A stretch of DNA of 36,686 nt. Source: Planctomycetota bacterium (GTDB lineage: Bacteria > Planctomycetota > Planctomycetia > Planctomycetales > Planctomycetaceae). The stretch lies in contig QWPB01000192.1 in the NCBI GenBank assembly GCA_003671275.1, positions 1 through 36,686 on the forward strand, read 5' to 3'. The position numbers were made by a program, and so were the translations under genes. Below, one piece after another: positions 1-36,686 of the stretch (positions are counted from its first letter, which is position 1; every line of letters begins with the position of its first letter). The notes under the pieces are model-generated. The model saw only the letters and a program-made list of their open reading frames with translations, did not search any database and was not told the origin of the DNA.

Positions 1-2
1 GG

Positions 3-689
3 GAATATGACCATGTCTTCTACACGGAGACTCGTTCGGAAGGAAACCTATACTACGTCCACCCGGATCGTGGCCGGATCGACTTTGATGTGGCCAGCGA
101 AGCTTTCATGTCCAAACTCAGTACCAAGATTCGCTCAGACAACATGAAGCCCTACCGCGTGGTCAACGCTGACGCGACCCGCTGGATCAGCACGGGCGAG
201 TACATTTTCATCCTGGATGTGGCCAACAAGCAGTATCGACAGATTGAAATCCCCCCCGCTAGCCGGGGCAAGAATATCACCCGCAGTCCGCTGCCGTTCC
301 TGTTTGGAATGAAGGCTGAGGACGCCATTTCGCGGTTCCAGCTGTCATTTGGTGAGTGGCACGACCCGGAGAATAAGAACAAGAAAGGGGCAGTCATCAA
401 CGTCGTTGCCACTCCCCGCGACCCAGCTGTGGCCCGTGAGTACAACCGGGCCGAAGTGATCATGGATGCCAATTCTTTTCTGCCGATTCATCTGCGAATC
501 GTCGACCCTTCGGGAAACAAGGAAACCGTCTATCAGTTTCATCAGGTCGAAGTCGGAGCCACCTGGCTTACCAATCCGTTCAAGGTTCCAGCGTTTGGCG
601 GCTGGGAGAAACTGAGCGACACCAAGGCCGAACCTGAGCCAGAGCCCGCCCCCCGACGGCCCGTTCCGGCCACACCGCGCGCTCAGTAA
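3..689 (+). CDS. TIGR03009-type LolA-like protein, 5' end missing
   Basis: The frame is open from the first bases of the window, so the true start lies upstream; the GTG at 90 is internal. The visible 228 residues match my memory of the planctomycete-specific TIGR03009 family: a block near SPLPFLFGMKAED, a long beta-rich region, then an AEVIMDANSFLPIHLRIVDP block leading into YQFHQVEV. The fold resembles LolA/LolB lipoprotein carriers, so a periplasmic or lipid-binding role is an inference only. The C-terminus ends in a Glu/Pro/Arg-rich tail (EPEPEPAPRRPVP). The next gene on the same strand, exbD, starts about 200 bp downstream. Family assignment is fairly secure; the molecular function is unknown. 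Confidence 0.8.
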   Translation, partial: EYDHVFYTETRSEGNLYYVHPDRGRIDFDVASEAFMSKLSTKIRSDNMKPYRVVNADATRWISTGEYIFILDVANKQYRQIEIPPASRGKNITRSPLPFLFGMKAEDAISRFQLSFGEWHDPENKNKKGAVINVVATPRDPAVAREYNRAEVIMDANSFLPIHLRIVDPSGNKETVYQFHQVEVGATWLTNPFKVPAFGGWEKLSDTKAEPEPEPAPRRPVPATPRAQ

Positions 690-893
690 TCCATTGGCCC
701 CTCGCCGTTCCTGATCCGAATGGCGGGCCTCCACAGCTCGATCGCCAACGAACAAGTTGCTCTGCGGGTTCCCCCTCGCCACACCCAAGCCTTCGGCAAG
801 GTCGGATCGGGATGCGGTACGGCTTGTGCGGACTGTACTATTCGGGCAAACTTCGCCTGTTACAGTCATTGCTCCGATGGGGAGAACCTTGTC

Positions 894-1316
894 ATGCCAC
901 TTCGGACTCCCAGCGATGACGATCCGAGCATGAATCTGACGCCGATGATCGACTGCGTCATGCTGCTGGTGATCTTCTTCATGGTTGGTACCAAGTTCGC
1001 CGATCAGGAAAGACAGTACGAGATCAACCTGCCCACGGTCAGCGACGCCCAGCCGCTGACATCGCTGCCCGATGAAATCGTCGTGAATGTGCGTGTCGAT
1101 GGAGCGACCTTTATCAAAGGGAAACTCTTCGCAGCCGAGGATCTGGAAGCCGACCTGAAGCTGGCGGTCAAACGTTATGTGGATCAGGTGGTAATCATCC
1201 GCGGTGATGCCACGGGGCCCTACCAGCATGTCATGACCACTCTCAGTCTGTGCCAACGGGCTGGTATCCGGAACATCAAACTCGCCAACAAGCTTCAGGA
1301 CAGCCCTTCTCGATGA
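894..1316 (+). CDS. exbD: ExbD/TolR-family biopolymer transport protein
   Basis: A 140-residue protein with the ExbD/TolR plan: a short cytoplasmic N-terminus, NLTPMIDCVMLLVIFFMVGT as the single transmembrane helix (about residues 14-33), and a periplasmic domain ending in a GPYQHVMTTLSLCQRAGI helix. Asp20 in the helix is the conserved proton-path residue of the family. The frame is open back to 720, but the ATG at 894 has GGGGAG just upstream and gives the usual family length. In the ExbB-ExbD or TolQ-TolR motor the subunit couples proton flow to work across the envelope. No ExbB/TolQ gene lies in the window; it could be upstream. The stop codon overlaps the ATG of the next gene (ATGA at 1313-1316), so the two are very likely translationally coupled. 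Confidence 0.9.
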   Translation: MPLRTPSDDDPSMNLTPMIDCVMLLVIFFMVGTKFADQERQYEINLPTVSDAQPLTSLPDEIVVNVRVDGATFIKGKLFAAEDLEADLKLAVKRYVDQVVIIRGDATGPYQHVMTTLSLCQRAGIRNIKLANKLQDSPSR

Positions 1317-3607
1317 CGCTGGCACTGCACCTCTCGACGCAGTTATGGCCGCTGCTGGATTTGATCTTGGCGATCTTCCAGCCAGCGATGGTGCTGTTGT
1401 TGTGTGCCGGGTTCGTATTTGCATCGATCCATTTGCTGACCATGCTGGGAACCCGCTGGGGGGATCGCCGGGTCTCTTCCAAGTCCCTGTTTTTCTCCAT
1501 GGGCCTCCACCTGACGTTGCTGTGCGGGGTCATTGCCATGATCCCGGAGTATCGTCCCCGGATGTCAGTAACCGCATTCCAGCCCGACGATATGATCCAG
1601 GTGGGAAGCCTGAATGAGCAGGTTCAGACAGACTTGAACGCAGCCGAGGCGGAACTCGATGGCCGCCCGATCTGGGACAAGATTGACGCGGCAGTCGTCA
1701 TGGAACCAGAGCGCACCGAGATCATTGCTCCGGAACCCGCCCCTGCCCAACTGGCCCATGTCCAGCCCGATCGCCCTGATCAGCCCATCCAGTTGCCTGA
1801 GCTGGACCCGTCCGAGGCAGTCCGGCAGCCAGCCGAAACCAGTATTCTTATGCCCGCCGAACTGGTCCAACAGTCACTGCCAGCCAGTCTGGAGATTCCT
1901 CTGGAAGCTCCCCAGCACGACTTGCCGGCGGTTCCGGCACGTTCGGTCCCCCGGGTGATCCGGTCCGATGCTCCGCGGGGTGTGATGACTCAGGAGCAGG
2001 CGGTCACACGCATTGATCGACAGCCTCCCCATCGTCTCGAACCGGACTATGATCCGGAAGCCGAAAGCCTGTCCATTGCCGCGATGATGGCTCCCGATGC
2101 GACGATCCCTCGGGGACTGCCGGCGGAAGCGATCAGTCGTCGCGAGGGCCCCGCTCCCTACCAGATTTCACAGGACACCGCGCCCCCCGCCACAGCCCCC
2201 GGAACCTTATCGGAAACCAGCCCGAGCGCCCCATCGATGGCCCGCTCGGTTCCTCGTGGTTTTCCGTCGAGCATCCCGGCTCCCCTCAATCGGATGAACC
2301 CTGTCCGTCCCCGCCCAGTGCCGCTGCCTGACAACATTACTCCCGGTGAATCGATCGACCTGGCGGCACCACTCTCGGCCCCCGTGCTGATGCATCCCGA
2401 CTTGTCCCCCCAGGCGATTGTGAAGAATGCCACACCAGCGCAGTACCTGCTACGCAATAATGCCAACCGGGGACAAGCGATTCAGCAGTTCGGAGGTTCG
2501 ACTCAATCGGAAGCAGCCGTCGACCTGGCTTTGAAGTGGCTGGCATCGATCCAGGAGCCCAATGGTTCATTTGATGGAGACTCCCATGGTGCGGGCCGAA
2601 TCGCCATTGAGGCGAACACTGATCGCGACGGACGAAATGCGGATGCCGGCCTGACCGCACTCGCCGTGTTGGCCTTCCTAGGGAAGCAACACACACTGGA
2701 AGACGGCCCCTATTCGGCGAATGTCGAGAAGGCCCTGCGATGGCTGGTCAGTCAGCAGGGGCAGAATTCGCAGGGACTTCCGGGTTACCTTGGCGGGCAG
2801 AACGCCTCAAACATTGCGGGGATGTACTCCCATGCCCTGGCGACATTTGCCATTGCCGAAGCGTACGCCATGACCAAGGACCAGTCGCGGGCGGAGTTCC
2901 TGAAACTCCCCCTGCAACGGGCAGTGCAGTTCACTATCGAATGCCAGCTCAGCGATGGGGGCTGGCGTTACATGAAGCTGCAGAAGGACGGCGGCGACAT
3001 GAGCATCTTTGGCTGGCAGCTGATGTCACTAAAGAGCGCCCAGGCAGCGGGGATCGATTTGCCACTGGAAGTCCGGCAGAAAATGATCCAGTTTCTACAG
3101 AACCGTGGGGTCGGCCCGGCGGGAGGACTGGCCAAGTACCGCCCCCATGAACGCGCCCCCAGCGTCGCCATGACCGCCGAGGCTCTGTTCTGCAAGCAGA
3201 TGCTGGGCATTAGTCGTGAGCATCCCTCCTGCACCGAAGCGGTCGATTTCATCCTTGCCAATCCGCCAACTCGCAGCACGGCAGACCTGTACAGTTGGTA
3301 CTACTCGACTCTGGCCCTCTACCAATATGGTGGCGAGCCTTGGGAAAAGTGGAACGGGAAGATGCGGGATCTGCTGGTGAACGAGCAGACTATCTCCGGC
3401 CCGCTGGCTGGCAGCTGGGAACCACGCGATCGCTGGGGTGGTTTCGGCGGGCGCATCTACTCGACCACTTTCGCAACCCTGACTCTCGAAGTGTACTACC
3501 GATATCTGCCGCTCTATCAGCTCTCGGCACCGGCGGGATCGCCCCCCGCAGGGACGCCGCAAGAAGCGGAACCCCGGTCGGAGCTGACGCCTGTGCTGGA
3601 AAAATAG
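1313..3607 (+). CDS. membrane-anchored squalene-cyclase/prenyltransferase-like toroid protein
   Basis: A 764-residue protein in three parts. The N-terminus has two hydrophobic segments (about residues 24-45 and 58-78). Residues ~85-395 are rich in Pro, Ala and Glu with no recognisable fold, as expected for a periplasm-spanning linker. Residues ~400-745 form an alpha/alpha toroid like squalene-hopene cyclase or protein prenyltransferase beta subunits, with repeated helix pairs and motifs such as WLASIQEPNGSFDG, ALRWLVSQQ and QLSDGGWRY. The DxDD motif of hopene cyclases is not obvious, so enzymatic activity is doubtful. It starts inside the exbD stop codon (ATGA). Coupling to a proton-driven ExbD suggests a TonB-like force-transmitting or envelope-scaffold role, by inference. 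An earlier in-frame ATG at 1250 lies inside exbD and is less likely. Confidence 0.85.
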   Translation: MTLALHLSTQLWPLLDLILAIFQPAMVLLLCAGFVFASIHLLTMLGTRWGDRRVSSKSLFFSMGLHLTLLCGVIAMIPEYRPRMSVTAFQPDDMIQVGSLNEQVQTDLNAAEAELDGRPIWDKIDAAVVMEPERTEIIAPEPAPAQLAHVQPDRPDQPIQLPELDPSEAVRQPAETSILMPAELVQQSLPASLEIPLEAPQHDLPAVPARSVPRVIRSDAPRGVMTQEQAVTRIDRQPPHRLEPDYDPEAESLSIAAMMAPDATIPRGLPAEAISRREGPAPYQISQDTAPPATAPGTLSETSPSAPSMARSVPRGFPSSIPAPLNRMNPVRPRPVPLPDNITPGESIDLAAPLSAPVLMHPDLSPQAIVKNATPAQYLLRNNANRGQAIQQFGGSTQSEAAVDLALKWLASIQEPNGSFDGDSHGAGRIAIEANTDRDGRNADAGLTALAVLAFLGKQHTLEDGPYSANVEKALRWLVSQQGQNSQGLPGYLGGQNASNIAGMYSHALATFAIAEAYAMTKDQSRAEFLKLPLQRAVQFTIECQLSDGGWRYMKLQKDGGDMSIFGWQLMSLKSAQAAGIDLPLEVRQKMIQFLQNRGVGPAGGLAKYRPHERAPSVAMTAEALFCKQMLGISREHPSCTEAVDFILANPPTRSTADLYSWYYSTLALYQYGGEPWEKWNGKMRDLLVNEQTISGPLAGSWEPRDRWGGFGGRIYSTTFATLTLEVYYRYLPLYQLSAPAGSPPAGTPQEAEPRSELTPVLEK

Positions 3608-3744
3608 TCCCGATATCCGCCCGAAGTCGCCGGACACCTGAAAATCGGCTTGAACTGTCGACATTCTCCTAAATCAACGATAAGTTGTTTCGCTTCTCTG
3701 GGTTGCATCTTCCCAGAGGCCAGTCATCGTCAGAGGTTCAGTTC

Positions 3745-4794
3745 ATGTCGCAATCGCAAGTGCGAATCGGCATTGTCGGTGCGGGAGCCAATACCCGCGC
3801 GCGGCATATTCCCGGGTTTCGAGCCATCGATGGCGTGGAGATCGTCTCCGTCGCCAATCGCTCGCTCGAATCGGCCCGGCAAGTGGCCAGCGACTTCCAG
3901 ATTCCCCAAGTCATCGAACGGTGGCAGGATCTGGTGGCATCACCCGAGATTGATGCTGTCATGATCGGCACCTGGCCCAACATGCACTGCGAAGTCACAT
4001 GTGCAGCCCTCGCGGCGGGCAAGCATGTGCTGTGCGAAGCGCGCATGGCCCGTGATCTGGCCGAAGCCCGACAGATGCTCACCGCATCCCAGGCTCATCC
4101 ACAACTGGTGGCCCAGATCGTTCCCAGCCCCTTTGGTCTGGATGTCGGTGCCCGCGTTCGGCGGCTGCTCGACGACAACTTCATTGGGGATCTGCGAGAG
4201 TTTGTGGTTCTGGCTGCGGATGACCAGTTCTGGGACTACTCCAAGCCATTGCATTGGCGCCAGGACAGCCAACTCAGTGGCAAGAACATACTCGCCATGG
4301 GGATCATGCACGAGACCCTGACCCGGATCATTCCCGACCCGACCCGGGTCTTCGCTCAAGGAGCGATTTTCGAGGCCCAGCGGCCCGATCCTTCGATCAA
4401 TGACTACCGCAACTGTGACATTCCGGACAGTGTCCAGATCGTGACCCAGACCGCAACGGGGGCTCAAGGGGTGTACCACCTGAGCGGCACCGTGCTCTAC
4501 GGGCCCGGCAAGCAGATTCATCTCTACGGAACCCGAGGCACCGTCAAAATCGTCTTCGGAGCTCGCGAGCAGGTCTTCACTGGCCACCACAGCCAAAGCG
4601 AACTCCGCGAGATCGACATCCCTGCCGCCGAACGCGGCGGCTGGCGCGTCGAGGCGGAATTCATCGGAGCCATCCGGGGCCAGGAGCCGGTGAAATACAC
4701 GACCTTCGCCGATGGGGTACGATACATGGAGTTCACAGAAGCCGTCGGCGAAAGCCTGCGGCGGCAGGTTCCGATCGCGCTGCCGCTGGCCTGA
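3745..4794 (+). CDS. Gfo/Idh/MocA-family NAD(P)-dependent oxidoreductase
   Basis: A 349-residue protein with an N-terminal Rossmann fold (VRIGIVGAGANTRARHIPGF, residues 6-25) and a C-terminal alpha/beta domain typical of the Gfo/Idh/MocA family, which oxidises or reduces sugars and related polyols. The ATG at 3745 is preceded by AGAGG at good spacing; upstream in-frame codons (TTG at 3685) only add a poorly conserved leader. The usual dinucleotide-binding EKP motif reads E98-A99-R100 here (VLCEARMARDLAEA), so the customary lysine is missing. It is followed about 90 bp later by hisH, with no obvious metabolic link. The substrate cannot be deduced. Confidence 0.88.
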   Translation: MSQSQVRIGIVGAGANTRARHIPGFRAIDGVEIVSVANRSLESARQVASDFQIPQVIERWQDLVASPEIDAVMIGTWPNMHCEVTCAALAAGKHVLCEARMARDLAEARQMLTASQAHPQLVAQIVPSPFGLDVGARVRRLLDDNFIGDLREFVVLAADDQFWDYSKPLHWRQDSQLSGKNILAMGIMHETLTRIIPDPTRVFAQGAIFEAQRPDPSINDYRNCDIPDSVQIVTQTATGAQGVYHLSGTVLYGPGKQIHLYGTRGTVKIVFGAREQVFTGHHSQSELREIDIPAAERGGWRVEAEFIGAIRGQEPVKYTTFADGVRYMEFTEAVGESLRRQVPIALPLA

Positions 4795-4887
4795 ACCTGA
4801 TCCCGGCCCAGAGTGTCCGCTTTGCGTTCGCTCCGTCATTCACACAGCATCATCTCCGCGAACCCCCGTACCTCCGAAAATGATCCG

Positions 4888-5514
4888 ATGATCCAGATTG
4901 TCGACTACGGCATGGGCAATCTTCGCAGCGTCCAAAAGGCGTTCGAAAAGCTCGGTGTGGCAGCGGAGATCACCCATCGTCCCGCCGATCTGGCGACTGC
5001 TGATCACGTTGTGTTGCCCGGTGTCGGAGCGTTTCGGGATGCCATTGCTGAACTGCGTCGGCTGGATTTTGTGCCCGCCATTCGCGATGCGGTGGCAAGC
5101 GGTAAGCCGTTTCTGGGGATCTGCCTGGGACTGCAACTTCTGTTTGATGTCAGCCACGAAGATGGTGAGCACGAAGGTTTGGGCATTGTCCCGGGACAGG
5201 TGGTTCGCTTCGCTTCCCAACCGGGATTGAAAGTCCCCCACATGGGATGGAATGGATTGGCACTGCACCAGAACCACCCGATGCTCAGCGGTATCGCACC
5301 GGGCTCCCACGTCTATTTCGTACACAGCTACCACGTCGTCCCGGCTGACCGCAGTGTGATCGCCGCGACAAGCGACCATGGTGGCGAATTCGTCGCCATG
5401 ATCGCCCGTGACAACCTGGCAGCCACCCAGTTCCACCCCGAGAAGAGTCAAAAGATCGGGCTGCAATTGCTGAACAACTTTGCCCGCATGGAAAGCCACT
5501 CGTCGCGGGTGTAA
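4888..5514 (+). CDS. hisH: imidazole glycerol phosphate synthase, glutaminase subunit HisH
   Basis: A 208-residue class I glutamine amidotransferase. HisH releases ammonia from glutamine for HisF, which forms imidazole glycerol phosphate and AICAR in histidine synthesis. The start [15 protein letters not shown] is the family's canonical N-terminus, so the ATG at 4888 is preferred to the frame start at 4813. The oxyanion motif PGVGAF, nucleophile Cys79 in [12 protein letters not shown], and catalytic His183 and Glu185 in FHPEKSQ are all present. The length is normal. hisF and other his genes are not in this window, as is usual in planctomycetes, where his genes are scattered. Confidence 0.96.
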
Positions 5515-5564
5515 CCTCACGTGACGGTGATTTCTTCCCGCCCCTGGATCACACCGAGTCCACA

Positions 5565-5741
5565 ATGTCCGGTTTCCGCAATAACCTGGGATTCCTGCTT
5601 CAGCTGGGGGCCCTGACGTTCCTGCCGGTACTGATTATCTGGCAGCTGAACTTTGGTTTTCGGTTGTTGTGGATGCCGTCGCTGACGATGGCCGGGCTGT
5701 GCGTGTTCTGGATCGGGCACCAGCTGCGGGACAGGAATTAA
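5565..5741 (+). CDS. small two-helix membrane protein, 58 aa
   Basis: A short frame beginning MSGFRNNLGF and ending GHQLRDRN. It has two hydrophobic stretches (about residues 9-30 and 34-51) separated by a short FGFR turn, with a charged C-terminus. It starts 50 bp after the hisH stop on the same strand. There is no strong Shine-Dalgarno, but the composition is that of a real membrane protein and the frame ends before the convergent hydrolase gene. I recall similar small proteins in other planctomycete genomes; that memory is unverified. The function is unknown. Confidence 0.65.
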   Translation: MSGFRNNLGFLLQLGALTFLPVLIIWQLNFGFRLLWMPSLTMAGLCVFWIGHQLRDRN

Positions 5742-5812
5742 CCGCGTCCCGCAGCAACCATCGGCACTTCCGTATGCGCCTCGTTTTCCGTGAGCATCAA
5801 GCCTTGTGAATG

Positions 5813-8053
5813 CTACGGGGCCTTTACCGCCTTCAGCTCCCACTTCTCCCCGAAGAAATCCCCCGTCGCGATCTTCCCTGGCCAGCGGGCATCGGGCGGA
5901 GTGGTCAGGTCGATGATGGCCCAGTCGGGGAGCTTGGGGACCTGCCGGGCGTTGTTGAGGTAGTCGTACTCGCGATAGGTGAATGAGCTGTTGAGAACGA
6001 CGTACTTCTCCGGGTTGAGCGGGTTCGGGTAGATCAGGACCGAGGCGTGCGTCTTGGCGTCGAACTTCTGCTCGCCGACCGTGATCTGCTCGGCTCCCCA
6101 CTGGATCGGCAGCGAGCCGGCGACCTTGGCGATCGTCGGGTTGCTCTGGGCATCGCCCCACAGGATCAGGTGGTAGTTCTCGATGTCTGCAGGCTGGAGT
6201 TCCTCGCTGGTCTTCACGCGAGCCTCGCCCCGCATCTGGCGGTGCCACTCGCGGACCGCGCGGTTGAACTCGGACTCGACCCACTTGTCGACTTCGGGAT
6301 GTCGGCCAGTTGCGGTGGGCTTCACGAACAGGAAGGGGGACATGAAGGCATCGTCGATCGGGCCTTGGAGGTTGTGCTTCTTGACGAGTTCTTTTGAAGC
6401 AGGCTCGATCGGGGAGACGATTTGCCAGTTGCCGTCCGCTTGGATGCGGAACCGCGCGCCCCAGGAACGGTCAGACCGACGAGGAACGTTGATGCCACTG
6501 GGAACTGGGCTCCGAGATCCGAATCCACCACGACCGAATGTCCCTTCGGCAGGCTGAGCTTGCTGACGGCGATTCTGGAGTTCCTGCATCGCCCGCTGGG
6601 CCTCGGCCCGCTGCGTCTCATCTCCATTGCGGGCTTGCTCAAAGAGTTTACGGAGGTGTTCCTGTTCCTCGTTGGCCTTGGCTTCGCTCGCTGGATTCGA
6701 AACTCGAACTCGAATGTTGAGCGACTCGAATGGCACTTCGTCAGCGGCGAACTCCAGCGAAAACTCAGAGACATTCTCCGCTCGTACACTGAAATCCGAA
6801 CTTCCGATTGCGCTGGTGCTGGAACTCCAACTAGCCCGGATGTGGGCGGGCTTCCAGTGTTCTTGGAGTCGATGAACCGTGACCCAGTGAGCCTGGTTGT
6901 ACTTCAAGGTGGTCGTCGTGAAGTTCACTGAACGCGGGGGCTGTGGGGACCGCAACTGATCCAGCGTCGCCAGCCGCTGCTCAATCTCGGCCCGCGCTGC
7001 CGGAGTAATGCTGTGCGCTGTCTTCGGCGCGATGATGTGCGTCAACTCAAACCGCTCCCCTTCCGGCAATCCCCAGCAGGCCGCAGCCATGATGTCGGCA
7101 GCCTGCTTCTGGCTGTCGATCTCCCCGCTGTACGCAATCGTCGGCAGCATGCGCAGATTGCGAACCCACACGGGGCAGTCGTACATCTGCCACAGCGTCT
7201 GCTCGAACGGGTACGGTTTGAGTTCTTCCTTCTGGAACACCTTCAGGAAGTCCGGCGTCTCGGAGAACCCGGCCCCGGGATTCGCGGCGAACCACTTGTC
7301 CGGATAGTGAACCGCCAGGTGCCATGCAGCTGCGCCGCCCATGGAGAACCCGCGGATGGCGACCCGCTGCGGATCGATCGGGTACTCGGAGAGAGCGTGT
7401 TCCAGGGCTTCGAGCGTGTCGACCTCACCCGCGAGTTTGTTGGCGTTGCAGTACCGTCCAAAGGGGTGAATCATCAGGACGCCGGGAGCCGGAACCGGGT
7501 CCGGGCTGGTCATGCGGGTGGCGAGGAACTGGAGTTCAAGCCCTTTCTCGCTGCGGCCCCGGCACCAGATATCGGCCCGTAGCCCGGTCGCCCTGAAGTC
7601 ACCTTGATAGACGATCCCGTACGGCTGGGGCGATCCATCGAGCTTCGACCGAAACCCGCGCACCACGCTGCCGGTCTGCCGGGTCCAGGGGGTCTGGCCT
7701 TGGGCGAGGGCCTCCGCGCGGGCGATCCCCTCTTGGAGAACACTCAGTCCGCGCGGACCATCCTTCGGATCAAAGAACCCGTCTTCGTTCAGGGCCAGAT
7801 CAATGGCTCGCGAGAAGATCTCCACATCCGGCAGATACTTCTGCACTGTGGGATTCTTGGAGCTGCGGAGGGCATCGATCTTCTGATGCAGGGTTGCCCC
7901 CCCCTCCATGAGAGCCGTCCGATCGGCGGCCTCAATCGCCACCCCCGGTGGCGGCACCGCACGGACGCTTACGACTTGGTTATCCGCCGGACCATCGGCG
8001 AAGACGGCGGTCGTGGCCACCAACAACGAAGCGAGAAATGCCCAGCGCTGCAT
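5813..8053 (-). CDS. secreted alpha/beta-hydrolase (prolyl-oligopeptidase-like) with long C-terminal extension
   Basis: A 746-residue secreted protein. The ATG at 8053 is chosen because it begins a clear signal peptide (MQRWAFLASLLVATTAVFA) and has AGGAG upstream; the frame itself opens further back. Residues ~190-370 are an alpha/beta hydrolase of the prolyl oligopeptidase/esterase group: nucleophile Ser237 in GFSMGGAAAW, an Asp in YSGEIDSQ, and His347 in KTAHSITP. The C-terminal half has a beta-rich part, then a Glu/Gln/Arg-rich helical stretch leading into a Gly-rich linker (GTFGRGGFGSRSP), then a second folded domain ending near GDFFGEKWELKAVKAP. I do not recognise this second domain. The substrate could be a peptide or a carbohydrate ester. 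It forms a minus-strand run with the M20 peptidase, with a 219-bp gap. Confidence 0.88.
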   Translation of the reverse strand: MQRWAFLASLLVATTAVFADGPADNQVVSVRAVPPPGVAIEAADRTALMEGGATLHQKIDALRSSKNPTVQKYLPDVEIFSRAIDLALNEDGFFDPKDGPRGLSVLQEGIARAEALAQGQTPWTRQTGSVVRGFRSKLDGSPQPYGIVYQGDFRATGLRADIWCRGRSEKGLELQFLATRMTSPDPVPAPGVLMIHPFGRYCNANKLAGEVDTLEALEHALSEYPIDPQRVAIRGFSMGGAAAWHLAVHYPDKWFAANPGAGFSETPDFLKVFQKEELKPYPFEQTLWQMYDCPVWVRNLRMLPTIAYSGEIDSQKQAADIMAAACWGLPEGERFELTHIIAPKTAHSITPAARAEIEQRLATLDQLRSPQPPRSVNFTTTTLKYNQAHWVTVHRLQEHWKPAHIRASWSSSTSAIGSSDFSVRAENVSEFSLEFAADEVPFESLNIRVRVSNPASEAKANEEQEHLRKLFEQARNGDETQRAEAQRAMQELQNRRQQAQPAEGTFGRGGFGSRSPVPSGINVPRRSDRSWGARFRIQADGNWQIVSPIEPASKELVKKHNLQGPIDDAFMSPFLFVKPTATGRHPEVDKWVESEFNRAVREWHRQMRGEARVKTSEELQPADIENYHLILWGDAQSNPTIAKVAGSLPIQWGAEQITVGEQKFDAKTHASVLIYPNPLNPEKYVVLNSSFTYREYDYLNNARQVPKLPDWAIIDLTTPPDARWPGKIATGDFFGEKWELKAVKAP

Positions 8054-8272
8054 CGGTCTGTTCTCCTGAAGAAGCTCCAAGCATCGACAATAATGCATCT
8101 GACGCCGCCAACGTAAGTCAGCGGCATCCTCACGGGACACACCACCGTATCGCATTTTCAATGTGTGTACGCGATCCGCCCGGAGAAACAGTTCCAGGGG
8201 AAGCCGGGCGTGATCCTGCTCGGAATGCCGACCGCAAAGCAGTCGCCAACGCAGACCCGGTTTCCGCTCACT

Positions 8273-9658
8273 TTACTTCGCTGCCAGCTCATACCACAGA
8301 CAGGTGCTAGCCCGAATACCGCGCTGGTAATCTTCGAGCGAAAACCGCTCGTTCGGACTGTGCAGGTTATCGGTGTTCTGGCCCCAGCCGAGCAGCAGGG
8401 TGTCGACTCCCAGAATTTCTTTGAACGTTCCGACCACTGGAATCGAACCGCCCTCGCGGATCAAAACCGGGGCCTTACCGAATCCTTTTTCGATCGCCCG
8501 CTTGGCAGCCGCCATGTAGGGACTGCCCAGATCACACACCGTCGCCGGGCAACCGTGGTACTCCTTGAACTCCAGTTGGAGTCCGGGCCGCACGCGGGCT
8601 TCGACGAATGTCCGCAGACTGGCCACGATTTTATTGGCATCCTGACTGGGGACCAGCCGGCAGGTAATCTTGGCCATCGCCCAACTGGGAATAATCGTTT
8701 TGGGCCCCTCGCCGGTGTAACCGCTGAGCATTCCATTGATATCACATGTGGGGCGGGCCCAGCGGCGTTCGAGAGTCGTGTATCCCGCCTCACCCCAGAC
8801 ATCTCCCGCCCCAATTCCCGCCAGAAACTGCTGCTGATTAAACGGCAGCTGAGCCCACTCCGCCCGCTCCTCGGTGGTCAGGTCTTTAACATCGTCGTAG
8901 AAACTGGGGATCTGCACGCGCCCCGATTCGCAGTGCAACTCGGCTACAATCCGCGCCAGTGCGTTGGCGGGGTTGGCGATCGATCCACCAAAAATTCCAC
9001 TGTGTAGATCCTGTCGCGGCCCGGTCAGTTTGATCTCGCAGGCAACAATGCCCCGCAGTCCGTACGTAATCGCCGGGAGGCCCGGACCGTACTGGCTGGT
9101 GTCACTGACCACCGCGATATCGTTCCGGCAGCGGTCCCGGTGATCACGCAGAAAAATCTCCAGGTGATTGCTGCCCACTTCTTCTTCCCCTTCAATGACA
9201 AACTTGACGTTCACCGGCAGTTGTCCAGCTGTCTTCAGCCACGCCGTGACCGAGCGGATGTGGGTATACATCTGCCCTTTGTCATCGGTGGCCCCCCGGG
9301 CAAAGATGTGACCGTTTCGCACCGTGGGCTCAAACGGCGGAGTCTCCCACTGGTCGAGCGGGTCCGGCGGCTGGACATCGTAATGCCCATAGATCATCAC
9401 CGTCGGGGCTCCAGGTGCCCCCAGCCATTCGCCATAGACAATCGGGTGCCCTGGAGTCTCGAACAGCTCGGCCTTGAGCCCCGCCGCCTTCAGCTGATTC
9501 AGAACATACTCAGCGGCCCGACGGGTATCCGCATTATGCGAGGATTGCGCACTGACACTGGGAATTCGCAACAGCTCGGTCAGCTGTTCGACAGACTGGG
9601 CGGCGTAACGCTCGTTCCATTGAAGAGCGTTTTTAAGAGAGGTCTGGTCCATGAGCAT
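8273..9658 (-). CDS. M20-family metallo-dipeptidase
   Basis: A 461-residue zinc peptidase of the M20 (ArgE/DapE/CNDP-like) family that hydrolyses dipeptides or acylated amino acids, probably in the cytoplasm since no signal peptide is seen. Metal-site motifs are intact: GHYDVQPP with His92 and Asp94, GATDDKGQ with bridging Asp125, EGEEEVGS with the general-base Glu pair, SDTSQYGPG, and a C-terminal TDNLHSPNE histidine. The dimerisation (lid) domain sits between about residues 190 and 340. Two in-frame ATGs compete, at 9658 and 9652; GACGGA fits 9658 slightly better. Peptide scavenging fits the neighbouring hydrolase, but co-transcription is unproven. Confidence 0.93.
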   Translation of the reverse strand: MLMDQTSLKNALQWNERYAAQSVEQLTELLRIPSVSAQSSHNADTRRAAEYVLNQLKAAGLKAELFETPGHPIVYGEWLGAPGAPTVMIYGHYDVQPPDPLDQWETPPFEPTVRNGHIFARGATDDKGQMYTHIRSVTAWLKTAGQLPVNVKFVIEGEEEVGSNHLEIFLRDHRDRCRNDIAVVSDTSQYGPGLPAITYGLRGIVACEIKLTGPRQDLHSGIFGGSIANPANALARIVAELHCESGRVQIPSFYDDVKDLTTEERAEWAQLPFNQQQFLAGIGAGDVWGEAGYTTLERRWARPTCDINGMLSGYTGEGPKTIIPSWAMAKITCRLVPSQDANKIVASLRTFVEARVRPGLQLEFKEYHGCPATVCDLGSPYMAAAKRAIEKGFGKAPVLIREGGSIPVVGTFKEILGVDTLLLGWGQNTDNLHSPNERFSLEDYQRGIRASTCLWYELAAK

Positions 9659-9766
9659 GCGTTCCGTCAACAGAGATTCCCCACGACAGTGAAGGTTCCC
9701 AATTCTAACGGAGTCGCTGCGCCCTGCCACCGGGATCACCATGGACCTTCGTTCCCGGTCCCGGAA

Positions 9767-10348
9767 CTACAGGGGTTTCTTTTCGTGGGTCCCCGCGCGG
9801 AACTTCAGGAACTTCACCCAAACCCCTCCGGATGCATCGGTCTTCACTTCCAGAGTATCGAGATCGCGGGGCGGAATCTGGTTGTTCCGCGACCCGTCCA
9901 GATTAAACGCACTGTCGTGGCAGGGACAGACGTACTTCTGTTCCCCTTCCCGGAACTGCACCGTACAGCCCAGATGTGGGCAGCGGGCATTAAAGCACGA
10001 CACGGTGTCTCCATCGCGACGCAGATAGACCGCTCCGATAGGAGTCTGCGGAAACTTGTTCCACGCATCGACCAGGTCCGCAATCACCTGAAACGACCGC
10101 GGAGCGCCATCCGTCGGCAGGGAATCGAGCGTGGTGATTCGCAGGAATCCCTCGCCAATCTCCGCCGGTGGGGCCGTCGCAGCCGAGCCAGCGTCCACCT
10201 TGCGGGACCGCAGCAGCGGATCCAGAAACATCGCCGCCCCGCAGCAGGCCGGTACTGCCCCGGCCAAAGTCCCCACACCCACGGCACAAGCTTCCGTCAA
10301 AAAGCTCCGGCGAGGCTGTTCCGCAGTGGTTTCGGGGTGATCGGCCAT
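9767..10348 (-). CDS. Rieske [2Fe-2S] iron-sulfur protein with Tat-like signal
   Basis: A 193-residue Rieske protein. The N-terminus has a twin-arginine-like signal and anchor (RRSFLTEACAVGVGTLAGAV), which suits folded export of a cofactor protein. Box I is C123-P-H125-L-G-C128 and box II is C141-P-C143-H144; Cys123/His125/Cys141/His144 would hold the cluster and Cys128/Cys143 form the disulfide typical of high-potential bc-complex Rieske proteins. The ATG at 10348 is chosen because the MADHPETT start precedes the RR motif directly. No cytochrome b gene is adjacent, so it may serve a complex encoded elsewhere or act alone. It is divergent from the sulfatase at 10515. Confidence 0.93.
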   Translation of the reverse strand: MADHPETTAEQPRRSFLTEACAVGVGTLAGAVPACCGAAMFLDPLLRSRKVDAGSAATAPPAEIGEGFLRITTLDSLPTDGAPRSFQVIADLVDAWNKFPQTPIGAVYLRRDGDTVSCFNARCPHLGCTVQFREGEQKYVCPCHDSAFNLDGSRNNQIPPRDLDTLEVKTDASGGVWVKFLKFRAGTHEKKPL

Positions 10349-10514
10349 GTGTAATCTCAGCGGGAATCGAGAGGCGAACAATCCATGTTCACTTATGGTC
10401 TCGCCGCACTCCCCCGAATGTCAAGGCGACCCGGACCGCGGATTCGGCCCAGTTGCCGGATCGCTCCGGCTCGGCCATGATGCCAACATCTGATCTCTGC
10501 TTCCGGAGTCTGCC

Positions 10515-12374
10515 ATGCGGCGATGTTTTCTGGTGTTGTGTTCACTGCTGACGGGAATGGTCGGACCACTGTTCGCCGCGGATCGCCCCAATATCCTCTG
10601 GATCTCCAGTGAGGACAACGGCCCAGCGCTCGGCTGTTATGGCGACCAGGATGCCCGTACGCCCCATCTGGATGCCCTCGCCCGCAAATCGGTGATCTAC
10701 CGCAATTGCTGGTCCAACGCCCCGGTCTGTGCCCCCGCCCGAACCACGATCATCACGGGGATGTTTTGCCCCAGCACCGGCTCGGAACATATGCGGAGCG
10801 AAGTGCAGCTGCCCGCCGGGATGAAGATGTTTCCGCAATACTTGCGAGACGCGGGATACTACTGCACGAATAACGTCAAGGAAGATTACAACATCACGAA
10901 GCCGGGGCCGGTCTGGAATGAATCCAGCAACAAGGCCCACTGGAAGAATCGAGCTCCCGGGCAGCCGTTCTTCTCGGTCTTTAATTTTACAACCACGCAC
11001 GAAAGCCAGGTTCGCAATCGTCCCCACGCGTTCATTCACAGTCCGGGTGATGTGCACGTGCCCGGATTTCATCCTGATTTGCCCGAGGTCCGGGAAGCCT
11101 GGGCCCAGTACCACGATCAGATGAGTGTCATGGACACTCAGGCAGGACAGATCCTGGAGGATCTGGAACGGGCGGGTCTTACGGCGGACACGATCGTCGT
11201 CTATTTCGGAGACCATGGGCCGGGACTGCCCCGCTGCAAACGGTCCCCCTGCAATAGCGGTTTACGAGTTCCTTTGATCCTGCATATTCCCGATCAATTC
11301 AAAGCTCTGGCTCCCGAGGGCTATGCCATGGGACAGGCCCTGGATCGTCCGGTGTCGTTTGTGGATCTGGCCCCGACCATGCTCAGCCTGGCAGGGCTGG
11401 AACCACCCCCCACGATGCAAGGGCGGGCCTTTGCCGGTCCCCAGACCCGAGATCCGTGTGAGTTCCAGTTTGGCTATCGTGCCCGTATGGACGAACGACT
11501 CGACCTGACTCGTTCGGTGCGATGGAAAAACTGGGTCTACGTTCGCAATCTGATGCCCCACAAGACCGCCGGTCAGTTTCAAACGTATATGTACGAAACG
11601 CCCATGATGCTGACCTGGAAGAAGGCTTACGATGCCGGAACGCTGCCCATCCAGCATGCGAGATTTTTCCAGCCGGATGCCCCGGAAGAGTTATACAATC
11701 TGGACACCGACCCCGCAGAGGTCAATAACCTGGCCACCTGCATCTCCTGTCAGGATGAACTCTGGATGCTGCGCCGGGCACTCCACAACTGGCAAATCGA
11801 AATTGGCGACATCGACATCCTGCCCGAAGCCGAGATGCATCGCCGGACCATGAATTCGACCCCTTACGAACTGGGACACAACCCGCAGACTCTACGCATC
11901 GACCATGTGCTGGCCACTGCGGAACTCGCCAGCGACACCTCCAACCCCAGCTGGAATCTGTTCCCGCATCTGCTCGCTCATCCGGAACCCGGCGTACGGT
12001 ACTGGGCCGCCATGGGGCTGATGTTACGAGGAACCGCCGCAGTCTCGGGGAGTGTGGAGCCCCTGGCGGCTCGCCTGACCGATGAGTCACCAGCGGTTCG
12101 AACGATGGTGGCCGAAGCTCTGCTGCGGACCGGTTGTGCCGAGGGAACCAATGCTCGTGAAGTCCTGCTGGCCGGTTGTGCCGATGGTCCCGCACCTCCC
12201 GCATTGGCCTTGCAGGCGCTGAATGCTCTGGATGATATGGAGGCGCAGGGATTGGAGTTGTTTCAATCTCTGCCCGCCGCCGAGAAGGTCCACAAGTCAG
12301 ATAAGTCTCGCAATCATGGAGAGTACCGGACTCGAATGCTGATTCGGTTGCAGTCCAAAATCATGGTACCGTAA
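10515..12374 (+). CDS. secreted sulfatase with C-terminal HEAT-like repeats
   Basis: A 619-residue formylglycine-dependent sulfatase (type I). A signal peptide covers residues 1-21. The metal-binding start is PNILWISSEDNGP, and the maturation motif C72-A-P-A-R76 followed by TTIITG is canonical, so Cys72 should become formylglycine. Further active-site elements are VVYFGDHGPGLPR and a YNLDTDPAEVNNLA block typical of arylsulfatases. After about residue 480 there are paired helices (residues ~495-600, with VRYWAAMGLMLRG and VRTMVAEALLRTG) resembling HEAT repeats, which may bind the polysaccharide or a partner. GGAG lies 7 bp before the ATG. It probably desulfates polysaccharides in the periplasm or outside the cell; the exact substrate is unknown. 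Confidence 0.93.
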   Translation: MRRCFLVLCSLLTGMVGPLFAADRPNILWISSEDNGPALGCYGDQDARTPHLDALARKSVIYRNCWSNAPVCAPARTTIITGMFCPSTGSEHMRSEVQLPAGMKMFPQYLRDAGYYCTNNVKEDYNITKPGPVWNESSNKAHWKNRAPGQPFFSVFNFTTTHESQVRNRPHAFIHSPGDVHVPGFHPDLPEVREAWAQYHDQMSVMDTQAGQILEDLERAGLTADTIVVYFGDHGPGLPRCKRSPCNSGLRVPLILHIPDQFKALAPEGYAMGQALDRPVSFVDLAPTMLSLAGLEPPPTMQGRAFAGPQTRDPCEFQFGYRARMDERLDLTRSVRWKNWVYVRNLMPHKTAGQFQTYMYETPMMLTWKKAYDAGTLPIQHARFFQPDAPEELYNLDTDPAEVNNLATCISCQDELWMLRRALHNWQIEIGDIDILPEAEMHRRTMNSTPYELGHNPQTLRIDHVLATAELASDTSNPSWNLFPHLLAHPEPGVRYWAAMGLMLRGTAAVSGSVEPLAARLTDESPAVRTMVAEALLRTGCAEGTNAREVLLAGCADGPAPPALALQALNALDDMEAQGLELFQSLPAAEKVHKSDKSRNHGEYRTRMLIRLQSKIMVP

Positions 12375-12450
12375 TGCGAAGTGCATTGGGGACGATGCCT
12401 GTAATTCCGACGAATCGATCCCTGCCGGAATCCAGGGGATCGATCGGAGA

Positions 12451-15400
12451 ATGACCGTGCCCCGCTTAGGCTTTCACCCGATCATCGACCGCTGGTTCGC
12501 CTCGCGGTTTGCCGGACCGACCGAACCGCAAGTTCGCGGCTGGCCGGAGATCGCTGCGGGACGGCATACGTTGATTTCCGCTCCGACCGGCAGCGGGAAG
12601 ACGCTCACGGCGTTTCTGGCGGTCATTGACCGGCTGTTCCGAGAATCGCTGGCGGGCACGCTGAAGCCAGAGATGCGGGTCGTCTACATCTCCCCACTGC
12701 GGGCGCTGTCGAACGACATGCAGAAAAACCTGAGTGGGCCGCTGGAGGAGATTGCTCAGTTCGCGAAGGAAGCGGGTGAGGTGCTTCCGAAGCTGAGAGT
12801 GGGGTTACGGACGGGCGATACCTCCGCATCCGAACGGGCCAAGCTGGTCAAGAATCCGCCGCATATCTTCGTGACGACTCCCGAGTCACTGTTCCTGATG
12901 CTGACCGCCGAGAAAGGCCGAGCCGCGCTCTCGACCGTCGACACGGTCATCGTCGATGAGATTCACGCCCTGGCGAGAGATAAACGCGGCTCGCATCTGG
13001 CGCTGAGCCTGGAGCGGCTGGAACATCTGGTCAACCGCAAGGTCGTCAATCCGGAAGAGGATTCACCACGGAGGCACGGAGGCACGGAGACAAAGGGAGA
13101 GGCATGCCGCACCGTAGGACGGGCACAATTGCCCGTCCCAATAGAACAGCTTTCACGCTCAATCGCTCTCATCCCCAATCCCTCTCCCGAGGGGAGAGGG
13201 GAGCCGGAAGTGCTTCTCCCGTCGGCCCCCTCTGCCTACCGTCGTCACCTCCAGCGGATCGGTCTCTCCGCCACGCAGAAACCGATCGAGCGCATGGCCC
13301 GATTCCTGGTCGGGGCGGGGCAGAATCTCGATCCAGTTCCCGCCGAGCCGCCGCCACGCGAGTTGCCGGAACTGGATGCAACGGGGGGCTGTCGGGAAGA
13401 GGTCGATCGCGCGGGGCAGATCACCCGTCGCGAGCCGCCCGCATCGCGCCCGGTCGACTGCTCGATCATCGATGTCGGCCACCAGCGACAACTCGACCTC
13501 GGCATCGTCACTCCCGAAAGCGAACTCAGCGCCATCTGCTCGCATGAATTGTGGGCCGAGATCAATGCCCAGATCGTGGAGCTGATCAACACCCACCGCA
13601 GCACGGTGATCTTCGTCAATACCCGCCGGATGGCCGAGCGGGTCACGTTTCAACTCACCCAATTGCTGGGTGAAGAAGCTGTCAGCAGCCACCACGGTTC
13701 ACTGTCAGCGGAGATCCGTCTCAAGACTGAGCAGCGGTTGAAGACGGGTAATCTGCGGGCGGTCGTGGCGACGGCCTCCCTCGAATTGGGAATCGATGTC
13801 GGCTACATCGACCTCGTCATCCAGGTCGGATCACCTAGGTCGATCGCAACGTTCTTGCAGCGAATTGGTCGATCGGGTCACGCCCTCGGATTGATTCCCA
13901 AGGGGCGGCTGATTGCACTGACCCGCGACGAGCTGCTGGAAGCAATGGCTCTGGTCCAGGCGATCCGCGCGGGGCGGCTGGATGTGACTCCGGTGCCGAT
14001 TGCTCCGCTCGATGTCCTGGCCCAGCAGATCGTGGCTGAGGTCTCGACGGGCGAATGGGGCACGGATGAACTTTATGATCGGTTCCGCCGCGCCGAGCCG
14101 TACCGCACGCTGCGTCGTTCGCAGTTTGATCAGGTCATCAAGTTCCTCAGTGAAGGGGTCACCGACACCGGCGGACGGATTCATACACTGCTGCACCACG
14201 ACCATGTCCATCGCCGCGTGCGGGCACGCCCCAATGCGAGGCTGACCTCGATCAACAACGGCGGGGCGATTCCCGAGACCGATGTGATCCGCGTGGTCGT
14301 CCAGCCTGAAGGAACGGTCGTCGGCTCGGTTGATGAAGAGTTCGGCGTCGAGAGCATGGCGGGGGATGTGTTCCTGCTGGGGAATACATCCTGGCAGATC
14401 GAAGGCCTGCGCGGCAGCGACCTGCATGTCCACGACGCCCACGGAGCCCCGCCAACAATCCCCTTCTGGCGCGGCGAAGGACCGGGAAGAACACTGGAGC
14501 TGTCGGAGGAGGTGTCCCGACTGCGGCGCGAGATTGAGGAGAGAGTGAAGGAGGATCAAAGTGGTCGCGTGCGGGAGGAAGGAGATTCACCACGGAGGCA
14601 CGGAGGCACGGAGGCAGAGAGAGAAGAACTCACTGCCTTCAGCCAGGCACACTCGCTCGCTCCGAGCGCAGGGCCGAAGCCTCCCATACTTACCGATAAT
14701 TCTCGCTCTTCCACGCTTGAGCGGAGTCAAGAGAAGGAGTCTCCTCCCCGTTCTTCCTCAATGCCTCCGTGCCTCCGTGGTGAATCTTCTGAGATAGAGC
14801 CGGGGCATTCCGTGGCTCCCCGGATCGTTCAACACTTTACCCTCGACTCTCAACCCACCTCGTCTTCCGCCCAGTTTGTTGGTCCACTGGACTCGGAGAC
14901 TTTGGCTGGCTCTCACCTCTCGTCTCTCGTCCCGCGTCTCTCCCAGTGGCTGGTCGACACCACGAGCTGCACTCTGTCCGCTGCCGAGCAGATCGTCACC
15001 TATGTCGCCGCACAGCAGGCGGCGATCGGACTGGTACCGACGCAGGACCGGGTGATCTTCGAACGGTTCTTCGATGAGACCGGCGGCATGCAGCTGGTCG
15101 TCCACGCCCCGTTCGGAGCGCGGATCAACCGGGCCTGGGGCCTGGCGATGCGCAAGCGGTTTTGCCGCTCGTTCGACTTTGAGTTACAGGCCACCGCCGA
15201 TGACGATGGGTTCATCCTCTCGCTCGGCCCGCAGCACTCGTTTCCGATCGAGAGCCTGTTCCCGATGCTGCGGGCGGATAATGTCCAGAACCTGCTGGAG
15301 CAGGCGATCCTGGCGGTCCCGATGTTCCAGCTGCGCTGGCGGTGGAATGCCACGCGGGCCTTGCTTGTGGCGCGACAAAGGAATGGCAAAAAAGTTCCGC

Positions 15401-17889
15401 CCGCGTTACAGCGGTTTCGCTCCGACGATCTGCTGACGGCGGTGTTCCCGCGGCTCACCGGGTGCCAGGAGAACATCACCGGTGACCATATTCTGCCCGA
15501 TCATCCGCTGGTCGAGCAGACGATGTACGACTGCTTGAACGAGGCCCTCGATATCGAGGGCGTACTCGAACTGCTCGCTCGCGTTGAGCGAGGAGAGATT
15601 CAGTTCATCGCCCGCGACACGCGCGAACCATCGCCGTTCTCGTACGAGTTACTGAATGCCAACCCGTATGCGTTCCTCGATGGGGGCGAGGCTCAGGAAC
15701 GCCGGGCCCGCGCGGTCCAGACTCGTCGCAGCTTGTCGGTCAACGATGTTCGCGACCTGGGTCACTTGAATCCGGAGGCGATCGAACAGGTCATGGCCGA
15801 GAGCCAACCGGTCGTGCGAAACGCGGATGAGCTGCACGATGTGCTGCTGAGCCGGATCGTGCTGCCAGTAGGACAGACAATCCTGTCTGTCCTACAAGCG
15901 GAGACTCGACTCACTGGCTCCGCGAAACTTGATGCGGAACGTCACTTCGCCTCACAGGAACTCTCGAATGAGGAGATTCCCTGCCGAATAGGGGCAGGCA
16001 GGATTGCCTACCCTACAGACGAGTGGCAACCGCTGTTTGAGGAACTGCGAGACTCCGGTCGCGCAGCTGAGATCACCCTCCCCAACAGTCAACCCGCGTG
16101 GGTCGCGACCGAGCGCTGGCCCGCGACAAGGCTGGTCTACAAGCAGGCGGTCTGCTCGCCGACTCTCCAAGTCCCTTCGACGGTGCGGCAGGACTGGGAA
16201 GAGATTGAAGCCCTGGTCGCCACGATCCGCGGGTATGTCGAGTTCTCCGGTCCCGTCACAGCCAGCGAGATCGCTGCCGAGATGGGGCTGGGTGAGTCGG
16301 CGGTGTTTGCCTGCCTGGAGGCGATTGAGGGAGAGGGGACGGTTCTGCGAGGACGGTTTCGGCCGGACCGTAAGGTAGTCAATCCTGTCTGCTCCTCGCC
16401 GCCTCCCATCGAGTGGTGCCATCGTCGTCTGCTGTCCCGCATCCACCGTCTCACCGTCGCCGGGCTGCGGCGCGAGATCGAGCCGGTCGATGTGCCGGTC
16501 TTCATGCGGTTTCTGACCCGGCACCAGATGCTCTGGCCTGAGTCGCGGCGCAGTGGCTCCAACGCCGTTTACGATGTCATTACCCAGCTGCAGGGGCTCG
16601 ACATCGCAGCTGCGGCGTGGGAAACCGACATCTTGCCGCTGCGGGTGGCAGAGTACAAACGCGAGTGGCTCGACGAGCTGAGCCTGACTGGAGAAGTCAC
16701 CTGGGGGCGGCTCTATCCCCCGGCTCGTGATCCCGAGAAGGTCCGTCCCAATGCCAGCTTGACGCGCGTGGCCCCGGTGTCGATCTGCCTGCGGGAGGAC
16801 CTGCCGTGGCTGCTGGCGACAGCGGCGGAGACGCCGATTGAGGCCCTCGGTTCGCAGGCTCAGGAAGTCGTGCAGATTCTCGGGCAGCGGGGAGCTGTGT
16901 TCGCCACCGATCTGCTGCAGTGGTGCCGAATGCTGCCGAGCCAGCTGGATGATGTGCTGGGCGAACTGGTGACGCGCGGGTGGGTGACCTCGGATGGTTT
17001 CAGCGGTTTGAGAAGCCTGATCCGCGATGGGGATCGAGGTGACGGGCACTCGAGCGGTCGCGGGCCGAAGGTCGTGCGGCATCGCAGGAACTCGAGCGTG
17101 GGGCGCTGGACGCTGTGGCGGGAGGATCCATCAGCGATCAGCCGTCAGCTTTCAGCCAGCCGAGTTTCTTCCTCCCTCGCCCCCGCCTTCGATTCTGATT
17201 TGCAGACCGCACCTCATTCGGGGGAGAGGGCCGGGGTGAGGGGGCCAGAGATTCTCCCGCGTTCAAGCACCCTCACCTCCTCTCCCGGGGGGAAAGGGGA
17301 GCCGGAATTACTCTGTTCGGGCCCTCAATCCTCAACCCTCAACTCTCAACCCTCCCCGACTGAGCAGTGGGCGTGGCAACTCCTCCGCCGGTGGGGGGTG
17401 GTGTTCCGGGATCTGCTCAACCGCGAGCCGGGGGCTCCGCGGTGGTGGGAGCTGTTGCAGGTCTACCGCAAGCTTGAGGCCCGCGGCGAGATCCGTGGCG
17501 GGCGGTTCGTCAGCGGAGTCGCGGGCGAGCAATACGCACTCGGCGACACGATCCGCGAGCTTCGCCAGCTCAAAGAGCAACCGGGCAGCGGCGAGTTGCT
17601 GGTCATCTCGGCCAGCGATCCACTGAACCTGATTGGCATTCTGGGAAGCGATCCGCGTGTGCCAAGCCTGGCCTCGAACCGCATCGCTCTCTTTAACGGA
17701 ACTCCCGTTGGGTACTTCCAGGGCGATGTCCAACTACTGCCGACCTGTCCCAAGTCGTTGGCTCCATACATCTCGGCCCAGCTGCGGTCAGGAAAGACCA
17801 TGGCGGTTGCGATTCCGAAGGCCAGCCCCGCCAAACCTCTGATCCCCGATCCCCCGCCAGCGAAGAAGACCGGCCCCCCTCGCCAATAA
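12451..17889 (+). CDS. lhr: Lhr-type large ATP-dependent helicase with four repeat-derived islands
   Basis: A 1812-residue superfamily 2 helicase, longer than the ~1540 residues usual for full-length Lhr. It has Walker A APTGSGKT (44-51), DEIH (169-172), GLSAT (271-275), the STVIFVNTRRMAERV block, and motif VI IGRSGH (472-477), then the Lhr winged-helix and core regions and a full C-terminal extension (RWGVVFRDLL near 1645). Lhr proteins unwind DNA and RNA:DNA hybrids and are linked to DNA repair. Four stretches do not look like protein-coding sequence: residues ~204-264, ~704-829, ~1139-1190 and ~1559-1639. They are built from short palindromes and 7- or 8-bp tandem repeats, but the frame stays open. 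Each lies where the family has a loop or domain junction. The start has GGAG unusually close to the ATG. A DUF6807 gene follows 13 bp after the stop. Confidence 0.93.
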   Translation: MTVPRLGFHPIIDRWFASRFAGPTEPQVRGWPEIAAGRHTLISAPTGSGKTLTAFLAVIDRLFRESLAGTLKPEMRVVYISPLRALSNDMQKNLSGPLEEIAQFAKEAGEVLPKLRVGLRTGDTSASERAKLVKNPPHIFVTTPESLFLMLTAEKGRAALSTVDTVIVDEIHALARDKRGSHLALSLERLEHLVNRKVVNPEEDSPRRHGGTETKGEACRTVGRAQLPVPIEQLSRSIALIPNPSPEGRGEPEVLLPSAPSAYRRHLQRIGLSATQKPIERMARFLVGAGQNLDPVPAEPPPRELPELDATGGCREEVDRAGQITRREPPASRPVDCSIIDVGHQRQLDLGIVTPESELSAICSHELWAEINAQIVELINTHRSTVIFVNTRRMAERVTFQLTQLLGEEAVSSHHGSLSAEIRLKTEQRLKTGNLRAVVATASLELGIDVGYIDLVIQVGSPRSIATFLQRIGRSGHALGLIPKGRLIALTRDELLEAMALVQAIRAGRLDVTPVPIAPLDVLAQQIVAEVSTGEWGTDELYDRFRRAEPYRTLRRSQFDQVIKFLSEGVTDTGGRIHTLLHHDHVHRRVRARPNARLTSINNGGAIPETDVIRVVVQPEGTVVGSVDEEFGVESMAGDVFLLGNTSWQIEGLRGSDLHVHDAHGAPPTIPFWRGEGPGRTLELSEEVSRLRREIEERVKEDQSGRVREEGDSPRRHGGTEAEREELTAFSQAHSLAPSAGPKPPILTDNSRSSTLERSQEKESPPRSSSMPPCLRGESSEIEPGHSVAPRIVQHFTLDSQPTSSSAQFVGPLDSETLAGSHLSSLVPRLSQWLVDTTSCTLSAAEQIVTYVAAQQAAIGLVPTQDRVIFERFFDETGGMQLVVHAPFGARINRAWGLAMRKRFCRSFDFELQATADDDGFILSLGPQHSFPIESLFPMLRADNVQNLLEQAILAVPMFQLRWRWNATRALLVARQRNGKKVPPALQRFRSDDLLTAVFPRLTGCQENITGDHILPDHPLVEQTMYDCLNEALDIEGVLELLARVERGEIQFIARDTREPSPFSYELLNANPYAFLDGGEAQERRARAVQTRRSLSVNDVRDLGHLNPEAIEQVMAESQPVVRNADELHDVLLSRIVLPVGQTILSVLQAETRLTGSAKLDAERHFASQELSNEEIPCRIGAGRIAYPTDEWQPLFEELRDSGRAAEITLPNSQPAWVATERWPATRLVYKQAVCSPTLQVPSTVRQDWEEIEALVATIRGYVEFSGPVTASEIAAEMGLGESAVFACLEAIEGEGTVLRGRFRPDRKVVNPVCSSPPPIEWCHRRLLSRIHRLTVAGLRREIEPVDVPVFMRFLTRHQMLWPESRRSGSNAVYDVITQLQGLDIAAAAWETDILPLRVAEYKREWLDELSLTGEVTWGRLYPPARDPEKVRPNASLTRVAPVSICLREDLPWLLATAAETPIEALGSQAQEVVQILGQRGAVFATDLLQWCRMLPSQLDDVLGELVTRGWVTSDGFSGLRSLIRDGDRGDGHSSGRGPKVVRHRRNSSVGRWTLWREDPSAISRQLSASRVSSSLAPAFDSDLQTAPHSGERAGVRGPEILPRSSTLTSSPGGKGEPELLCSGPQSSTLNSQPSPTEQWAWQLLRRWGVVFRDLLNREPGAPRWWELLQVYRKLEARGEIRGGRFVSGVAGEQYALGDTIRELRQLKEQPGSGELLVISASDPLNLIGILGSDPRVPSLASNRIALFNGTPVGYFQGDVQLLPTCPKSLAPYISAQLRSGKTMAVAIPKASPAKPLIPDPPPAKKTGPPRQ
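13060..13089 (+). repeat. repeat family A: CACGGAGG octamer array (island 1)
   Basis: Three tandem copies of the octamer CACGGAGG after the lead GATTCACC. The whole 30-bp string is identical to 14584-14613 in the same gene. In both places it is read in the same frame, giving the decapeptide DSPRRHGGTE. It lies between helicase motifs DEIH and GLSAT, where Lhr proteins normally have only a short loop. Confidence 0.92.
13117..13138 (+). repeat. repeat family B hairpin (island 1)
   Basis: A perfect 9-bp stem, GGACGGGCA with TGCCCGTCC, around the loop CAAT, preceded by GTA. It resembles the hairpin at 15868-15895 in layout (GTAGGAC start, 4-nt loop) and follows family A by about 27 bp. Confidence 0.85.
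13180..13208 (+). repeat. repeat family C hairpin (island 1)
   Basis: A perfect 9-bp stem, CCCTCTCCC with GGGAGAGGG, around a 3-nt loop, running into GGAGCCGGAA. A near-identical copy (CTCTCCCG, G-run, AGGGGAGCCGGAA) lies at 17280-17307 in island 4 of the same gene. Confidence 0.85.
14583..14787. repeat. family A inverted pair enclosing ~150 bp (island 2)
   Basis: A 26-bp arm at 14583-14608 (beginning AGATTCACCACGGAGG) is repeated perfectly in inverted orientation at 14762-14787. The left arm continues as the 30-bp string shared with 13060-13089. The enclosed bases include a small hairpin, CGCTCG-CTC-CGAGCG (14654-14668). The arrangement looks like a non-autonomous element with terminal inverted repeats, or two separate opposed insertions. 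No target-site duplication is obvious. It is translated through as part of the helicase (residues ~711-779). Confidence 0.88.
14841..14854 (+). repeat. heptamer family D remnant (island 2)
   Basis: Two 7-bp units, CCTCGAC and TCTCAAC, followed by a degenerate CCACC. They match the four-unit heptamer array at 17323-17350 in island 4. Confidence 0.6.
15868..15895 (+). repeat. repeat family B perfect hairpin (island 3)
   Basis: A perfect 12-bp stem, GTAGGACAGACA with TGTCTGTCCTAC, around the loop ATCC, inside the helicase frame (about residues 1140-1149). It is the cleanest palindrome in the window. It has no T-run and lies mid-gene, so it is not a terminator. Confidence 0.92.
15989..16016 (+). 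repeat. repeat family B degenerate hairpin (island 3)
   Basis: TAGGGGCAGGCA, loop GGAT, TGCCTACCCTAC: an imperfect version of the hairpin 100 bp upstream, with the same 4-nt loop spacing. It marks the right end of island 3; recognisable Lhr sequence resumes at about 16020. Confidence 0.75.
17131..17158 (+). repeat. TCAGCNN heptamer tandem array (island 4)
   Basis: Four 7-bp units in a row: TCAGCGA, TCAGCCG, TCAGCTT, TCAGCCA. The period is not a multiple of three, so each unit is read in a different phase (SAISRQLSAS). It begins directly after the conserved GRWTLWRE block. Confidence 0.85.
17222..17305 (+). repeat. family C long imperfect inverted repeat (island 4)
   Basis: Nested stems: GGGAGAGG (17222-17229) pairs with CCTCTCCC (17279-17286), and GGTGAGGG (17235-17242) pairs with CCCTCACC (17270-17277). 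The right end, CTCTCCCGG followed by GGAAAGGGGAGCCGG, matches the island 1 copy at 13182-13208. Confidence 0.82.
17323..17350 (+). repeat. CCTCAAC heptamer tandem array (island 4)
   Basis: Four 7-bp units: CCTCAAT, CCTCAAC, CCTCAAC, TCTCAAC. A two-unit remnant of the same family is at 14841-14854. Conserved Lhr sequence (EQWAWQLLRRWGVVFRDLL) resumes about 15 bp later. Confidence 0.85.
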
Positions 17890-17902
17890 GGAACCTCTTC
17901 CC

Positions 17903-18832
17903 ATGCAACTTCTTGTGGGTGTTCTCGTCGTGTACCAGCTACTCACGGTTTCTGTGTGGGCCGCCAAACCAACCTTCACGGTGATTGAGCAACCCGATCG
18001 GCTGAGGCTCTCATTGGAGACACAGCCCGTCGCGGAGTATGTCTTTCGCGACAAACAGATATTGAGACCGTATCTAACTCAGATCCGAACCCCCTCGGGA
18101 CATCCGGTGACACGCTCGCATCCGCCCGTTCAAGGAGTCGACGAGGTCGATCACGAGACGATGCACCCTGGACTTTGGATTGGGTTTGGTGACTTAAACG
18201 GGCATGACTTCTGGCGCAACCAAGGACGGATCGAACATCAGCAATTCACGATCGCGCCCACGGTCGAGGCCGGTGTTCTCATCTGGTCCACACAGTCGCG
18301 AATTGTATCCCCGGCGGGCGATGAGATCGGTCAGTGGAGCAATCGGTTCACCTGTACAACACGCCCGCAAGGCTGGCGGGTGAGCTGGGATGCCACCCTG
18401 CATTCCGACACACTGACGCTGGCCTTTGGTGATCAGGAGGAGATGGGATTCGGGGCCCGAATGGCGACCGGTCTGACCGAGAAACACGGCGGATTGATCA
18501 CGAACTCTGCTGGACTCCAGACAGCGAAGGCGACTTGGGGACAGCCCGCAAAATGGTGCGACTACTCGGGGAGAATCGCGAACCAGCCGATCGGCCTGAC
18601 CTTAATGACGACGGACGGGGAGGCCCGCCCCAGCTGGTGGCACAACCGGGACTATGGACTGTTCGTGGCCAATCCGTTTGGCCGCGCGGCGTTGCGTCAG
18701 GGCGAAAGGAGTGTGGTGACTGTTCCCCCTGGTCAACCGCTCACCCTGCGATTTGCTGCCGTTATCCATGAATCCACGGGGTATGATCCATCCGCTGAAT
18801 ACGAGGCGTGGAGCCAGGCTTTACGGAGATAA
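17903..18832 (+). CDS. secreted DUF6807 (PmoA-like) protein
   Basis: A 309-residue protein with a cleavable N-terminal hydrophobic segment (LLVGVLVVYQLLTVSVWA). The core is beta-rich and carries the pattern I associate with DUF6807/PF14100, the family labelled methane oxygenase PmoA: LRPYLTQIRTPSGHPVTR, then DHETMHPGLWIGFGDLNGHD and FWRNQGRIEHQ. Despite the label, no link to methane oxidation is implied; planctomycetes carry many paralogues, often near sugar-related genes. AAGGAA precedes the ATG. It begins 13 bp after the helicase stop, so it may be co-transcribed, although no functional link is evident. Confidence 0.85.
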   Translation: MQLLVGVLVVYQLLTVSVWAAKPTFTVIEQPDRLRLSLETQPVAEYVFRDKQILRPYLTQIRTPSGHPVTRSHPPVQGVDEVDHETMHPGLWIGFGDLNGHDFWRNQGRIEHQQFTIAPTVEAGVLIWSTQSRIVSPAGDEIGQWSNRFTCTTRPQGWRVSWDATLHSDTLTLAFGDQEEMGFGARMATGLTEKHGGLITNSAGLQTAKATWGQPAKWCDYSGRIANQPIGLTLMTTDGEARPSWWHNRDYGLFVANPFGRAALRQGERSVVTVPPGQPLTLRFAAVIHESTGYDPSAEYEAWSQALRR

Positions 18833-19046
18833 CATTCGATGACAGCGTGAGATAGGCCAAACACTTCCCAAGTTGCCAGACTTTCAATCTGCACAATCTT
18901 TTCCGGTTGTACGGATGGATGCAAATTCGTTTCCTGTTCGGGTCGCGAAAATACGACGGAATGTCCGAGTGGCAACACGAAAAGAAGTAGGATGCTGACA
19001 ACGGATCGAATTTTGACTCAAGAGTGGGTTGGAGTTCGTCGCGTAA

Positions 19047-19071
19047 CTCGGCAGCATGGTGGCATGCCGAG
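19047..19071 (+). promoter_or_regulatory. leader hairpin upstream of the YTV gene
   Basis: CTCGGCA (19047-19053) pairs with TGCCGAG (19065-19071) in the leader about 50 bp before the YTV start codon. It could influence mRNA stability or translation; this is only inferred from position. The surrounding 18833-19120 stretch is more AT-rich than its neighbours and holds no gene I can support. Confidence 0.3.
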
Positions 19072-19120
19072 CGACGAGGCAAGGATGGCCTGCTCGATGA
19101 ATTCGTCGGAGTGTCCGGCC

Positions 19121-20581
19121 ATGAAGAATTACCTTTGGAGTGTGGCTGCCTGCTTGGCGGCGCTCACTTCCTCCGCGCAGGGAGGTTGGTTCTGCGGTGC
19201 AGCGCGGTACAACTGTTGTCCCGTGACAGTGTGCCAGCCCACAGCATGTTACACCGCCTGCCGCGTGGAACGTCAGACATGCTTTCGGACGGTGTACGAC
19301 ACCGTGTACGAGCCGCAAACTTACACCTGCAACCGCGTGGTCCAGGAGGTGGTTTGCGAAGATGTCGCACAGACATGTTACCGGACCGTCACGGAGCAAG
19401 CGGTTCGTGATGTGCAGTACACGGTGCAGCGCCCGGTCTACGAGACCAGCGTCCGAACCGAGAACTACTGCGTGCAGCGCCCGGTTTACGAGACCCAATA
19501 CCGCGAGCAAACCTACCAGGTGCAACGTCCGGTGGTGCAGACTGTTAATCGGCAGGTGAAACGCGTCGTGTGCCGCCCCGTGACTGAAAACCATACGCGG
19601 CAGGTCTGCCGAACGGTTTACCGACAGGTAACGGAAACAATCAATCAGGAGCGGTGCCACACTGTTCGCGAACCCGTTACGACCTACCGGACCGTGCGTC
19701 AGGACGCCGGATCGTGGCAGACGCAACCCATCAATGTGCCGGGCCCACTGTTACCACGCATGGTCATCGATCCCTGTAGTCGCGTTCCTCGCATCTGCAT
19801 GGTCCGCAGCCGGGGGTTCACTTATTGCCGTCGGATCTGGGTGCCTCAGATTTGCGAGCGTCAGGTTCCCTGCACCACCTATGTCGCGCGCATCGTCCGC
19901 CAAAGTTGCCCCGTAACCGTGTGTCGGACCGTGCCGCAGACCGTGACCGAAAACGTTACATGCACCACCACCCGTATGGTGTCTCAGGAGGTCGTCGAAA
20001 ACGTTCCTGTCCAAGTCTGCAACTATGTCTGCGAAACCAAGGTCAACCGCGTACCGTATCAGACGTGCCGCATGGTGACTGAGACCAAGCAGCGTCAGAC
20101 TCCCGTCCAGACGTGCCGTATGCTGAACGAAGTTCGGACCCGCCAAGTGCCCTACTGCGTCTCCCGGCAAGTCCCCTACACCGTCACTCGCAAGGTGGCC
20201 CGCTGTGTGACTCGCAACGAGCCGGTCTGCATGACGCGGATGGTTGCCAAAACGGTCTGCCGCCAGGTGCCCTACGAAGTTTGCCGGATTGTTCCACAAG
20301 TTCCGTGCGACAGCTGCGGCATCACTGACACGGTGGAGCCCGTAGGTTCCATCCCCATGCCGTATGAGTCGGCACGTCCAGATTTCTCCGCTCCATTGAT
20401 CGAGGGCCCGATGGTTCCCGGTCCGGTGCTCGTGGATCCGAATTCTCAGACCCCTCTCAATCTCGGACAGCCGAATCTGGTGGCTCCGGTCCCCGTACCG
20501 GTCGAGCCGGCTCTGGTGCCGGCTCCCGAAGCTCGTCGTTCCGGCCCCAGTGCCCTCCGCGTTCCGGCCCGCCGGTTCTAA
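19121..20581 (+). CDS. cysteine-rich YTV-repeat protein, probable cell-wall protein
   Basis: A 486-residue secreted protein starting at MKNYLWSVAACLAALTSSAQG, a signal peptide; GGAG lies upstream of this ATG, so longer in-frame starts (18992, 19097) are less likely. The mature part has about 33 cysteines. Residues ~100-200 contain ~16-residue repeats of the form YTVQRPVYETSVRTEN, YCVQRPVYETQYREQT, YQVQRPVVQTVNRQVK. Residues ~250-400 contain a second series around VPYQTCRMVTET. This matches the planctomycete YTV family (PF07639), proposed as disulfide-linked proteins of the proteinaceous wall. The last ~80 residues are Pro-rich and end PARRF. A strong hairpin terminator follows at 20680. Confidence 0.85.
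   Translation: MKNYLWSVAACLAALTSSAQGGWFCGAARYNCCPVTVCQPTACYTACRVERQTCFRTVYDTVYEPQTYTCNRVVQEVVCEDVAQTCYRTVTEQAVRDVQYTVQRPVYETSVRTENYCVQRPVYETQYREQTYQVQRPVVQTVNRQVKRVVCRPVTENHTRQVCRTVYRQVTETINQERCHTVREPVTTYRTVRQDAGSWQTQPINVPGPLLPRMVIDPCSRVPRICMVRSRGFTYCRRIWVPQICERQVPCTTYVARIVRQSCPVTVCRTVPQTVTENVTCTTTRMVSQEVVENVPVQVCNYVCETKVNRVPYQTCRMVTETKQRQTPVQTCRMLNEVRTRQVPYCVSRQVPYTVTRKVARCVTRNEPVCMTRMVAKTVCRQVPYEVCRIVPQVPCDSCGITDTVEPVGSIPMPYESARPDFSAPLIEGPMVPGPVLVDPNSQTPLNLGQPNLVAPVPVPVEPALVPAPEARRSGPSALRVPARRF
19424..19495 (+). repeat. 48-bp-period direct repeat in the YTV gene
   Basis: GTGCAGCGCCCGGTCTACGA at 19424 recurs at 19472 with one change over 24 bp. The 48-bp spacing equals the 16-residue protein repeat, pointing to recent internal duplication inside the gene. 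Confidence 0.8.
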
Positions 20582-20679
20582 GGAAACGTTCATGCCCGCC
20601 GAGTGATCGGTTGGTAACACCATTCAGGGAAGACGGACCGACACGCCGTAGTGCGTTCAGGTCAGCTGCGACAGTGTCG

Positions 20680-20716
20680 AACAGGACGACCGCGAGCAAT
20701 CGCAGTCGTCCTGTTT
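20680..20716 (+). terminator. intrinsic terminator after the YTV gene
   Basis: A 16-bp stem with one mismatch, AACAGGACGACCGCGA against TCGCAGTCGTCCTGTT, around the tetraloop GCAA, followed by a short T-rich tract (TTTCGTT). It lies about 100 bp after the YTV stop and is the strongest terminator-like structure in the window. Confidence 0.75.
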
Positions 20717-20946
20717 CGTTAAATGGCCACATCCTCAACGCCTCAGGCATCAGTCATTGCTGATCGATCCCGTGGTAGTGGCAGAACGATTTGTGTGTGA
20801 TCGAAAAGCAGTCCGCAGGGCCGGCCATCTTGCCTGCCCCGCGATCTGAGAGCGGACATAGCCTCTGGGAGCGTGCGACAGACACGATTGTCTATCGTTC
20901 CTGCTTTCTGGATTCACATGCGGACGACGAGACCGGCGGATCAGTC

Positions 20947-20975
20947 GTGACCGGATTCGTAGCGCTCGTTACAAT
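20947..20975 (+). promoter_or_regulatory. possible sigma-70-type promoter for the STAS gene
   Basis: GTGACC (20947-20952), 17 bp, TACAAT (20970-20975). Transcription would start near 20982, about 23 bp before the ATG at 21005. Each box differs from consensus by one or two bases. Judged by eye only. Confidence 0.35.
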
Positions 20976-21004
20976 CGCGAACGACTCACTGGAGCAAGTA
21001 CTGC

Positions 21005-21367
21005 ATGCTGACCCATCTGAAGATCTTCGTTTGCGAGCAAATTGGCGACGTGGTGATTATCACCCCGGCCGGCGACAGCTTCCGTTATCAGGATCTGCAC
21101 TCGGAAACGAACTCGGTACGGGGGCAAATGGCCAAGCCGGGTTCAAAGCACCTGATTGTCGACCTAGTGAAGATGGAATATTTCGGTTCCGAGTTCATTG
21201 GGGCGCTGGTCTCCATGCTGCGTGATGTGAAGACTCGGGGGGGCAAGGCGTGTTTCTGTCGGGCCAACCCGCAGATGCTTCAGGTGCTTCAGAATATGAG
21301 CTTATTCAAGCTGTGGCCGCACCATGTCACCCGCGAGGAAGCTCTAACGGCGGCGACTGCCGGTTAG
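21005..21367 (+). CDS. STAS-domain protein (anti-anti-sigma-like)
   Basis: A 120-residue single STAS domain. Elements are EQIGDVVIITPAGD as the first strands, HLIVDLVKMEYFGSEFIGAL as the central strand and helix with the usual phosphorylatable Ser position (Ser in FGSEF), and a C-terminal helix (LQVLQNMSLFKLW). Such proteins bind anti-sigma kinases (RsbW/SpoIIAB type) in partner-switching cascades. No kinase, phosphatase or sigma factor gene is adjacent, so the partner must be elsewhere. It lies between the YTV wall-protein gene and secreted-protein genes, so control of envelope genes is possible but speculative. GGAG sits ~10 bp before the ATG. The length is normal for a stand-alone STAS protein. 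Confidence 0.88.
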   Translation: MLTHLKIFVCEQIGDVVIITPAGDSFRYQDLHSETNSVRGQMAKPGSKHLIVDLVKMEYFGSEFIGALVSMLRDVKTRGGKACFCRANPQMLQVLQNMSLFKLWPHHVTREEALTAATAG

Positions 21368-21471
21368 GGGAGGCGGAAACCGGTATCGGTCTTTCCGCAA
21401 CTGGGCAGGTTGGCTACCTTCGCAACGCACGTCGGCATGGAGTCTGACAAAAGCGGCGACAGGGTGGTCAT

Positions 21472-23589
21472 ATGCGTCGACTGGGAACCGGTTTCATCAT
21501 GGTGGCGCTCGCCCTTGGAGTCGCCCTCACAGCGCAGGCCCAAGCCCCTCGCACCACGCCGCTGCCTGTTAAGACGGTCGCTGTTGAAAAGGACGATCCC
21601 GCGGATCAAACCGATCCGCTGTTGACTCAAGTCCATCTCGCCATCGATCTGAACCAGCGGCGTCAGGTGGACCCGACCCGCGGCGCCACGCCTTGGATGA
21701 TCATGCACGGCTTTCTGGCCTTGCGGCAGGATTACCAGTTGAAGCTTGGTCCCCAGCAGACCCGGGCTCTGGACTACATTACCCAAACCAATCCCACTCA
21801 CCGCGAAGACGACTGGGAGCAGGCCGAATACTGGTTCGAAGCCACACAGTACGGCGGACGGCCGCACCCCTATATCAAGCCTTATGCCTTTGAAGGACAC
21901 GTCAACCAGTTTCTGGCCATCATGAGCATGGCCAATGTTCCACTGACGCACGAGTTCAAGGCCCGCGACCCGCAACGTCCGGGATCGATCAAGACGATCA
22001 CCATGGCGGACATGGTGAATCATGCCAAGATGCATGTGAACCAGCACGAAGAGGTCTCCTGGACCCTCTGGTTCCTGTCGAATTACATCGAGCCGGATGC
22101 CGAATGGATCAATAAGGACGGTCAGAAATGGAGCATGGAACAACTGGTCACAATGCAGACCAATGCACCGCTCTATAACCAGACCAAACAGCTGGCTCCC
22201 TGCGGCGGTACGCACGGCCTGTTTGCCCTGGCCTGTGCCTGCAACGCCTACTCGCACAAACACAAGCAGCTGCGTGGAGCGTGGATCGCCGCCCGGCAGA
22301 AGCTGGACAAACATATCGAGTATGCCCGGGGTGGACAGAATCGGGATGGGTCCTTCTCGACCGAGTTCTTTAAGGCTTATGGCGCCTCCCAGGAAATGGC
22401 GGTCCGTTTCAAATCGTCAGGACACATGCTGGAATGGCTGATGATGGCCCTTCCCCCGGAACGACTGCAGGAGCAGTGGGTCCGAGCAGGCACGATGAGC
22501 GTGGCCAATGATCTGGTTTCCCACAGTAATCGCAATCTGACAACGCCGGACACCGGGGCGATGTACCATGCGTTGCACGCACTCGTGCTGTATCGCAATC
22601 GCCTCCATCCACCGACGCCGTCCCCGGTGTCCCCGCCCATGGTAGCCGAGGTTCCTCCGGAATTGCTGAATCCGAAGCCGAATGGTTCGAGTCTCCCTAG
22701 CCCTCCGAGCCCCCTGTCTCCCGAAATGCGGACGGCCAACTCGGGAAACCCGGCTCCCATTGCCCCGTTGCCCCTTCCCCCGGGGACCAAGCCACTACCG
22801 CTACCCAATCTCGGACCCACAACCCCACTCCCAAACACCAATGCCGACGCCACGCCGCCTTCCGGCAGGGGGCCGTCACGTCACGAAAAATCAGAAGGAC
22901 GAATCCGCTTACTGAATCCGCCCAGTGGTCTGACACCGAACCGTCGGGGACGGCCCTACCTGCGGCCGATTACCAACTCCAAGGCCACCGAAGAGGGAAA
23001 GACCGAGGACTCCAGCCCCGATACAACAGCCCCTTCACTCCTGAAGCCGGTCGAACCGGGACGCTTGCCACTGCTGGTTCCCACGCTGCCCTCCTTGGAG
23101 AAGCCCGATCCCAAGCCGCTTTTGCCAGAGCCGGTTCCCAGCGAACCGACCAGCGACAGAGCTGCGGTCGCCAAACCGCCAACGGCTGCGGAAGGAGGCG
23201 ATGCTCCGGTGCCCCTGTTCAACGATTCGCCGGGGGTGACGATACCTGCTCCGACCGCAGTGCCGGGTAAGGTCCCAGCAGCGCCCCTACAGAACGAGCC
23301 GACTCCCGTAGACGCGGAAACGCCTCAGTCGCCCCCCCTGGATGAGCCCGCACCGAATGAACCGACACCAGTCGCCCTTCCGATCATCAAGCCAGTCTCC
23401 ACGTCGACTTCCGTGAAGCCTGCGGTTCGCAAACCCGGTGAGCCGACACCCGCAGTCCCAGCCCCCAAACAACCGGTTGCCCCCGGACCACCACTTCCGC
23501 TCATCCCGATTCCCGAGGAACCGAGTGAGTCAACGCCTACGAACCCGGCGGAGCCAACTCCCGCCAGATCACCCAGCAGTTCCGATTGA
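21472..23589 (+). CDS. secreted helical protein with Thr/Pro-rich tail, planctomycete-type
   Basis: A 705-residue protein with a signal peptide (TGFIMVALALGVALTAQAQA). Residues ~45-380 are mostly helical and rich in Trp, His and Tyr (WEQAEYWFEATQYGGRPHPY, APCGGTHGLFALACAC, HKHKQLRGAWIAARQKL), possibly a helical barrel or toroid. Residues ~385-705 are disordered, dominated by Pro, with four EPTP motifs (NEPTPVDAETP, NEPTPVALP, GEPTPAVPAP, AEPTPARS). I recall conserved planctomycete proteins of this kind but know no function. The tail could cross or bind the cell wall. The ATG at 21472 is the signal-peptide start; the Shine-Dalgarno is weak. The following lipoprotein shares the EPTP style of linker. 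Confidence 0.78.
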   Translation: MRRLGTGFIMVALALGVALTAQAQAPRTTPLPVKTVAVEKDDPADQTDPLLTQVHLAIDLNQRRQVDPTRGATPWMIMHGFLALRQDYQLKLGPQQTRALDYITQTNPTHREDDWEQAEYWFEATQYGGRPHPYIKPYAFEGHVNQFLAIMSMANVPLTHEFKARDPQRPGSIKTITMADMVNHAKMHVNQHEEVSWTLWFLSNYIEPDAEWINKDGQKWSMEQLVTMQTNAPLYNQTKQLAPCGGTHGLFALACACNAYSHKHKQLRGAWIAARQKLDKHIEYARGGQNRDGSFSTEFFKAYGASQEMAVRFKSSGHMLEWLMMALPPERLQEQWVRAGTMSVANDLVSHSNRNLTTPDTGAMYHALHALVLYRNRLHPPTPSPVSPPMVAEVPPELLNPKPNGSSLPSPPSPLSPEMRTANSGNPAPIAPLPLPPGTKPLPLPNLGPTTPLPNTNADATPPSGRGPSRHEKSEGRIRLLNPPSGLTPNRRGRPYLRPITNSKATEEGKTEDSSPDTTAPSLLKPVEPGRLPLLVPTLPSLEKPDPKPLLPEPVPSEPTSDRAAVAKPPTAAEGGDAPVPLFNDSPGVTIPAPTAVPGKVPAAPLQNEPTPVDAETPQSPPLDEPAPNEPTPVALPIIKPVSTSTSVKPAVRKPGEPTPAVPAPKQPVAPGPPLPLIPIPEEPSESTPTNPAEPTPARSPSSSD

Positions 23590-23596
23590 ATTTAAG

Positions 23597-23617
23597 CCAC
23601 ACGTCAACCGCGTGTGG
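23597..23617 (+). terminator. possible hairpin terminator
   Basis: CCACACG pairs with CGTGTGG across a 7-nt loop, 8 bp after the preceding stop codon. A second weak hairpin (TCCCC/GGGGGA) follows. There is no T-run, so terminator function is uncertain. The rest of 23590-23822 shows nothing else I can support. Confidence 0.3.
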
Positions 23618-23822
23618 ATCGTCCCCAGTAAAGGGGGATCAATGACGTGGCCCGGCGGTTTCTGCCGTCGTATTGATCTCCGTGACGGATCGGTTCTGTT
23701 GTTCTGAACCTGTTCGTCTACAACTCTGCGTTCGATCGAAGTCCGCTGAACAACGACTTCAGGCACGCAGCAACATCGAGCGCATCCAGTCCGCTGGCTG
23801 CCTGTTCAGGGAAGGTCAGGCC

Positions 23823-25745
23823 GTGTCTCCCCAATATGCACAACATCGACAGTCGTGGTGGGTCCAGGTCGGAGGCCCGGTCAGTACCGCAGCAGTCCTC
23901 CTGGCGGGATGCGTGGATGCTCCTCCCGCGGCATTCGAGGTAGAACCCGAATCTCGTGCCATCGTCAACGACGCGGCGGAACCGACGCCTGTTGACTCCC
24001 CGGCAGTTGACTCTCCGGTGACAGCGGACGTCCCTCCTGCCGAAGATGAATGGCAGTCTGCGGGCGACGACTCCCTGAGACCAACACCCGCCGACCCCAC
24101 TCCCTTGCCCGGCACCGTGCCGCCACCGCGAGTCACTGCGGAGCACACGCCCCTTCCCAGTCCGAGCAGCTTGCTCCCCCCGAATCTAGGGGGAGGGCCT
24201 GAACCAACTCTGGCCGAACCGACACCCGCGACCGAACAGCTCTCCCCTCCACCGATCGTTTCCGATCACGGTCTGACGACCCAGCCTCCCAAACCTCCGG
24301 TGCCGATTGGGGAACGCGAATACACCACCCCCATTCCGCGTCAGATCATCGTCCTTTCTCCCAAGAAGATGGATGCTCCGGGAACGGCCACGCCTGTGCC
24401 GCCAACCGTTCCGGTGGTGGTCCTGCCGCCATCGAGCGGTGCGGACATTGCCCCCCGGTCAACCCCGCAGATCCCCATACCCGCCCCATTGCCACTGCAA
24501 TCGGCACCACAGGAACTGGCATCGCTTGGCCCTTCGCGGCCTCTGGTTCCTGGAATGAAGCCCGAAGCAGCTCCGGAACCGTCCCCCTCGGTAACGCCCG
24601 ATGCAGGCTCGGTTCCTGCCAAGCCAATCTCCCTCTCCAGTGTGACGGAACCCCTGCCACCGGGGTTCGTCTCGTTGTTTAATGGTCAGGATCTGACCGG
24701 CTGGGATGTCTACGACGGCAAGACCGTCTCCTGGCAGGTCACGGATGGCGAAATCCGCTGTGTCGCTCCCGGGGGGGGATGGCTTCAGACCATCGAGCCT
24801 TACAGCGACTTTGAATTACGGTTTGACTACCGCCTCTCACCGGGTGGCAACTCCGGAGTCAGCCTGCGTTTCCCGGGTCAGGGAAACCCCTCGCTGCAAG
24901 GACTGGAGATCCAGCTGCTCGACGATCAAGCCGAGAAGTTTCAGGGGATCCAGCCGACCCAGCAGACGGGCAGTCTGTACTTTATTGCGGCCCCCTCTCG
25001 AACCGACGCCGCCAAGCCGGCGGGCGAGTGGAACCAATGTACGGTCACGTGTCAGGGGCCACGCATCACTGTGGCCCTGAATGGAGAGACCGTTAACTCC
25101 ATCGATCTGGGCACCACGGGAGACAAGGCGGCGGATGGGGTGCATACCCTCGCAGCTCTGCGAACACCGACCGGGATGATCGCCTTGCAAAGCCATGCCA
25201 CCCGCGTGGATTACCGCAACGTGATAATCAAGGATCTGACTCAGCCCATGCCATCCGGCGTCCGCTGGCTCGACATTTCGGAAGGCACCGGCGACGTGGT
25301 CCCGTCGGGAGCCAAAGTCACCGTCCACTACATCGGACATGTGGCGACGGGAAAGCGTTTCGGCAACAGCTATGAGAAGGGCTCTCCCAGCACAGTATCC
25401 CTGAACGAAGTGATCCCTGGCTGGCGAGAAGGTATTCCTGGAATGAAGGCCGGTGGCAAACGCCGCCTCGTGGTCCCCGCACAGCTTGCGTATGGCAGCA
25501 AGGGATTCCGGGACATCATCCCCCCCCACGCCACACTGGTCTATGAGATAGAACTCCTCTCGGTGGAGGCGTCGGACGCATCAACTCTCGCACCCTCCCC
25601 GCTGCCGACGCAGGCCGCTCAGCCAGTCTTGAAACCGATCTCATTGCCCACTCCATTGCCCCTGAACGAACCGTCCCTGCGGCCTTCGATTGAGCCCGAT
25701 GCGGACGCGGCTCGCGCTCCTCTTGAGGTACCGACTACGCCGTGA
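23823..25745 (+). CDS. lipoprotein fusing DUF1080 and FKBP-type prolyl isomerase
   Basis: A 640-residue protein. A GTG at 23823 with GGAAGG upstream is chosen because it places a lipoprotein signal (STAAVLLAGC, lipobox LAGC) at the N-terminus; the frame opens earlier at 23673 without a plausible signal. Residues ~35-275 are Pro/Thr-rich linker. Residues ~280-475 are a DUF1080/3-keto-disaccharide hydrolase-type beta-sandwich (FVSLFNGQDLTGWDVYDG, NSGVSLRFPG, GLEIQLLDD). Residues ~485-580 are an FKBP domain (VTVHYIGHVATGKRFGNSYE, GWREGIPGMKAGGKRRLVVP, AYGSKGF, PPHATLVYEIELL). A short Pro-rich tail follows. The FKBP part is likely an active prolyl isomerase at the cell surface or periplasm. Its stop overlaps the next GTG start (GTGA, 25742-25745). 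Confidence 0.88.
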   Translation: MSPQYAQHRQSWWVQVGGPVSTAAVLLAGCVDAPPAAFEVEPESRAIVNDAAEPTPVDSPAVDSPVTADVPPAEDEWQSAGDDSLRPTPADPTPLPGTVPPPRVTAEHTPLPSPSSLLPPNLGGGPEPTLAEPTPATEQLSPPPIVSDHGLTTQPPKPPVPIGEREYTTPIPRQIIVLSPKKMDAPGTATPVPPTVPVVVLPPSSGADIAPRSTPQIPIPAPLPLQSAPQELASLGPSRPLVPGMKPEAAPEPSPSVTPDAGSVPAKPISLSSVTEPLPPGFVSLFNGQDLTGWDVYDGKTVSWQVTDGEIRCVAPGGGWLQTIEPYSDFELRFDYRLSPGGNSGVSLRFPGQGNPSLQGLEIQLLDDQAEKFQGIQPTQQTGSLYFIAAPSRTDAAKPAGEWNQCTVTCQGPRITVALNGETVNSIDLGTTGDKAADGVHTLAALRTPTGMIALQSHATRVDYRNVIIKDLTQPMPSGVRWLDISEGTGDVVPSGAKVTVHYIGHVATGKRFGNSYEKGSPSTVSLNEVIPGWREGIPGMKAGGKRRLVVPAQLAYGSKGFRDIIPPHATLVYEIELLSVEASDASTLAPSPLPTQAAQPVLKPISLPTPLPLNEPSLRPSIEPDADAARAPLEVPTTP

Positions 25746-26323
25746 AAACCGTCTGCGTCTATTGTGGCTCCAGTTTCGGCAACAACCCGGTCTACTCCGA
25801 GGTGGCCCGCGAACTGGGACAGACATTGGCTGAGCGGCAGATCGAACTGATCTACGGCGGTGGCCGGGTGGGGCTGATGGGAGTGGTGGCCGATGCGGTG
25901 CTGGCTGCGGGGGGACGTGTTCAAGGCGTGATTCCGCAGGCTCTCGCTGATCGCGAAGTGGCCCACCACGGACTGACGCAGTTGCATATCGTGCAGTCGA
26001 TGCACGATCGCAAATCGATGATGGCCGACCTCTCGGAGGGGTTCATTGCCTTACCGGGAGGGATCGGCACGCTGGAAGAGCTGTTCGAAATCTGGACTTG
26101 GGCCCAGCTGGGGATTCACTCCCGGCCCATCGGTTTACTGAACATTGCGGGTTACTTTGATCGCCTGCTGGAGTTTCTGACCCATGCGATGCGGGAGGCG
26201 TTCCTGAAGCCTGCCCATCATCAGGCCGCCGTGGTCTCGGCCAGTGTTGCCGATCTGCTGGAACAGATGCAGCAGTCCCCTCCCGTAAACGTCGGGAAGT
26301 GGCTGGATCAAGATCAGCGATAA
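25742..26323 (+). CDS. LOG-family (TIGR00730) nucleotide phosphoribohydrolase
   Basis: A 193-residue Rossmann-fold protein of the LOG/TIGR00730 family. It begins KTVCVYCGSSFG and carries Arg90-Lys91 in SMHDRKSMM and the hallmark PGGIGTLEEL at 105-114. Family members release the free base from cytokinin or purine nucleoside 5'-monophosphates. The GTG start lies inside the stop of the DUF1080-FKBP gene (GTGA), so translation is probably coupled although no functional link is evident. The next gene is convergent and starts only 10 bp beyond the stop. Confidence 0.92.
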   Translation: MKTVCVYCGSSFGNNPVYSEVARELGQTLAERQIELIYGGGRVGLMGVVADAVLAAGGRVQGVIPQALADREVAHHGLTQLHIVQSMHDRKSMMADLSEGFIALPGGIGTLEELFEIWTWAQLGIHSRPIGLLNIAGYFDRLLEFLTHAMREAFLKPAHHQAAVVSASVADLLEQMQQSPPVNVGKWLDQDQR

Positions 26324-26333
26324 CGGCCCGTAG

Positions 26334-27032
26334 TTATCCCTTCCGCAGTTCAAAGATCTGAAACTCGCGGTTCGATGGGAATGAGCATTCTCGAAGTTGA
26401 TCGTTCATGACCTTCACGCAGAAACGACGACTGGCCAGTTCGTGGAACTGGCGGGACCAGTAGCGTCCCGGGTCTCCCAACCAGCAGACGCCTCCGGGCT
26501 GTAACATCGACTCAATGGTATTCAACAAGGCTTCATGCAGTTTGGGGTCATAGGTCACTTCGCAGCCGAGGATCGCCGCGAACGAGCGAGCTGGCGGGGT
26601 CCGCCAGTCGAGGACCAGCACCTCGGGGTCCGCCAATCCATTCCGCAGTGCGTTACGGCGGCAGACCTGCACAGCCACAGGGTCATAATCACTGTAGACA
26701 ACGGGATGCCCCAGCGACTGAGCGACGAGGCCGACCAGCCCGATCCCCGCTCCCAATTCCAACAGCTCGACCCCGGCAGCCCAGGGAGCCTGTTTCAGCA
26801 GACCAGCCATCGTCCGAGCCCCTGGCCACAGGGTGGCCCAGTACGGCATATAGTCATCAAGGCGGTTGGCAGCAATGACCTCGGGGTCGTCGAGAAATGC
26901 TTCAGGCTTCCCCGGAAGGATCAGTTCGAAGGTGCGTCCGGCGATCGTGACCGTCTCCGCTCCCCAGTCTCCTGGAATCGGTGGCAACGTCTCCCCGGGG
27001 GATTGATCGGACGATGAGAGGGAAGAATCCAT
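26334..27032 (-). CDS. class I SAM-dependent methyltransferase, probably protein-modifying
   Basis: A 232-residue protein with the class I methyltransferase fold. Motif I is LELGAGIGLVGLVAQ, followed by an acidic strand end YSDYDPVAV, then the LDWRTPP and ILGCEVTYDP blocks. The layout (LPYWATLWPGAR-like region before motif I) resembles the METTL/lysine methyltransferase 16 group that modifies proteins, such as nicotinamide N-methyltransferase-like lysine methyltransferases. The ATG at 27032 (MDSSLSSSDQ) is preferred over the frame start at 27098. The substrate is unknown. It runs in the same direction as the upstream unrecognised gene at 27126, with a 93-bp gap. Confidence 0.85.
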   Translation of the reverse strand: MDSSLSSSDQSPGETLPPIPGDWGAETVTIAGRTFELILPGKPEAFLDDPEVIAANRLDDYMPYWATLWPGARTMAGLLKQAPWAAGVELLELGAGIGLVGLVAQSLGHPVVYSDYDPVAVQVCRRNALRNGLADPEVLVLDWRTPPARSFAAILGCEVTYDPKLHEALLNTIESMLQPGGVCWLGDPGRYWSRQFHELASRRFCVKVMNDQLRECSFPSNREFQIFELRKG

Positions 27033-27125
27033 GACGGTGCCTGCTCGCGAATCTAGAAACGTGAGCCCGCAGGATACGCCGTCCCGGATGAACGGCAACA
27101 GTCCGTCCCCAAATCGACGCGAGCA

Positions 27126-27782
27126 TTAAGACGAAGGGGTCGACGAAGAGAATTTCAGGGACTGTGCCAGACGCACGCTTTCCCCCACCGTGATCAGCCC
27201 CGATCCGTTCTCCCGCATGGCCGCCGACAGGTTCCAGCGTCCCAGCAAATCAAATAGCACGTCACACTCGCGTTCGAGCATGCCAAATTTGGCCTTCAGT
27301 GCCCGCCCCTCGTCGGGTGGCATATCCAGAAACTGACTGACCAGCAAAAAATCACCCTCGTTCGGCAGATTCAGGTGTAATGCCTGAAACGCGGCTGCCA
27401 ACCGGGAATCCAATTCTGCATGGATCGCCCGAGGCCCGGATCGCAAAAACCGGCGCGACACCTCCACATCACACGACACCACCCGTGCGGAGGTTTCACA
27501 AACCGCATAGATCACGGCTTCGTCCGCCAGAGTCGCCTGAAAACGATCCGTCGAATGGTGTTTGGACCACGTTTCTAACAATTGATCCAGCTGCACATGG
27601 GGGGGTACCAGTTTCAAAAAAGGGACCTCGGTCAGGTAACCGAAGCAGCGATCGCCCGACAGCCCGACTTGATTGGCCAGTTCAATCCGCTCCAGCGTGT
27701 CAAAAAAGGCCAACCGAAACGCCATATAGGTGACGTCGGTGGCCGGCAGAGGCATGGAACAGACCGTGAGCATGACTTTCAC
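27126..27782 (-). CDS. unrecognised conserved-looking protein, 218 aa
   Basis: I do not recognise this protein. It is 218 residues, with no signal peptide or membrane helix, and mixed alpha/beta in appearance. Features are a hydrophobic N-terminal block (YMAFRLAFFDTLERIELAN), a VVSCDVEVSRRFL stretch, and an acidic helical region ending in FDLLGRWNLSAAMRENG. Codon use matches its neighbours. The start is uncertain: GTG at 27782 has AGGG at ~9 bp, while ATGs at 27773 and 27755 lack a clear ribosome site. It shares a strand with the methyltransferase and may be co-transcribed with it. Confidence 0.65.
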   Translation of the reverse strand: MKVMLTVCSMPLPATDVTYMAFRLAFFDTLERIELANQVGLSGDRCFGYLTEVPFLKLVPPHVQLDQLLETWSKHHSTDRFQATLADEAVIYAVCETSARVVSCDVEVSRRFLRSGPRAIHAELDSRLAAAFQALHLNLPNEGDFLLVSQFLDMPPDEGRALKAKFGMLERECDVLFDLLGRWNLSAAMRENGSGLITVGESVRLAQSLKFSSSTPSS

Positions 27783-28315
27783 GTTGGCAAACCCTGTTCC
27801 AGCTCACAATCACAACAGGCCGCCGAACCTGCATTTTTCAGAAAGTCTGTTAAAATAAGACATTACATCTTCCCAGGGCTCTCCATTCTCTCGGTGGACT
27901 GGCGTTGTTGTTGTCTTTTCGCAACAGGTTTTCAAGCCCAATGTTACTCAATCAGGACACGCCGACGGAGGCTGGGATTATTTCGGGGAACCGTTAATGT
28001 CCGAAACTCCGGCACACCGGAAACAGTCCCCGTTTATCGATGTATTCGGACCGTTCGCCGAATCTCGGTGTCGATTCAGGACATTTCCTCAAGAGTGAGA
28101 GTTGAAGTCAAGCCCACCTCGGCAATTATGAATTAAGTTCGCTGTGACGTGGCAATCGTGCATCACGAAACCACGCCGTTGAGGGAATTCCTCAACCTGT
28201 CGTCTGGCGGCAACACGTCGGAGGAGGCAACGCTCGTTGTCTCCCTCCCCCGTTGCCCCGGATGGTCCCGAGGGGGCTCGTTGGACCACGACAGTTCATG
28301 TGCGAGGGGGCTAAT
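27783..28315. other. 533-bp intergenic region
   Basis: No gene is supported. This is the upstream region for both the minus-strand gene at 27782 and the S41 protease at 28316. It contains an AT-rich patch (GTTAAAATAAGAC around 27849-27861), a small palindrome GTTGAGG-GAATT-CCTCAAC at 28178-28196, and a purine-rich ribosome site directly before 28316. A long leader RNA for the protease operon is possible; no known riboswitch pattern is recognised. Confidence 0.5.
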
Positions 28316-29932
28316 ATGCAATCATTCTGTCGTTTCGTGTTGGTGTTCCTCCTGATGGGGAGGCTGTTCGATGGTTCCCTGCTGGCGCGTGAGACGCCCG
28401 ATGTCGGGACCAGTGCCGCGGCCGCGGCCGAATCGGGGGCTCGACTCGAACATGACCGCCAGTGGAATGACGCGATCCACCATTACAAAGCGGCCGTCAA
28501 GAAGTGGCCGCAGCACCCGGACCTGGCTTACGGACTGCGGCGATCGCAGTTTCAGTTCTCCATCGAGCGGCGTTACGACGATCACTCTTTCAAAAGCACC
28601 GTCCGTCGATTGTCCACCGACCAGGGACTGCAACTCTTCCACTCTGTCGTGGGGATGATCCAGCGACACTATGTGGACACGTTGGACTCCACCTCCATTG
28701 CCGCCCATGGTACCGAAAGCCTGTGGCTGGCCCTGGGGAACGAAAAGTTTCTGGAGCAGAACCTGCTGGGGACCGACCCCCAACGGCTAAAGGCCCTGCG
28801 GCGGGAACTGCGAACGACCTATTGGAACAAACCGCTCCGTAGCTCCGCGGAAGCCCAGCAGATGATTCTCAGCGTCTGTCAGATGTGCAAAAGCCGGGTT
28901 GATCTGGATGCCCAGCCCGTCGTCATGGAATACGTGTTTGGTGCCTGCAACTGCCTGGACGATTACAGCAGCGTCATGACTCCGGACCGACTCCGTGATC
29001 TGTTCAACAACATCGATGGTCAGTTCGTGGGTGTCGGCATCGTCATGGAAGCGGAAGTCGGTAAGGGAATGCGACTGCGACAGGTTCTCCCCGAAAGCCC
29101 GGCCTCGGAGGGGGGCCTGAAGTCCGGCGATCTTTTGATCGCCATCGATGAACATGACTGTCGCGTGATGACGACCGATGAAGCGGCCAATCTGGTCACC
29201 GGGGACCCCGGCAGCGAGGTCACCCTGACGGTCGAACGCAATGGCAGCCGCGTCCCGGCTCGCTGTACCCGTCGTGAAGTCACCGTCCGCAGCATTCCGG
29301 TGGCCAAAATTGTCGATACCGATGCGGGAATCGGCTACATTCAGCTGACAGGTTTTCAGAAGAGTACCGCGATGGAGCTGGATCTGGCCCTGGGTAAGTT
29401 GCAGGGGCAGGGGATGAAGTCGCTGATCCTCGACGTGCGGCAGAATCCCGGGGGACTGCTGACGACCGCAGTGGAAGTGCTGGATCGATTCATCGATGAT
29501 GGAGTGCTGGTCTCGACCCGGGGGCGGGAACCCAATCAGAACCAGACGTTCACCGCCCATGGGCCGGGAACGCTGAACATCCCCATCGTGTTGCTGATCG
29601 ATGAAAACAGTGCCAGTGCCAGCGAAATCGTGGCCGGAGCGTTCCGCGATCATCGGCGGGCCACCATCATTGGACGCAACTCATACGGCAAGTGGTCGGT
29701 ACAGAGCATCTACGACAATGATCTGGAGTATGGCTTTGGAATCCGTATGACGACCGCCAAGTTCTACTCCCCCAATGGGGACACGCTCGGTAAGATCGGC
29801 GTGAAGCCCGACATCGAAATCCCGGCGGATCAGGCGGCTCCCTACATCATTGGAGAAGTCGACCCGGTGGCCGACGCCGATGTGCGGACCGCACTCGAAC
29901 GCCTTCATAGAACCGAGTTCACCAAGCGATGA
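28316..29932 (+). CDS. S41 (C-terminal processing) serine protease with PDZ domain
   Basis: A 538-residue secreted protease. The ATG at 28316 has GAGGGGG 5 bp upstream and begins a signal peptide (FCRFVLVFLLMGRLFDGSLLA); earlier in-frame ATGs are less likely. Residues ~40-85 form a TPR-like helix pair (WNDAIHHYKAAVKKWPQHPD). The PDZ domain is ~240-315 (GVGIVMEAEVGKGMRL, ESPASEGGLKSGDLLIAID). The S41 core carries DVRQNPGGLL, catalytic Ser434 in NSASASEIVAGA and Lys459 in SYGKWSVQ, a 25-residue spacing as in E. coli Prc. It probably trims or degrades periplasmic proteins from their C-termini. Its stop overlaps the next start (ATGA, 29929-29932). Confidence 0.93.
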   Translation: MQSFCRFVLVFLLMGRLFDGSLLARETPDVGTSAAAAAESGARLEHDRQWNDAIHHYKAAVKKWPQHPDLAYGLRRSQFQFSIERRYDDHSFKSTVRRLSTDQGLQLFHSVVGMIQRHYVDTLDSTSIAAHGTESLWLALGNEKFLEQNLLGTDPQRLKALRRELRTTYWNKPLRSSAEAQQMILSVCQMCKSRVDLDAQPVVMEYVFGACNCLDDYSSVMTPDRLRDLFNNIDGQFVGVGIVMEAEVGKGMRLRQVLPESPASEGGLKSGDLLIAIDEHDCRVMTTDEAANLVTGDPGSEVTLTVERNGSRVPARCTRREVTVRSIPVAKIVDTDAGIGYIQLTGFQKSTAMELDLALGKLQGQGMKSLILDVRQNPGGLLTTAVEVLDRFIDDGVLVSTRGREPNQNQTFTAHGPGTLNIPIVLLIDENSASASEIVAGAFRDHRRATIIGRNSYGKWSVQSIYDNDLEYGFGIRMTTAKFYSPNGDTLGKIGVKPDIEIPADQAAPYIIGEVDPVADADVRTALERLHRTEFTKR

Positions 29933-30834
29933 GTGACGTTGACTCGACCTTCGACTCCGCCTGGCTGCAGAACGGCCAGGGGCAGCCGCCGACAGTTCAG
30001 TGGGCGTTCCGTACTGACGGGACGCTCGCTGCGTTCTGTCTGGCACGGGAATCCGGCGAGGTATTCCTTGGCGACGAATCCGCGGGGATTTACCGACTGA
30101 ATCGTCGTGGAAAAGTCGCAGCTGTAAACCAGCTGCGGGATTCGTTGCGGCTGTTTGTTTGTAGCGAAGATGGCCAGTGGAGCTATGCCGTTTCGGGTGA
30201 TCGACAGGTATTGCGACTGGATCGCAACTTGCAGATCGACTGGGATTACGAGACCGAGGAAGACATACTCAGTCTGGCCTGTTCGCCCTTCGGGCATCAC
30301 CTGCTGATTACGACGGCCAGTGCGACCAACATCCTTCTCAACGAGCGAAAGCGGAAGATCGCCCGATTCGAAACGATCAAGCCACTGCACTTTTCCAACC
30401 TGTGTGGCACCGAACCGGTCGTGATTGGTGCCGCCGAAAATGGACTGCTCTGTTGTCACAATCTGGCCGGGGCCCAGCTGTGGCAGGAACGCGTCTGGAC
30501 CAACGTCGGTTCCATGAGCGTGACAGGGTCCGGCGACATTATTTATCTTGCCAACTTCGGTCACGGCGTGAATGCCTATGACGGGGATGGTGTCAGCCTG
30601 GGCGCGTATGTCCTCGAAGGAACCGTCGACCGCGTCGCCAGCAGCTATGAACCGTACCGACTGGTGGCCAGCACGATCGAGCAGTACATCTACTGGCTGA
30701 ATTCGGACGGGGAGATGCTCTGGTCGAGTGAGGCTCCCTGTTCGGTTGTCGATGTCGCTTGTGACCCGCTGGGAGAGTGGGCGATTGTCGGCCTGCAATC
30801 GGGTGATCTGTTGCGGCTGGGATGGGGCGTTTGA
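29929..30834 (+). CDS. beta-propeller-like (WD40/PQQ-type) repeat protein
   Basis: A 301-residue protein without a signal peptide, made of repeated four-strand units. Recurring blade motifs include GEVFLGDESAGIYRLNRRGK, GQWSYAVSGDRQVLRLDR, GHHLLITTASATNILL, GDIIYLANFGHGVNAYDGDG and GEWAIVGLQSGDLLRL. About six or seven blades fit, consistent with a complete propeller of WD40 or quinoprotein-like type acting as a binding scaffold. It is translationally coupled to the S41 protease by a 4-bp overlap, which suggests a joint function although the predicted compartments differ. The ligand is unknown. Confidence 0.82.
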   Translation: MSDVDSTFDSAWLQNGQGQPPTVQWAFRTDGTLAAFCLARESGEVFLGDESAGIYRLNRRGKVAAVNQLRDSLRLFVCSEDGQWSYAVSGDRQVLRLDRNLQIDWDYETEEDILSLACSPFGHHLLITTASATNILLNERKRKIARFETIKPLHFSNLCGTEPVVIGAAENGLLCCHNLAGAQLWQERVWTNVGSMSVTGSGDIIYLANFGHGVNAYDGDGVSLGAYVLEGTVDRVASSYEPYRLVASTIEQYIYWLNSDGEMLWSSEAPCSVVDVACDPLGEWAIVGLQSGDLLRLGWGV

Positions 30835-30935
30835 GGCCACCGTCATCGCCAGCGAGGGGCTCAATTTGCTACAGTTCGGCCCCGCCTTGCGGCACCGCGC
30901 GGTGACCTCTGGCCTCCGAGATCGACTCGCTCCGC

Positions 30936-31877
30936 ATGACCGCCACCCCGTACCTGATTCGTCTGGCTGAACGATTAACGACCGGGCTGCGGTATCTCGC
31001 GCCCGAGCGGAAGATCCTGCATCGTAACTTCCTGTTGTCCATGCAGCAGCCGGATGGTGGATTCTGTGGGCGGGAAGGGGGCTCCGACCTGTACTACAGC
31101 TCCTTTGCAGTGCGGGCACTGCAGGTGCTGGGTGAGCTGTCATCCGAGACAGCTCACTGGGTTTACCGGTACCTGCGGGGGTTTGACTGGCGATCACTGA
31201 GTGTGATCGATCTGATGAACTGGCTGTCGATGTCGGCCATGGTCCAACTGGCCGGGGGGCCGGACACGCTGTCGGATGCTCCCGCAGACTGGGCTGACCA
31301 GATGGCTGCTCGTCTCGAATCTCTACGAACTACCGACGGCGGCTACGCCAAGGGGGCCGAAGGGGCCACCGGCAGTACTTATCACACGTTTCTCGTGGTC
31401 CTGACGTATCAGTTGCTGGGGAAGTCAGCCCCTCGTCCCAATGCCCTGGCCCAGTTCATTTATGACCGACAGCGGGAAGACGGTGGCTTCGTCGAAATCG
31501 CCCCCATGAAACGCAGCGGAACCAATCCCACGGCGGCAGCGTGTGCGCTCCTGCATATGCAGGGGCGGGTGGACGCGGAGCTGCGTGAAGATCTGGCGGC
31601 CTTTCTGGTCGATGTCCGGACGGACGAATCGGCCTATCTGGCGAATGCGCGGATACCCATCGCCGATGGGCTGTCCACCTTTACCGCCGTGCTGACCGCT
31701 CAAGATGTCGAAGTCGCGGCGCTCGTCGATCCGCCCATCCTCCGGAGTTACGTGTCCCGTCATCTGGAGATGCCAACGGGCGGCTTCCGGGCGGCGGAAT
31801 GGGACACGCAAGCAGATGTCGAATATACGTTCTACGGCCTGGGGATCATCGGCCTGCTGGGACCGCCCGCCCATTGA
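30936..31877 (+). CDS. prenyltransferase/squalene-oxidase-repeat toroid protein, cytoplasmic
   Basis: A 313-residue protein resembling the beta subunits of protein prenyltransferases (geranylgeranyltransferase type II). Repeated alpha-hairpins carry the family signatures: LLSMQQPDGGFCGREGG, LESLRTTDGGYAKGAEG, YDRQREDGGFVEIAP and MPTGGFRAAEWDTQADVEYTF. There is no signal peptide or membrane helix. The zinc-site D...C...H arrangement of the eukaryotic enzymes is not evident, so catalysis is doubtful. It lies 101 bp after the propeller gene on the same strand and is probably the third gene of the protease operon. It is much smaller than the membrane-anchored toroid at 1313, and the two are clearly different subtypes. 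Confidence 0.85.
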   Translation: MTATPYLIRLAERLTTGLRYLAPERKILHRNFLLSMQQPDGGFCGREGGSDLYYSSFAVRALQVLGELSSETAHWVYRYLRGFDWRSLSVIDLMNWLSMSAMVQLAGGPDTLSDAPADWADQMAARLESLRTTDGGYAKGAEGATGSTYHTFLVVLTYQLLGKSAPRPNALAQFIYDRQREDGGFVEIAPMKRSGTNPTAAACALLHMQGRVDAELREDLAAFLVDVRTDESAYLANARIPIADGLSTFTAVLTAQDVEVAALVDPPILRSYVSRHLEMPTGGFRAAEWDTQADVEYTFYGLGIIGLLGPPAH

Positions 31878-31904
31878 AACGGGTGCCGGAGGCAAACTGT
31901 GGCA

Positions 31905-32651
31905 TCACGTTTCGGTGACCATGACCTCCACAATCCGGTGGAGCGCCCGACCGATGGGGGCCCCTCCGTTATGGAAGTCAATTCCGCTGCGATGGTAATT
32001 ATCCAGCGGGCGATGCGTATGCCCGAAACAGACCTGTCGCACCCCTGCCTCGGGACCATGCCCGATCTCTTTCAAATACTTGATGAGCCGAGCCGCCACG
32101 ATCGCCCGGGGATAGACCGCGTGGGGCACGATCCGGTGCATCTGAGCCCGCACGACCAGTGAATACAGTCCGTGGGCCCAACCGCGCCGGCGGGTATGTG
32201 AAAACAGGTTTCGTTGCAGTTCCAGCCGCTCATGGCTCATCCGCCGATCTGCCGCATCGCCATGTAAAAAGACCGTGTCTCCCATCCGATAATAGAATCG
32301 GTCCCAGCGGAAATTGGCATGCTGGCTCGCCAAATCGGGCAGCTGCGCCACCAGTGAGGGGTGGTCATCGTGATTACCCAGGACGAAGTGAAACTGGCAT
32401 TCGGGAACCCGCGTAGCCAGCTGGGACAACCAGAGACAAGCGGCCGCCAGAGTCGCTTCGGTGGAAGGTAACATCGACCATTTGAAGTCGAAGATGTCCC
32501 CCCCGAGAACGCATACCCGCGAGCGACGGGCCGCCGCCAGAATGGCGTCCTCGATCAAATGTCCCCGCGAACGTTTGGAGAACAGATGCAAATCGGAGAC
32601 AAAACAGACGGGCGTCGCGATGCCGCCGGTTTGTGATCGATGTGAACTCAT
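31905..32651 (-). CDS. metallophosphoesterase, LpxH-like
   Basis: A 248-residue calcineurin-like phosphoesterase with all metal motifs: SDLHL (DxH), GGDIFDF (GDxxD), VLGNHDD (GNHD), HGDAAD and GHTHRP. The layout is that of UDP-2,3-diacylglucosamine pyrophosphatase (LpxH/LpxI-type) relatives, which act in lipid A synthesis; an unrelated phosphoesterase activity is equally possible. GAGG precedes the ATG. It is convergent with the toroid gene (27-bp gap) and divergent from trmB. Confidence 0.87.
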   Translation of the reverse strand: MSSHRSQTGGIATPVCFVSDLHLFSKRSRGHLIEDAILAAARRSRVCVLGGDIFDFKWSMLPSTEATLAAACLWLSQLATRVPECQFHFVLGNHDDHPSLVAQLPDLASQHANFRWDRFYYRMGDTVFLHGDAADRRMSHERLELQRNLFSHTRRRGWAHGLYSLVVRAQMHRIVPHAVYPRAIVAARLIKYLKEIGHGPEAGVRQVCFGHTHRPLDNYHRSGIDFHNGGAPIGRALHRIVEVMVTET

Positions 32652-32798
32652 GGAAAACCTCGTCGGTCCGGTTCAATCGGTGTTTTCGTTCGTGGAACGA
32701 TCTCTTGTCCAGTGCATCGCCCTATCCCATGACGATTCTTACAATTTCCAAACAGGCTGCTCGCAGCATCCCTCTCCCGAATCCGCTGGTTTGATGGC

Positions 32799-33470
32799 AT
32801 GTCCCCTGAGATCGATGAAACAGAAGTCGAAACGGAAGTCGAAATGCGGCAGGATCTGCGTCCGTGGTTTCAAGCCATTGACGATCTGGTCGCCGCTCAC
32901 CCCCAGGGATTGTCATTTCCCGAGATCTTCGGCAATGACAAGCCTGTCGAGATCGATGTCGGTTGCGGACGAGGGCTGTTTGTCCATTCGGCCAGTCGAC
33001 GAAACCCGGACCGCAACTATTTGGGGATCGAACTGGATTACAAGGAAGGGCGCCGGGCGTCCCGCCGTCTGGTCAAGGTGGCGTCCTCCAATGGAAGGAT
33101 TTTCGGGGGCGATGTGATGGTCGCTTTCCGCAAGCTGTTCTCTCCGGGGACAGTTTCGGCGATTCATGTCTACTTTCCCGATCCCTGGTGGAAGCGGCGT
33201 CACCGCAGCCGTCGGGTATTCAATGTGAACTTTCTCGACCGCACGAACGAACTGCTGATTCCGGGCGGATTCGTCCACTCCTGGACCGATGTGGAAGAGT
33301 ACTTTGAGGGGATCTGCGCCCTGATGGACAACCATCCGGACTTTGAAAAACTGCCCGCTCCGGAAGAACGCATCCCCCAGAACGACATGGACTATCAGAC
33401 CAGCTTTGAACGCAAGAAGCGGAAGCTCGGCCTGCCGATCTATCGCGGACTCTGGCGAAAGGTCCGGTAA
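32799..33470 (+). CDS. trmB: tRNA (guanine-N7-)-methyltransferase TrmB
   Basis: A 223-residue SAM-dependent enzyme that makes m7G46 in tRNA variable loops. Diagnostic motifs are EIDVGCGRGLF (residues 51-61), NYLGIELD, the family-specific FPDPWWKRRHRSRR, and the C-terminal TSFERKKR substrate-binding motif. The length is typical. The first ~15 residues are Glu-rich and poorly conserved, so the start could be the ATG at 32844; the ribosome site at 32799 is weak. The guanylyltransferase gene begins 8 bp after its stop, so the two are likely co-transcribed. Confidence 0.95.
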   Translation: MSPEIDETEVETEVEMRQDLRPWFQAIDDLVAAHPQGLSFPEIFGNDKPVEIDVGCGRGLFVHSASRRNPDRNYLGIELDYKEGRRASRRLVKVASSNGRIFGGDVMVAFRKLFSPGTVSAIHVYFPDPWWKRRHRSRRVFNVNFLDRTNELLIPGGFVHSWTDVEEYFEGICALMDNHPDFEKLPAPEERIPQNDMDYQTSFERKKRKLGLPIYRGLWRKVR

Positions 33471-33478
33471 CGACCGCG

Positions 33479-34558
33479 ATGCGTACGCTCACGATCATGG
33501 CTGGTGGCGGAGGGGTGCGGTTCTGGCCGGAAAGCCGGAAGACGCGACCAAAGCAGTTCTTGTCACTGGATGGCCATCGATCATTGCTACAGGAAGCGGC
33601 CCATCGAGCCCTGCCGCTGTTTGGCTGGGAACGGATCGCGGTCGTCACAGGAACGGAGCATGGAGCCCTGACATGGGATCAGCTGCCGGACCTCCCTCGC
33701 GAGAATCTATTCCTGGAGCCCGCAGCGCGGAACACTGCTGCATGTCTGGCCCTGAGTGCCGCATTGTGGCTGAAACGAGATCCCCATGCGGTGATGCTGG
33801 TGACCCCGGCTGACCACCTGATTGCCCCGGAGGCCGCCTTTCGGCAGGTGGTGACGCACGCCTTTGAGGCGATTGAAGCCGACCCTCAAGCAGTCGTACT
33901 GCTCGGGGTGCAACCCACTCGCCCCGCCACCGGATATGGCTATATCGAAGTGGCATCCGATTCGATCGCGAACAGGGCAAGCGTCCGGGCCTTTCAAGAA
34001 AAGCCGGACGAGGCCACGGCGAAACGGTTTCTAAGTGGACAGCGTCATCTCTGGAATGCCGGGATCTTTCTGTGGCGTGCGGATCGGTTTCTGCAACTGG
34101 TGGAGCGGTATCAGCCCGCAATCGCCCACTTGGTCCGGCAACTGGCCGAACGGGCTCCCGCCCCCTGGACCGAGTCCGATCAGCGGGCCTTCACATTGCT
34201 GCCATCGATTTCGGTGGATCATGCGATCCTCGAACCGCTGTCCCATGAGACGGAATCGCACCTGATGGTCTTCCCGGCGAACTTTGCATGGAGCGACGTG
34301 GGCAGCTGGCAAGCCTGGCCGGAGCTGTGGGGACAAGACACCCAGGGAAATACCATTCGCGGCCCGCATGTGGGAATGGAAACCACGAACTGCACAATTC
34401 AGACCTGTCCGGATCATCTGATCGCCACCTATGGCATCGAGGGGCTGCTGATCGTTCAGACACCAACGGCCACATTGATCGCCCGCCGTGACGACGACCA
34501 GGCGATCCGCCAGCTGGTACAAGCCATTGAGCAGCAAACCGGTCCGGCATGGCTTTAA
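33479..34558 (+). CDS. mannose-1-phosphate guanylyltransferase
   Basis: A 359-residue nucleotidyltransferase that makes GDP-mannose from GTP and mannose 1-phosphate, a precursor of mannose- and fucose-containing polysaccharides and glycans. The signature loop reads AGGGGVRFWPESR...RPKQF (residues 8-27), followed by EPAARNTAA, TPADHLI, AFQEKPD, LWNAGIFLW and NFAWSDVGSW. It lacks the C-terminal isomerase domain of bifunctional ManC/AlgA enzymes, as the length shows. It starts 8 bp after trmB, with no clear Shine-Dalgarno, so re-initiation after trmB is likely. Confidence 0.93.
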   Translation: MRTLTIMAGGGGVRFWPESRKTRPKQFLSLDGHRSLLQEAAHRALPLFGWERIAVVTGTEHGALTWDQLPDLPRENLFLEPAARNTAACLALSAALWLKRDPHAVMLVTPADHLIAPEAAFRQVVTHAFEAIEADPQAVVLLGVQPTRPATGYGYIEVASDSIANRASVRAFQEKPDEATAKRFLSGQRHLWNAGIFLWRADRFLQLVERYQPAIAHLVRQLAERAPAPWTESDQRAFTLLPSISVDHAILEPLSHETESHLMVFPANFAWSDVGSWQAWPELWGQDTQGNTIRGPHVGMETTNCTIQTCPDHLIATYGIEGLLIVQTPTATLIARRDDDQAIRQLVQAIEQQTGPAWL

Positions 34559-34646
34559 GCCCAGAACGGAGCAGCCTCTTGTGGATGTCGATTTTCAGAA
34601 CATCCGGGCTTCAGCGGATTGTCCCCGGAACTCCACGGCCGATCCC

Positions 34647-34676
34647 ATGACGTGCCATGCCGTGAGTCGTTATAAA
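34647..34676 (+). promoter_or_regulatory. possible promoter for the second sulfatase gene
   Basis: ATGACG (34647-34652), 18 bp, TATAAA (34671-34676), the most AT-rich spot in the gap before 34712. The -10 box is good and the -35 partial. Judged by eye. Confidence 0.35.
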
Positions 34677-34711
34677 AGTCCATCAGTCCCCTGGTCTTCG
34701 AACGGACAGAC

Positions 34712-36058
34712 ATGATGTTTCTTCTGCGACTGCTGACCCTTTGCGGTTTGTGCCTGACTTCGGTGCTGGCCCATGCCGAAGCAGAACGTCCGCCGAATGT
34801 CGTTCTGATCATCTCGGATGACCAAGGGTGGAAAGACTACTCCTTCATGGGGCACCCGCATCTCAAGACGCCCCACATCGACAAGCTGGCCCGTGAATCG
34901 CTGGTCTACACGCGGGGCTATGTGCCCACCAGTTTGTGCCGCCCCTCACTGGCATCGATCCTGACGGGACAGAATCCGTTCCGCCATCGGATCACCGGCA
35001 ATGACCCCGCTCTGGTGGGAGCCCTGGCGGAGATGAAGCGTCCCCTGGCGATGAAGTCACCCGCATATCAGGAATTGAGAACAAACTACAGCCGCAATCT
35101 GGATGCGCTCCCGAAGTTGCCGTCCGCGCTGCATTCGTACCGGGGTTATGTGTCCTTCCAGACGGGCAAGTGGTGGGAACGCAACCCCAGTGACTGCGGT
35201 TTTACGGCGGGAATGTCTCACGGCGACACCGAAAAGGGCGGTCGCCACGGTGATGAAGGACTGTCAATCGGACGTCAGGGGATTGCCCCCATCGAGAAGT
35301 TCATGGATGACGCGATGGAACAGCGGAAACCGTTTATGGTCTGGTACGCTCCCATGATGCCGCACACCCCTCACAACCCGCCACAGCGGCTGGTGGACAA
35401 GTACAAATCCCTGACCCCACATCTCCCCATCGCGAAATATTGGGCCATGTGTGACTGGTTTGATGAGTCGGTCGGAGAGTTGATGGGAGCCCTGGAAAAA
35501 CGCCAGCTCGTCAACAACACCATCGTGCTGTACGTCGTCGACAACGGATGGGTGCAATCGCCCAGCGGTGAGGGGGGAGCGACCGGAGCCGAGCGCGGCA
35601 AGCGGTCACCCTATGATGGAGGCACCCGCACGCCGATCATGGTTCGCTGGCCCGGACATGTCATACCCCGCCGCGACGACACCCATCTGGTCTGTTCGAT
35701 TGACTTGTTTCCAACGATCCTGCACGCCGCAGGGGTGGATGACCCCAGCCTCTTTCGATCACTGCCAGGACGAAACCTGCTGGATGCCCCCATGATCGCC
35801 GAGCGACAAAAGATCTTTGGCGACATCTATGAACACGATGTCCACGACATCCACAACCCCTCGGCCAGCTTGCGCTACCGGTGGGTCATCGAAGGCGAAT
35901 GGAAGCTCATCGAACCGAATCGGGAACGTGTGCCCGAGGGGGTGGCGGAACTGTATCACATCACGGTGGACCCCGATGAGCAGCAGAATCTGGCGACTGG
36001 GGAGCCGGATCGCGTGGCGGATTTGCGCAAAGCCCTCGATGCCTGGTGGACGCCCTAA
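34712..36058 (+). CDS. secreted sulfatase with variant CRPSL motif
   Basis: A 448-residue sulfatase-fold protein with a signal peptide (LLRLLTLCGLCLTSVLAHA). Metal-site and fold motifs are NVVLIISDDQGW, TPHIDKLA, VVDNGW, a GKRSPYDGGTRTPIMVRWPG block, and a LYHITVDPDEQQNLA end. The maturation motif reads C76-R77-P78-S79-L80 followed by ASILTG, so the arginine normally at +4 after the cysteine is Leu. Formylglycine formation is therefore not assured, though planctomycete sulfatases with CRPSL exist to my knowledge. Two adjacent ATGs (34712, 34715) could start it. The substrate is unknown, probably a sulfated glycan. Confidence 0.92.
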   Translation: MMFLLRLLTLCGLCLTSVLAHAEAERPPNVVLIISDDQGWKDYSFMGHPHLKTPHIDKLARESLVYTRGYVPTSLCRPSLASILTGQNPFRHRITGNDPALVGALAEMKRPLAMKSPAYQELRTNYSRNLDALPKLPSALHSYRGYVSFQTGKWWERNPSDCGFTAGMSHGDTEKGGRHGDEGLSIGRQGIAPIEKFMDDAMEQRKPFMVWYAPMMPHTPHNPPQRLVDKYKSLTPHLPIAKYWAMCDWFDESVGELMGALEKRQLVNNTIVLYVVDNGWVQSPSGEGGATGAERGKRSPYDGGTRTPIMVRWPGHVIPRRDDTHLVCSIDLFPTILHAAGVDDPSLFRSLPGRNLLDAPMIAERQKIFGDIYEHDVHDIHNPSASLRYRWVIEGEWKLIEPNRERVPEGVAELYHITVDPDEQQNLATGEPDRVADLRKALDAWWTP

Positions 36059-36060
36059 CA

Positions 36061-36099
36061 GCCTGTGGAAGAACGCCGAGGGATAGGCGCTCCGCAGGC
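36061..36099. terminator. hairpin between convergent genes, possible bidirectional terminator
   Basis: GCCTGTGGA (36061-36069) pairs with TCCGCAGGC (36091-36099) with one G-U wobble, and CGCC/GGCG pairs inside. It fills the 47-bp gap between the sulfatase stop and the stop of the minus-strand cytochrome gene. There is no T-run on either side. Confidence 0.4.
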
Positions 36100-36105
36100 A
36101 CGGAA

Positions 36106-36686
36106 TCAGGGAGTGGCCGACTGGCTGCGAATGAGTTCAATCACGTCCGCGATCTCCCGTGGACTGAGGTCTTTCTCAACGCCAACGGGCATCAACGAAA
36201 CCCCGGAAGAGGTCAGCGTCTCGATCACCTCACGGGCAATCGTATCCTCCCTGGCCTCGGCTCGACGCAGGGTCACATAGGCCGACGACTCCGCCGCCAG
36301 CAACCCCGTGAATACCAACCCCTGCGTCGTTTCCAGCGTGTAGTTCACGTACTTCGGCTGAGCCTCGCGGTTCGGGTCGAGGATCGCAATCAGCAGATCC
36401 GTGGGTGACTTGTTCGCAACGGTCGCCAGCTCTGGTCCGACCGAGTGGCCGGCATCGCCGACCTTGTGGCAAACGGAGCAGGTTTTCTGAAAGACGGTCC
36501 GGCCACGCTCGATATCGCCGCCCGCTTCGACTGCCTCGCGGTACTGGGCAATCACCGCTTCACGATCCTTCGAGACCTGGCCACGCAGGGCACTCGCTCG
36601 TTCGCGAACCGGCAGGTCAGGATGACTGAGCAGCCCTTGCCATTGTTCGGTCGACAGTTCCGAAGACTTGATCGCGTGCGATTCAA
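36106..36686 (-). CDS. C-terminal part of a PVC-type heme-binding (cytochrome c) protein, truncated by the window edge
   Basis: The frame is open to the right edge, so only the last ~193 residues are visible; the GTG at 36555 is internal. The segment begins with a helical HEAT-like end (SHPDLPVRERASALRG), then a class I cytochrome c domain with the heme motif CSVCH, a VGPELATVANKSP loop, DPNREAQPKYVNY, and a terminal SLMPVGVEKDLSPREIADVIELIRS with the axial methionine. This is the typical tail of large planctomycete membrane-bound dehydrogenases or heme-binding proteins with an N-terminal propeller. Its role is likely periplasmic electron transfer. Confidence 0.9.
   Translation of the reverse strand, partial: ESHAIKSSELSTEQWQGLLSHPDLPVRERASALRGQVSKDREAVIAQYREAVEAGGDIERGRTVFQKTCSVCHKVGDAGHSVGPELATVANKSPTDLLIAILDPNREAQPKYVNYTLETTQGLVFTGLLAAESSAYVTLRRAEAREDTIAREVIETLTSSGVSLMPVGVEKDLSPREIADVIELIRSQSATP

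Follow-up and report, generated by a model that had tools for sequence, protein, structure and literature searches.

The window, a 36,686-nucleotide stretch that makes up the entire contig C8 of a planctomycete genome (5.03 Mb, 99.2% complete), carries on its forward strand an ExbD/TolR-type motor gene overlapping the gene for a membrane-anchored protein with an alpha/alpha toroid head. The computed order of the genes, the relatedness of the two halves, a conserved motif with conserved motor residues, and an anchor-spacer-toroid anatomy are best read together as one half of a split TPR-ExbB-ExbD-toroid module, with the other half on contig C107 of the same genome. We consider it probable that the reunited module makes a proton-driven force transducer, in which the toroid protein docks on the motor through its second membrane helix and which serves a role likelier to be Tol-like than Ton-like.

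The ExbD gene (894-1316, + strand) encodes 140 residues matching PF02472 with an E value of 9.6e-29 (100.5 bits against a Pfam cut-off of 25.4). Among the NCBIfam models, TolR scored 65.7 bits on this protein and the best ExbD model 43.2, all of these scores lying below the respective cut-offs. The toroid-protein gene (1313-3607, + strand; 764 residues) has near full-length relatives in most genomes of the same family. Its ATG (1313-1315) overlaps the ExbD TGA (1314-1316) in an ATGA tetranucleotide (1313-1316, + strand), and reading of the sequence confirmed the originally predicted coordinates and overlap. The fixed stoichiometry once drawn from this overlap does not follow; the ATGA arrangement suggests translational coupling instead. 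In the 20 same-family loci with an ExbD upstream, the distance between the two genes falls between -4 and +16 in 17 cases, and the -4 overlap itself occurs in 8, two of which (L071 and L109) belong to near-identical congeners. This pattern exceeds chance. Upstream of the pair, the contig opens within a truncated gene (3-689, + strand) that resembles TIGR03009 (E 1.7e-9; 37.7 bits, under its cut-off of 90.5). When its profile was run against 548 genes from a first set of fetched loci, it matched the gene itself alone; as far as seen, the gene stands outside the module. The gap between it and ExbD (690-893) measures 204 bases, too short to hold the ExbB/TolQ gene that had been proposed as a check just upstream, and none is present there. 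Elsewhere, the window encodes an Lhr-type large helicase of 1812 aa (12451-17889), a YTV-repeat protein (19097-20581) and an FKBP-type isomerase fused with a 3-keto-disaccharide hydrolase domain (23673-25745).

A full-length AlphaFold2 model of the toroid protein, built on 28 aligned full-length relatives, contains two N-terminal helices at residues 7-47 (1331-1453, + strand) and 54-76 (1472-1540, + strand), where hydropathy placed membrane helices at residues 17-35 and 59-77. These are followed by a spacer predicted to be disordered, residues 84-375 (1562-2437, + strand), with pLDDT mostly below 50 across residues 84-371, and by a toroid head at about residues 376-738 (2438-3526, + strand). 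The spacer comprises 292 residues and is 16.8% Pro, compared with 4.4% in the head. All parts of the predicted layout, namely two membrane helices, a Pro-rich spacer of about 300 residues and a toroid, are recovered, and the two predicted helices argue against the possibility that the protein is not inserted in the membrane. A basic loop, RWGDRRVSSK, joins the helices and, by the positive-inside rule, would therefore be cytoplasmic, so that the N-terminus is predicted to be periplasmic.

Helix 2 carries Ser62-x-x-x-His66, the motor-binding Ser-x-x-x-His (SxxxH) signature of TonB and TolA. His66 is present in all 28 aligned relatives and Ser62 in 27 of them. Of the 45 toroid proteins in the fetched loci that have a hydrophobic segment, 36 show SxxxH, as against 7 of 422 hydrophobic segments from other proteins (Fisher p about 3e-38, from rows that are not independent and a background of related sequences defined by a crude hydropathy window). 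A hydrophobic stretch with SxxxH was likewise found in 73 of the 80 best-matching named planctomycete loci; the seven exceptions are five cut loci (L140, L157, L168, L179 and L206), L171, which has AxxxH, and L193, in which SxxxH sits between two toroids. The SHLS motif, whose Leu and second Ser we take to lie at His+7 and His+11, is represented by its first Ser and its His; the Leu and second Ser are absent as conserved residues, columns 73 and 77 being mixed among the 28 relatives. SHLS has been published for a motor-binding helix in the main text of PMC12204202. The TonB/TolA-like layout of the original prediction is supported by these data, to which the SxxxH helix is an addition, and the anatomy suggests that the toroid protein transduces force.

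The window protein on its own reached the cut-off of no toroid model in Pfam or NCBIfam (22.6 of the 26.5 bits needed for Prenyltrans, 33.2 against 322.7 bits for squalene_cyclas). The fold assignment rests on the structure model and the profile. An AlphaFold2 model of the head from 44 sequences attained a pLDDT of 92.9 and a pTM of 0.92, and its top structural match was squalene-hopene cyclase (Z 27.1 over 301 residues, 3.3 A, 19% identity), followed at Z of about 22-25 by other terpene cyclases and cellobiose 2-epimerases. Foldseek alone gave a weaker match (E 4.4e-6, TM-score 0.56 by query length). A sequence profile of the head also led to squalene-hopene cyclase, with an E value of 6.6e-16 and the repeats aligned. 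Pfam searches of the toroid protein yielded no TonB_C or TolA-type C-terminal domain and no vWA match, and the head was modelled at high confidence as a helical toroid; the lack of vWA and TonB folds in the structural match list is uninformative by itself. These results bear out the claim that an unusual head is mounted on a TonB/TolA-like layout.

Aromatic residues are numerous among the conserved positions of the head and acidic ones few (Trp551, Tyr553, Asp562, Trp568, Tyr663, Trp702, Glu516 and Glu623), of which Glu516 and Asp562 are invariant and Glu623 is kept in 91% of heads. This conservation suggests a putative binding pocket. Class II terpene cyclases are marked by a DxDD motif, which occurs in just 2 of the 44 heads, close to the C-terminal end; membership of the family in the terpene cyclases was accordingly rejected. 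The head has the fold of class II terpene cyclases and of sugar enzymes, which together with the conserved polar residues Glu516, Asp562 and Glu623 would nevertheless suit a membrane-tethered enzyme: a lyase, epimerase or cyclase in the periplasm, with the ExbBD motor tuning how far it reaches or how active it is. Such an enzyme alone would have no need of a conserved SxxxH helix or a disordered arm of about 290 residues, and the rarity and placement of DxDD also speak against it; we regard this alternative as improbable.

The probable ExbB partner of the force transducer that we favor was found at a separate locus. In L088, L089, L090, L091, L097 and L103-L107, a TPR gene of about 1000 residues, ExbB, ExbD and the toroid gene form a single run. 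Very long spacers occur in operons of this type: the toroid proteins of L103-L107 have 1125-1379 aa and, in the TPR-ExbB-ExbD operon of L226, about 900 residues precede the head. The genome of the window carries a TPR gene and an ExbB gene together on contig C107 (L031; TPR_16 E 4e-34, MotA_ExbB E 6.7e-30). In G037, G028, G010, G029 and G032, the C107 ExbB hits exactly the complete toroid operon best, and in G033 the toroid-operon ExbB is a close second to the best hit. In the f2 genomes G025, G034 and G038, which have a TPR-ExbB-toroid run, the best hit is another locus. The f2 loci L094, L098 and L100, together with L200 and L212, show TPR-ExbB-toroid with no ExbD between, which like the f2 hits counts against the module as proposed; their motor may use an ExbD encoded elsewhere or may work in another way. 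Among the 25 same-family genomes, a C107-type ExbB occupies a separate locus in 23, and a TPR gene adjoins it in 17 of these 23 loci as fetched. The absence of an ExbB ahead of the window pair is explained by a split of the operon in this family.

Quick trees of selected rows, computed with long-branch warnings, were in agreement with this arrangement. The ExbB tree set 48 chosen rows, from toroid operons or of the C107 type, apart from 6 others with an SH-aLRT of 97. The 6 comprise one ExbB from L072 and five more from the window's own genome; one of these five sits in the toroid operon of L030, and its place outside the clade counts against our reading. The window ExbD grouped with its congeners (98) among the toroid-linked ExbDs of its family, the deeper forks being weak. 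Thr195 is kept in 47 and Thr229 in 45 of the 48 ExbBs, and the membrane residue Asp20 of ExbD in 41 of 41 aligned toroid-linked ExbDs, so that the proton-path residues of the motor are present. The same genome also holds a second motor module (L030, G000:C170:27500-40000; 3344-10963) in the order ExbB-ExbD-ExbD-293 aa protein-toroid-TPR, in which the 293 aa protein has no Pfam match and the toroid protein, of 542 aa, has AxxxH in its helix. L029 (G000:C170:9000-18000; 4836-8372) has ExbB-ExbD-ExbD and, behind them, a protein of 1178 aa with FHA and PQQ propeller domains.

Conservation of the pair was assessed by adjacency counts from six-frame profile searches. An ExbD gene lies directly upstream of the toroid gene in 20 of 25 same-family genomes (G000-G024), at L075 in two overlapping frames. 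In G009 and G015 just the end of ExbD is readable, the remainder being N; G011 has a long-spacer version with TPR-ExbB-ExbD; and the contigs of G014 and G021 stop at the toroid gene. The 80 best-matching named planctomycete loci span Planctomycetaceae, Gimesia, Schlesneria, Fuerstiella, Pirellulales, Thermoguttaceae, Isosphaeraceae, Phycisphaerae and other groups, and in 64 of them ExbD lies upstream. These loci overlap with those of the same-family and other numbered genomes (L142 and L073, for example), so that the two counts are not independent. In all 64 the toroid frame starts less than 200 bases from ExbD or overlaps it. ExbB was also detected within 9 kb at 38 loci and a TPR gene at 28. 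The 16 loci lacking an upstream ExbD comprise six with a cut flank or frame (L140, L157, L168, L179, L206 and L214) and ten others (L147, L148, L200, L203, L204, L209, L212, L216, L217 and L218).

An even sample of the phylum gave a different distribution. The head was found in 76 of 78 genomes, and 60 regions were fetched from 52 further genomes among the 76 matching, those with the best hit listed. Of these 60 regions, 48 encode one or more toroid proteins with an SxxxH helix, and ExbD lies directly upstream in 4 of the 60 fetched toroid loci. On the last count we rejected the notion of a phylum-wide ExbD-toroid pair, so that the conservation across the phylum that had been anticipated does not hold, whereas spread well beyond one species does; confinement to this species, named in the original prediction as grounds for abandoning it, is contradicted by the same-family genomes and the best named loci alike. 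The coupled pair thus characterizes part of the phylum, and the anchored toroid protein is widespread. No relatives were found in plasmid records. The phylum sample also contains a toroid subfamily (L223-L279) with one SxxxH helix, often in a frame of about 500-600 aa and with the pattern 'PW...S...H'; its genes mostly do not neighbour motor genes, and a single region contains as many as three of them.

Some of these loci bear on the idea that the motor helices merely anchor the toroid protein, which would then act as a regulated tether or sensor that passes no force on. L147 and L148 encode the toroid protein with no adjoining ExbD, and the single-helix relatives mostly do not stand beside motor genes, as a tether would allow. 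Retention of SxxxH and of the proton-path residues of the motor, and a gene linkage that recurs in many genera, argue against this idea, and we deem it very improbable.

To place the candidate transducer among the Ton and Tol systems, known parts of both were sought. Profile searches of the window's own genome for TonB_C, TonB_2 and the receptor plug found none, while among 14 control genomes PF03544 matched in 3, PF07715 in 3 and TonB_2 in 1. Neither the plug nor TonB_C was found in the five own-family genomes of the phylum sample. Across that sample, the plug is present in 59 of 78 genomes and TonB_C in 59 of 78; the proposition that planctomycetes lack Ton was therefore rejected for the phylum and holds for the five own-family genomes and some others. 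TolB_N was found in 0 of 40 class relatives and matched in 3 of 14 controls. In five loci titled Phycisphaerae among the best 80 (L191, L193, L201, L202 and L213), the toroid protein of the TPR-ExbB-ExbD operon bears PD40/TolB-like propeller repeats ahead of the anchor (PD40 E 4e-11 to 6e-30), and L193 has a second toroid within the propeller-side part. The toroid protein of the window is without the PD40 propeller, which tempers the comparison with Tol.

From these data we infer, by analogy, a role that is more probably Tol-like, in outer-membrane holding, remodelling or constriction, than Ton-like, in the opening of receptors. A TPR protein, a TolQ/TolR-like motor, an SxxxH arm and a PD40 propeller together recall the components of Tol-Pal; the TolR model outscores the ExbD models on the window ExbD; and no TonB_C or plug was found. 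The lack of TolB_N in the class relatives means, in turn, that a substitute for Tol is wanted. A Ton-like uptake system would have the same anatomy, its head docking on an unrecognised outer-membrane channel or binding a glycan while the motor drives large molecules into the enlarged periplasm, and the kinship of the head fold with carbohydrate enzymes (cellobiose 2-epimerase and GH76 hydrolases) and its many invariant aromatic residues fit such a system. Its receptor, however, would have to be of another kind, given the own-family genomes sampled without a plug, and we view Ton-like uptake as unlikely.

For the Tol-like transducer that we prefer, we propose that the ExbB encoded on C107 and the ExbD of the window form a proton-powered motor, on the side of which helix 2 would dock through Ser62 and His66 in the manner of TonB and TolA. 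The disordered Pro-rich spacer would cross the periplasm, the toroid head would grip a partner at the outer membrane or the peptidoglycan, and turning of the motor would pull on that partner. Docking, force, membrane-spanning reach, the partner of the head and the role are all parts of this proposal that we infer. More tentatively, the family may add one more trans-envelope force system to Ton, Tol and the vWA type, possibly a planctomycete replacement of Tol-Pal. Its cyclase-like toroid would be mounted on an arm that suits the enlarged periplasm, would grip an outer-membrane lipid or glycan and would be pulled by ExbBD; in Phycisphaerae, propeller, anchor, arm and head would be merged in one protein. 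An enlarged periplasm in planctomycetes is described in the abstract of PMC11958385, a paper that also presents tools for the tractable Planctopirus limnophila.

The toroid protein shares with TonB the SxxxH helix, a Pro-rich spacer and an ExbBD motor, and with TolA the SxxxH helix, a long spacer, a TolQR-type motor and the company of a TPR gene in the operon, with a PD40 propeller in Phycisphaerae. Unlike TonB, it has no TonB_C and two helices, and no TonB-dependent receptor plug accompanies it in the family members sampled; unlike TolA, it has a toroid in place of the C-terminal domain. TonB and TolA have a single N-terminal helix and a cytoplasmic N-terminus, whereas the toroid protein has two helices with the basic loop between them. 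It departs from Tol-Pal in the absence of TolB_N from all 40 class relatives and in a Phycisphaerae propeller that is fused rather than a separate TolB. By its C-terminal domain and its number of helices, the protein falls outside the TonB/TolA family, although it may work like these proteins. Its linked ExbB/TolQ and ExbD/TolR genes, with their proton-path residues, place the family, as judged from sequence, in the wider kind made up of a PMF-driven 5:2 motor and a transducer. With squalene-hopene and other class II terpene cyclases it shares the toroid fold and differs in the unconserved DxDD and in having one toroid on an anchor and spacer instead of a two-domain enzyme.

The closest parallel is offered by the vWA-headed force transducers proposed by Williams-Jones et al. 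(2025, PMC12204202), for which the main text names Planctomycetes among the hosts. As described there, those systems likewise combine a TPR gene, TolQ- and TolR-type genes, a helix with a motor-binding motif, a Pro-rich linker and a head other than that of TonB. According to the same text, they differ in a vWA head where the present family has a toroid, in an SHLS helix of which the toroid protein keeps S and H alone, in a TolR-like gene pair where toroid systems mostly have one ExbD, and in lacking the extra membrane helix of the toroid protein. The words toroid, squalene and prenyltransferase are absent from the main text of PMC12204202, and searches limited to open-licence PMC found no toroid-headed transducer in the literature. 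The window's own family has kept ExbB and ExbD motors although the tests made in it for TonB_C, receptor plug and TolB_N were all negative, making the toroid-headed arm a candidate for the missing transducer. If this is true, toroids join the TonB, TolA and vWA heads among the domains to which the motor-binding helix has become attached.
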